From Thermococcus sp. JdFR-02 (GTDB lineage: Archaea; Methanobacteriota_B; Thermococci; Thermococcales; Thermococcaceae): a stretch of DNA of 45,373 nt. The stretch spans positions 1 through 45,373 of the forward strand of contig MTLP01000003.1 in the NCBI GenBank assembly GCA_002009975.1, read 5' to 3'. Numbering within the stretch: the stretch's first letter is position 1; each line of letters starts with the position of its first letter. Shown piece by piece: positions 1 through 45,373 of the stretch. Made by a program: the position numbers and the translations under genes. The notes under the pieces are model-generated. The model had not been told where the DNA came from. It ran no database searches and worked only from the letters and a program-made list of their open reading frames with translations.

Positions 1-66
1 TTATCGAAGCCCATGATAAGTAAGAGGAGGGCAGTCTTTAAATATTTAGCTGCTCTATCATAAAGG

Positions 67-1023
67 GTGAACTATTACGACTTCCTGTCCTTCAAGGAAG
101 AAGCTCTGAAGTACTACCCTCCGCTGGTCTACATAGCCCTGGGGATAGGTATACTTGCCTCCGCCTTCTCCGCTCTCTACATCTGGAGGAGGGAAGAGAG
201 GTACGAGAAACTCGCCTTCTACGCAGCCCTCGCGCTTACTGCAGAGCTTACTCTACTCTATGCTTTGCTGGTGAGGTACCACTTAGGCTTAGCCGGCATC
301 TCTTACATCAACCCCTTCGAAGGCGGTCGCTTCAATATACTTCTCCCCTTCTGGGTGGAAAAGGAGCGCCTTCTATTCTGGCTGTGGATCTATGCGTTCA
401 TGGTGCTATATGCATGGAGATACAGAGCAAAGACCTTCGCCTCTGCTTTAAACTTCGGCTCTCTCGCCTTCCTAATTGCGATTTTCTTCACAGGCAGAGA
501 AGAACCTCTGCCAGAGATGGCCCAGCTCACAGAGCAGTACTTGCTGTGGGAGCTTCATCCCTTTGCGGCGCCTGTCGAGCTTTTCCGCTCTCTTATAGGC
601 AAGTACTATCTGTACTCCACTTGGTACATGTGGCTCCACCCGCCCATGATATTCATCGCCTACGCCGCCTTTACTGTGAACTTCTTTGCCTGCATAGCGA
701 TGCTTCTAAAGAAAGAGGAGATATACGACAGCATCGCCTATGCGTATGCAAAGTTTGGATACCTGCTGCTCACCATAGGCATGCTCATAGGCTACCCCTG
801 GGCGCTTGAGGCTTGGCAGGGTCAGAGCTGGTGGTGGTCGCCTATAATAAGCGCCTCCTTTATGCTCTGGTTCTTTTACTCCGCCTACCTGCACGCGAGG
901 CTCTACATTAAAGATGAAAAAATGTGGCGCACAACGGCGATTCTGGGAATAATGGGTTACCTGAGCGTGATATTCGCCTACCTGGTGATCTTTCTCTTAC
1001 CAGGAGTGCACGCTTACGTTTAG
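67..1023 (+). CDS. CcmF/CcsA-like cytochrome c biogenesis membrane protein
   Basis: This 318-residue multi-spanning membrane protein resembles the core of the CcmF/CcsA heme-handling family, which helps attach heme to c-type cytochromes outside the membrane. Family landmarks visible in order are LWELHPF (about residue 160), WLHPPMIFIAY with the conserved HPPM (about 190), a Trp-rich loop SWWWSP (about 257) where the family has WAWDPVE, and a C-terminal GVHAYV like the GvvsSVHaF end of CcmF. The acidic residue of the WWD loop is not seen. It is about half the length of bacterial CcmF, as in split archaeal versions. GTG at 67 lies 22 bp after a TTTAAATA box near 37-45, suggesting a leaderless transcript. 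No CXXCH cytochrome is encoded in this window. Confidence 0.75.
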   Translation: MNYYDFLSFKEEALKYYPPLVYIALGIGILASAFSALYIWRREERYEKLAFYAALALTAELTLLYALLVRYHLGLAGISYINPFEGGRFNILLPFWVEKERLLFWLWIYAFMVLYAWRYRAKTFASALNFGSLAFLIAIFFTGREEPLPEMAQLTEQYLLWELHPFAAPVELFRSLIGKYYLYSTWYMWLHPPMIFIAYAAFTVNFFACIAMLLKKEEIYDSIAYAYAKFGYLLLTIGMLIGYPWALEAWQGQSWWWSPIISASFMLWFFYSAYLHARLYIKDEKMWRTTAILGIMGYLSVIFAYLVIFLLPGVHAYV

Positions 1024-1162
1024 AGCAGCTTTTTAGTCAGTTTCATTACAAAGCCAACGAAAACCAGCAACAGCCTTAAGGCAATAAAAAAATCACCAGA
1101 GTTCCCAGCCAGCTTAGCACCAGCCCAAGGGCGATACTTGCTACACCACTTAGAGCGAACAT
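1019..1162 (-). CDS. 47-residue hydrophobic peptide
   Basis: A short frame begins at ATG 1162 and its TAA overlaps the stop of the convergent CcmF-like gene. The product starts MFALSGVASIALG, is almost entirely hydrophobic with one long or two short membrane segments, and ends in a basic tail (KLTKKLL). This looks like a real single-pass membrane peptide rather than chance, because the hydrophobic bias runs the whole length. No Shine-Dalgarno sequence is obvious and the family is not recognised. It could accompany the cytochrome maturation gene. Confidence 0.4.
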
Positions 1163-1229
1163 CCCATTGCATATGTTTAGAAGAGAGTACCAGAGACGGA
1201 AAATGGGATATCTCTCAGTCTTCTAAAAA

Positions 1230-1547
1230 CTAATGAACTAGCTCGTAGATGTATTCGTAGAAGGCTTTGAGCTCCGGGCGGCGCTGAATAAGCTCCTTAA
1301 ATCCGTCGATTAGCATTTTCTGCAGTTCCATCTCGCTATCTGCTCTCCTTGCCCTGTTGAGTATCTTATAAACCTCTATCACAGCTGTGTTGAACTTCCT
1401 GAGAAAGGTTAATCTCGCCTCAGCCTGAACTGTTTGAGAAATAATAATGAGCTCCTTCTCTGCCAGCTCTACCGCAGTTGCGTGCAACCTATCATGTGGG
1501 TTGAGAAGCGCTATAACAAGGTTTGTATCCCAGCAGTTTATGGTCAT
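1230..1547 (-). CDS. PIN-domain-like protein, short, possibly degenerate toxin
   Basis: The 105-residue product opens with CWDTNLVIALLN, the DTN motif that starts PIN-domain ribonucleases, and has a second acidic position in SQTVQAEARL. PIN toxins are normally about 130 residues and end with further conserved acidic residues. These are not visible here, where the C-terminus reads FYEYIYELVH. The gene starts 2 nt after the stop of the upstream gene (1550-2254), so the two form an operon. The upstream protein does not look like a VapB antitoxin. It may be a truncated nuclease, a diverged PIN protein or a structural relic. Confidence 0.5.
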   Translation of the reverse strand: MTINCWDTNLVIALLNPHDRLHATAVELAEKELIIISQTVQAEARLTFLRKFNTAVIEVYKILNRARRADSEMELQKMLIDGFKELIQRRPELKAFYEYIYELVH

Positions 1548-1549
1548 CC

Positions 1550-2254
1550 TTACGCAGAGGTGAGCAAAGCCGCCAGTCCTTCCGGCACCTCGAAGCTCTC
1601 CACCTTCCTCAGCTTCCCGGAGATGACCGCAACATCATTGTAAAGCTTTTCTGGACTCTGCACACCTCTCCTTATACCCTCTACTCTGAGCAGCAGTATG
1701 AGCACGCCAAGCATATACTCCCCCTGCCGCTCAGGCGACTTCTCCTTCAGAGCCTCGTCGACGAGCATGCTCGCTAGGGCCAGGGCTTGATCAATGAGCA
1801 TCGCTTGCTCCGGTTCTTCGGTATCCAGAATCGCCTCGGAGAGGCTCTCCCTCAGAGACTCTATAACCCCGCGGCTCTTAAGCACCTGCATCCTTACAAT
1901 CTTCTCCTGCTCCTGAGGTGTCAGAATTCTGGATATCTCCTCCAGCAGGGGCAGAACATCCCTGAAGCGCCGCTCAAACACCTCCAAAATTTTGCTGTAA
2001 GATTCCAGATAAGCCCGGTAGGTAGGGTCCTCTGGCAGGCAGGTTATAAACTCCTCAATGAGGGCGTTCTTCTCTTCCTCGCTCAGGTGTCTCATCTCAA
2101 GTATCTTCCTGAACTTCCAGCCCGCATGCTTTCTCCTGAGAAACTCATAGGACGATAGGAAGGGCTTCAGCGCCCCAAGGATTATGCCAAAGATGTCGTC
2201 AAAGTAAAAGTCAAGAACCTCTCTATACCCATACCTCACCGCAGTAGCGCCCAT
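1550..2254 (-). CDS. Unrecognised helical protein upstream of the PIN-like gene
   Basis: The product is mainly alpha-helical and charged, with no signal peptide or membrane segment. The frame is open back to 2338. ATG 2254 is preferred because GGAGG at 2267-2271 lies in front of it and a TATA-like TTTATATAAA sits near 2311-2321, which places the longer start upstream of transcription. The expected length is 234 residues. The central part holds long helices rich in Glu/Leu, and no catalytic motif is visible. It is co-transcribed with the PIN-like gene 2 nt downstream, so it may be a partner or substrate of it. The GATTC promoter is absent. Confidence 0.6.
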   Translation of the reverse strand: MGATAVRYGYREVLDFYFDDIFGIILGALKPFLSSYEFLRRKHAGWKFRKILEMRHLSEEEKNALIEEFITCLPEDPTYRAYLESYSKILEVFERRFRDVLPLLEEISRILTPQEQEKIVRMQVLKSRGVIESLRESLSEAILDTEEPEQAMLIDQALALASMLVDEALKEKSPERQGEYMLGVLILLLRVEGIRRGVQSPEKLYNDVAVISGKLRKVESFEVPEGLAALLTSA

Positions 2255-2476
2255 CGTTCGGTGATGCCTCCATAGTCTTACTTCATAATCCTGAGAATAC
2301 CATTTGTCCTGATTTATATAAAAAGAGGTTAATAACACTTTCGGATGGTGTTTGTTCTAAAACAATATCGACTGAAATAAATACCACCTACAAAAAAAGA
2401 GAACCTTCTCTCTCACAATTGGTATCCGACGTTATGTTTATACTTTGTTATAGAAATGTTTAAACAGTGAGAAGCG

Positions 2477-2647
2477 ATGGACATCGAAGTACGCATGGTG
2501 TTGCAGGGTGAAGAGGTCGTTGAACGTGAGGTGAAGCGCATAGGCAACAGCGCACACGTGATGCTCCCTCGGAGCTGGATAGGTGCAAAGGTGAAGGTGA
2601 TACGCCTGAAAAAGGATACGCAGGCAGAGGATGGAGGGGAAGGATGA
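2477..2647 (+). CDS. DUF2080-like AbrB-type small protein
   Basis: This 56-residue protein contains REVKRIGNSAHVMLP followed by RSWIGAKVKVIRL. That is the signature of the archaeal DUF2080 group, small AbrB-like beta proteins often encoded beside transposons. The family probably binds DNA or acts as an accessory factor, but its function is unproven. No transposase lies next to it here. ATG 2477 follows a GAAGCG stretch with no strong Shine-Dalgarno sequence, and a TTTATAC element lies about 35 bp upstream. The stop overlaps the next gene by ATGA, so the two are translationally coupled. Confidence 0.7.
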   Translation: MDIEVRMVLQGEEVVEREVKRIGNSAHVMLPRSWIGAKVKVIRLKKDTQAEDGGEG

Positions 2648-2991
2648 AAAAAGCAAAGGCAACATGGAAATACGGCGAGGCAACCTGCTTTCAAAAGCGC
2701 TGGTTCAGCGACTTCTGCCCCGAGTGTGAAAGCTCCGAGCGCTGCTCTGCGAGGGCGTGGCTCAAATTTACGATGAAAGCGCCAGAGCTGGCGCAGATAA
2801 AGCCTGACTTCCTTCGCAGAGCAAGAACAAACTTCAGGAAGCAGCGTCCACCGCAACCTGAGCGGAGATACAAACCAAGGAAAAGATACCCCAAACGGAA
2901 GTATCCAGAGGATAATTGGAGAAAAGGCGAAAGGAGAAGCTACTCGAAAAGAAGGTGGGGAAGCGAAAGGTTGAAAAAGGGCGGAAAGTGA
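2644..2991 (+). CDS. Small basic protein with a Cys cluster
   Basis: The 115-residue product has an N-terminal Cys cluster (C15, then FCPECESSERC) that could bind zinc or an iron-sulfur centre. Its C-terminal half is very rich in Arg, Lys, Pro and Tyr (PERRYKPRKRYPKRKY) and looks disordered and nucleic-acid binding. It overlaps the DUF2080-like gene by 4 nt and is in its operon. Its TGA stop is the first part of a TGATTCC promoter element that serves the next gene. The family is not recognised. Confidence 0.6.
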   Translation: MKKAKATWKYGEATCFQKRWFSDFCPECESSERCSARAWLKFTMKAPELAQIKPDFLRRARTNFRKQRPPQPERRYKPRKRYPKRKYPEDNWRKGERRSYSKRRWGSERLKKGGK

Positions 2992-3003
2992 TTCCTTTAT
3001 AAG
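2990..3003 (+). promoter_or_regulatory. GATTC-TATA promoter, copy 1
   Basis: GATTCCTTTATAAG. It overlaps the TGA stop of the preceding gene. The next start (ATG 3049) is 46 bp away and has its own Shine-Dalgarno-like GAGGAAGG, so this copy gives a short leader. Confidence 0.7.
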
Positions 3004-3048
3004 AGACTGAATCATCAGTTGGGTGAGGAAGGCTGATAGGTGGTTGAG

Positions 3049-3918
3049 ATGCGTGCGAAGACAATAATAGGTGTCGCGCTGGCAGTGATGCTGATACTCG
3101 CAGCGCTGCCGCAGGCGTGGGCGGTAGTGGAATATAATTCATATAAACTGCAAACCAAGCTGTGCGAGAAGTACAATATACCCAAAAATGAATATGGAAC
3201 ATATAACGTCCGTGATTTGGCAGAGAAACTTGAGTCCAAGCCAGAACGAGAACTAACGGTTGAAGAGGCACAGTTTCTGCTGGAATGGTACTCTGTAAAA
3301 GCAGGACAGTCTGGAAGCGATGAACTCTTTCAGCAGAACCTCAAAAAGGCTGAGCACTACTTCAACCTGATAATGCAGAAGGATTCAGACTACGTGCCCG
3401 CTTATCTGGCACTAATGAAGACCTATGGCATTGAAGGTTCTTCTCGCAACATTCCGGAACTTGAAAAGAGAGCCTTAGAACTCGAACTAAAAACGCTTGA
3501 ATTAAACCCCGATGGCAGAATCATTGACGATGGTGGTGAAGAGAATACTTGGACATACTTATCATACGATTTAGAGAGTTTTAAGTACTCCTATGGTTAC
3601 AGTATTCCAGACGACCTCATCAAGTGGTTCCGAGAGGTTGGCACTATGGCTCAGCATGACGAGATCAAGACCAAAGAAGACTTGGAGCGCATAGGCTTCT
3701 ATGAGAAGCGCGATGAAGTGCTGAAGGCGTTGGAGGAGAAGCCACTGCTGCAGAAGGTGATGGATGCGATACCTGTGGGCACCACTCAGACGAAGGGCTT
3801 GGCTGCGGAGCTTCTGCGCATCCACAGAAACATCGCAATAGCGGCAGGTGCAATCTTTGCTTTCCTCGTATTCTTAGGTGCTCTCTGGCTCAGGCAGCGC
3901 CGTGCAGCAGCCGCCTGA
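3049..3918 (+). CDS. Exported helical-repeat protein with C-terminal membrane anchor
   Basis: The 289-residue product has an N-terminal signal sequence (MRAKTIIGVALAVMLILAAL, ending near AWA). A TPR-like helical region follows (FQQNLKKAEHYFNLIMQKD, YVPAYLALMKTYG, ELKTLELNPDG), then a membrane segment near residues 262-282 and a QRRAAAA tail. It is therefore displayed outside the cell and anchored at the C-terminus. ATG 3049 is preferred over GTG 3040 because it starts the signal peptide directly and a GAGGAAGG sits upstream. The gene is under a GATTC-TATA promoter, like the other surface proteins. TPR-like repeats suggest a scaffold role, which is inference. Confidence 0.65.
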   Translation: MRAKTIIGVALAVMLILAALPQAWAVVEYNSYKLQTKLCEKYNIPKNEYGTYNVRDLAEKLESKPERELTVEEAQFLLEWYSVKAGQSGSDELFQQNLKKAEHYFNLIMQKDSDYVPAYLALMKTYGIEGSSRNIPELEKRALELELKTLELNPDGRIIDDGGEENTWTYLSYDLESFKYSYGYSIPDDLIKWFREVGTMAQHDEIKTKEDLERIGFYEKRDEVLKALEEKPLLQKVMDAIPVGTTQTKGLAAELLRIHRNIAIAAGAIFAFLVFLGALWLRQRRAAAA

Positions 3919-3924
3919 ACTCCC

Positions 3925-3936
3925 TTTTATTTTTCA
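3925..3936 (+). terminator. T-rich terminator after the exported helical protein
   Basis: A CTTTTATTTTTC tract follows the stop at 3918 in the short gap between convergent genes. U-rich tracts without hairpins are the usual euryarchaeal terminators. Confidence 0.35.
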
Positions 3937-3972
3937 CTAAAAAAGAGAGAAGTGGAAGTTCTCGGCGTCGCA

Positions 3973-6771
3973 CTACACCGTTATGTCAGAGAATGCCAGA
4001 TACTTTTTCCCTGTCCAGTCTCCCGTAACACTGGCGCTTGAGGAGCACGGGTAGCTGCTGCACTTGTCGCAAGAGTCGCCATCATTTATCCACGCGTGCA
4101 CTATCTCACTGACCAGGCGGTTGACCTCAGCGATAATCTGCCTCGCCTGCGCGTCGGAGAATGGAGGTCTGCCGTATGGGTCCTTGGTAAGGGTATTCTT
4201 TATGTCATAGTAGACATCATTATTACCCCCCTTTTTGACCTCCCACGCGTGGCTGCACGCCTCCTGGAAGTACTGGCAGCCTGGGATGCGCTCCCTGCCC
4301 CAGTAGCCGCTGCATTTCCTGCTGATCGTACCCGTGCTTCCGAGCCATTCCATCAGCGTGGTGTCGCGGCTATCATTGGGCGGGTACGGCTCCAGCCTGT
4401 CCACAAGCACCCTTGCCGTGGCACCTGTCCACTCCTTGAAGTATATGGTCTGGCTGGAGGGGAACCCTTGGAGACCGTATTCTGTGATCCATATTTTAAA
4501 CACGTTCCTTACCAGGCCGTCCTCATAGCTGACCTCCACCTTAATCTTTCTCTGCGACTGCGGCGCAACGCAGCTCACCTGCTTGGAGCATGTCGCCCCA
4601 CCAGCGCGTGCCTCTATCGTGTGCATGGTATCGCTGCTGCAGGTTATCGTCACGCTCTTGCTGAACCTTCCCTGTGAGTCGGTGTAGGTGGTGGCGTAGT
4701 AGTTCCCGTCCACGTAGATGTCAACTCGCTGGTTAGCTGCGGAGCAGCCCTGCCCGCTCACGGAGAGGCGTCCTGAGAACATCACAGACTCGCCTGTTTG
4801 CACCTGCGTCCTGTCCACGGAGCAGGTTATGCTGAAGCTTGCGCCGCAGGTGACGGTGGTGCTCTGCACGGGAGTCACCTGTCCTGTGCTGCTCAGGATA
4901 CCCTTCACCTCGATGACGTTGCTGCAACCCAAGTAAGCGCTGTAATCGCTCTTAGGCACGTAGATGTTGAAGTTGCCTGAGGAGTCGGTGCTCACGCGCT
5001 TTCTCTCGCTGCCGTTAACGTACACGATGATGGTGCCCGCTGCGCCGTCGCCGTCGCTGTCCACGAGCTTTCCGCTGACGCTGAAGCCAGTGTCGCAGAA
5101 GCCCGAGGTGTCCCAGGTGACATTCCTGAGCGAGGGATTGCCCCCGGGTGGATTGATAGGCACGCACTGGCCGTTCACGCAGCGGTAGCCATCAGGACAG
5201 TCGGTGTCGCTGCAGCACTGCGTCGGACAGGCGCAGTCGGTAAAGAGTCTTGAGAACAGCTCATTGCCATTGTTGGCGTCAAGTATGTAGAACCAGAATT
5301 TGCCATTGCTAGTGTAGTTCTTCTTCACGGTGATCCGAGCCATTCCGTTTGAATCGGTTGTGAAGCTGCCGTGATACCACCCGACGCTCCCATAGCCGTA
5401 CTTGTAGTCAAAGGTTTTATTCCTCGCGGGGCTGTTGGTCCAGCAGTTTGTCACGTTTACAGTAACTACTATCTCGGGCGTGCACTGCACTGAGGTATTG
5501 AAGAAGAAGTTGCTTCTGCAGGTTTTGGGTGGTGGGTTGTAGTTCGGGCACGGGAGCTGAGCCTGGGTCTCGCAGTTGGTGCCTATGAGGCAGCCGGTCT
5601 CGCAGTTCGCTCCCGGGAAGGGAGAGTCGGCGGGGGAGCACACGTTGCTCTGGATGATGTCTTTCGGCACCACGAATGTGGCAAAGTCCGGGCCGTAGAC
5701 GTAGTAGACCAGGTGGTACAGGCTCGGCTCGAGCTTTGTGCTGTCCACGTACTGGTGGTACTCCTCGAGGCTGATTTGGTGTGTTACGAACATCTCGTTA
5801 TACCGCGGATCGACGACAGCACACGGGTCCAGGCAGGTGGTGCCCACGTCGGTACCGCCAGCGCGGAGAACCTTAAGCGTCAGGTCCTTGATGAACGTTG
5901 TTTCGTCAACGTGTGCAGGCTTCCCGCTGGCATCAGTCATGTAGTCAGGCGAAGGATACGGCTCACCTTCCTGAACCCAGCTGTGCACCTTGTAGTAGAT
6001 TCGCTTATACTTCTTATCTGTGATCAGCACATTCATGCGAAGGAGCAGGTTGCCATCCGCATCAAACCGAGCGCTGAGAATGCGAATGTCCCAGCCCACC
6101 ATTCTCGTGGCGGGCGAGCAGAAGAAGCCGCCTGCTGGGGCATGAAGCTGCGCAAACGTCTGGCAGGTCTCCTCGCAGGCGCCCTGGGTGCTTCTGTAAG
6201 GGACGGGCTGACCCCAACACGTCATTGCGTTCAGGTCGCGTTCCATGCGTCTTGCTTCATCCCTGACCACCTCAACCAGAAGTGCCTGGTTGCTGTTGTC
6301 TGCTATTCCCTCATCAGCTATGCGCTTTGCCACCCGAGCCTGGAACTCTCTGGCATAGATACCAAGCCACTGGTCACGCCAGTATACGAGTTCTTTGAAG
6401 CGAACCTTTGTGTTGCGTTCGTCCAAGCGAATATGGAATTTCAGGGTCCAGTTCTGTGCTTCTGCCTCTGGTATCTGGCCGAGTCCGGCGAGGGCGAAGC
6501 TGAGCACGGCGACAGCTTTGAGGAAGCCCCTGCGGGAGAGCTTTATTCCACCATCAGCATCGTTGTTATCCACCTCCCCGTCGCCTTCACCCTTCACGTG
6601 GTGCAGGTGCACGGCGATGCCTGCCCTCTTCGCTTCAGCGATAACCTTTCTGGCGAACTCCTCATCGTCACCGTTCAGTGCAGCACGTTTAAGCGCTTCC
6701 TCAAGATGCTTGGTAGTTATAAGATTCTCTTCGCCTGTATCAGATACTCTCTCGTGCAAATTAGGCAACAT
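3973..6771 (-). CDS. Large Tat-exported, Cys-rich surface protein
   Basis: This roughly 932-residue protein carries a twin-arginine signal, SRRGFLK followed by a hydrophobic stretch and PEAEAQ. The signal begins only at residue 79, after a charged N-terminal extension predicted to be cytosolic. The mature part has an early region with paired Cys, a knottin-like Cys cluster (CPTQCCSDTDCPDGYRC), at least two Ig-like/Big-type beta domains with carrier phrases such as VSTDSSGNFNIYVP and TYTDSQGRFSKSV, and a Cys-containing C-terminus. No C-terminal membrane anchor is seen. The frame is open to TTG 6789. ATG 6771 is chosen because it lies 22 bp from the promoter box at 6793-6806. Tat export implies folding, disulfides or a cofactor before export. 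Confidence 0.8.
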   Translation of the reverse strand: MLPNLHERVSDTGEENLITTKHLEEALKRAALNGDDEEFARKVIAEAKRAGIAVHLHHVKGEGDGEVDNNDADGGIKLSRRGFLKAVAVLSFALAGLGQIPEAEAQNWTLKFHIRLDERNTKVRFKELVYWRDQWLGIYAREFQARVAKRIADEGIADNSNQALLVEVVRDEARRMERDLNAMTCWGQPVPYRSTQGACEETCQTFAQLHAPAGGFFCSPATRMVGWDIRILSARFDADGNLLLRMNVLITDKKYKRIYYKVHSWVQEGEPYPSPDYMTDASGKPAHVDETTFIKDLTLKVLRAGGTDVGTTCLDPCAVVDPRYNEMFVTHQISLEEYHQYVDSTKLEPSLYHLVYYVYGPDFATFVVPKDIIQSNVCSPADSPFPGANCETGCLIGTNCETQAQLPCPNYNPPPKTCRSNFFFNTSVQCTPEIVVTVNVTNCWTNSPARNKTFDYKYGYGSVGWYHGSFTTDSNGMARITVKKNYTSNGKFWFYILDANNGNELFSRLFTDCACPTQCCSDTDCPDGYRCVNGQCVPINPPGGNPSLRNVTWDTSGFCDTGFSVSGKLVDSDGDGAAGTIIVYVNGSERKRVSTDSSGNFNIYVPKSDYSAYLGCSNVIEVKGILSSTGQVTPVQSTTVTCGASFSITCSVDRTQVQTGESVMFSGRLSVSGQGCSAANQRVDIYVDGNYYATTYTDSQGRFSKSVTITCSSDTMHTIEARAGGATCSKQVSCVAPQSQRKIKVEVSYEDGLVRNVFKIWITEYGLQGFPSSQTIYFKEWTGATARVLVDRLEPYPPNDSRDTTLMEWLGSTGTISRKCSGYWGRERIPGCQYFQEACSHAWEVKKGGNNDVYYDIKNTLTKDPYGRPPFSDAQARQIIAEVNRLVSEIVHAWINDGDSCDKCSSYPCSSSASVTGDWTGKKYLAFSDITV

Positions 6772-6792
6772 ATCAGATATGGTATGCAATAC

Positions 6793-6806
6793 TTTAAAAA
6801 AGAATC
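6793..6806 (-). promoter_or_regulatory. GATTC-TATA promoter, copy 2 (left arm of palindrome)
   Basis: The minus strand reads GATTCTTTTTTAAA, 22 bp from ATG 6771 of the Tat-exported protein. Confidence 0.85.
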
Positions 6807-6808
6807 AT

Positions 6809-6822
6809 GATTCTTTTTTAAA
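6809..6822 (+). promoter_or_regulatory. GATTC-TATA promoter, copy 3 (right arm of palindrome)
   Basis: GATTCTTTTTTAAA. The first ATG at leaderless distance is 6850, a nine-codon frame. The oxidoreductase gene starts at 6893. Confidence 0.8.
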
Positions 6823-6849
6823 TATTTGGACCAAGAGAGACAAGAAGTA

Positions 6850-6876
6850 ATGTTCCTCTTCAGTTATTTCCGCTGA
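6850..6876 (+). CDS. Possible leader peptide upstream of the oxidoreductase
   Basis: ATG 6850 lies 28 bp after the promoter box, the usual leaderless distance in this locus, and opens an eight-residue frame (MFLFSYFR) ending in TGA. The main gene follows at 6893 behind GAGGT. It could be a translated leader, or the ATG may be chance. Confidence 0.2.
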   Translation: MFLFSYFR

Positions 6877-6892
6877 TATGAGGTTATGAGAA

Positions 6893-8047
6893 ATGAAATT
6901 AAGCTGTGCCATCATTGGTGCTGGCAACTTCTGCAAAATGGTATTGCAGAGACTCACCGGAAGATATGGCAGGTCGCTTTCTGATGAAGTCAAAGATATA
7001 TACCTGGTGGATCTGGATAGACGTGCTCTAAAGCAGAGGGGTGAGGAGTTCGGGATACCCCCACACAGGCAACTTACCCGCGTGGAGCAGCTGGGAGAAG
7101 ATGTGGACTTTGCTGTGATTGCAACACCAGCAACGGCCCACTGGGAAGTTACTAGATACACCCTAGAGAAAGGCATCCCAACATTTATTTCGAAACCTCT
7201 CGACGCTGACTTCAAAATGGCAAAACAGATGGTTGAGTTGGCGGAATCCTGTGGCACGCTCAACGCTGCAGGTTCGCAGATGCTGTTCCACCCCGCCTTA
7301 TTGCGGGCGATTGAGTTCATTCATAAGAAACAGGTAGTTATAAAACACATAACAATTAACTGGACAAAAGAGAGAGGCCCCAGAGACCATCCTATACCAG
7401 GAATTGTGTTGGAGGAAGGTCCTCATTCCGTCGGCTGTCTTTACGCTCTAAAGCAGGAGTTACCTGAACAGGTGCACATGGCCGTGCGCCGGGGCGAAAT
7501 AATCATCTCTTGGGAGAAGTGGAAGAACTACAACAACCGCATCGGTATCAGGGTGCTCGGGATGGAGGAGGATGGTAGCAAGAGATTCATAGTAGCCGAA
7601 ACTTCGAAGGCTTTCACGGCCCTCCTAAAGTACAGCGACGGAACTGTTGCCACTGTGCACATGGATTTCGAAGATCCGTGCAAGCAGCGAACTTTGAAGA
7701 TTATAGGAGAACTCGACGGCAAAAGGTTTGAAAGGAATATCGCAATCCATGTTGACATGACTGAAGTGTCGTCAAAGGACATGGACAGCGCCAGACACCT
7801 GCTTCCAGGTCTCACGGTATGGCAGGGTTTTACATCCGAAAGGAGTGGTGTTGGAAAAGTGGTGATAAGAGAGGAGTTCCCAAATGCAGACCCGCTTGGC
7901 GACCAGCTCCTCAGCTTCATTGAGTACGTCAGAAGAGGGGAGAGACCGCACACGCTGATGAGCTTCAGGGAGGAACTTGAAATCGAGAACCTTCTCCAAA
8001 CTCTCCATAACAGAGCGGAATACCCACAAATAATGGTCATCAAATGA
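6893..8047 (+). CDS. Gfo/Idh/MocA-family NAD(P)-dependent oxidoreductase
   Basis: The 384-residue cytosolic protein starts with a Rossmann nucleotide-binding motif (CAIIGAGNFCK), then DFAVIATPATAHWEV and FISKPLDADF. The latter matches the EKP-type motif of Gfo/Idh/MocA sugar dehydrogenases, with SKP in place of EKP. The C-terminal half fits the alpha/beta substrate domain. The family oxidises or reduces sugars, often in glycan or amino-sugar synthesis. Here it may modify sugars for glycoproteins of the surface apparatus, which is inference. ATG 6893 follows GAGGT 9 nt upstream. The gene shares a bidirectional promoter with the Tat-exported protein and converges on 8058-8615. Confidence 0.8.
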   Translation: MKLSCAIIGAGNFCKMVLQRLTGRYGRSLSDEVKDIYLVDLDRRALKQRGEEFGIPPHRQLTRVEQLGEDVDFAVIATPATAHWEVTRYTLEKGIPTFISKPLDADFKMAKQMVELAESCGTLNAAGSQMLFHPALLRAIEFIHKKQVVIKHITINWTKERGPRDHPIPGIVLEEGPHSVGCLYALKQELPEQVHMAVRRGEIIISWEKWKNYNNRIGIRVLGMEEDGSKRFIVAETSKAFTALLKYSDGTVATVHMDFEDPCKQRTLKIIGELDGKRFERNIAIHVDMTEVSSKDMDSARHLLPGLTVWQGFTSERSGVGKVVIREEFPNADPLGDQLLSFIEYVRRGERPHTLMSFREELEIENLLQTLHNRAEYPQIMVIK

Positions 8048-8057
8048 ACAGCTCCTT

Positions 8058-8615
8058 TCAGCGATGTTTCGAGAACACTGCTATGCTGAAAAAGAAGTGT
8101 TCGTTTTTGATGAACTCAGTATACAAGAAGCGATGTTTATTCGAGTCACCAATTGCCACAAGGGTTTTATCAGCGTGGACTGCCCCGGCGAAGAACCTTA
8201 CCACCTTCAGGTTGGCCTGAATGCCGCAGTTCCTTCCAGATACCTGAGTGGCTCTCAGTACATGGTCGCCAATAATGAGGGCGTTGCCGTTCACGTCTAT
8301 CTGCACCTGTGCGTTTTCGCCCTCTGTTTTGATCACAGCCGCACGGAAGTCCTCAAAAGGCACAGTGGCCTTGGAGCAGACTGTAACCCTGTCCACCCGG
8401 ACCGGGGGTGCAACCCTACCTGCTGGGCGAAGTACGAAACTCTCTCCGGCACTGCTCAGTTTGGAAAGGTGTTTCTCCCTTTCAAGAGCAAAGAAGATGC
8501 CCTCACCATACCCCTTCAGAATGATGCGCTTGTCGTCTGAGAAAACAACCCGGTACACCGGGTTCTGCCTGTGAAACATATCCACAAGCTTGACGATGCC
8601 ATCCCTGATGCCCAT
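8058..8615 (-). CDS. Unrecognised protein in a pilin-like operon
   Basis: This 185-residue protein has no clear signal peptide or membrane segment and is probably beta-rich (VYRVVFSDDKRIILKG, NAQVQIDVNGNALIIGDHV). Its ATG overlaps the stop of the upstream pilin-like gene by one base (TGATG), so the two are coupled. It could be a cytosolic partner, or a minor subunit exported another way. No catalytic motif is seen. Confidence 0.6.
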   Translation of the reverse strand: MGIRDGIVKLVDMFHRQNPVYRVVFSDDKRIILKGYGEGIFFALEREKHLSKLSSAGESFVLRPAGRVAPPVRVDRVTVCSKATVPFEDFRAAVIKTEGENAQVQIDVNGNALIIGDHVLRATQVSGRNCGIQANLKVVRFFAGAVHADKTLVAIGDSNKHRFLYTEFIKNEHFFFSIAVFSKHR

Positions 8616-8941
8616 CAGAAGGTCACCTCTACGGGTACCACCTTGCTGTAGTTTCCACCGCCCTGCACTTCAACAACCAGCAGTGTCTGGTTTCCCTGTG
8701 GAAAGATCCTGAGAACGTAGTCCCTGCCAGCTATCTTCGGCGGGAGTACAGCTGAGAAGTTCAGCTCGGCGCTGTAAGAGGACTTTGCCTCCGTCAGGTA
8801 ACTTGCCACCAGCATCAGCACGGAGCTGGCCTCTGCTCTCTCTCTCATATCTCCTGAGGACTTGAGCATCTCAGCGCTCACGTAAACCAGCGGTGCCGTG
8901 GCCAACACGATCACTATAATGAAGACAATGAGGTTTTCCAT
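8615..8941 (-). CDS. Pilin-like protein with N-terminal membrane helix
   Basis: The 108-residue product begins MENLIVFIIVIVLATAPLVY, a hydrophobic helix at the extreme N-terminus, followed by an amphipathic helix and a beta-rich C-terminus (YVLRIFPQGNQTLLVVEVQG). That layout is shared by archaeal pilins and minor pseudopilins, although no charged class III leader with Gly precedes the helix. ATG 8941 lies 25 bp from the promoter box at 8966-8979, giving a leaderless transcript. It is the first gene of an operon with 8058-8615. Confidence 0.6.
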   Translation of the reverse strand: MENLIVFIIVIVLATAPLVYVSAEMLKSSGDMRERAEASSVLMLVASYLTEAKSSYSAELNFSAVLPPKIAGRDYVLRIFPQGNQTLLVVEVQGGGNYSKVVPVEVTF

Positions 8942-8965
8942 AACATCACCCCAAAGGCGCAGGGG

Positions 8966-8979
8966 TTTAAAAAAGAATC
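8966..8979 (-). promoter_or_regulatory. GATTC-TATA promoter, copy 4
   Basis: The minus strand reads GATTCTTTTTTAAA, 25 bp from ATG 8941. It overlaps the TGA stop of the upstream gene (8978-9772). Confidence 0.85.
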
Positions 8980-9772
8980 AGACTCTGATCTGCTCCATGT
9001 ATCTTGCATCTGGCGGAACTGCTAGAAGCGTCTGGTAGACTCTCAGCAGGTGCCTCCCGCGCAGAGGTTCCACCCAGTGGGCACCAATCACTCCTCTTAT
9101 GGTGTTAACCATCATCTCTCTCTTGCTTCTCACCTCATCTATGGCAGCCTTCTTCGTGTACCCCTCTCCAGAGACGGTCACATAATAGAGCGTTACCATC
9201 GCCCCCTCCTCTCTTATTCTCTTTATGATCCCTTTTATGGTCCTGATGTCCTCCTCCGCAGCCTGTCTTGCTGCCTCGTCTCCCTCCTCTTTTGCCTTCT
9301 TGCTTTTCCTCCTGAGGCGGGCTATCTTCCTCTCGTAGAACTCGATCAGCACCCTCTCGTCGAGGGGGTAAGCGAAGGCACCAATGTTTGTGGGCTCTTT
9401 GAGTGTCATAAGAAAGGAGTTAATCTGATTGAGGTAGTTCGTCTTCTGGCTGTCAGAAAGGTCGATATAGACGCTGTCGGGAACAACCTTTATCAGGCTC
9501 ATTGCCACGTACTTGTCGCCGAGGTTCCTTACCACCACGTCGTCAAGCACCTCAACCACGTTCTCAAGAAAAACACTTCTCTCGCCGAAAAGGTGAGTGA
9601 GGATGTAGTCGCCCTGCTTCGCCATAATCACGCTTGCACCAGCGGTGAGTATTGCGAGAAAAGCCAGGCTCTTGCTGTAAAACACGGAGTACGCGGCTAA
9701 GCCGAAAAGCAGGCTGAGACCAACACCCGCCATGCTAATGAGCTGTGACAGCTTGTAGGGGTTTGCCGCCAT
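8978..9772 (-). CDS. Two-TM protein, possibly PrgI/VirB4-N-like secretion component
   Basis: The 264-residue protein has two adjacent N-terminal membrane segments (residues about 12-30 and 33-50) and a soluble part. That part includes VYIDLSDSQKTNYLNQIN, a charged helical hairpin (ERKIARLRRKSKKAKEEG) and LYYVTVSGEGYTKKAA. The order resembles a PrgI/VirB3-type membrane piece joined to the non-ATPase N-terminal domain of VirB4/TraC conjugation ATPases. No Walker motif is present. ATG 9772 is 24 bp from a GATTC promoter, so the gene is leaderless and monocistronic. The T4SS link is inference from layout; it could equally be a dedicated archaeal pilus platform subunit. Confidence 0.6.
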   Translation of the reverse strand: MAANPYKLSQLISMAGVGLSLLFGLAAYSVFYSKSLAFLAILTAGASVIMAKQGDYILTHLFGERSVFLENVVEVLDDVVVRNLGDKYVAMSLIKVVPDSVYIDLSDSQKTNYLNQINSFLMTLKEPTNIGAFAYPLDERVLIEFYERKIARLRRKSKKAKEEGDEAARQAAEEDIRTIKGIIKRIREEGAMVTLYYVTVSGEGYTKKAAIDEVRSKREMMVNTIRGVIGAHWVEPLRGRHLLRVYQTLLAVPPDARYMEQIRV

Positions 9773-9795
9773 GCAACGGTAAAGAAACCATGAGC

Positions 9796-9809
9796 CTTAT
9801 AAAAGAATC
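9796..9809 (-). promoter_or_regulatory. GATTC-TATA promoter, copy 5
   Basis: The minus strand reads GATTCTTTTATAAG, 24 bp from ATG 9772. Confidence 0.85.
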
Positions 9810-9846
9810 AATAATTGGCAGTGGCTTTTTAATCCAACTTAGGTAT

Positions 9847-10077
9847 TTAGTAAGCTTCTGTTTTATTCATTATAAGGCACAAAATCTTCTTCAGGAATTT
9901 CCTTTTTAGCCTTGCCTTGAATATGGCCGCCCAGCGCCGCTTGTTTTTGATGAAGAGTAGGATGGGACTGAATTTACAATCAACTTGTTCTGATGAAATC
10001 TCCTGCTTTCTTGAAATCTTTTTAACCTCTTCCCATGTAACACCAATTTGTAAGACTGGTATCAATCTACTTTGCAT
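9847..10077 (-). CDS. Doubtful 76-residue basic protein
   Basis: This is the only frame in the 450-bp gap 9773-10223. The product is basic with an IGVTWEEVKKISRKQ stretch and no recognised domain. There is no convincing Shine-Dalgarno sequence or promoter box. It may be a remnant at the left edge of the Argonaute island, or chance. Apart from this frame and the flanking promoters, nothing else was recognised in the gap. Confidence 0.25.
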   Translation of the reverse strand: MQSRLIPVLQIGVTWEEVKKISRKQEISSEQVDCKFSPILLFIKNKRRWAAIFKARLKRKFLKKILCLIMNKTEAY

Positions 10078-10171
10078 CCCATCCCTGTAGGAGACATTTA
10101 GCGTCCTATTACAAAAGGGTTTAGACGTTGTTCCTTATCTCACATAGGTTCGGTTTCAACATTTAATAAAA

Positions 10172-10180
10172 TTTATAAAT
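10172..10180 (+). promoter_or_regulatory. TATA box of the Argonaute operon (not GATTC type)
   Basis: TTTATAAAT in an AT-rich stretch, about 44 bp before ATG 10224, without the GATTC element. A GGTGAGATGA ribosome binding site lies at 10211-10220. Confidence 0.5.
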
Positions 10181-10223
10181 ATCTATTAGACTATAACTTT
10201 CAAGAATTACGGTGAGATGAGCC

Positions 10224-12866
10224 ATGAGAGAGGAATTATGGTGTTTGTATGTATTAAAGGTATTTCAAGAAAAAGGTCAACAAGCATCGCATGAATTACT
10301 TAAGGTAATAATATCAAGCTTATCAGGGGAAGAGATCGAATCTACTGAGTTTAGAAATTTAATTACGCGTCTGCTTGAAAGGGGATTTATACTCCGAGAA
10401 GGAGATGGTTTCACTCTTACTCCCGCAGGAAGTTCAATAATTGAAACTTTACAAGATGGGATACCTGAACTAGAGAAAGATTTTGTAGATGATATCATAA
10501 AAGAATATATTTCTCTTGAAATAAGCAGGAGGGGTAAATTCATTCAGAATTTAAAAGAATCTATTAAAAACGGTAAAGTTTCGCTTGGAAAAAGAGTTGT
10601 TAACCTTTCCGATGATGAGCTTAAAAATTACCTTACAAATTCTGTCCTTTTAACTATTGAAAACATTGAAAAAGAATTTTATAAAATCAAGCTAAAATGT
10701 CAATTTTTTAAGTCTATTAGTAAATCTAGTGATAGGTATAGAATTGGAAGTAAAATTAGCCATAACTTCAAGCAAAAATTAGGATATTGTATTTCCTATT
10801 TGAATGATGACGAACTTACTTTGTTGTCTCCGAAGACTTTAGACAAAAAAGTCTACACTATCGAAAACTACAGGTTAGAAGTTGTGGATATTCAAAAAGT
10901 TGAATTAAATGATGAAGATATTTACCGACTAATAACAAACGAAATTCTACCAGAAATTTTTAAGGATAAAGGTTTTACAAAGACACCAAACAATAGATAC
11001 ATAGACTATAATACACCCTCAGAAAAAAATACCAAGCTAGGTGTACTTAAAATTTTTTCTGGAATAAAAATTAAGATAGATAAACTTTCTTCTAAGGAGT
11101 ACATAATTTGGGTTGACCCTATTTACAGATTTATGTTTAATTTATATGATTTTATAGAATATTTAAAATCCTCTGGTAAAGATTCAGAAGAAATAGTGGA
11201 TTATTTAAAAAATACAATAAAATTTGTGAGAGTACTTCCGTATGACTCTTTTGGTGAGATAAATAAAATCTGGCTAGAAGAAAAAGATATGACAAAAGAA
11301 AGAGTTGAAAATTCTGAAATCACACTTTATGATTTCTGGAAAAATAGGCACTGCATTAAACTAATTAAAAAACAACCAATAATAGGGGTTAAACTTGGTG
11401 AGTCTATTTTTAAATATCCAGCTCAAGTAGTTTATATGGATAGGAAAATATTAGAAAACAAATTTCCTCATATATTGGATGAATTACCAGCTACTGCACT
11501 AAATCCACCGGAAAGATATCAAAAAACCATTGAATTCATAGATAGAATTAGCTGTGAAGTAAACAGAGATTTTATAAGATTAGATATAAATTCTGTTCCA
11601 TTATCTTTGGATTTTCTTATTAAAAATGGATATTTCAAAGAAGTGTATTATTTATCTCCACCATTGTTAAAATTTAATAAAGAGAGACATAGAAAAGAGC
11701 AAATTTCAGATCCACGAGCAATTTTTAAATATGGTCCGTATTCAAAAGGAAAGATTATAAAAATACATTCAGTCATCCATCCAACCCACATTTCGCGTGA
11801 TGAGGTATCGAACTTCATTGATGAACTGCAGAGGGCTTTCCAGAGACACAACTTTGGAAAGCTTATCTTTGATGAAAATACATATTATACTATAACAAAC
11901 AACCTAAGTGTAGACAGAATAGATAAAATAGTTAGGCAAACCCCAATTGCCGCAGGTAATTATCAAAATATAGCAATAGTGATATTGCCAAAAGAATTAT
12001 CATCGCAGGGATATAGACTAAATTTCAAGGCAAAATTTGCGAGACTTAGAAATATTCCTACTCAAATTATACTTGAAGAAACTTTAGAAAAAATAAAAGA
12101 AGGAAATTATGGTATAATAAAAAATTTGCTTATTCAAATCTACTCAAAGCATTTGAATGAAGGAGAAGCACTGTGGGTATTAGAGAATCCCGCAGATGAT
12201 AAAGAACGTTCAATATATGTGGGATTGGGATTCTCCCAAAAACCCCTAGAAGGCAAAAAGGCTAATTCGTTCGCTGCATTGTGCGATGCAAGGGGATTGC
12301 AACTTAAATGGAAACCAATAGGCATGCCATTTCAGGGGAAGTACATAACCGAGCCGTGGTTTGATGGACTTCTCATGTATATAAGGGAAAACCTTAGCGA
12401 TATTATTAACAGAATTGTAATTTATAGGAGGGGAGACACACATTTTAGAGAAATAGAAACAATGAGTTCAGCTATAAATAAATCAAAGTTTTGGTCAAAA
12501 ATAGATGTGAATTTTATATCGGTTAAAGACGATATAAGGAGATTATACATAAAAGGAGAAAATATAACCAATGTACCTCTAGGATTGTTTGTAATTTTGA
12601 GTGATAATGAAGCGTTATGTTACAACTCGATACATCAATCTGTCGAACTAAAACAAGGTACAGTAATTCCAGTAAGGGTAAAATTAGAGATTGGTAACAC
12701 TCCGATTCTTGATATGATAAAAGAGTATTACGACTTATGCTATTTGAATTGGTCTTCTCCTATAACTATATCAAAATACCCGCTTATTTTGAATATTGCA
12801 AATAAAATAGCAGATACCGTCAAGGAACTTCCTGATGAGATTATATTTAACTGGTTACCTCTATGA
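10224..12866 (+). CDS. Long prokaryotic Argonaute, catalytically inactive, with N-terminal winged helix
   Basis: The 880-residue protein is clearly an Argonaute. A MID domain (about 560-660) carries YRLNFKAKF and IPTQIIL, the Y/K...Q guide 5'-end pocket. A PIWI domain (about 660-880) ends with NWSSPITISKYP and a C-terminal helix. An L2/PAZ-side phrase GVKLGESIFKYPAQVVY lies near 390. The PIWI catalytic positions are lost: GLGFS stands where active proteins have G(I/L)DxS, and RRGD where they have RDG. Residues 1-80 form a winged helix (EFRNLITRLLERGFI, then FTLTPAGS), which is unusual and explains the length. In known inactive long-B systems the Argonaute uses a guide to sense invader nucleic acid and activates a partner effector. 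Here the partner is the next gene, 10 nt downstream. The gene is strongly AT-rich. Confidence 0.92.
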   Translation: MREELWCLYVLKVFQEKGQQASHELLKVIISSLSGEEIESTEFRNLITRLLERGFILREGDGFTLTPAGSSIIETLQDGIPELEKDFVDDIIKEYISLEISRRGKFIQNLKESIKNGKVSLGKRVVNLSDDELKNYLTNSVLLTIENIEKEFYKIKLKCQFFKSISKSSDRYRIGSKISHNFKQKLGYCISYLNDDELTLLSPKTLDKKVYTIENYRLEVVDIQKVELNDEDIYRLITNEILPEIFKDKGFTKTPNNRYIDYNTPSEKNTKLGVLKIFSGIKIKIDKLSSKEYIIWVDPIYRFMFNLYDFIEYLKSSGKDSEEIVDYLKNTIKFVRVLPYDSFGEINKIWLEEKDMTKERVENSEITLYDFWKNRHCIKLIKKQPIIGVKLGESIFKYPAQVVYMDRKILENKFPHILDELPATALNPPERYQKTIEFIDRISCEVNRDFIRLDINSVPLSLDFLIKNGYFKEVYYLSPPLLKFNKERHRKEQISDPRAIFKYGPYSKGKIIKIHSVIHPTHISRDEVSNFIDELQRAFQRHNFGKLIFDENTYYTITNNLSVDRIDKIVRQTPIAAGNYQNIAIVILPKELSSQGYRLNFKAKFARLRNIPTQIILEETLEKIKEGNYGIIKNLLIQIYSKHLNEGEALWVLENPADDKERSIYVGLGFSQKPLEGKKANSFAALCDARGLQLKWKPIGMPFQGKYITEPWFDGLLMYIRENLSDIINRIVIYRRGDTHFREIETMSSAINKSKFWSKIDVNFISVKDDIRRLYIKGENITNVPLGLFVILSDNEALCYNSIHQSVELKQGTVIPVRVKLEIGNTPILDMIKEYYDLCYLNWSSPITISKYPLILNIANKIADTVKELPDEIIFNWLPL

Positions 12867-12876
12867 GGGTGAAGAT

Positions 12877-13848
12877 ATGAATAACACCTTCGAGGAAAAG
12901 GTAATACAGGTACTAGAGGAATGGCAATGGGAACCTGCAAAAGAGAAAATTGAAATTGAATTAGACCCAAAAGTAAATAGATTCTCAACACTTCTTTTCT
13001 CATATGATAATTGGGAAACTATCTACAAAATACTAAGAAATTGTGTAAACAATGGTAAATACATCTATATATCAAATTATTTCCGACCGTTGGAAGACAT
13101 TAAACGTATGGTTATCGACTTATATCAAAAGAATTATGACTATATATTAGATTTTTTGGCTAAATATGTTGAACAATACAAAAATATCAATGATGAGGAT
13201 GCTAATAAGCTTAATGAGATCTTAAATAGCTTCCTTTATGATGATATTTTTGAAGAGACTCCTGAGGTGTTAGAATACTGCCAGAGCTGTGAAAAGATAC
13301 AAATCGTAGGAGAGAAACAAAGAGATGAGAGATGTATGTGTGATAGTAGGATATACAAAATTTTTAAATGTGTCTTGAACCCTAATATTAAGAAAAGTCT
13401 ACAAAATAATCAATTTATAGAAATTTATGTTAAAGAAATCTTTAAGGAAGCTAGTTTAAAAGTTATTTCTAAAAGAGTAAATGGAAGCGTGGTATCTACA
13501 AGTATTCCGTATAAGGTCCCACCCAACCCGCCAGTAGAACTAGATGTCGTAGCAGTTTATAATGACTGGATATTTCTATGTGAATGCAAAACAAAAAAGA
13601 TAATTCCAAACGATGTTGCAAATAAATTAGGCCAAGCAAATAGGTTAGTAAAGCGTATTTCTAAGCAAATAGGAGTACGGGATTTAAATGTAATATATGT
13701 GTGGGTGACAACTGAAGAAATTGACAAAAATATTCATCCATCTGGTTATCTTGAAGATTATGAATGGTTAAAGGATTTATTGTTTATTGATAAAGATAAG
13801 ATAATCAATTTAAAAGATGAAATAAGAAAGAAATTAATATCTTTTTAG
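12877..13848 (+). CDS. Argonaute-associated PD-(D/E)XK nuclease with zinc ribbon
   Basis: The 323-residue protein has an N-terminal helical region and a four-Cys zinc-ribbon-like cluster (YCQSCEK near 134-137 and RCMCD near 153-155). The C-terminal PD-(D/E)XK nuclease core has ELDVVAV (Asp about 222) and FLCECKTK (Glu-x-Lys about 235-237), then a helix with GQANRLVKRI. The core resembles the DUF1887/Card1-type and HJC-like nucleases. ATG 12877 follows a GGGTGAAG, only 10 nt after the Argonaute stop; the longer frame from 12835 would overlap it. By analogy with the nuclease partners of long-B Argonautes, it is the likely effector that degrades DNA once the Argonaute detects a target. Confidence 0.85.
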   Translation: MNNTFEEKVIQVLEEWQWEPAKEKIEIELDPKVNRFSTLLFSYDNWETIYKILRNCVNNGKYIYISNYFRPLEDIKRMVIDLYQKNYDYILDFLAKYVEQYKNINDEDANKLNEILNSFLYDDIFEETPEVLEYCQSCEKIQIVGEKQRDERCMCDSRIYKIFKCVLNPNIKKSLQNNQFIEIYVKEIFKEASLKVISKRVNGSVVSTSIPYKVPPNPPVELDVVAVYNDWIFLCECKTKKIIPNDVANKLGQANRLVKRISKQIGVRDLNVIYVWVTTEEIDKNIHPSGYLEDYEWLKDLLFIDKDKIINLKDEIRKKLISF

Positions 13849-13939
13849 AGATAATTGATATTAAACATGTTAAAATGTAAGTATTAGTTTATTTCCATTT
13901 ATGGTCCTTTATTTTGCTTTACAATCAATTTATAAGAAC

Positions 13940-14374
13940 TCAGCCGACCTGCACGTACAGAAAGACATCTGAGATGACGTTGGTCTTTGCAGAGCCAACC
14001 GCTCTTGAGGAGCTGAAGCCAGGAGAACTCACGTCGACGGCACCGTCAGAGGTAAACACCCTCCACCTGTTCAGGGACATTACAACATCAAAATAATATT
14101 TTATATCCTGCTCAGCCTGACCGTAGGCTCTCTGGTCTCCCTGCAGGTATCCGTATCTTATCAGCTCAAAGATTGTCATCCCCTCGTACTCCTCATTCTT
14201 CGAAGTTGTCGGGTATTTCTCGAGGGCGCTGAGCGCCTGCTTGGCCTTCAGGCTATTGAGTTCCTGCACTTGCGAGTGGATGAGAACAGAGGGATCCGCA
14301 GCTATGAACAGAAAAACCCCCAGAATGGTTAGCACCACTATAATCAGCGCAACCTCAAGGACTCTCGCGGGCAC
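13940..14374 (-). CDS. Pilin-like membrane-anchored protein
   Basis: The 144-residue product has an N-terminal membrane helix starting ARVLEVALIIVVLTILGVF, with a Glu just before the hydrophobic run as in type IV pilins. A soluble region of helices and beta strands follows. GTG 14374 overlaps the upstream coiled-coil gene by 20 nt. It is last in the operon that begins at 15094. The N-terminal Glu and helix suggest a minor pilin or a tether for the pilus base; no leader cleavage site is clear. Confidence 0.6.
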   Translation of the reverse strand: MPARVLEVALIIVVLTILGVFLFIAADPSVLIHSQVQELNSLKAKQALSALEKYPTTSKNEEYEGMTIFELIRYGYLQGDQRAYGQAEQDIKYYFDVVMSLNRWRVFTSDGAVDVSSPGFSSSRAVGSAKTNVISDVFLYVQVG

Positions 14375-14576
14375 GTCTGAACCGCCCCTCCATCTTTGCC
14401 TCTATTATAAGCAACTTTGCATATATACTCCCGAGAGTCTCCGGGTCTAATGTATTCTCTCTTACCTTATTGAGGATGCTGAGCACAGTAGATAGCGTAG
14501 ATTCCATGATCTCAAAGTTCGCCTCTAGCACGGCAATCCTGCTCTTCAGGGATGCCAGTTCCTCTTCAACACTCAT
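14355..14576 (-). CDS. Small coiled-coil protein
   Basis: The 73-residue product is nearly all coiled coil (EEELASLKSRIAVLEANFE, STVLSILNKVRENT) with a basic tail. ATG 14576 overlaps the stop of the preceding small coiled-coil gene (ATGA). It may form a heteromer with that protein. Its partner and target are unknown. Confidence 0.6.
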   Translation of the reverse strand: MSVEEELASLKSRIAVLEANFEIMESTLSTVLSILNKVRENTLDPETLGSIYAKLLIIEAKMEGRFRRARESP

Positions 14577-14731
14577 TTTTCTACCTCACGCTCTCTTCCG
14601 AAGTCCTTGTCAATGTCCAGGCCCAGCTCCATAGCAATCGCCTTAATAATACCCTTGAGATAGGACACCTCATTCTCAAGGGCTTTTATTCTGCTTTGAG
14701 TCTCCTCGTCCACCTTGAGCAACTGCTGCAC
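14573..14731 (-). CDS. Small coiled-coil protein, about 50 residues
   Basis: A frame of 52 codons reads MQQLLKVDEETQSRIKAL onward, with heptads and a charged end (KDFGREREVEK). AGGAGG at 14732-14737 overlaps the previous stop. GTG 14731 abuts it, so TTG 14722 with 8-nt spacing is an alternative start. The stop overlaps the next ATG by 4 nt, which supports a real coupled gene. It pairs naturally with the similar coiled-coil protein downstream. Confidence 0.55.
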   Translation of the reverse strand: MQQLLKVDEETQSRIKALENEVSYLKGIIKAIAMELGLDIDKDFGREREVEK

Positions 14732-14734
14732 CTC

Positions 14735-15094
14735 CTAGCCACCAAATATTGCACCAATCAGATCCGCGAACCAGCCGAGTATCTTGTCCCCGTACTCTGC
14801 AGTTACATATATGCCCACCGCTGCAAGAAACACTTTTTCAGCCACATCTCTTGCGTACTCTTTGGATGTAGCGCTGCCTTTGCCCATGTTGGAGTAAGCA
14901 AAGAGCAAGAAGCTTACAAGGAGTGCAACCTTCGCCAGCGTCTTAGCGATGCCCTTGAGAGACTCCCAGAGGTTATTCACAGGCTGTCCCTGGAGCTGCC
15001 CTGCGGTGGAAGTGGCGGCGAACACTGGCTGCAAAAACACCAGCACCGTCATCAGCGCAAGCACAATGCCCACAAGCCTTCTCATGTACACCAC
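14735..15094 (-). CDS. Possible VirB2/TrbC-like pilin precursor
   Basis: The 119-residue product has a signal sequence (residues 1-26, cleavage after QPVFA), a hydrophobic helix (about 45-68), a polar loop (GKGSATSKEYARD), a second hydrophobic helix (about 84-98) and a hydrophobic C-terminus. Signal peptide plus two helices and a short loop is the plan of VirB2/TrbC conjugative pilins and of the archaeal pilins reported as homologous to them. The match is by layout, not by residues. GTG 15094 is 23 bp from the promoter box at 15117-15130; ATG 15085 is the alternative start. It is first in a four-gene operon. Confidence 0.6.
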   Translation of the reverse strand: MVYMRRLVGIVLALMTVLVFLQPVFAATSTAGQLQGQPVNNLWESLKGIAKTLAKVALLVSFLLFAYSNMGKGSATSKEYARDVAEKVFLAAVGIYVTAEYGDKILGWFADLIGAIFGG

Positions 15095-15116
15095 CAGAGA
15101 GGCGGAGTATAAATCA

Positions 15117-15130
15117 TTTAAAAAAGAATC
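15117..15130 (-). promoter_or_regulatory. GATTC-TATA promoter, copy 6
   Basis: The minus strand reads GATTCTTTTTTAAA, 23 bp from GTG 15094 of the pilin operon. Confidence 0.85.
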
Positions 15131-15175
15131 AGGCCTTGTGGAACAGGAACTCTATCAACGCGCCATCCTTCTCTT

Positions 15176-15189
15176 GATTCTTTTTTAAA
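15176..15189 (+). promoter_or_regulatory. GATTC-TATA promoter, copy 7
   Basis: GATTCTTTTTTAAA, 22 bp from ATG 15211. It is divergent from copy 6 across 45 bp. Confidence 0.85.
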
Positions 15190-15210
15190 TGGACAGAGCA
15201 GGAAGCAGGC

Positions 15211-15786
15211 ATGGGTATGCAGAAGATAGCCTTTGTTGGTACAGGTGGAGTGGGTAAAACAACAATCGCTGCTTTAATTTCAGCGTACTCCCAGGGCGTC
15301 GAACTGTACGATTTCGACCCCCTTGGCGGTCTCAGAAGTCTGGTGAAGAAGTGCAAGACCGAGAGGGACCTGCTAGTCCAGCCTGCCATCATCGATACAA
15401 GGGCAACAGAGTCTCTGCTGCGGTTTCTTGGCAGCAACCCTGATGTGAAGCTCCTGTATTTCGTAACTCCGCACCCGCACAAGGTAGCAGAGACAGAGGA
15501 ACTCATCAGGAGCTTTGAGCACTACCAGCTGTCGAACGTGCCCATTGGCGTGGTAGTGAACAAGGTTGTCGGGAAGGATGAGGGCGTGAGTGTTCGCGGG
15601 CTCAACGTGGTCTCCACGATTCCGTATTCAGCTGCCATTGACAGGTTGCTGAGTGAGGGCAGTGTGCCAGAGGACGGGGTGAGGCTGGAGAAGACAGTGG
15701 AAGAAGCGATTGTAGACCTGGTACACAAGCTGGGACTCAAGGTCAGAGAGGTGAAAAAGAGGAGGTCGATTCTGAGCTTCAAGTGA
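15211..15786 (+). CDS. Short ParA/MinD-like P-loop NTPase
   Basis: The 191-residue cytosolic protein has a Walker A motif GTGGVGKTT near the N-terminus, a DFDPLGGL segment and an NKVVGKDEG segment where the family has the base-recognition Asn-Lys. It is much shorter than typical MinD (about 260 residues). It sits 4 nt before the T2SSF-like membrane protein and shares its transcript, as P-loop positioning ATPases do beside Tad pilus genes (CpaE/TadZ type). A likely role is placing or switching the apparatus at the membrane. Confidence 0.8.
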   Translation: MGMQKIAFVGTGGVGKTTIAALISAYSQGVELYDFDPLGGLRSLVKKCKTERDLLVQPAIIDTRATESLLRFLGSNPDVKLLYFVTPHPHKVAETEELIRSFEHYQLSNVPIGVVVNKVVGKDEGVSVRGLNVVSTIPYSAAIDRLLSEGSVPEDGVRLEKTVEEAIVDLVHKLGLKVREVKKRRSILSFK

Positions 15787-15790
15787 TACC

Positions 15791-17446
15791 ATGCTCACCA
15801 GGGTTGCAGATGCCTACTTCGGGACTCTTCAGAGGATCAGTATCGGTCAAAAAGTAGTTATTTTCAGCGACTTTTCTGCAATAGGGAAGCATTTTGGGTA
15901 CACCATTTCACCTGGTGAGATAGAAGGCAAAATAATCGTCCTGTTCCTGCCCCTGGTTCTTATAAACCTGGTCCTGTCAGTGGTAAGCAGCATCTTCGCC
16001 ATTCTTGCTGTACTCTCGCTTCTCGCAGCGGTGGTGTTGTTGCTGATACCGAAGTTGCTGCACGCTATGCTCAGGGTGGCCTTCTTTTCAGACCTCTTCA
16101 GCTTTTCAATATACTTCCTGACGCTGGCCAACTACAAAAACCTGTATCAGTGCTTTGAAGCCGCAGCCGCCAGAACAGAGACGACTTTCTTCAAGAGGGC
16201 GCTTGTCAGGTTGCAGCTTGGCGAACTCAAATCTGTGCAGGAGGCGATGAGGTATCTAATAGAGGAGACTAGGGACTTCGGGTACGAGGCATACGAGATC
16301 CTGAGCATAATCGAGGAGGAGGTTGGCAAGGCAAGCCCCAGCTACGAAGCCGCACTTTCCGAGGTGTTGCTGATACAGCAGGGCCTGGTTGGAGTGACCA
16401 CGGAGAGATTCAGGTCTGCGCTGAACATGGCCCTGGGCGTGCTCGGGATACTTCCTGCAGTTGTGCTCACGCTCGTGCCATTCTTCCTTATGATGGCCAA
16501 CTTTGACCCTACCCTCAGCTTCGTCATGGCGGCGGTACTGCTGCTCATTTTCAACATCTTGGCAATGCTCCTGCTTGCTACGAGCCTGCCTGTCGGCGGC
16601 AGCTTCGTGAACGTTAAAAATGTTGACTGGATGACGGTGAAAGAGCTTTTTGGCATAAAGAAGGCATCTCTCCCAAACAGGGTGGAGCTCCTCTACCTGA
16701 GCCTGGCTCTGCTCCTGATGGGTGTCGTCTCCCCCGTCTTCATAGTTTTCTCAGGTGTGGTCCTCGCGCTATATGCGGTGCCTGCGATGGATTATGAAGC
16801 CCTGCTTGGTAGAATTTCCAGAGAGTTGCCGTCAGTACCGGTGTTCGCCCGAAAGGTATCATACAGGCTGAGAAGGGACATGGCCCTTGAGAAGGCGCTC
16901 GAGGATCCAACGACGATCTCCAGAGCGGTTAGGGTGAAGGCATGCACAAGGACGTTCCTTATTGAGGAGGCATCTGTACTAGAGAGGGTTATATACGACA
17001 TGGGCGAGATGGGCAAGAAGCTCGGCGAGTCCCTCGCAGCGCTTGCGAAGTACCTGAACGAGAGCATCAAGCAAAAGCTGCTCACTGCGCAGCTGTTCAG
17101 AAACTTCCGCCTCACGATATACCTGCTCCTGTTCTTCATTCCCCTTATCCCCATAGTAAGCATCTTTATTCTGAAGATGATCTCCGGCTACACGGGTTTT
17201 GAGCCGTCTGGTTCCGATATACTGGGGGGATCCATCTTCTTCGAACTAATGGACAGGATGAAGGAAGTCAACACAAAGGCTGCAGCGGTGAGCACTCTCA
17301 TGGTATCTTACGTGACGAACGCCTGCTTGGCGGTGCTCGCTTCCTTCGCCTCTGGTATCTACTACAGCGAGAAGTACAGGTTTTACCTGCTGCTCTCTGG
17401 GATTGCATTTACCATTACAGGGCTACTACTGATACTTGTAATCTAG
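15791..17446 (+). CDS. T2SSF/TadC/ArlJ-like inner platform protein
   Basis: This 551-residue membrane protein has paired hydrophobic segments near residues 50-100, at about 215-275, again near 300-330, then at about 440-470 and the C-terminus. Between them lie helical cytosolic domains such as FEAAAARTETTFFKRALVRL and LEKALEDPTTISRAV. Two repeated platform domains with this hydrophobic pattern are typical of archaeal TadC/ArlJ (T2SSF) proteins, which seat the assembly ATPase of pili and archaella. No such ATPase is found in this window. It is co-transcribed with the ParA-like gene. Confidence 0.65.
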   Translation: MLTRVADAYFGTLQRISIGQKVVIFSDFSAIGKHFGYTISPGEIEGKIIVLFLPLVLINLVLSVVSSIFAILAVLSLLAAVVLLLIPKLLHAMLRVAFFSDLFSFSIYFLTLANYKNLYQCFEAAAARTETTFFKRALVRLQLGELKSVQEAMRYLIEETRDFGYEAYEILSIIEEEVGKASPSYEAALSEVLLIQQGLVGVTTERFRSALNMALGVLGILPAVVLTLVPFFLMMANFDPTLSFVMAAVLLLIFNILAMLLLATSLPVGGSFVNVKNVDWMTVKELFGIKKASLPNRVELLYLSLALLLMGVVSPVFIVFSGVVLALYAVPAMDYEALLGRISRELPSVPVFARKVSYRLRRDMALEKALEDPTTISRAVRVKACTRTFLIEEASVLERVIYDMGEMGKKLGESLAALAKYLNESIKQKLLTAQLFRNFRLTIYLLLFFIPLIPIVSIFILKMISGYTGFEPSGSDILGGSIFFELMDRMKEVNTKAAAVSTLMVSYVTNACLAVLASFASGIYYSEKYRFYLLLSGIAFTITGLLLILVI

Positions 17447-17563
17447 AAGGGTGAAACGTGTCTCTTTCTTTAAACCACAACATTGCCCGACGAAGAATGA
17501 TAAATGATAATTAAAGTACTGCAGAATGTGTTAGATGGACTGGTTTATCTCAAGATATGTAAC

Positions 17564-17573
17564 CTATAAATAG
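17564..17573 (+). promoter_or_regulatory. TATA box (not GATTC type) of the orphan membrane gene
   Basis: CTATAAATAG lies 24 bp before ATG 17597 in AT-rich DNA and lacks GATTC. A second TTTATAAATA lies closer but at an unsuitable distance. Confidence 0.5.
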
Positions 17574-17596
17574 CTCGATATTTATAAATAAATTTG

Positions 17597-19504
17597 ATGA
17601 TAAGGAATAGATTGTCTAAGAAGCTCAAAACTCTAAATAGGTATAGTACCGGTACCAAAATTTATATAATTTATATGTTCATACTTTTAATAGGTGTATC
17701 TTTCCTAATTTATATTTATACCTTTCATGAAGAATATCTATCTGGCGTATTTGCCGAAGTAGATTCTGCTAGATATCTTTTAAGCGCGGAGGCACAAGCT
17801 CAAGCTGCAATTTTGGGAATAGTAATTTCACTTACCCTGATAGCTATTCAATTAGCGTCACAGTCTTATTCAAGCAGAATTATCGAGGCTTTTGTTAAAG
17901 ATAAATGGTTATGGCTACTTTTATTGTTATATTGTATATCTATAATGTATGATTTAGTGATTCTTAGTTTAATTTCAAACAATTTCAAATATATTCAAAT
18001 ATTTGTTGTTTTAAGTCTTATTCTTATGACTTTTTCTATTGGTCTATTGTTTCCTTATATAGATTCTGTTACAAAGAAGCTATTGCCCGGGAGTATCATA
18101 AGCAGCATAAGTAATCAAATTAAAAGAGAAGAATTATTAGACGAAATAAACAATTTGACACATTCTGATTTTATTATGTTTAAATCTTTTAATGAGGAAA
18201 CATCAATTCGTCCAATATTAGATATTATAAAAGCAAGTATTTATAATAATGATCCTGTTACTGCAAAATATGGGATTAATGAAATAGCTAAAATTGCAGA
18301 AGATGTTTTCAAGTATATCTATGGCCCATCAGAAACTAAAAAAGCATTATCATTCTTTTTTGGACATATTTACGAAATATGGCAAACAACATTAATAAAA
18401 AAAGATGAATTGACCGCTATCCAGGTGGCAATATGTTTAAAGAATATTATAAAAATTGATAAAGAAACTTTAAATTATATCCCATCGTTCTATTATAAAA
18501 TATTCACTAAATCATTATTTGACACATCAATTAAGAATAATTGGGACGAATTTCTGGAAGAACTCATAGATATACATATAGAATTAGCTGACATATCTGT
18601 CAAATATAATTTGGAAAATTCATTTAATGAAGTCATTAATGCGTTAGAACAAATTGGTACCGAAACCATGAGATATGGAGACCGGTATATACATTACATT
18701 TTTATTATTAATAAAAAATTAGGCGAATTTTTGGAAAATTCTGTAGTAAAAAAGTGGGGTCCTGTTTCAGCGGATATTTTGAAATATATACAAGAAACAA
18801 GTGAATTTTTAATTGAAAATGCTAAATCACATACTATACTTGCATCAATTTTTTCTGGTGACTGGGGTAGATTTATGCCTTTAAATAATCTGGAAAGTAT
18901 AGCGAAAATTTTAATTAATAATGATTTCTATAATGATCATTGGTGGTATAAATTATTTTCGTTTTATTTATTACGGGAAGGTCCTTATTATAATATTGGA
19001 AAGAAATATGCACAAAAAATCTATGGAAATCCTTTATTTGACATAATAAAATCACTTGAAGAGATTGGAATACATGCAATTGAGCATGGATATGAAGAAG
19101 CTGTAGAAACTGTAATTAAAACTCTTACAGATATAGCGGTTGTTGATTTATATGAAGGTGGACCTAATATTGATAAATTTTTGCAAACTTTTAATGTAAT
19201 AAAAGAAAATTCACCTGATAAACTTCAAAAAAATATTTTTAAATGTGTAAATTCATCTGTAGAAGAACTAACGGAAAAAGTTATTGATATTGTGCGATCA
19301 ATAAAAGAAGATGAAAATTCAAATATATTAAGATATTGTAATCTTTTAATAGAGATGGGGCAGTATGGTTATAAGAATGTTATTGATCAAGTTTTAAGGA
19401 ATCATGCGGAGACTTCCCAGTATATACGAGGTTATAAAAAATTTGAGCAATTGAGAGACTGTTACTATGAAAAAAGTTCAGGTGAACCTCATTTTGATGC
19501 CTGA
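17597..19504 (+). CDS. AT-rich orphan membrane protein, DUF2254-like N-terminus
   Basis: The 635-residue protein has four membrane segments in residues about 20-155. One phrase, ILGIVISLTLIAIQLASQSYSSRI, closely recalls the FSitlvalqlaSsqySPR signature of DUF2254 membrane proteins. The remaining 480 residues are soluble, helical and repeat-like, with no enzyme motif. Base composition is far more AT-rich than the surrounding genes and the GATTC promoter is absent, so it was probably acquired. Membrane segments plus a long sensor-like domain would fit a defence or stress effector, which is inference. Confidence 0.6.
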   Translation: MIRNRLSKKLKTLNRYSTGTKIYIIYMFILLIGVSFLIYIYTFHEEYLSGVFAEVDSARYLLSAEAQAQAAILGIVISLTLIAIQLASQSYSSRIIEAFVKDKWLWLLLLLYCISIMYDLVILSLISNNFKYIQIFVVLSLILMTFSIGLLFPYIDSVTKKLLPGSIISSISNQIKREELLDEINNLTHSDFIMFKSFNEETSIRPILDIIKASIYNNDPVTAKYGINEIAKIAEDVFKYIYGPSETKKALSFFFGHIYEIWQTTLIKKDELTAIQVAICLKNIIKIDKETLNYIPSFYYKIFTKSLFDTSIKNNWDEFLEELIDIHIELADISVKYNLENSFNEVINALEQIGTETMRYGDRYIHYIFIINKKLGEFLENSVVKKWGPVSADILKYIQETSEFLIENAKSHTILASIFSGDWGRFMPLNNLESIAKILINNDFYNDHWWYKLFSFYLLREGPYYNIGKKYAQKIYGNPLFDIIKSLEEIGIHAIEHGYEEAVETVIKTLTDIAVVDLYEGGPNIDKFLQTFNVIKENSPDKLQKNIFKCVNSSVEELTEKVIDIVRSIKEDENSNILRYCNLLIEMGQYGYKNVIDQVLRNHAETSQYIRGYKKFEQLRDCYYEKSSGEPHFDA

Positions 19505-19619
19505 AAAAAAGCCTCAGTACTAATCTTATTACCTAACTTGTAAAATTGAAAAATAATTGGTAAAAGAACGGGAAGCTATTATCTTGTATGTCTTTATCAC
19601 TGTGTCTTGATCTAAGTGT

Positions 19620-19633
19620 GATTCCTTTATAAG
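19620..19633 (+). promoter_or_regulatory. GATTC-TATA promoter, copy 8
   Basis: GATTCCTTTATAAG, 25 bp from ATG 19658. Confidence 0.8.
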
Positions 19634-19657
19634 CAGAGCCTTCTAATGGGGAGAGAT

Positions 19658-21937
19658 ATGCGCAAGCTCATAGCTGCGATACTGACCATTACTCTGCTCG
19701 CTGGCTTCGCCTACCTGTTGCTACACCACGAAAAGAAGATAGAGTGTAGGGCGGAGTTCAGCTATGGTGAGGATGGGAGATACATCCTTATAGACCCGCC
19801 CGGAACCGTGCTTATTAATGAGATACAGCTCAAGGACATCACATTCAGAATAAACGAGCGTGCAGACGTGTACAAGCTCTACTACAGGTGGTCGCCCGAA
19901 ACTAGGGTGAGCTTGAAGGTCTACACTGACAGAGGCGTGTGCACCATCTCAAAGAAAACACCCTCAGTTAGGGAGTCACTCACATTTGAGACTGTTGAGA
20001 GCATACCAGACCATATCTTTGTCAGGGTGGACAGTGCAGGCTACAGGGTATCCATCCTGACCTTTCAGACGCCTCTGAAAGTTGTCCTCTACAGGGGGCC
20101 TTCGGTGTTTACTGATGAGGGCGACCTTTACAGGGTCTACACTCTGCTGAAGAGGCAGCTCAGGGAAGCCGGTTTTGAAGTGGAGGAGAGCACTGAGGTA
20201 TCAGGGGATATTGCCGTGATTGCAGGGGGTGTAATCCCTCAGAACCTGAGTACAGAAACAAAGATAATCTACCTGGGCAAGACGCCGCCAGGGAAGTACA
20301 TTGCGAACCCCTCGGGAGGCATAGATAAGGGAGAGCCCATCGTCAAATTCGTCGAGAGCACATCAGATTACCTGCTGCCTGAGGGCAGAGTGAAATCGCT
20401 CTACTACCCTGCAGGGATAACAGAGTGGCTGAAAAGAAGGGAAGACGGACAGCCGGGGGTCTTTGCCTACAGAAACTTCGTCATCTACACATCAGGCATC
20501 GATGACTTCCCCTCTCCAGAGGTCTGTGCGAGGGAGGTGCTGAGGACCATCCTCAAGGGCAGGCTTGTGGAGTTTGAGGATGACAATTATATCAACGCGA
20601 AAGTGGTGCTCCCTGCGGAGCCAGGCAATTACACAGCTGTGGCTCTCGGCTGGAAGGGAAGCTTTATCTCCACCTCTAAAAAGCTCACTGTAACTGTGCC
20701 GGAGACGAAGGGTGATGTAGAGGTGAGAAGGGTCTCTAGCAGGGAGGCCAGGGTGTCTGTTTTCTCGGAAGACAAAACAGCTCTGTGGCTGGTAAACTAC
20801 TACAACGGGTACATGAGCAAGGACGTGTTCAACCTCTCCAGCCCAGTGGCGACGATCACAATCAGCCTCCATGACGGCGGCAACCTTCTCGTCTTGTACA
20901 ACTCAAAAGGTGAAGCTTTGGCAGCCCAACATGTACACGTCCCGCACTACAGAGTTGTTCTTGAGGACAATGTCCCTGTCCTCTATAGGGATGGACAGCC
21001 CTATAGCGGTGAGGTAACGCTGCTGACAAAGAGAGGTGAGAGAAGGGTCTACGTTAATGGGGGCAAACTTCCCAGAGCGGAGTTCGTCGTGGTGGACGGC
21101 TTTAACATCCCGATACCCAGAAGCCACTACAGCGTTACACCTGAACATATTCTCATCCTGATTGTGTTCCTGTTCATGGTCTTCTCAAAGCTGAAGAAAG
21201 AGGAGAAGGATGACGAACTTATCATAGTGTTCCGCAGGCCCGTCAGTCCCGGCGAGGAGGAGTCTGTGGAGATATCCGCTGAAGAGGTGGTGCACAGCAT
21301 GGAGAGGTTCTCTGAAGCCGTGGGCAGAAAATGGGTGCCTTTGAGCGCCGACGAGGTCAGGATGGCCCTTATCAAGTACGCTCCAAATGTGACCTTTCAT
21401 CCATCCCTCAAGGAAGTCAGGTCCCTTATGGATGCGATGGCCGCTGCGGGCTACGTGGTGGCCCAGGATGGGTACTACGCTCCGGAGAGGTGGTGCAGGG
21501 ATCAGAGCATGCTCCATCTGGTGATGTGCAGAGCGATCTATGAAAAGTTGGTGGAGAGGGGAGTGGCAGCGAGGATAACGACCAAGATGAGGGTGGAGGA
21601 GGTGCAGAGGGAGGTCAGGGCAACCGGAGACGGTATTGAAGTGGTTGAGAGAACCGTAAAGAAGAGGGCGAAGGTTCCAGATGTTGTGGGTGTAAAGGGC
21701 CACCGATTCTTCCTGGTGGAGTGTGAGACGGGGAAAAACAGAAATCCGAACAAAATAAAGGCGTTCATAAAGAAAGCTCAGGCGTTTCCCGAGAACTTCG
21801 TGTTCATTCTCGTAATCACCCCGGAGGCGCAGAAGATCCTCGATGCTGCCATCGAAGAGATCGGGCCAGTGCTCAGAGAGCTGGAAGAGCAGGACAGGTT
21901 CCAGCTTTACTACTACAGGGACGGGAAAATTTTCTAG
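19658..21937 (+). CDS. Membrane protein with external beta domain and cytoplasmic winged-helix/PD-(D/E)XK-like domain
   Basis: ATG 19658 is chosen over 19646 because it lies at the leaderless distance from the promoter. The 759-residue product has an N-terminal anchor (LIAAILTITLLAGFAYLLL), a long external beta-rich region to about residue 490, and a membrane helix (about 496-513, HILILIVFLFMVF). The cytoplasmic part has a possible winged helix (SADEVRMALIKYA to YYAPERW) and then PDVVGV, FFLVECETGK and FVFILVITP. The last three match the Asp and Glu-x-Glu/Lys core of PD-(D/E)XK nucleases, such as those at the end of replication-relaxation proteins. A nuclease held under the membrane beside pilus genes suggests DNA processing during transfer. 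No test of activity is possible here. Confidence 0.7.
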   Translation: MRKLIAAILTITLLAGFAYLLLHHEKKIECRAEFSYGEDGRYILIDPPGTVLINEIQLKDITFRINERADVYKLYYRWSPETRVSLKVYTDRGVCTISKKTPSVRESLTFETVESIPDHIFVRVDSAGYRVSILTFQTPLKVVLYRGPSVFTDEGDLYRVYTLLKRQLREAGFEVEESTEVSGDIAVIAGGVIPQNLSTETKIIYLGKTPPGKYIANPSGGIDKGEPIVKFVESTSDYLLPEGRVKSLYYPAGITEWLKRREDGQPGVFAYRNFVIYTSGIDDFPSPEVCAREVLRTILKGRLVEFEDDNYINAKVVLPAEPGNYTAVALGWKGSFISTSKKLTVTVPETKGDVEVRRVSSREARVSVFSEDKTALWLVNYYNGYMSKDVFNLSSPVATITISLHDGGNLLVLYNSKGEALAAQHVHVPHYRVVLEDNVPVLYRDGQPYSGEVTLLTKRGERRVYVNGGKLPRAEFVVVDGFNIPIPRSHYSVTPEHILILIVFLFMVFSKLKKEEKDDELIIVFRRPVSPGEEESVEISAEEVVHSMERFSEAVGRKWVPLSADEVRMALIKYAPNVTFHPSLKEVRSLMDAMAAAGYVVAQDGYYAPERWCRDQSMLHLVMCRAIYEKLVERGVAARITTKMRVEEVQREVRATGDGIEVVERTVKKRAKVPDVVGVKGHRFFLVECETGKNRNPNKIKAFIKKAQAFPENFVFILVITPEAQKILDAAIEEIGPVLRELEEQDRFQLYYYRDGKIF

Positions 21938-21942
21938 CCCCT

Positions 21943-21956
21943 GATTCTTTTTTAAG
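21943..21956 (+). promoter_or_regulatory. GATTC-TATA promoter, copy 9
   Basis: GATTCTTTTTTAAG. An ATG at 21976 is 20 bp away. The TatA gene starts at 22048 behind a strong Shine-Dalgarno sequence. Confidence 0.8.
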
Positions 21957-21975
21957 GCCGTTCTGTAAAGCAGGG

Positions 21976-22005
21976 ATGACCCGTCTTAACAATTGTAGCC
22001 ATTAG
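21976..22005 (+). CDS. Possible leader peptide upstream of TatA
   Basis: ATG 21976 lies 20 bp from the promoter box and opens a nine-residue frame (MTRLNNCSH) before the tatA ribosome site at 22031-22040. As at 6850, it could be a translated leader; chance is not excluded. Confidence 0.2.
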   Translation: MTRLNNCSH

Positions 22006-22047
22006 GGCCTCTTCCTTGTTGCTAAAAATAAGGAGAGGTGTTCGAAG

Positions 22048-22203
22048 ATGATTGGTACAGCCGAGTTGGTAGTTGTTGCCGGAATCGTGGTGCTGCTCTT
22101 CGGTGCCAGCAAGATACCCGAACTCGCACGCGGTCTCGGAAGAGCGAAAAGAGAATTCATAGAAGCTGCAAAAAGCGATTCGAGAAATGGCAGCGAAGAG
22201 TAG
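22048..22203 (+). CDS. tatA: TatA, pore subunit of the twin-arginine translocase
   Basis: The 51-residue frame has the complete TatA plan: a short membrane helix (AELVVVAGIVVLLFGASKIP), the FG hinge, and an amphipathic helix (ELARGLGRAKREFIEAAK). It starts at ATG 22048, 7 nt after AGGAGAGGTG. TatA multimers form the export channel for folded proteins carrying an SRRxFLK signal. The same window encodes such a protein (3973-6771) under the same promoter class. No TatC is present, so this copy must use a TatC encoded elsewhere. It is followed 2 nt later by 22206-22736. Confidence 0.9.
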   Translation: MIGTAELVVVAGIVVLLFGASKIPELARGLGRAKREFIEAAKSDSRNGSEE

Positions 22204-22205
22204 GG

Positions 22206-22736
22206 ATGTTCGGGAAAAAGGAGAAAGATATCAGGCTTCCTGTAGGGAAGCTTCTGAAGAAGGTGCACAACGCCGAAATTTCCGATATCCTGTTTAATGT
22301 GCACAGGGCCAGGGAGGTTGAATTTTCCGGGTACTTCAAGCTTTTCGTCAGGGATACTGGAGCCATAGTTAAGATACTCATTCTTGAGGGTGCGCCTGTT
22401 GCCTGCTCCATGATAAGTGGATCCTCTGTTTCCAACAGCCCTGAAAAGATTTTTAACTCACTGAAGGATGTGCTCTTTGATGTGGAGGTGTATGAGTTCG
22501 ACGACATTGACGCAATGCTGGCGAGAGACCTCAACAGATCTGTAATTCAAGACGGGTCTGGGGGAAAGCTGCGCACCTTGTTTAAATCGATGCTTCAAAG
22601 AGAGACTCCACCCCCCGAACAGCAGGTCCGCCAGACTAAAAAGCCCGCTCCAAGCAGGGATGAGCTGATGAAAAAGTACAGGCTCATAGACCCCTCTGAT
22701 GAAGAGATAGAAAGGCTGATAAGAAACGCTTTTTGA
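22206..22736 (+). CDS. DUF2226-like cytosolic protein
   Basis: The 176-residue product starts MFGKKEKDIRLPVGKLLK and includes FSGYFKLFVRDTGAIVKILI and LEGAPVACSM. The LPVGKLL opening and the tGY...G..vA pattern resemble archaeal DUF2226 proteins, whose function is not established. A proline-rich linker leads to a C-terminal helix (PSDEEIERLIRNAF). ATG 22206 follows the TatA stop, so it is in the TatA operon. The frame is open upstream to 22038 but that region is tatA in another frame. Confidence 0.6.
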   Translation: MFGKKEKDIRLPVGKLLKKVHNAEISDILFNVHRAREVEFSGYFKLFVRDTGAIVKILILEGAPVACSMISGSSVSNSPEKIFNSLKDVLFDVEVYEFDDIDAMLARDLNRSVIQDGSGGKLRTLFKSMLQRETPPPEQQVRQTKKPAPSRDELMKKYRLIDPSDEEIERLIRNAF

Positions 22737-22763
22737 AATGGCTAGTGCAATTACACTCCATTG

Positions 22764-22785
22764 CAAGGTCTCGTAGTTTCGAGTA
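22764..22785. repeat. Direct repeat, left copy flanking the ATPase module
   Basis: CAAGGTCTCG at 22764-22773, then AGT and CGA at near-matching spacing. The same 10-mer recurs at 24710-24719 beyond the two-gene ATPase module, consistent with duplication of an insertion target. Confidence 0.4.
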
Positions 22786-22884
22786 GCTTCTCTTATAATA
22801 ACCAGTAATGATGTAATAGGTGCTGTTGTGTGCCAAGGAATTTGCTGTTGAAGTACTACTGATGACAGATGTTTTTTGAGAAAC

Positions 22885-22894
22885 CTTTTTAAAC
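22885..22894 (+). promoter_or_regulatory. TATA box (not GATTC type) of the ATPase module
   Basis: CTTTTTAAAC lies 22 bp before ATG 22916, so the transcript is probably leaderless. Confidence 0.5.
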
Positions 22895-22915
22895 TCTGGA
22901 TAAAACTGATTAAAC

Positions 22916-23998
22916 ATGAGTGATACAGATACCAAGAAGCTGAAACTCAAAAATTTCCGTGGAGTGAAAAAAGGGGAAGTTGAACTTGGGGATATGACAA
23001 TACTTATAGGGGCGAACAACTCCGCCAAGAGCACAATACTTGAGGCAATTTTTCTTATTTCAAACCCGCTCCGCTCTGTTCCCTATATGAAGCCCGCAGA
23101 AAAAGATGTAGCCCTGCCTCTTAACGCCGTTTCACTAATTCATGAGTTGCACAAAACCCTCACTAGTGAGGGATATGCTTTTCTGCTGTATAAATACACC
23201 GCCGACTCGGCGGAAATAGGGTTAAACTTTAAGTCACGCAACATACAATTAAACTATGCATACTTACGTTTTAAAAAAACGGGTCATGAAATATTCCTAT
23301 CTACAGATATACCGACCATTACTCATAAAAATTTCCACACCCCTGCCGGAATCGTCAAAGCGTTTGGAAGTCTGGGAGTATCAGTTAATAAAACCACCCC
23401 TGAATTTTTAAATGATGTTTTACTGACAGAAGAATCCCTCTTAATCTCTTCCGAGCTTATAAAGCATGCCTACTGGTATATGCACAACAACTGGGCAAAT
23501 ATAATGAACCTTGGCATAACCAAGGAGGTTGCAAAGGACATCTCCCGTCTGGTTAATGAGAATTTTGTGAACATAACAATAGAACCATTTTTGGGAGGTA
23601 GGCTTTCAGTATTTGGCTTTCTCGAAGACGGCACTAGGATAAGGCTGGGAGACCTCGGTGCAGGTGCGCAGATATATATAACCGCTAGGATATTGTACGA
23701 ACTCACAAAGCCAAAGCTTCTGCTCTGGGACGACGTAGAGTCCCACATGAACCCCCGCATGCTTGTAAGAATAGCTGAGTGGTTCTCCGAGCTTATCAAG
23801 AATGGAGTCCAAATTGTAATCACAACCCACAGCCTTGAGGCCGCTAAAATAATCGCCGAGTTCATTGAGGATGCCAAAATCTGCACAACCACACTAAAAG
23901 ACGGCATGCTTAAAACAAGAGAACTGTCAATAGATGAAGTTAACAGCTTACTATCTGCAGGAATCGACGTTAGACTTGCAGATACGGTGATAGTGTGA
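22916..23998 (+). CDS. OLD/AriA-like AAA ATPase
   Basis: The 360-residue SMC/ABC-type ATPase has LKNFRGVKKGEVEL at the N-terminus, Walker A GANNSAKST (about 33-41), a signature LGDLGAGAQIY (about 243), Walker B LLLWDDVESHMNP (about 268) and a switch histidine in ITTHSLEAAK. Walker B reads DD in place of the usual DE. The layout is that of the AAA_15/21 group, which includes OLD nucleases, Gabija and PARIS AriA. The C-terminal TOPRIM domain of OLD is missing and the next gene overlaps by 4 nt (GTGA), as expected for a split ATPase/effector pair. ATG 22916 is leaderless. Confidence 0.85.
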   Translation: MSDTDTKKLKLKNFRGVKKGEVELGDMTILIGANNSAKSTILEAIFLISNPLRSVPYMKPAEKDVALPLNAVSLIHELHKTLTSEGYAFLLYKYTADSAEIGLNFKSRNIQLNYAYLRFKKTGHEIFLSTDIPTITHKNFHTPAGIVKAFGSLGVSVNKTTPEFLNDVLLTEESLLISSELIKHAYWYMHNNWANIMNLGITKEVAKDISRLVNENFVNITIEPFLGGRLSVFGFLEDGTRIRLGDLGAGAQIYITARILYELTKPKLLLWDDVESHMNPRMLVRIAEWFSELIKNGVQIVITTHSLEAAKIIAEFIEDAKICTTTLKDGMLKTRELSIDEVNSLLSAGIDVRLADTVIV

Positions 23999-24672
23999 GG
24001 CTAAAACCTCTTAGTCCACAACTTGAAGCAAAGATGAAGAAAAAATTATCAAAATTGATATCAAAAAATTTTAAAAACAATATTTTATCCGGAGATGGCG
24101 ATATTCGCTCCCTCATCATACTAGGAGATGGAGATGGAGACGATCTTGTCATCCCTATAGTTTGCCATCACCTCAACGGTGAGAAAACAGTTGGAATAAC
24201 AAAACCCGTAAATCCGAGAATAGGGGCTATAAGTGAGCTGCCAGTTATCCTCCCTCTTTTGAACGTTAATAAGATAGCCCTGGTAATGGACCAGGAAGGA
24301 GACGAATTAAAACAGCTATATAAACAAATCGAGAAGAAATTGAGGAAGATGAACGTAAAATTTGAAAAAGGAGATGCTGACAGGAGGCTTGTGCGCTATA
24401 TTTGCAAGCTTGGTCCAAGAAAATTTGAGCTTATCTTAATTATAAGTGGGATAGATGAGATGCCCTTGAAGATGCATAAAATCGAAGATCATTTACTTAA
24501 GGCTCTCTCAAAGCTTTCAAAAACAGAATATGATGTTGGAGATTCAAAGGAAGCATGGGAAGGCTTAGACAAATCTACTCAGCGAGAAGTGCTTCTGAAG
24601 CTGAAGGATTCCAGAAACCTGTGCCTTGGTATATTCTCCCAGCATTCTAAGGGTCTGGAACTTTTAGAGTAG
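23995..24672 (+). CDS. Partner of the OLD-like ATPase, possible TOPRIM-like effector
   Basis: The 225-residue product has acidic clusters at beta-strand ends (ILGDGDGDDL near residue 44 and ALVMDQEGDEL near 95, then KGDADRRLVRY). The Asp-x(4)-Asp pattern after a hydrophobic strand recalls TOPRIM/DUF3226 or DUF4276-like partners encoded beside AAA ATPases. The match is weak, and coupling to the ATPase by a GTGA overlap is the stronger clue. In PARIS-like systems the ATPase holds the effector until a phage protein triggers release. That role is only suggested here. Confidence 0.65.
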   Translation: MRLKPLSPQLEAKMKKKLSKLISKNFKNNILSGDGDIRSLIILGDGDGDDLVIPIVCHHLNGEKTVGITKPVNPRIGAISELPVILPLLNVNKIALVMDQEGDELKQLYKQIEKKLRKMNVKFEKGDADRRLVRYICKLGPRKFELILIISGIDEMPLKMHKIEDHLLKALSKLSKTEYDVGDSKEAWEGLDKSTQREVLLKLKDSRNLCLGIFSQHSKGLELLE

Positions 24673-24709
24673 GTGGTAAAATCCTTTGCATGGATTATGT
24701 TTGGAGAAT

Positions 24710-24731
24710 CAAGGTCTCGCAGTAATCGATA
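24710..24731. repeat. Direct repeat, right copy flanking the ATPase module
   Basis: CAAGGTCTCG at 24710-24719, followed by AGT and TCGA. It matches the left copy at 22764. Confidence 0.4.
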
Positions 24732-24799
24732 AGTATATATCTCTCCATTGTTATAAATCCTAATCACATAAACTACAAGGAGGGGTGATAGACATTAAA

Positions 24800-25090
24800 A
24801 TGTACGTAGCAACAGGGCCAATTGAATTTTCTGAAATTAGAAGGGGAATAGAGGAAGCCAAAGTACCAGAAAATGTGGTTGAACTTAAGGAAATTTTAAA
24901 ATCAATAAACAAGGAAATTAAAGAAAGCATCGAAACAGAAAGTGAGGTGACTATAGAGATTAGTGGTTCTGTTACGGTCGGAGGCTCGGGTGAACTAAAT
25001 ATAGGAATATTTAACATAGGTGGAGAAGGAGATAAACAGAAAACTGTCACAATATCCCTGACGACAAAAATAAAGCCAGAGAACAGATAG
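24800..25090 (+). CDS. Small protein, weakly trypco2-like
   Basis: The 96-residue product has an N-terminal helical half (FSEIRRGIEEAKVPENVVEL) and a C-terminal beta half (SGSVTVGGSGELNIGIF, then TVTISLTTKIKP). This helix-then-beta layout and the THRVtLtLtP-like ending recall trypsin-co-occurring domain proteins, but similarity is weak. ATG 24800 is chosen because a strong AGGAGGGGTGAT lies about 11 nt upstream; GTG 24785 sits inside that site. The gene lies just beyond the right repeat of the ATPase module. Confidence 0.5.
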   Translation: MYVATGPIEFSEIRRGIEEAKVPENVVELKEILKSINKEIKESIETESEVTIEISGSVTVGGSGELNIGIFNIGGEGDKQKTVTISLTTKIKPENR

Positions 25091-25126
25091 CAGCGTCCTT
25101 GTAATATCACGTATCAAAAGCAGTAG

Positions 25127-25918
25127 TCAGCTTCGCCTCCCAAGTATTCCCCTCAGAAACCTGTCTATAATGGACACCTTTGGTTTTGGTACCTTGTACT
25201 CATTTCCGGAAATGTCTGCTGCCAGCTTTTTAAAAGCATGAGCGGCAGGAGAGTCTGGATAGGCCTTAATCAAGGGGATGCCGTAATTCACGCAGGCTTT
25301 CATTCTGGGTTCTTCTGGAATTACTGCCATAACCTTTTTTTCTAGAATCGTCTCTATTTCCTCTGGTGCTAATTCTTCCTTCGTCCTGCTTGCTCTGTTA
25401 ACCACCACTCCCAGAATTGCAGAACCAAGCTTCTCTGCCACAACTCTGGTTTTCAGGGCATCAGACAGGCTGGGTATCTCCGGATTAACCACCAGGAGTG
25501 TATTCTGACAGGCGGAAATTGCAACAACTGTATTCTGGTTAAGCCCTGCAGGGGAGTCGACAATAAGGATATCGGTGTGGCTCGAGTCGGTCAGGTACTC
25601 TATCACATCAGACAGGGTGTCTGGGTTTATCCCTTTGAGCTTGGTTAGTTCAATTCCAGCAGGCACCACCCACAGATCCAGACCCTCGTAAGGCGTATAG
25701 ATGGCATCCTGCAAAATAGCCCTCCCTTTCAGAACATCCAGCAGACTCGTGTGCGCTGTTATCCCAAAGTGGTACTCCAGATTTGCCATCTCGATGTCTG
25801 CGTCCAGCACTGTGACCTTTTTCCCGAATTCAGCAAGAGCTATTGAGAGGTTAGCGGATATGGTGGTCTTGCCGACACCACCTTTTCCAGAGACCACCGC
25901 GATGGATGTGCTGCTCAT
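25127..25918 (-). CDS. MinD/ParA-type ATPase
   Basis: The 263-residue protein is a typical MinD: deviant Walker A SGKGGVGKTT at residues 9-18, DADIEMANLEYHFG, VDSPAGLNQNT, VVNRAS, and a basic amphipathic C-terminus (IIDRFLRGILGRRS) suited to membrane binding. It overlaps the small Cys protein by ATGA and is third in the operon starting at 26947. It likely organises the membrane apparatus or partitions DNA. A second MinD-like protein is in the same operon. Confidence 0.85.
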   Translation of the reverse strand: MSSTSIAVVSGKGGVGKTTISANLSIALAEFGKKVTVLDADIEMANLEYHFGITAHTSLLDVLKGRAILQDAIYTPYEGLDLWVVPAGIELTKLKGINPDTLSDVIEYLTDSSHTDILIVDSPAGLNQNTVVAISACQNTLLVVNPEIPSLSDALKTRVVAEKLGSAILGVVVNRASRTKEELAPEEIETILEKKVMAVIPEEPRMKACVNYGIPLIKAYPDSPAAHAFKKLAADISGNEYKVPKPKVSIIDRFLRGILGRRS

Positions 25919-26109
25919 TCCCTTTCCTCCTGAATAATCATGATACAGTCATCTTTGCTGAAAATCTTGCTTTCTGGAACGTGCTTTGTTTTATTAAACT
26001 CGCTCAGTATCCTTTTCACCTCGCCGGAGAACTCACAGCGCTTGTGGTCTCCCTCTCCGCACTCTCGGAGCACCCAGAAAGGACAGGACTGCAGCTTGCA
26101 CTTATTCAC
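25915..26109 (-). CDS. Small Cys-rich protein between two MinD genes
   Basis: The product is about 64 residues from GTG 26109, which is favoured over TTG 26124 because a GGGGGTG site lies upstream. It has four closely spaced Cys (KCKLQSCPFWVLRECGEGDHKRC) and one later Cys, suggesting a zinc or iron-sulfur site. It overlaps both neighbours (stop of 26102-26947 and start of 25127-25918), so the three are translated together. The family is not recognised. Confidence 0.65.
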   Translation of the reverse strand: MNKCKLQSCPFWVLRECGEGDHKRCEFSGEVKRILSEFNKTKHVPESKIFSKDDCIMIIQEERE

Positions 26110-26947
26110 CTGCCACACCCCCAAAGATGCTGTAGAGCCTCCGTGAAATAGATGAGAGAAAGCTCTCCCTAACCCTTGGCTTACCCTTCGGCTCCAGCTG
26201 ACCTGAGCATAGCATTATAACGGCTCTGGCAGCTTCCTGGAGTTCTCTAGCCGCCCTGCTCTTCGGAGCGATCAGGCTCACCGGCTTTCTCTGGTTGCAC
26301 GCATCCTCTATTTCCTGAGAGCTGGATATTGATGCGATAATTTCCAGGTTGAGGCTCTTTTCTACCTTCTCAATCTCTCTTTTTGATATTGCCTTGTTCA
26401 CTATTGCCTTTGTGATTCTGTGTTCCCCTTCCAGGTGTTCGTTAAGCTTGAGAAGCTCCCTGGCTCCCCTGAGTTCCAGGGATGTAGGAGCAGTTACCAG
26501 AATGGGTCTGAAGAGCCTTGCATAGTAGTAGTGGGACTTGGTTATTGAGCCAGGTGTGTCCACTATCACGAGCCCTATGCGGGGGTTGCTTTCCAGAGTT
26601 TTCTTGAAATACAGCAGCTTCTCGAGGGGTCCTCTGGCCTCTTCTGGGGTCTGAGCCGCGATGAGATCCTCCACCGACGAACATACCACGAAAAGCCTCT
26701 CGTAGGGTGTTCTGATCAGAACGTCCTCTATCTCCAAGTCCTCTCTGTTTATGTACTCAAACCAGCCGTTGACCTTCTCCGAGCTGTCGTCTATGTCAGT
26801 CAGAAACTCCAGGGACTTAGCAGGATCTGCAGAAATAAGTATCACGTCTGCAGAGAGCAGCTTTGTTGCCTCGTAGGCTATGTTGAAGGCTACTGTGCTC
26901 TTACCTACCCCGCCCTTGCCAGAGACTATGACTACAATCTTTGACAT
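26102..26947 (-). CDS. MinD-like ATPase, second copy
   Basis: The 281-residue protein has Walker A SGKGGVGKST (about 9-18), ISADPAKSLEFLTD, and VIVDTPGSITKSHYY. The ADPAK phrase recalls ArsA/Get3-like members of the family. The C-terminus (RESFLSSISRRLYSIFGG) could be an amphipathic membrane-binding helix. ATG 26947 is 22 bp from a GATTC promoter, so it leads a leaderless operon with the Cys-rich protein and the other MinD. Confidence 0.85.
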   Translation of the reverse strand: MSKIVVIVSGKGGVGKSTVAFNIAYEATKLLSADVILISADPAKSLEFLTDIDDSSEKVNGWFEYINREDLEIEDVLIRTPYERLFVVCSSVEDLIAAQTPEEARGPLEKLLYFKKTLESNPRIGLVIVDTPGSITKSHYYYARLFRPILVTAPTSLELRGARELLKLNEHLEGEHRITKAIVNKAISKREIEKVEKSLNLEIIASISSSQEIEDACNQRKPVSLIAPKSRAARELQEAARAVIMLCSGQLEPKGKPRVRESFLSSISRRLYSIFGGVAGE

Positions 26948-26968
26948 CGAAGACGGGCATGTCAGAGC

Positions 26969-26982
26969 TTTATAAAAGAATC
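26969..26982 (-). promoter_or_regulatory. GATTC-TATA promoter, copy 10
   Basis: The minus strand reads GATTCTTTTATAAA, 22 bp from ATG 26947. Confidence 0.85.
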
Positions 26983-27032
26983 AGAGAAGCTGCTGTATGC
27001 GCAAAAAGTAGTGTTTGTGCCAGCAGCCACCT

Positions 27033-27046
27033 GATTCTTTTAAATA
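27033..27046 (+). promoter_or_regulatory. GATTC-TATA promoter, copy 11
   Basis: GATTCTTTTAAATA, 26 bp from ATG 27072. It is divergent from copy 10 across about 50 bp. Confidence 0.8.
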
Positions 27047-27071
27047 TTCTTTTGGTGCCTCTGTGGCTGAA

Positions 27072-27926
27072 ATGAACATCAGAGAAGCAATCCTGAAAAC
27101 GTACGACGAACTCGTGCAGAAGTATCCGGCTCTCAGGGAAGTCGCCCCTAGAGCAAGAGTAGAGGCTCGGGCTGAGTACGTTAAAGAAGAACACCTCTGG
27201 AAAGTCGCTAACGAGAGCACGGTAACTGAAAATGACTTCAGAAGGGCGTTGCAGTCTGGGGAGCAGTCTGGCTTCAAGACCGCCTTTGAGTACATAGTTG
27301 TCCTGGCCGCCAAGGCTATGAATGCTGGCGGTAGCACAGGGGAGAAAAGTGAAGTGCCCTACAGCAATCTGCTGGAGGAAATAGACGATATATCCCCTCA
27401 GGATGACAAAGCAGAAGGAGAAAACAGGGCTCAGAACGCATCTTTCGAGAAGTTACTGGAGGACATTGATTCGGTCGATGAAGAAGTCTCCAGCGAGGGT
27501 GTGGAGAATACTTCCGAAGGATCCAGAAAGCATGACACTATCCCCGAGCAAAGCTTGCACACACCTGGGGGGGACCACGAAATAAGAGCCAGCCGCTTGG
27601 AAAGGGCTCTTCAGGCCCTCAAAGGGGCTGTTATTCGCTTGCACCACGAAAAGCTCGAGCTGTTAGAGGAAAACAGGAGACTGAAAGAGAGGCTGAAGGC
27701 TGCTAGCGAGTGGCTGATTCGAACGGAGACGGTAGAGAAGGTCTACAAAGCGTGCATGGAGATGAAGGTTTTCACCCCGAAGGAATTGAGAGAGAAAACA
27801 GGGCTCACAAACTCAACGATTGCAAGTGTGCTCAGGAGACTTCGCAGAGAAGGGAAGGTCAGGCGCGTTGTGGTGAAGGGGAGAGAGGTCAGAGGTCTGT
27901 ACGAGGTGTCTGAGGATGGGAGCTGA
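27072..27926 (+). CDS. Winged-helix protein with coiled coil, candidate regulator
   Basis: ATG 27072 lies 26 bp from its promoter box. The 284-residue product has a helical N-terminus, an acidic low-complexity middle, a coiled coil (EKLELLEENRRLKERLKAA) and a C-terminal winged helix (FTPKELREKTGLTNSTIAS, VLRRLRREGKVRRV, REVRGLYEV). It has no membrane segment. It is the only clear stand-alone DNA-binding regulator among the GATTC-driven genes, so it may control the regulon. It overlaps the next gene by 11 nt. Confidence 0.7.
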   Translation: MNIREAILKTYDELVQKYPALREVAPRARVEARAEYVKEEHLWKVANESTVTENDFRRALQSGEQSGFKTAFEYIVVLAAKAMNAGGSTGEKSEVPYSNLLEEIDDISPQDDKAEGENRAQNASFEKLLEDIDSVDEEVSSEGVENTSEGSRKHDTIPEQSLHTPGGDHEIRASRLERALQALKGAVIRLHHEKLELLEENRRLKERLKAASEWLIRTETVEKVYKACMEMKVFTPKELREKTGLTNSTIASVLRRLRREGKVRRVVVKGREVRGLYEVSEDGS

Positions 27927-28446
27927 TAGCAAGCAGCCCTTTATGGGGGTCCTGTCGTCAGTAGCAGTGCTCTGTTTCTTCCTCCCTCTTATCCTATACG
28001 CGCTCGGCTACTCATACAACTTTCTCAAGCCAATGGAACCCGGTTTCGACAGCTTCACGCTCACCTACGTTGCCGGACTCGCATGGTACGGCCTTGGAGC
28101 TGCATACCCCAGCTATAAGCTTGGTGTATACTTTGTGGACACGTACTCTCACGACCTGACAGATTTAACAGAACAAGCAATACCTGATATACCGTTAACA
28201 GACACCTCCATAAATAACACGGAGGATCCTGCTGAAGGACTTTACAGCGGCTTAACTGAGATACTCATTATAGGCGTGCGCTTTTTGCTCCTGCTCATAA
28301 TGGTTATACTTGCTTCTGTAAGTGGAGAGCTGCTTAACTGCGGATACTTCAAAGAGGGGCTCGTTACGTCAGGAATTTATGCAGTCCTTGTATTTACATA
28401 CAGCGATTTAGAATCTGCGCTAATTGGATTGGTCAACTTCTCATGA
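27916..28446 (+). CDS. Four-helix membrane protein
   Basis: The 176-residue protein has about four membrane segments (SVAVLCFFLPLILYALG, YVAGLAWYGLGAAY, IIGVRFLLLLIMVILASV and a final one). The polar loop between the second and third faces one side. ATG 27916 lies within the end of the winged-helix gene, so the two are co-expressed. The family is unknown; it may be a sensor or pore paired with the regulator. Confidence 0.65.
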   Translation: MGADSKQPFMGVLSSVAVLCFFLPLILYALGYSYNFLKPMEPGFDSFTLTYVAGLAWYGLGAAYPSYKLGVYFVDTYSHDLTDLTEQAIPDIPLTDTSINNTEDPAEGLYSGLTEILIIGVRFLLLLIMVILASVSGELLNCGYFKEGLVTSGIYAVLVFTYSDLESALIGLVNFS

Positions 28447-28578
28447 TAATCCCAAGCCATGGCAATGAATACGAAATACATATATCTATGACCAAGCGAT
28501 ATTCACAGCAGTGATAGGTTAGCTTATAAGTTCCATTTACTCTTCTCTTTATGCTTTTCTGATAAGTGCGCATTGTAG

Positions 28579-28750
28579 CTAACTCGGTTTCAGATAATCA
28601 CCTGCGCTATGGAGGTGGCCAACAGCTTCGCACTCTTCCAGCTTTTGCAAGGTGATGTCGTCAATATAAAAAGATTGTGGTAACCGGATCTATCCAAGTC
28701 GCCTCTTACCTGCCCTGAACTCCAGTGGCAATCTGATTGGTGTTTGTAAA
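28579..28750 (-). pseudogene. Decayed gene fragment left of the Shedu island
   Basis: In the 380-bp gap 28447-28825, the minus strand reads TPIRLPLEFRAGKRRLG, a TAG, then IRLPQSFYIDDITLQKLEEC and further protein-like sequence to TAG at 28579-28581. No full frame remains. This fits a broken gene, although chance is possible. Elsewhere in the gap, near 28769-28785, there is a short GC-rich patch (GAGCGAAGCGAAC) and nothing else recognisable. Confidence 0.3.
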
Positions 28751-28825
28751 GTTTTGTGAAGCAAAATTTGAGTGAGCGAAGCGAACCACAAACATAGTGT
28801 TATATGAAGTTGCGCCCCATGTTCT

Positions 28826-31800
28826 TCAACCATGACTATCTCCTATTATTTTCTCTTTTGCTAATCTTTCAATTTCTTGGCTATCTATCCTTCCATCCGG
28901 GCCATCTTTAGAGATAATTAGCTTTTCAAAGTAATCATTTTCTTTATACCATTTTTCTTTACTCTCCCATTCTTTTTTGTATTCAGGATCCTCTAACATT
29001 CCAAGATGTTCCCAATAAAACTCTTCCCCTTCATACTTTATTGTAAAATCTGGGAGACGGAAATCTTGCGGATTTGTTTTTGAATACAATGGTTTCTCAT
29101 ACTCATAGCTTATCCCCAAGTCTGTCAAAATATTTGCGATAATGACCTCAGATTTTGATCTTACCAATACACCTGTTTTTGTTCTATGTATCAAGCGTTC
29201 TGGATGAGGTATTCCCACAGTTTCAGGACGAACAGACAGTTCAAAAAGATTGGTGTTTCTTCTTAAAATCTCTGAGTATTGAGGGTTTCTAAAAATAATT
29301 AGGGGACTCACATCTTTTTCGATCAGGACGATTGTTTTCTTTTTGAAGCGTGTTAAGGCTGTATATAGTAATTCTCGAGACATAGTCCCAGCACTTTGAG
29401 GTAGAATGAAAAAAACGATATCAAAGTCACTTCCCTGAGATTTATGGACAGTAATCGCATAGGCTAATTCGAGGTTCTCATCAATCTCACTTCTATAGTA
29501 CCGGTATGTCAAATTAGGTTGAGTTGGGAATTTTACATCAATTGAGTCATATTTCTTGCTAGTATTCACTATCAACCCCACTTCTCCGTTTGCCACATAA
29601 CCATCTACCTTATAATTATCTTTCCAACCATCTCGCTTTGAATTAACAACCTGAATAACTTTATCATTCCATACCATTTGTTGCTCACCAAAAGGTTTTG
29701 GTTTTTTGCGTTTAGCTCTCTCTATTAATCCCCGTCTATATATTTTTTGAATAACTCTATTTATTTCGGTTGTACCAAATATTTGCATTCGGGTAGGAGA
29801 AAGAATTTGCCATTTATCAGGTTTCTCAATAGATTTATTAAATCCATCAAAATCAGGCGTGCTACCTTCATTTAATTTTATATTATCTCTGATAGCTTTC
29901 AATAACATTTCATAAAGTTCTTCCTCGTTATCCCAGAAGTGAACTTCCAAGTCTCCTGATACTTTACCCTGTGCTACCTGAGAGAGAATTTCATCATCTC
30001 CTGGTGAAGTTCTGTCCATTAAGAAAGAATCCGCAAGTTTTAAACACTGACTTTCTAAATTTTCGTGTCGGACTCTTTGAGTTAATTTAGCGATATGTTC
30101 CTTTCTGTTGCCGTCAGATTCCAACCATTTTATAATATCTACAAATGGGCGGCCGGGACCGATTGGGGGCAATTGATTTGGATCTCCTACAAGAACAAGC
30201 CGTTTTACATAATTGAAATCAATGGCTCTAAATAAGACACCCAATAAATCCATAGGAATCATCGAAGCTTCGTCAATAATTACTGTCTGAGCCCCCTCAC
30301 TGTTTCCTTCTTTTTCCTTCAATGAGAAGGTTTCTCCTCTAATCCACCCCAATCTCATAAGGAACTGATGGATAGTTTGAGCATTTTCGCGTGTTTTTTC
30401 TTGCAACCGAACCCTGGCTTTCCCGGTAGGAGCAAGCAAAAGTATAGATTGCTTCCCCTCTTTCTCTCTCAAACCTCTGATGAAGACTTTTAGTACGGTA
30501 GTCTTCCCAGTTCCTGCGCGACCTGTAAGTACAGAAAACCGAAATCTAAAGAGTGTATCAAGGGCTTTTATTTTCTCCTTGCGTGCTCTTTTTTCAATTT
30601 CTTCATTCAATATTTCAATATCTTTAAATTCATCGCAAAGAAGTTTCTCCCAAAAACTTTCGCCTGCATTTTCATATTTTTTTTCAACCATTACTTCTAA
30701 ACGTTTTTTAACTTCTAATTCCATCCTGTGGAGTGATTTTAGAGCAATCACTTTTGGATTTTCTTCCGGGAAAAAGCTAATTCTTTCTTCGAAGAAACTG
30801 CGATTATTTATAATAATATCTCGATCTGGCTCACAAATTCGATTTTCTGGAAGTCTTTTACGCACCCTTTTAATAGCTTCATCTATAGAAAGGCAAGTAT
30901 CCCCTTCTTGGGATGCTTCCTTCAAAATTTCAACCAATAAAGCTCTCACTCTTCTTTTATCATCATTACTTATAGATTCAATTTCTCCTTTAATTTTCCC
31001 GACCTCTTCAGATGGGATCATACCTCTATCTATTGTCTCAAAATCTACCGGTGGTGAGTCCTTATCCCCGTCATCCAACTCTGAGATTATATATGGATTC
31101 TCTATTATTTCCCTTTCTGACGCCTCTATGAAAGCTTCTCTTCTTTTTGTAGGATCACATATCCTCTTTATTTGTTCTGGAGATAACTCAAAATGGCTTA
31201 AAACCTTAAGAAGCTCCCTTTTTTCAGGAGGTATGGTCTGCCATTTGGCACAGGATTTTCTGAATTCATTTTGATATTCTTCTGGAGCGCTTTTTTTCCC
31301 TTCTAGAATTGAAACCACGAAATCATAAATATTTTCTCCATTAGCTTCTCTAGGTGATAGAACTGTGCGGTGATATATTATCCCATTTTTGAAACCGAGA
31401 TATTCTAAAACGCTCCCAATCCCCGGGAAACGCCCTCGGTTTTTCCATACCTCTTCTAAAACGCTATTTAACCACTTCAATCTATATTCCCATGTTTTGC
31501 CGTACGGTTCCGGCACTTTATTCTCAGCAATAATGGTCTTAACAGACTGTATTACTCTTTCAATGATTCCTACTGCAATATCATCCGGCACATGCTCTGC
31601 TACATAGGAAAAGTAAGGACGGGCTGAAATTGGTATGGTACAGACAATATTTGATAGATCATAGCCGTTATTGATATATTCTTGATATGGTAACCGGATT
31701 CCTTCTTCAGGAAAATTGTGTATTATACATCTAGACCAAATGGGATAATCTTCCATATAGCCTTTCTTTTTTCCAAAAAAAAGTTGATTTCCAATCTTTG

Positions 31801-32302
31801 AAATACGTCCTATTCCTACAAGTATTCGATCACTTTTTTCTTCTTTCAAAGGATTACCATGGTTTACATAGAAAAAAACTAATGATTTTCCGGGTTCGAT
31901 AGGCTTCCAAAACTCATTTAATCTTTCCAACTGCCTTTTAGGATTATCTTCCCATCCTTCGCCACTTTCTTTGAACATTCTCCCATATGGACTTGTGCAG
32001 AAAGAATATGGGGGTATATCTTCTTCCACTTCTGGTAAATTTCTCCAGTCTAATGGATCATAATGTATAATCTTAAATCCGATAGGAGAAAATGCACCGG
32101 GATCTCTAGAACAAGGTGGAAGATTTTTCAATTCTATTTCTGAAAGTTTTCTACCAGTGTTTTTTTCCTCAAATATATCGTCTCTACCGTCTCTTATATG
32201 CTCATGAACCATACAGGAAGTATTATGTTTTGGTTTCTTGCAAATGCAACCATTCCATCCACTATCATGCCAAGCAAGTCTTGCCGATAGATGAACAGTC
32301 AT
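28826..32302 (-). CDS. RecD-like SF1B helicase with C-terminal nuclease-like domain
   Basis: This 1158-residue protein has an N-terminal half of unknown function with Cys residues (GCICKKPKHNTSC). A RecD/TraA-type helicase follows with Walker A TGRAGTGKTT (593-602), APTGKARVRL, Walker B IIDEASM (676-682), VGDPNQLPP (705-713) and ITVHKSQGSDF. The last 100 residues carry RSKSEVIIANIL, LPDFTIKY and FYWEHLGM, which look like the conserved acidic core of a PD-(D/E)XK (DUF559-like) nuclease. It lies 215 bp downstream of the Shedu gene on the same strand and shares its AT-rich composition, so the two probably act together. The helicase may unwind or track DNA for the nuclease. Confidence 0.85.
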   Translation of the reverse strand: MTVHLSARLAWHDSGWNGCICKKPKHNTSCMVHEHIRDGRDDIFEEKNTGRKLSEIELKNLPPCSRDPGAFSPIGFKIIHYDPLDWRNLPEVEEDIPPYSFCTSPYGRMFKESGEGWEDNPKRQLERLNEFWKPIEPGKSLVFFYVNHGNPLKEEKSDRILVGIGRISKIGNQLFFGKKKGYMEDYPIWSRCIIHNFPEEGIRLPYQEYINNGYDLSNIVCTIPISARPYFSYVAEHVPDDIAVGIIERVIQSVKTIIAENKVPEPYGKTWEYRLKWLNSVLEEVWKNRGRFPGIGSVLEYLGFKNGIIYHRTVLSPREANGENIYDFVVSILEGKKSAPEEYQNEFRKSCAKWQTIPPEKRELLKVLSHFELSPEQIKRICDPTKRREAFIEASEREIIENPYIISELDDGDKDSPPVDFETIDRGMIPSEEVGKIKGEIESISNDDKRRVRALLVEILKEASQEGDTCLSIDEAIKRVRKRLPENRICEPDRDIIINNRSFFEERISFFPEENPKVIALKSLHRMELEVKKRLEVMVEKKYENAGESFWEKLLCDEFKDIEILNEEIEKRARKEKIKALDTLFRFRFSVLTGRAGTGKTTVLKVFIRGLREKEGKQSILLLAPTGKARVRLQEKTRENAQTIHQFLMRLGWIRGETFSLKEKEGNSEGAQTVIIDEASMIPMDLLGVLFRAIDFNYVKRLVLVGDPNQLPPIGPGRPFVDIIKWLESDGNRKEHIAKLTQRVRHENLESQCLKLADSFLMDRTSPGDDEILSQVAQGKVSGDLEVHFWDNEEELYEMLLKAIRDNIKLNEGSTPDFDGFNKSIEKPDKWQILSPTRMQIFGTTEINRVIQKIYRRGLIERAKRKKPKPFGEQQMVWNDKVIQVVNSKRDGWKDNYKVDGYVANGEVGLIVNTSKKYDSIDVKFPTQPNLTYRYYRSEIDENLELAYAITVHKSQGSDFDIVFFILPQSAGTMSRELLYTALTRFKKKTIVLIEKDVSPLIIFRNPQYSEILRRNTNLFELSVRPETVGIPHPERLIHRTKTGVLVRSKSEVIIANILTDLGISYEYEKPLYSKTNPQDFRLPDFTIKYEGEEFYWEHLGMLEDPEYKKEWESKEKWYKENDYFEKLIISKDGPDGRIDSQEIERLAKEKIIGDSHG

Positions 32303-32517
32303 TATATACCTCCCATTGAAAATTCGGACGAAATTTCATATAAATGTTTTTGGTGCATCCGAAGCCTTTTAAGAGCTTGATAACGATAGCGAACTGCATG
32401 CCAGCTGTTAAATGATCCTCTAAGGGGCAATGTGCGAAGAACTGCAGAGCACTCACGCCTTTATAATTTATGATGAAAACATTTTTACTTGATGAAATAA
32501 TGCTAAAACTCAACACA

Positions 32518-33798
32518 TTAACCCCCTGAAATAATCTTACTTAGCGCTTTAATCTTATGGAAAAGTTCATCAAAAGTTACAATTTCAACATCTTTACTAT
32601 TGTTTCTTATTAATTCAAAGGCTTTCTGCTGTTCTTTAGAAAGATCACCAATAGTTCCAATAATTAAGATACATTTGGGATTATATGACTCAAAAGGTTG
32701 TGCACTCTTAGACTTTAAAGCATAAAATCCCTTCTGGAGATTGTCTTTTTGAGTTAAGACTTGATTAATCCCCCCACTTAGTTCATCACTCATTGGAAAA
32801 ACATCGTTACCACGATATGGGTTACTTTTTAATAATCTACTTCGATGGGTCTTTATTTCAATAATTGCGACATTATTTGTAAGTTCATTACGATAAATAA
32901 AATCGGCAATCTCACCGTTTTTGTTTTCTATTCCTTTACCCCCCACATATGCTTTATCCTTAAGAATTAATACAGGAACAGAAAACAATTGCGAAAAAAT
33001 CCAGCTATGTTCTTCGAAAAACTCCTGCCACTTTTTCTCCAAGTGTGGTGTCTCAGTTTTCTGACTCATCAATTTTCTAAATTGTTTTATTACATCTTCT
33101 ATATAAACGGTTTCGATTTCTTTCTTGGTTTTTAAGATTCTTATTTTGTGTCTAATGTAATAATTTGGAATATCTTTTGAAATTAATTCCAAAAGTGCGT
33201 TTATATCCTTTTCGGATAAGTTTAGATAATTATATTGGTGGATAAATGCACTTAAAGAATCCGGCACATATTCTTTTGCTTTTTCCATGTTTTCATCTTT
33301 AAATTCCTCTTTAGGAAAAATTTTTAATAGAATGTTGTTGATTAAAACTTCTTTCTCATTTTTTTGTTTGCGTAATAGAGAAGCAATATCAGAATACACG
33401 TTATCTAATGTATCAATGCAAATATACAATTTTCGATGAATCTTATCAATTCTATTTCTACCCTTTTTTTGTATAATAACTTCATTAAAATCGAACATAT
33501 CCTGTAATCTGTAAATGATGTGGTTATAAACTCTTGTAAAACCATAACCGGTTTTCCAACTTTTTAAAAAGCCTCTTGGCAGTTCTTCCTCTTTTTCGAA
33601 ACCGACATAAGTTATTTTTTGGAATCTATATTTAGGATCTCCATTATCTTTACGGAATGGGTAATGTCTAATTTTTTTCGTTATTTTAAAAATTTCTTTA
33701 CTTTTTATATTTATTCCTTTCTTTTCATCAATATAGTGGTACACTACTTTTGTCTTTAATTCATTTACAGGATATTCCCCTTGTTGCCTTTTAGTCAT
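32518..33798 (-). CDS. sduA: Shedu defence nuclease (DUF4263)
   Basis: The 426-residue protein ends in a DUF4263 domain (about 250-426): EKKWQEFFEEHSWIFSQLF, GEIADFIYR with Asp near 299, IIEIKTHRS with Glu-x-Lys near 314-316, and GGINQVLTQKDN with the conserved Gln. These are the PD-(D/E)XK residues of Shedu SduA, a single-gene anti-phage nuclease. The 245-residue N-terminal part is not a domain I recognise; in other Shedu proteins this end varies and senses DNA ends or other triggers. ATG 33798 is preferred over TTG 33804 because GAGGG lies 7 nt upstream. The helicase gene follows on the same strand. Confidence 0.9.
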   Translation of the reverse strand: MTKRQQGEYPVNELKTKVVYHYIDEKKGINIKSKEIFKITKKIRHYPFRKDNGDPKYRFQKITYVGFEKEEELPRGFLKSWKTGYGFTRVYNHIIYRLQDMFDFNEVIIQKKGRNRIDKIHRKLYICIDTLDNVYSDIASLLRKQKNEKEVLINNILLKIFPKEEFKDENMEKAKEYVPDSLSAFIHQYNYLNLSEKDINALLELISKDIPNYYIRHKIRILKTKKEIETVYIEDVIKQFRKLMSQKTETPHLEKKWQEFFEEHSWIFSQLFSVPVLILKDKAYVGGKGIENKNGEIADFIYRNELTNNVAIIEIKTHRSRLLKSNPYRGNDVFPMSDELSGGINQVLTQKDNLQKGFYALKSKSAQPFESYNPKCILIIGTIGDLSKEQQKAFELIRNNSKDVEIVTFDELFHKIKALSKIISGG

Positions 33799-33893
33799 TT
33801 CCAACCCTCATATAAATTTATCCTGAAATACCACAATATTTCACCTTGATTGTATATCACGTACAGTCCCCCAGCAGGTTTTTGTAAGCTTAT

Positions 33894-34207
33894 TCAGGAC
33901 TTCTCTTCTCCAAACTGGTATAAAATTTTACCGCTTTTAGCCACCCGACCGTCTGTTACCACTCCGAGTAATCCCTACACAAATAAAATCACGATCCTGT
34001 AACCAGAGAGCATCAATCTCATACCCTTAGGCGCCAAGACTATCGTAGTGCACTCATTTCCACCCTCTAACGAGAACTCCAAGAACTCTTTATTGCTTGT
34101 GATTACACTTAGCCCCATAGTACTACCCATTCTTTTTCACACTTTTCGCCTCTTAGCAAGACGGATAATTTCCAGTACCTACTATCGTGGAGAATGTAGA
34201 TCTGCAT
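33894..34207 (-). pseudogene. Decayed gene fragment right of the Shedu island
   Basis: The 540-bp gap between Shedu and the next gene has no intact gene. The minus strand reads MQIYILHDSRYWKLSVLLRG from ATG 34207, shifts frame near 34130, then reads ITSNKEFLEFSLEGGNECTT and VLAPKGMRLML to a TAG at 33975, and continues in frame as VVTDGRVAKSGKIL to 33894. One frameshift and one stop in otherwise protein-like sequence suggest a dead gene. Confidence 0.35.
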
Positions 34208-34315
34208 CGTGTATATTGTGTGATTTCAATTCGAGAGCCTTTTTAGATCCCTTTGTGGAGTTTTTATCTTAATTGATTTTAAGTAGCTACTCCTTTTTCT
34301 CTGCACTTTTGCTTT

Positions 34316-34329
34316 GATTCTTTTATAAA
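34316..34329 (+). promoter_or_regulatory. GATTC-TATA promoter, copy 12
   Basis: GATTCTTTTATAAA, 24 bp from GTG 34353. Confidence 0.85.
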
Positions 34330-34352
34330 CAATTCTCACCTCTCCCCCGTGG

Positions 34353-36857
34353 GTGATGCCCATGGTGAGGAAAGCTGCGATTCTGGTGCTGGCGATTCTG
34401 GTATTTGCAGCCACGGCAAGCGCACGGCCCGTCTCAGTACTCAATAGCGACGAAACAGTCACCAGACAGGGATACTTCCTCTACCTGCCGCTGGAGCACA
34501 GGGTGAACTACAGCAAGACATACATAAGCGAGTGCGGCGTGATACCCGACAACAAAGACGGCATAATAGCGAGTGCCCCTGTTTTCGCCGCAAGGCTGGC
34601 AGAGATTGCAGCACTCTACCACTACACCGGTGACGAGAAGTACAAGGAACTGTACAAGAAGGCAGCAAGCGCGGTGGAGACAATAAAGCAGAAGAATGGC
34701 TTCTACCCGTACTACGTTACGACCTCATGCGAGGCTGCAACCTTCGCGGAGGACGGCGAGATATTTCAGGACGCACTCACGCTTGCAGGGCTCCTGATAG
34801 GCGATAACGACACCATGCCTGAGGTGAAAATAACCAAGGAGATAAGCTACGACAGCTGCAGCGTGGGGTACCTGACGGCTGAATCAGAATCTGGCCTGCC
34901 AAGCGTTTGCACAGTGCTGGGACTTGAGGCCACCGCTAACGAGAGCGCAGAAGAGACATACACCGAAGAAGCCAGCGGGTGTGGTGACACGTGCTTTAGG
35001 GCGGGGCTCACGGTGGAGTACAGAGTTACGGACATCTACAGTGAGGAAATAGAAATCAGGAGAGTGTGGGTGCACGTCAACGGCTCAGAGGTTGAGATCG
35101 ACCCCGCGAGCATTAATCAGGACATAGTAAAAGGGATTCTGACACAGACGCTGAAGGACGACGTGAGAAGCGCCTTCGCAGACAGTATTCTGAAGAGCAG
35201 AGAGGCGAAGCGGGGCGCAAGAAACCTCAGAGGAGACGATGTTCTCTCCTCAACCGCAGCGCAGGTCTTCAGAGTTGTGCTTGGCCAATCGCCAGACACA
35301 CTGGATATAGTCAGGTATGGCAAGTCTGGCCCCGCCAGTGACATTATTGAAGAGTGCAGGGACGTATGCCTCTACAGAGGTGCAATATACATACCGTTCT
35401 TAGCAGAGGGAGAAAACCTCACAGAGTACAGGGTTGCGACCAAGGATAGCCTGGAGCATCTGGTTTACATCTCACCCGGCTGGGAGTATTCAGGAGGATA
35501 CCTGAAGGCCAAGCCAGAGCTATACGGATGGGACCCTGTATTCGGACACATTGTGGTGAGGTACTATCCTGTGAGGGAGTACATCTTCCACCTCGCAGGC
35601 AGTCTGCAGAGCATGACCTACTGGCTCAGTGGCAGCAAGGAGCTGTCTCTGGTTGTCCAGCACTACGCTCAGGCAGCTAAAGCCCCTGCAGGAACATACA
35701 AATTCGAAGATATGCAGCAGACAGAGAACACCACATTCAGAACCGTAGCACTGGTTCCGCGGGTGGCGGAGGCCTACAGAGACCCTGCTAACAGGCTGAG
35801 CAGGGAGAGGCTGGTCCTTGTGCCCACGCTGTCCTGGAAAGAGGCGTGGGACATGAAGAAGCAGGCTTTCGAGGAGAGAGACGCACTTAAGCTCTTCGTC
35901 GCTGTGGACAACCTCTATGCACACTCAATCGGCAAGAGTCCAACTTCCCCCAACGCAGTGCTTCTGGCCACCATGATGTCGTTGAGCGAGGAGAGGATGA
36001 AAGAATACGCGAAGGACCACAGCAGGGACGGGGCGGAGTACCGCAAGATTCTTGACACACTGCTCAACTTCAAGAAGGTCTTCCATGACCTGTACCTGCC
36101 TGTCGCACACAGCGCCGTGAAGGGGGATCTCATCAGAGGCGAACCGTCAATGGAGACCCGAGTGCTTCTGGCTGTGCTTGCAGACAAGGCAAAGAGGGCA
36201 GGGATTCCCGACTTCTACGAACTCTACGCAGACTACAGTGAGTACTTTGGTGAACACACCAAGAACTACACCAACCTGAAGAGGCTTGCTGAGGCATACC
36301 CAGAGGCAAAAAGAGTCATAGACCTCATAGAAGCCAGAAAGTACGAAGAGGCACAGGAGGCCCTGCAGAGCGTTGAGGGCGACGATGTGAGGAGCATCCT
36401 CTCGGAGGAAATCAGCAGGCGGATAGCAGCGGAGATCGACATAGTTGGCGAGGCGATGTCCGCATTGGAGCAGTACACCCGGGGGGAGACATCCGCGCAG
36501 GAGGCATTGAACATGGTGAGAGAGGCTCTTGCGGTTAAGCAGGAGCCGAGGCTCAGCGCTGCCGAGAGAATCCTCTCTGCAGTAGTATCTGGCTCTATAC
36601 CAGAGGATAACGCAAAGGGCTCGCTGAGAGCGCTGCTCGGCATATCAAAGCCAGAGCAGGTGGCACCAGAGGAAAAGAAGATTACACCCCCGCCACATGT
36701 TCAGGTGCCGGAAACACAAGAAGAGGTTCAGACACAAGAGACTGAACAGAAAGAAGACCGGAGACCACTGGTGCTCGGAATAGCTCTGTTTGCAGCAGTT
36801 GCGGTGACGGCTGTGGTGCTGGCGTTGCGCAGGAGGAAAAAGGTGATGCGGAGATGA
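34353..36857 (+). CDS. Large exported protein with C-terminal membrane anchor
   Basis: The 834-residue product has a signal sequence (KAAILVLAILVFAATASA). A helical region follows (YHYTGDEKYKELYKKAASAV), recalling alpha/alpha-toroid folds of sugar-active proteins, then a long mixed region with paired Cys, a coiled helical C-terminal part (YEEAQEALQSVEG), a Pro/Glu linker, a membrane helix (LVLGIALFAAVAVTAVVLAL) and RRRKK. It is thus tethered at the cell surface. GTG 34353 matches leaderless spacing; ATG 34356 or 34362 are alternatives. It overlaps the next pilin-like gene by ATGA. No catalytic residues are claimed. Confidence 0.7.
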   Translation: MMPMVRKAAILVLAILVFAATASARPVSVLNSDETVTRQGYFLYLPLEHRVNYSKTYISECGVIPDNKDGIIASAPVFAARLAEIAALYHYTGDEKYKELYKKAASAVETIKQKNGFYPYYVTTSCEAATFAEDGEIFQDALTLAGLLIGDNDTMPEVKITKEISYDSCSVGYLTAESESGLPSVCTVLGLEATANESAEETYTEEASGCGDTCFRAGLTVEYRVTDIYSEEIEIRRVWVHVNGSEVEIDPASINQDIVKGILTQTLKDDVRSAFADSILKSREAKRGARNLRGDDVLSSTAAQVFRVVLGQSPDTLDIVRYGKSGPASDIIEECRDVCLYRGAIYIPFLAEGENLTEYRVATKDSLEHLVYISPGWEYSGGYLKAKPELYGWDPVFGHIVVRYYPVREYIFHLAGSLQSMTYWLSGSKELSLVVQHYAQAAKAPAGTYKFEDMQQTENTTFRTVALVPRVAEAYRDPANRLSRERLVLVPTLSWKEAWDMKKQAFEERDALKLFVAVDNLYAHSIGKSPTSPNAVLLATMMSLSEERMKEYAKDHSRDGAEYRKILDTLLNFKKVFHDLYLPVAHSAVKGDLIRGEPSMETRVLLAVLADKAKRAGIPDFYELYADYSEYFGEHTKNYTNLKRLAEAYPEAKRVIDLIEARKYEEAQEALQSVEGDDVRSILSEEISRRIAAEIDIVGEAMSALEQYTRGETSAQEALNMVREALAVKQEPRLSAAERILSAVVSGSIPEDNAKGSLRALLGISKPEQVAPEEKKITPPPHVQVPETQEEVQTQETEQKEDRRPLVLGIALFAAVAVTAVVLALRRRKKVMRR

Positions 36858-37219
36858 ACAAGCCCATCATCTTCTTTTTTATTTTTATTTTTTTTATTGT
36901 TGCAAGTGTTTATCCAATTTTGAAGGGTCTTTCCGGATTTGAAGAGACTCAAAAGCTCATGCGTATAAAAAGCTCTGCAATTGCTGTGAAATCCTCTCTC
37001 GACCACCTCTCTGATGAGGGTTCGTCCACGACTGTTACGCTAAATGTCCCCAGTGGGTGCAGCATTGTCATAGAGAACGACCGTATGGACTACGGCTGCG
37101 GCAGCAGAAGGTATACGGTGAAGCTAAAAGCAATTGCATCATCGAGAGTGGAGATAACTGAAAGTGGCAGCTACCTCCTCTACTTCAGCCCCTCCGGCTA
37201 TGTGGTGGCCAAAAAATGA
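36854..37219 (+). CDS. Pilin-like protein
   Basis: The 121-residue product has an N-terminal membrane helix (FFFIFIFFIVASVYPILKG), an amphipathic helical continuation (ETQKLMRIKSSAIAVKSSL) and a beta-rich domain with two Cys (SGCSIVIEN, DYGCGSRRY) that could form a disulfide outside the cell. ATG 36854 overlaps the stop of the surface protein, so the two are coupled. Its TGA stop is part of the next TGATTC promoter. Confidence 0.65.
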   Translation: MNKPIIFFFIFIFFIVASVYPILKGLSGFEETQKLMRIKSSAIAVKSSLDHLSDEGSSTTVTLNVPSGCSIVIENDRMDYGCGSRRYTVKLKAIASSRVEITESGSYLLYFSPSGYVVAKK

Positions 37220-37231
37220 TTCTTTTATAAG
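37218..37231 (+). promoter_or_regulatory. GATTC-TATA promoter, copy 13
   Basis: GATTCTTTTATAAG, 22 bp from ATG 37253, overlapping the stop of the preceding gene. Confidence 0.85.
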
Positions 37232-37252
37232 CTTTTTCCGCATATATTCAGT

Positions 37253-37984
37253 ATGCGGATCGAGACTCTTTTGTTCGCGATTCTGGTGTTTCTTATCTCT
37301 GCAGGTGTTGTTAATGCTGTAGCATACACCAAGTCATATATGGTTTTTGAGGGGGGTCAGGTTCTTGAGTTGAACAAACAGCAGGAAAGCAGTATTGTTC
37401 AGATTAAAGGAGGAGATAAAAAAACATGTAAGATAGGAAGCTCAATAAATGCTTTCGTTTCAATGGATTATAGAAAATTCGCTCGCTCTTATGGATGGTA
37501 CTCCTATGTGAGCCATTCTTTAAATGTGAGGGTTAATGGACGAATAGTAGTGTTTTACAGTGGGACTATAGATATCAGCACTTACATCGCAAACCCTGAC
37601 AAGCCACTGCCACCAGCCTTGAGAGCCTACTTCTCTGGAAAGTACAAGATTCCATACGGAAGCACAGCGACGATGAGAAGTGTAATAAATACTGTTTTAA
37701 AGGAAAGAGTCTTCACAGGTCCTCAGTTCCAAGCAGCTACTAACAATGACGCCTGGTGTCAGAGTGTCTATGGTCAATTAAATCAGGGGCCTGATACAGA
37801 TAAGGTAGTAAATGACCTTCAGAAAGCCATGGCCCACCAGAGGGCCTGCTACAATAGCGGAGATTTTTGCAGCTGCGTCAAGAAGTACAGTGGCTTTAAG
37901 TATTGCTATCTCCGTAGATACGGGTATTACTGGTACAGCGCATCGATTCTCCAAACATCATACCGCAGGTCTCTCGTGCTCTGA
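37253..37984 (+). CDS. Secreted Cys- and Tyr-rich protein
   Basis: The 243-residue product has a signal peptide (LLFAILVFLISAGVVNA) and no other membrane segment. The C-terminal 80 residues hold most of the Cys (WCQSVYG, RACYNSGDFCSCVKK, YCYLRRYGYYWYS), suggesting a disulfide-bonded extracellular domain. It may be an adhesin or tip protein of the apparatus; the family is unknown. It is leaderless behind its own promoter, and its TGA stop forms the start of the next one. Confidence 0.65.
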   Translation: MRIETLLFAILVFLISAGVVNAVAYTKSYMVFEGGQVLELNKQQESSIVQIKGGDKKTCKIGSSINAFVSMDYRKFARSYGWYSYVSHSLNVRVNGRIVVFYSGTIDISTYIANPDKPLPPALRAYFSGKYKIPYGSTATMRSVINTVLKERVFTGPQFQAATNNDAWCQSVYGQLNQGPDTDKVVNDLQKAMAHQRACYNSGDFCSCVKKYSGFKYCYLRRYGYYWYSASILQTSYRRSLVL

Positions 37985-37996
37985 TTCTTTTATATA
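37983..37996 (+). promoter_or_regulatory. GATTC-TATA promoter, copy 14
   Basis: GATTCTTTTATATA, 22 bp from ATG 38018, overlapping the preceding stop. Confidence 0.85.
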
Positions 37997-38017
37997 TCTC
38001 TTTTTGCCATCCAAGGT

Positions 38018-38257
38018 ATGCTTGAGGCAGGGTTGTTGATAGTCATTGCATGTGGCTTCTTCACACTTGCAAAGAACATTTCGCGCTACGCAGACGTTGA
38101 GATAAGGGACGAGTATCTGCTAGCAGGTTCACTGCCTGTCGCACTTTTGTCTTTCTTCCTGACAGGCGGTGACTCTTTCTATACGCTCGTTGGAAGCTTT
38201 TCTGGTGTGCTCCTACTTACCGCTCTGGTGGTCGCGGTGTGGGGTGGTGTGAGATGA
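38018..38257 (+). CDS. Small three-helix membrane protein
   Basis: The 79-residue protein has about three membrane segments (GLLIVIACGFFTLA, LLAGSLPVALLSFFL, SGVLLLTALVVAVWGG) with short polar loops. Its stop overlaps the next start (ATGA), so it is co-translated with a two-helix/coiled-coil protein. It may be a small membrane subunit of the apparatus. Confidence 0.6.
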   Translation: MLEAGLLIVIACGFFTLAKNISRYADVEIRDEYLLAGSLPVALLSFFLTGGDSFYTLVGSFSGVLLLTALVVAVWGGVR

Positions 38258-38643
38258 TATGGGTTCCTGGTGCAATTATGCTGGTGGTAGCCGGATACTT
38301 GGTCAACCAGAACCCCGCATACTCTCTTGTGGCAGGAGCCCTTGGTTTCCTCGCACTTGTGGTGGGGATTACAAAGGACGGCACCCCCAAGGACAGGTAT
38401 GACGAAAAAATCAGGACCTTCATTGAGACTATTGATATACTCGAAAGGGAGATCGAGGCAAAAAACAGACTGCTGAATGAAAAGGATAAAATAATCAGCG
38501 ACCTGGAAGCAGTTTGCGACAGGTACAAAGCAGAGTTGAGGGAGCTGAGAGAAAGGTTAACTGGCCGCTCGCCCGAAGACGAAGTGGAAGAGCTAGTCAG
38601 GGCATTTGAGGTTGCGAGAGAAGTTTCCAGAAGTGGGAGCTGA
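38254..38643 (+). CDS. Membrane-anchored coiled-coil protein
   Basis: ATG 38254 is chosen because it overlaps the previous stop; GTG 38239 is in frame but less likely. The 129-residue protein has two N-terminal membrane helices (GAIMLVVAGYLV, LVAGALGFLALVVGI) and a long cytosolic coiled coil (EREIEAKNRLLNEKDKII, YKAELRELRERL). It could tether or brace a membrane complex. Confidence 0.65.
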   Translation: MIWVPGAIMLVVAGYLVNQNPAYSLVAGALGFLALVVGITKDGTPKDRYDEKIRTFIETIDILEREIEAKNRLLNEKDKIISDLEAVCDRYKAELRELRERLTGRSPEDEVEELVRAFEVAREVSRSGS

Positions 38644-38649
38644 CGAGTG

Positions 38650-38663
38650 GATTCTTTTATAAA
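38650..38663 (+). promoter_or_regulatory. GATTC-TATA promoter, copy 15
   Basis: GATTCTTTTATAAA, 41 bp from ATG 38704, which has its own AAAGGAGGTG site. This is one of the few copies with an untranslated leader. Confidence 0.8.
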
Positions 38664-38703
38664 GGTTTTTCGTTTCTTACTGGAAAAAGGAGGTGCTGGA
38701 AAA

Positions 38704-38898
38704 ATGAAGATAGGAAAGACCGTAAATGATTTTGTAAAGAACAGGAAGGGAGATATACCATGGAATGTAGTCGCAGTAATTGGAGCGATTGCACTGGTGG
38801 CTATATTTCTGGTAGTGGGAAACACCGCCAAGAATGAAGCAAATACTAGGACCACTGAGGCTTCGCAGAGGCTTGGGCAGGAGATCCAGAGCATATAA
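38704..38898 (+). CDS. Prepilin-like protein with class III-type leader
   Basis: ATG 38704 follows AAAGGAGGTG. The 64-residue product has a basic leader ending NRKG, then DIPWNVVAVIGAIALVAIFL, the layout cleaved by archaeal prepilin peptidases after Gly, and a short helical tail. It is first of three adjacent prepilin-like genes with KG or RRG before the helix. The size suits a major or minor pilin. Confidence 0.7.
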   Translation: MKIGKTVNDFVKNRKGDIPWNVVAVIGAIALVAIFLVVGNTAKNEANTRTTEASQRLGQEIQSI

Positions 38899-38923
38899 AG
38901 ACCGCACCATTCAGGCGGATACT

Positions 38924-39121
38924 ATGACCACCAGCCACGTCGCTCAGTTCCTTTGGGACAGGCGAGGGAGTTCTGCTGAGGTAATTGTGCTGATGATTGG
39001 GGCATTTGCTGTTGCCATTGCAATCGCTGTTATGGCCAGACATGCCAAGGACTCTGGTATAACAGTGATAGACCGTTCAGAGGACAAGTCACTGCAGCTG
39101 ATAGACTCCATAACCACATGA
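38924..39121 (+). CDS. Prepilin-like protein, second in cluster
   Basis: The 65-residue product has leader WDRRG, then SSAEVIVLMIGAFAVAIAIA with a Glu near position 4 of the mature protein as in type IV pilins, then a short charged tail. ATG 38924 is 25 nt after the preceding pilin stop; the longer frame from 38834 overlaps that gene. Its TGA stop starts the next TGATTC promoter. Confidence 0.7.
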   Translation: MTTSHVAQFLWDRRGSSAEVIVLMIGAFAVAIAIAVMARHAKDSGITVIDRSEDKSLQLIDSITT

Positions 39122-39133
39122 TTCTTTTTTAAA
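39120..39133 (+). promoter_or_regulatory. GATTC-TATA promoter, copy 16
   Basis: GATTCTTTTTTAAA, 22 bp from ATG 39155, overlapping the preceding stop. Confidence 0.85.
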
Positions 39134-39154
39134 TCTATTATTTTGCTTAAGAGC

Positions 39155-39571
39155 ATGAACATTAAGCCAAGAAAGACTGACACATACGTTGTAAAAACTA
39201 ACCGAAAAAAGTTTTTGAATGATGTAAGAGACCTCTTCGGGGAAGAGGTTGTTTTAAGGCTCAGGCGCCTGTTCAGCAGGGAAGAGAAAAAAAGAGAGTA
39301 CAGAGGGAGGGAAATAATCAGAGAGATCAGGGCGGGCTTCAATGGGGATGACCAGCTATTTAGAGAGAGAGTTTTTGAGCTGCTCAGGAGGACATCTGAC
39401 TATAACTTGCCCGACGATGCAATAGGGGCTGAGCTTGAGGCAGCCTTCGAAAAGTTAGAGGCACCTGCAATGTTCCGCCTTGGTGGAAAGGAGATAAAGG
39501 AAATCGGTGTCTTGGGCTCATCTAATAAGGAGAAGGTTGGCTATGATGACCTCAAGCAGTTTCTGCAGTAA
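39155..39571 (+). CDS. Basic cytosolic protein in the pilin cluster
   Basis: The 138-residue protein has no membrane segment. It is basic and helical (FSREEKKREYRGREIIREI) with a C-terminal EIGVLGSSNKEKVGYDDL. ATG 39155 gives leaderless spacing, and TTG 39143 is less likely. It overlaps the next prepilin gene by about 29 nt, so it probably works with it. The family is not recognised. Confidence 0.6.
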   Translation: MNIKPRKTDTYVVKTNRKKFLNDVRDLFGEEVVLRLRRLFSREEKKREYRGREIIREIRAGFNGDDQLFRERVFELLRRTSDYNLPDDAIGAELEAAFEKLEAPAMFRLGGKEIKEIGVLGSSNKEKVGYDDLKQFLQ

Positions 39572-39980
39572 CAGGAGAGGGTCTCTTACAATCTTCTGGA
39601 TGATTCTGCTGGCAGCTGCCACACTCGTTATCGCAGCGACATTCATGCAAGCAAACGCTACTGGAGCCAAGAGGGGTGCAGAGATATCATCTGCTTCCCT
39701 CTATGGGGGGATATCTGAAGATGATATCAGGCAGATACTCGACAGAGCGGTCGTCGAGGTTTCCAAGTATCAGGCGTACACTGGAGGCGGTAATACCACA
39801 GACCTTTTTCCACAGGTGGCAAACAGCCTGCTGCAGGAGTATCTTCACAAGAAGGGAATAAGTGAACTGAACCTGACTGTCATAAAGAGTGCGAATCAGT
39901 CTGAGACAGCCGCCGTCACAGGCTACGAAGAGCTGATTGATTACGGAGAGTATGTTGTTGTTATTTCAACCACAAAATGA
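39543..39980 (+). CDS. Prepilin-like protein, third in cluster
   Basis: The 145-residue product has leader SNRRG, then SLTIFWMILLAAATLVIAAT, a class III-type signal, and a 100-residue extracellular domain (YGGISEDDIRQILDRAVVEV, ELIDYGEYVVVISTTK). ATG 39543 or 39546 lies inside the upstream gene. It is larger than its two neighbours and may be the adhesive or tip pilin. Confidence 0.7.
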   Translation: MMTSSSFCSNRRGSLTIFWMILLAAATLVIAATFMQANATGAKRGAEISSASLYGGISEDDIRQILDRAVVEVSKYQAYTGGGNTTDLFPQVANSLLQEYLHKKGISELNLTVIKSANQSETAAVTGYEELIDYGEYVVVISTTK

Positions 39981-40053
39981 AGAACTGAGCTTAGTAGACC
40001 TAGCTGTGTAAAAAGAAAAGGTTTAATAGCAACTTTATTTTTAATTTTCATTC

Positions 40054-40944
40054 ATGAAATATCATCATGCTTCGGGGCTAAAAAATACGATATTTGAAAG
40101 ATTAAAAAATATCATATATTCTCCCAAATTGTTTATAACTCTTATAAAAATTTATAAGTTAATTTTAGGGTTTTCAATATTATTAATAGGTTCTTCTATC
40201 CTAGTCTTCGTTTTGTTATTTTTAAATAAATATCTAAAAATTCTTCCTTCCAGTTCTATTAATTTTTTTGTGAAATTATTTATAATATTATTCTATGCTT
40301 CTTCTTATGGCATTGTATTTGCTATTATTTTTCGAACATTAACTATAGACTTCCTTTATTCGGATCAAATCAAGGTAATATTGCATTTAAAATATGTTAA
40401 AAACCATATTCGAAATATTCAAGAAAAAAACAACGAATTAACTTATAAAGATAAATATAAAATTACATATTATTTAAAAAAAGCAATCGACCACTTGCCA
40501 GCACTTTACAAAATTCATAAAAGGGGGATAAAGGAATTAGATGAGGAATTGATACGAAGATTCACATCAATAAAAAACGAAATTGTTGACATCTCTATGT
40601 CAATATATTTTGATAAACATGTGTACTTAGGCATTATATTAACAAAAATAGATAATATCTTAAATGTATTAGAGAAAAACAAATTTGAGCTATTAGAACC
40701 TGCTACAGCGGATAAATTAATAACCGACGAACCTTTTTGGCAAAGACATTTCATTTTTGAAAAAATTATTAATATATTTTTGACAGAAATTAATAAGTTA
40801 CGCTCATATATAGTAAAAATAATAATACTATTAATATTCTTATCAATATTATTAATAATTTTAAAAAGATTGCCCATTTTACCAAATAATCATACTACAA
40901 GTGTAATTTTATCTTTTATTATCCAAAATCTATTCCGAATATAA
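40054..40944 (+). CDS. AT-rich orphan membrane protein
   Basis: The 296-residue protein has two or three N-terminal membrane segments (ILGFSILLIGSSILVFVLLF, KLFIILFYASSYGIVFAIIF), a 140-residue cytosolic helical part and one C-terminal membrane segment (IVKIILLIFLSILLIIL). ATG 40054 is 26 bp after a TTTAATA box without GATTC. It is very AT-rich and breaks the row of GATTC-driven genes, so it is probably an insertion. It may be a membrane effector; the family is not recognised. Confidence 0.55.
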   Translation: MKYHHASGLKNTIFERLKNIIYSPKLFITLIKIYKLILGFSILLIGSSILVFVLLFLNKYLKILPSSSINFFVKLFIILFYASSYGIVFAIIFRTLTIDFLYSDQIKVILHLKYVKNHIRNIQEKNNELTYKDKYKITYYLKKAIDHLPALYKIHKRGIKELDEELIRRFTSIKNEIVDISMSIYFDKHVYLGIILTKIDNILNVLEKNKFELLEPATADKLITDEPFWQRHFIFEKIINIFLTEINKLRSYIVKIIILLIFLSILLIILKRLPILPNNHTTSVILSFIIQNLFRI

Positions 40945-40964
40945 ACACATCTGGAGAGCAAACT

Positions 40965-40978
40965 GATTCTTTTATAAA
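40965..40978 (+). promoter_or_regulatory. GATTC-TATA promoter, copy 17
   Basis: GATTCTTTTATAAA, 25 bp from ATG 41003. Confidence 0.85.
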
Positions 40979-41002
40979 TCTCTTTTACCACTCAGGGCGT
41001 GT

Positions 41003-41293
41003 ATGGAAGAGGGACTAACAGAGTTTCTGAGATACCTTGCAATTGCTGTTGTATTTCTGCTCTTCATAGCCTTTACTGTTTACGGAGTGTGGATGTTTGC
41101 AGATGGGTGGCGCAAGGCAAACCAGATAGAGAATCTCAGAACAAGCACCGCTGAGATCATTTCGAAATCCAGCGGCGGTACTGGAGCTGTCAACCTCTCT
41201 TTGCTGAAACCATCTATACTGCCACCATGTACTGAAATGGAGGTCTACTACTTCAACGGAACTCTCGCTAAGAGAATCTCCACGCCATGCTGA
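41003..41293 (+). CDS. Small membrane-anchored protein
   Basis: The 96-residue product has one membrane helix near the N-terminus (YLAIAVVFLLFIAFTVYGVW), a polar external region and two Cys (LPPCTEMEVY and a terminal STPC) that could pair. ATG 41003 is leaderless. It overlaps or abuts the duplicated-domain gene that follows. Confidence 0.6.
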   Translation: MEEGLTEFLRYLAIAVVFLLFIAFTVYGVWMFADGWRKANQIENLRTSTAEIISKSSGGTGAVNLSLLKPSILPPCTEMEVYYFNGTLAKRISTPC

Positions 41294-41310
41294 GAAAGCG
41301 AGGTGGGTAT

Positions 41311-41982
41311 ATGGAAGATGCTGTTTCATTGTTTGAGAAGCACGCTGCAGAACTCATCAGGAGCTACCTGCGATACTATGAGCGGGCTGGCGGCAGCAAG
41401 GAGGAGCTCATAAGGGCGCTCTACGCAATGGTATCGCACAGCAGGAAAAACAGATGCCTCAACTGCAAGCACTCACGAGCCGACCTGAGAAAAATCAAGG
41501 AGTCTGAAGTCTTATCCCTCTTCAACAGAGTCTGCGTATTCGGTCTGCGAAACACAGAGTGCTGTCCTGCACAGGGGGAATCACCCGGAAACGAACAGCT
41601 ATTTAGCGAATTCAAAAAGCTCGCAAAGGGCCTGATTGACAGCTATCTCAGACTCGTCAGGGGGAGAGGTATTGACGAAGACGCACTCGTAAAGGCTCTT
41701 TACGTAATGACTCAGCACAGCAGCAAAAACCCCTGCCTCAACTGCTTAAACTCACGAGCTAACATAAGGAAGGCAAGGAGGAGCTTGGAGGAAGCTGGCA
41801 CAATCTCTGTTTTTGACAGGGTTTGCGCACTTGGCCTCAAAAGCACAGAGTGCACAGGCACAAGAGATCCGCTGACAGGCAAGCTGATCAACATGAGGAG
41901 AGAGATTATAAGAGGAAAGCTGACACCGGAGGAACTCGTGAATGTGTGCCAGGAGATTATTAAGGTTAAGAGAGTGCAATAA
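41311..41982 (+). CDS. Cytosolic protein made of two copies of a new four-Cys domain
   Basis: The 223-residue protein is a tandem repeat. Residues about 7-85 and 98-181 share SYLR, then ALYxM, KNxCLNCxxSRA, F(N/D)RVC and GLxxTEC. Each copy has Cys at CxxC, then 22 or 26 residues to the third, then 8 to the fourth (49, 52, 75, 84 and 142, 145, 172, 181). That suggests a metal site per copy, zinc or iron-sulfur. ATG 41311 follows GAGGTGGG; ATG 41287 overlaps the previous stop and is possible. I do not recognise this domain. No membrane segment is present. Confidence 0.7.
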   Translation: MEDAVSLFEKHAAELIRSYLRYYERAGGSKEELIRALYAMVSHSRKNRCLNCKHSRADLRKIKESEVLSLFNRVCVFGLRNTECCPAQGESPGNEQLFSEFKKLAKGLIDSYLRLVRGRGIDEDALVKALYVMTQHSSKNPCLNCLNSRANIRKARRSLEEAGTISVFDRVCALGLKSTECTGTRDPLTGKLINMRREIIRGKLTPEELVNVCQEIIKVKRVQ

Positions 41983-42277
41983 GGCCTACACATCCGCCGA
42001 GAAGGCTGTGTACATGGGTGTTGCACTTCTGCTGGGCGCTATAATATTCTACACTGCATTCTCAGGCCTCCAGAGCCTTACTGAGGACCAGCAGGCGGCC
42101 AAGGCATTTAGCCATTACTATGTTGAGGCAAGGGAGCTGTACTACGGGGGCTTCGAGATACCTCCTTACAGCGGACACCTGCCGCCAGGGTATGAGATCA
42201 GACTTGAAACCTCTGGTGGTAACACCTATGTTGCACTTTACAGGAACAGCACACTGATTAAAAGAAAGATGCTTTGA
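41942..42277 (+). CDS. Pilin-like protein downstream of the duplicated-domain gene
   Basis: The 111-residue product has an N-terminal basic stretch, AYTSAEKAVYMG, a hydrophobic helix (VALLLGAIIFYTAFSGL) and a beta-rich C-terminus (YEIRLETSGGNTYVALY). ATG 41942 lies 8 nt after GGAGG inside the previous gene, giving a 41-nt overlap. The Glu near the start of the helix is pilin-like, but the leader Gly is not clear. Confidence 0.6.
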   Translation: MCARRLLRLRECNKAYTSAEKAVYMGVALLLGAIIFYTAFSGLQSLTEDQQAAKAFSHYYVEARELYYGGFEIPPYSGHLPPGYEIRLETSGGNTYVALYRNSTLIKRKML

Positions 42278-42376
42278 GCGAGAAGGTTCTCTTTTTAGGC
42301 TGCCTACAGGACTCAGTTGGCACATTTATTTTAAAAACCTACCACGACTATACTCACTATATCCGATGTAGCTTAG

Positions 42377-42898
42377 CTAATAAATTAGTTTTCCAGAACT
42401 TATAATAAATCTTATTGCGTTAAATTTAAATATAAAAAGTATAATCCAAGCTGCTGCGAATATTATTATATATATTTTAAAGTATTCATGAACGCTTTTC
42501 AAACTCTTAAAATTTTCGCGTATTTTTTCCCCTTTACAAATTAAATTTGCAGGTAGTTGGTTTTCATCAAAAAGACGATGGTTCCATAAATTAAAATGTT
42601 TCTCAATAGCATTCATTTGAATACGTCTCAATTTATTTGCCATTGTAAGTCTCCTATCAATCTGATAAGCAGTACATAAACCTGCTATGGACACCAATGC
42701 AGCGCTAAAAAGCTGATAAAATGAAAGATGCTCTTGTTGTGCTATCCATGTTAGGATCGCTATTGATGTAGGTATTAAAAAAGCCATTACTCTATATGAC
42801 ATTTCAGTATTTTTTAAATTTTCCTCCTTTAAAAGATTATATTCAAATTTTAGGGTTTCTGCATCTTTTCCTATTAAAGAGGTGGATTTGTTACTCAT
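42377..42898 (-). CDS. AT-rich orphan three-helix membrane protein
   Basis: The 173-residue protein has two central membrane helices (VMAFLIPTSIAILTWIA, LFSAALVSIAGLCTAY) and a C-terminal one (IIIFAAAWIILFIF), with charged cytosolic helices between. An N-terminal helix before a helical pair recalls small membrane effectors of defence loci, but no named family is certain. ATG 42898 follows AGGTGGTAGGGG. It is AT-rich, opposite in strand to its neighbours and lacks GATTC. Confidence 0.55.
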   Translation of the reverse strand: MSNKSTSLIGKDAETLKFEYNLLKEENLKNTEMSYRVMAFLIPTSIAILTWIAQQEHLSFYQLFSAALVSIAGLCTAYQIDRRLTMANKLRRIQMNAIEKHFNLWNHRLFDENQLPANLICKGEKIRENFKSLKSVHEYFKIYIIIFAAAWIILFIFKFNAIRFIISSGKLIY

Positions 42899-42984
42899 CC
42901 CCTACCACCTGTAAGATTTCACTTTGATTTTATATTAATTTATCGCTTCTACAACACATTAATAAGGCTCACTACCACATGACT

Positions 42985-42998
42985 GATTCTTTTTTAAC
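42985..42998 (+). promoter_or_regulatory. GATTC-TATA promoter, copy 18
   Basis: GATTCTTTTTTAAC, 29 bp from ATG 43027, which also has GAGGTG just upstream. Confidence 0.8.
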
Positions 42999-43026
42999 AA
43001 TTAAAGCCTTCCGGTGTTGCGAGGTG

Positions 43027-43722
43027 ATGAATGTGAGGAAGCATGTTTTACTTGTGGCACTCATGGCAATTGCTCTGCTTTCGGCATGCACTGCAAATAC
43101 AAGCCAGAAACCGGAGCAGGGAGTCGGAACGCCGTACACCGCTGTGGAGCAGATATCCCCCGAGGAAGCAAGGCAGATAGCAGAGAAGGTGGTCAGGACG
43201 ATGACACCTCCGGAGATTCACGAGCAGATCAGCGTTTCGAATGTGGAGAAAGATGAGAAGTACCAGCTGTACAGGTTCAACGTCAGCATTGGCGAGGACG
43301 TGTACACATCTTACATGACCCTCGACGGGAAACTGATATTCCCGGAAGGGATCTCCACTGAGAACCCACCGGTGTTCACAGCGCCTGAGCTAGAAGAACA
43401 GAGCCAGATTCCCATGCCACCAGAGGAGTCCGGGCCACAGCCTCAGCAGAGCGACACAGTGGCTGAGGTCGCCCGCCTGCAGGATGGATGGTACTTTTTT
43501 TACCTGAGAACCTGTTCAGCGTGCCAGGAGCAGGAGAGGATTCTGGGCAACCTAATCGACAAGGTTAACAGAGTGGAGTGCAGCGAACAGAAAGAGCTGT
43601 GCAGAGCCTACAACATCATCGTCACGCCTACTTGGCTAAAGATAGAAGGCGGAGTGGAAGTGCAGAGGCTCGACGGTATCCAGAGCCTGGAGAGGCTCAG
43701 GCAGGCTGGCGCTCTACCCTAA
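43027..43722 (+). CDS. Thioredoxin-like lipoprotein
   Basis: The 231-residue product has a lipoprotein signal (LLVALMAIALLSACTANTS, lipobox LLSAC), a disordered Gln/Pro-rich spacer and a C-terminal thioredoxin fold with active-site CSAC (RTCSACQEQE), a later Cys pair (VECSEQKELC), and the cis-Pro region IIVTPTWL. It probably reduces or rearranges disulfides outside the cell, useful for the many Cys-rich exported proteins here or for cytochrome maturation. ATG 43027 starts the signal directly; 42979 overlaps the promoter. Confidence 0.85.
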   Translation: MNVRKHVLLVALMAIALLSACTANTSQKPEQGVGTPYTAVEQISPEEARQIAEKVVRTMTPPEIHEQISVSNVEKDEKYQLYRFNVSIGEDVYTSYMTLDGKLIFPEGISTENPPVFTAPELEEQSQIPMPPEESGPQPQQSDTVAEVARLQDGWYFFYLRTCSACQEQERILGNLIDKVNRVECSEQKELCRAYNIIVTPTWLKIEGGVEVQRLDGIQSLERLRQAGALP

Positions 43723-43776
43723 CGTCCCACTGCGCTGAAGCACGATAGGCACCTCAGCGCGGCGTGAACCTTTTTG

Positions 43777-43790
43777 GATTCTTTTATATA
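43777..43790 (+). promoter_or_regulatory. GATTC-TATA promoter, copy 19
   Basis: GATTCTTTTATATA, 22 bp from ATG 43812. Confidence 0.85.
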
Positions 43791-43811
43791 TTTTTTTAAG
43801 CTATAATAGGC

Positions 43812-45373
43812 ATGTTAGCAAGAGTGCTAGTTCTATTGGTCCTCTTTTCACTTGTGGTTCCTGCTATACACGGCGACATTCCTGGCTACGTTCTGTACCG
43901 CGACAAAACTTTAAATCTTACTGTGCAGATACCCGTTGTTATAGCTGGCGGTGACACATCCGGCTCGCTATACAGTCAGACACCGCGCTACCTCAAAGCT
44001 TTTACGCCACCTGTGCTCACGCTGACCTACCCGTTCAACGGCACCGAGCACTACAACACGACGGTGCCCTTGATCGGCAGCGTGCTCACAGCCAACGGTT
44101 TGAGCAGGGTGGAGTACTCCTTTGACGGTGGCAGCTGGCAGAGCGTTGGCTTCGAGCAGAAGGGGGCCTTTGACTACCACTTCAGCGCAAATCTCACGGC
44201 GAGCGACGGGAACCATACACTTACGGTGAGAGCCACTGACAAAAAAGGTCTGAGAAGTGAGGTGAGGGTCTGGTTCAGTGTTATTTCAGCAGGCGGCGAG
44301 TGGCGCGTCTATCGCGTGCCCTTCCCGATAAAGTTCTTCGGGTATAACAGTCAGGCGGTGTTCTACACCGACACCGGGTTTAAGGTGGTAATCAAAGCAG
44401 AGGGCGACGGGGCAAGCTACAGGGAACATCGCAGAGATCCGCTCACCAACCCGCTCAAGGTGTACGTCTACGACCCTCAGGGCAGGTTGTACGCCTCCAG
44501 CTACACCATCGGAGTGGGGCAGGGAAAGACGATCCCAGGCAAGCTTGACTTCTCCTATGAGGTGTGGGATGCTGACTATAACCCCGATTATACACTTTAC
44601 TACTACGAGGTCTGGCAGGCATCAAGGGGTCTAAGCACACCCAGGATATATTACTCCGAAGACGATGGGGGCTGGCTTCACATCAAAAACCTGAAGGTGT
44701 GGCTCTATGAGCCGAAGAATCTTCAGAGAAGCTACTCTATAACCAAATCGCTTGTGCACTGCTCCTATGATGACGATGACTGGGGTGTGTTCACTGGTCT
44801 TTATCAGGTGTACTCGATAGGCAGCATCAGCAAGAGCTGCTATTTCCAGCATCCGGTGATAACAGACAAGTTGGTGCTTTATGGAGACAAGGAAAAACCG
44901 AAGATCATACCGAGATTCTACAGAGCTACGCCGTTTGTGTACGCCAAGACCAAGGAAAAGAATTATGACTTTGACTTCTGCTGGAACCCTGAACTCATCT
45001 ACGGGGACAAAAAAACATGCCCACAAGACAGGTACAGGACAATATACCACCAGACCTTCCCCAGCACAGAGGTGACGAGAGACAATGTGGTGCTGAGGGC
45101 AACTGATGACTCGGGCTACAAGAGAACCACAAGGCTTGAGACCTACAGGAGAAAGAGGAATGAGATAGACGGCTGGAAGTCGATCAACGATGCCTTCTCC
45201 GCGCCATCGCCAGCGGTCACCGTCTACATCCGGAAGCAGGGTGGCTCTTGGGTCACTGCAGGCAGGTACACCTTCGAGTACCCGTACAATGTCCACATAA
45301 GCTATGTGAGCAGTGTGAGCGAGTACTACAGTGATCGCAGTATCAACGTAGGCACGGAGTACTTCTACGCCAG
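43812..45373 (+). CDS. Large secreted surface protein, cut by the window edge
   Basis: The frame is open from ATG 43812 to the last base (at least 520 residues). It starts with a signal peptide (VLVLLVLFSLVVPAIHG), then Ig-like beta repeats (VEYSFDGGSWQSVGF, NHTLTVRATDKKGLRSEV; later VVLRATDDSGYKRTT) and scattered Cys. RATDxxG phrases are typical of archaeal extracellular Ig-like domains. It is probably an adhesin or S-layer-associated part of the apparatus. The C-terminus is outside this window, so anchoring is unknown. Confidence 0.8.
   Translation, partial: MLARVLVLLVLFSLVVPAIHGDIPGYVLYRDKTLNLTVQIPVVIAGGDTSGSLYSQTPRYLKAFTPPVLTLTYPFNGTEHYNTTVPLIGSVLTANGLSRVEYSFDGGSWQSVGFEQKGAFDYHFSANLTASDGNHTLTVRATDKKGLRSEVRVWFSVISAGGEWRVYRVPFPIKFFGYNSQAVFYTDTGFKVVIKAEGDGASYREHRRDPLTNPLKVYVYDPQGRLYASSYTIGVGQGKTIPGKLDFSYEVWDADYNPDYTLYYYEVWQASRGLSTPRIYYSEDDGGWLHIKNLKVWLYEPKNLQRSYSITKSLVHCSYDDDDWGVFTGLYQVYSIGSISKSCYFQHPVITDKLVLYGDKEKPKIIPRFYRATPFVYAKTKEKNYDFDFCWNPELIYGDKKTCPQDRYRTIYHQTFPSTEVTRDNVVLRATDDSGYKRTTRLETYRRKRNEIDGWKSINDAFSAPSPAVTVYIRKQGGSWVTAGRYTFEYPYNVHISYVSSVSEYYSDRSINVGTEYFYA

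Follow-up and report, generated by a model that had tools for sequence, protein, structure and literature searches.

P0001 is probably an undescribed membrane component of a Ced/Ted-type archaeal T4SS-like DNA-transfer apparatus that is carried on a mobile element. Its gene lies on a 45,373-nucleotide contig (the window, by which we mean this whole stretch of DNA) of a MAG binned as Thermococcaceae-like. The protein comprises an N-terminal helix, ~470 residues outside the cell, a second helix, and ~240 residues inside (520-763), where a winged helix is followed by a tail resembling PD-(D/E)XK nucleases. This topology is supported by a distant relative, the promoter is shared with other genes of the element, and the relatives of P0001 are associated with VirB4/VirB6-type genes in two separate settings. 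From these features we infer that the cytosolic part contacts DNA and docks the DNA, the motor, or both, and also which neighboring gene products are its partners.

The preliminary description placed the start of the gene at position 19658. The reading frame is intact, and the TATA-like box at 19619-19633 favors 19658 as a leaderless start, given the usual spacing of archaeal promoters (Table 1). The membrane helix noted in that description was also borne out, in that two hydrophobic helices are present. If the N-terminus is inside, then residues 28-495 lie outside and residues 520-763 lie inside. A relative from Micrarchaeota supports this placement, as its N-x-S/T sequons number 27 in the 492-residue outside region, 0 in the winged helix, and 1 in the tail. 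However, the outside domain is not an all-beta protein, as had been proposed. Although the whole-protein single-sequence AlphaFold model proved unusable as a structure (mean pLDDT 36, and thus indicative only), it alternates helices and strands between residues ~145 and 305 and has mostly strands between residues 359 and 490. The suspected winged helix (residues ~539-620) is predicted confidently, with block pLDDT values of ~76-92 in an AlphaFold model of the C-terminal part made from a two-sequence input.

Table 1. Positions in the window of the P0001 gene, its predicted parts, and associated genes.
Feature	Position	Strand	Evidence
P0001 gene, 763 aa	19646..21937	+	One intact ORF; probable start 19658
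Core promoter TGATTCCTTTATAAG of the P0001 gene, instance of the element-wide type	19619..19633	+	18 window sites vs 0.25 expected
P0001 membrane helix 1, residues 8-26	19667..19723	+	Mean hydropathy 2.47
P0001 outside region, residues 28-495	19727..21130	+	Between the two helices; z 35.5 to P0002 outer region; sequons in Micrarchaeota relative
P0001 membrane helix 2, residues ~496-514	21131..21187	+	Hydropathy 1.96
P0001 cytosolic winged helix, residues ~539-615	21260..21490	+	pLDDT ~76-92; in 3/3 members, z 14-20
P0001 predicted C-terminal PD-(D/E)XK-like core, residues 617-763	21494..21934	+	Hjc-type profile match above 50/50 shuffles; fold model of low confidence
P0001 motif P678-D679 ... 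E692-C693-E694	21677..21727	+	Pattern, paralog, and Hjc alignments; relatives do not keep the motif
VirB2/TrbC-like pilin gene, same promoter type (15117-15131)	14735..15094	-	PF04956 E 1.3e-4, below cut-off
Short MinD/ParA-like ATPase gene, orthologous to the gene preceding P0002 on C22	15211..15786	+	PF01656 E 3.7e-8; z 27 to C22 gene
TadC/T2SSF-like membrane protein gene, same gene run as MinD/ParA-like gene	15791..17446	+	PF00482 E 0.0011, below cut-off
VirB4 N-terminal-domain-like membrane protein gene, same promoter type	8978..9772	-	z 22 to C22 protein, 7.5 to Micrarchaeota operon protein
TatA-like gene downstream of P0001, same promoter type (21942-21956)	22048..22203	+	PF02416 E 3.7e-15

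The P0001 family has three known members. A paralog called P0002 (805 aa, 30% identity to P0001) is encoded on contig C22 of the same MAG, and a search of a Micrarchaeota MAG with a profile of these two proteins yielded the third member (786 aa, E 2e-10). The family has no assignment in Pfam, NCBIfam, or PADLOC, and PHROGs gave only a 27-residue match (E 0.03). Among 115 genomes of the phylum, matches were confined to the window's own genome (0/114 others), whereas searches of plasmids and viral contigs gave nothing and phages gave one chance-level match. Weak matches to a profile of the tail in the phylum genomes were rejected, as those inspected looked like chance (one was an aminotransferase frame, for example, and another resembled Cas2).

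Conservation within the family is uneven. The members are most alike in the cytosolic winged helix, with the Micrarchaeota version giving z 14-15 to those of P0001 and P0002, whereas the outside part diverges fastest and hardly aligns with that of the Micrarchaeota member (z -1.3 for P0001 and 4.7 for P0002). Given that two thirds of P0001 is outside, that this is the fastest-diverging part among members, and that the Micrarchaeota member is rich in sequons there, one might suppose that P0001 serves mainly at the surface, in adhesion, entry exclusion, or recipient recognition, and that its cytosolic part is an anchor or assembly handle. This we judge very improbable, because an inert anchor would not explain why the cytosolic winged helix is conserved best.

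The genomic settings of the two relatives point to a part in DNA transfer. On C22, genes for VirB4-N-like, pilin-like, and MinD-like proteins are followed by P0002 and then, on the opposite strand, by the gene for a 450-aa VirB4/HerA-type ATPase that matches CedB with an E value of 2e-26 (below the model cut-off). P0002 thus sits between a MinD-like gene, orthologous to the one upstream of P0001 (z 27), and a CedB/VirB4-like ATPase gene. The gene for the third member closes a run of chromosomal genes that encodes four VirB6-like proteins, two VirB4-N-like proteins, and one VirB4 ATPase, beside which are genes resembling topoisomerase VI and other core genes. The labels VirB6 and VirB4-N in this run derive from length, helices, and position, with support from similarity scores, and the VirB4-N label of the window gene is inferred from the place of its counterpart beside the ATPase. 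The Micrarchaeota and C22 ATPases are clearly related (z 85), and this Micrarchaeota MAG has the only VirB4 relative found in the named genome collection. In addition, a 308-aa C22 protein without a Pfam assignment matches a Micrarchaeota multi-helix protein (z 7.4) and is a candidate for a VirB6/CedA-like channel. A VirB4-type ATPase is therefore present at the locus of both relatives, and these two widely separated settings tie the P0001 family to VirB4-type machines. As a separate observation, an Hjc-like nuclease gene in the Micrarchaeota MAG is next to another VirB2/VirB6/VirB4-like locus, the second in that genome (L010:7051-7488 and 7790-11107).

The window itself yielded no VirB4 ATPase, and the only one found in the assembly is that on C22. 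Thus, the window element is incomplete, is cut by the contig end, or borrows its motor. No VirB6/CedA-like channel protein was recognized in the window, and the alignment of the pilin-like proteins of the two elements is not significant. The window (contig C18) and C22 have several gene families in common, and both end in one stretch of 1,079 bp (window 44295-45373 and L004:7367-8445; 88% identity), which runs off both contigs. On these grounds we regard them as sibling mobile elements. C22 also encodes integrase-like, Orc1/Cdc6-like, and TFIIB-like (L003:3934-4812) proteins, and its common promoter is of another kind, built around TATATACTTCC and found upstream of L003 6070(-), 7879(-), 7931, and 8817.

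The assignment of both contigs to a host is doubtful, given a fragmented metagenomic assembly and their foreign composition. Chromosome samples have ~38% GC, compared to ~50-57% in backbone stretches of the elements, and codon usage is clearly different. The assembly yielded no archaeal 16S gene, although its absence is common in MAGs. A CcsB/CcmF-like cytochrome c biogenesis gene at window 67-1023 is unexpected for a Thermococcaceae-like bin.

The P0001 gene belongs to a set of genes that use one promoter type. The sequence TGATTCYTTTWWAAD, in which TGATTC directly abuts the TATA box, is present at 18 window sites compared to 0.25 expected (≤1 mismatch), including 2989, 6793-6822, 8966, 9796, 15117, 15175, 19619, 21942, 26969, 34315, 37217, 39119, 40964, and 42984. 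When five samples of 20 kb each were taken from chromosome contigs of the same assembly (38% GC), the strict pattern was absent from all of them. Such sites precede the P0001, VirB2-like, VirB4-N-like, MinD-like, and TatA genes, among others, which agrees with the earlier proposal that P0001 shares a regulon with pilus-like genes. Of the listed sites, none lies upstream of the AT-rich defense genes inserted in between, indicating that the P0001 gene is part of the element backbone rather than cargo. The motif suggests that there is an element-specific TFB or another reader of this site.

Because a strong regulon spans the element and P0001 has a sensor-helix-winged helix architecture, the protein might itself be a transmembrane one-component regulator similar to ToxR or CadC. 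In such an arrangement, the outside domain would sense contact or a pilus, and the winged helix would control the TGATTC regulon or some other promoter. We find this improbable for several reasons. The motif sits on the TATA box like a core-promoter (BRE-like) element rather than an operator, and C22 encodes P0002 yet shows another promoter motif. Furthermore, the order of helix, winged helix, and nuclease-like tail differs from that of ToxR/CadC. Finally, charge calculation reveals that the winged helices of P0001 and P0002 are acidic, and so charge does not support contact with DNA by this domain.

Other genes of the window are worth recording in their own right. An AT-rich gene for a DUF2254 membrane protein (17594-19504) separates the TadC-like gene from P0001. 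One AT-rich insert (10224-13848) encodes an 880-aa argonaute-like protein (PADLOC pAgo E 9e-57), overlapped by a 337-aa partner with weak PD-(D/E)XK similarity, and a second (28826-33804) carries a RecD-like candidate defense helicase (PADLOC PDC-S68, nearly full length) beside a Shedu SduA protein. An OLD/AriA-like ATPase followed by a 225-aa protein (22916-24672) is possibly a PARIS-like pair. Both elements encode large cysteine-rich proteins (window 3973-6789 and L004:2360-5296) with a twin-arginine stretch, which reads RRGFLK in the window copy and SRRGVLK in the C22 copy, and the window element carries its own TatA (22048-22203) within the TGATTC+TATA regulon.

The C-terminal tail of P0001 had been described as nuclease-like on the basis of PDVVG and VECETGK, and both are indeed present within its last 145 residues. 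Local ORFs totaling 67,389 aa contain three matches to the generic pattern PD-hhh-x(3-8)-hhhE, two of these being P0001 and P0002 at an equivalent position, and the pattern arises in 206 of 20,000 shuffles of P0001. The Pfam Hjc profile (PF01870) covers exactly PDVVG..VECETG, with an E value of 0.027 and 14.8 bits, which is below the cut-off of 21.1. When the tail was compared by hhalign to an Hjc-type profile (11 Hjc proteins from same-family genomes and one Hjc-like Micrarchaeota protein), the score was 31.4 with a probability of 55%, compared to a maximum of 18.6 for 50 shuffles. This alignment pairs D679, E692, and E694 with the catalytic Asp, Glu, and Lys of Hjc, respectively, and the local spacing of the motif is the same. 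A profile restricted to the 11 Hjc proteins gave 19.5 against a null maximum of 16.2, and support was weaker with P0001 and P0002 jointly as the query (19.5, reached by 1 of 50 shuffles). We therefore hold, with moderate confidence and from sequence comparison, that the tail is a real PD-(D/E)XK-derived core.

Structure prediction agrees with this assignment in part. The predicted order of elements fits the alpha-beta-beta-beta-alpha-beta core of PD-(D/E)XK proteins, but confidence for the nuclease part is low (pLDDT ~39-55), unlike that for the winged helix, and a Foldseek search with the C-terminal model found nothing at E ≤ 0.001 in the PDB or among viral models. A precedent also counsels caution: a restriction-endonuclease domain was claimed for SPEARE, a nanohaloarchaeal protein with a link to a VirB4-type ATPase, but subsequent authors found none there and disputed the claim (PMC10266531). 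The preliminary description pointed as well to the C-termini of replication-relaxation proteins. Members of that family (PF13814) have a winged helix and then a core with an acidic motif, a layout that P0001 resembles as a lead only. The likeness went no further, as the PF13814 profile matches 0/3 members (P0001, P0002, and the Micrarchaeota protein) and nothing in the window's own genome. The profile search likewise gave no relaxase match.

The residues needed for catalysis are another matter. The D ... (D/E)-x-K signature of PD-(D/E)XK nucleases is D-ExE in P0001, with Glu replacing the catalytic Lys, and D-ExV in P0002 (D705-E719-V721), while the Micrarchaeota relative has SDIIATIRQKTYKLFIFSQTSG at the motif, with Glu at neither position. 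The three tails also lack significant pairwise sequence alignments, unlike the winged helices (z 14-20), and the tail of P0001 is basic (+5, pI 9.3) whereas both others are acidic. Because the catalytic residues are not conserved, cutting cannot be the common job of the family, and docking or coupling is the likelier conserved role. P0001 may be an exception, with its basic tail and three retained acids. Some restriction enzymes, such as BamHI, tolerate ExE in place of ExK, and since P0001 is predicted to keep an acidic triad of this kind, cutting by P0001 itself is possible.

These data bear on the earlier idea that P0001 cuts or processes DNA on its way through the membrane. In its strongest form, P0001 would be an active nuclease, tethered to the membrane, whose nicking or trimming of DNA at the transfer channel would make up for the missing relaxase. 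Much that underlies this idea has held up, including the membrane attachment, the winged helix, the PD-(D/E)XK-like core with D679/E692/E694 in the Hjc register, the basic tail, and the company of T4SS-like genes, and archaeal conjugation is described as proceeding with no recognized relaxase in the account given by PMC9905601. The cutting itself has fared less well. The third catalytic position is Val in P0002, both Glu residues are gone from the Micrarchaeota member, both of these tails are acidic, P0001 lacks the catalytic Lys, and confidence in the fold is low. We consider an active nuclease unlikely. Less likely again is a broader arrangement wherein an undescribed nuclease-derived membrane-spanning part would be common to T4SS-like machines of mobile elements and of a DPANN chromosome, and P0001, having kept its acidic active-site residues, would process DNA at the channel in place of a relaxase.

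Membership in a DNA-transfer apparatus, which we favor, can be compared with systems already known. The Ced and Ted systems of Sulfolobales and Thermoproteales (CedA/CedA1/CedB/CedD and TedA/TedB/TedC) likewise have a VirB4-type ATPase, along with a VirB2-like pilin and a VirB6-like channel, for both of which the present loci offer candidates. Here, however, the presumed N-terminal part of VirB4 is encoded as a membrane protein of its own, and the genes reside on contigs of a Thermococcaceae-like bin and on a chromosome of Micrarchaeota. No component with the architecture of P0001 features in the portion of the Ced/Ted literature drawn on here. With respect to Hjc, P0001 differs in that the domain forms the end of a membrane protein, in addition to the changes at catalytic positions noted above. 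Plasmids of the pT26-2 family, from Thermococcales and Methanococcales, encode a VirB4-like ATPase along with several membrane proteins, for which a role in DNA transfer is presumed (PMC6972569). Such a gene content is a point of likeness to the sibling elements, but a search of the 114 other genomes of the phylum found no member of the P0001 family.

The outside domain of P0001 is probably directed toward the pilus or the partner cell. Inside, docking of the DNA substrate, the VirB4-type motor, or both at the membrane channel is probably the task of the winged helix and the PD-(D/E)XK-derived tail. The neighboring MinD/ParA-like ATPase probably acts together with P0001, roughly as bacterial VirC1 and a coupling protein deliver DNA. 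Ted loci carry MinD/ParA ATPases, as the loci in the window and C22 carry MinD-like genes, and a VirC1-like role in bringing single-stranded DNA to the channel has been proposed in the treatment of these loci by PMC9905601. As portrayed in the same source, archaeal conjugation has few known parts beyond the pilin, the channel, and the motor. P0001, whose relatives are neighbors of motor genes in two archaeal settings that are far apart, is thus a concrete candidate for a role in delivering DNA to the channel.
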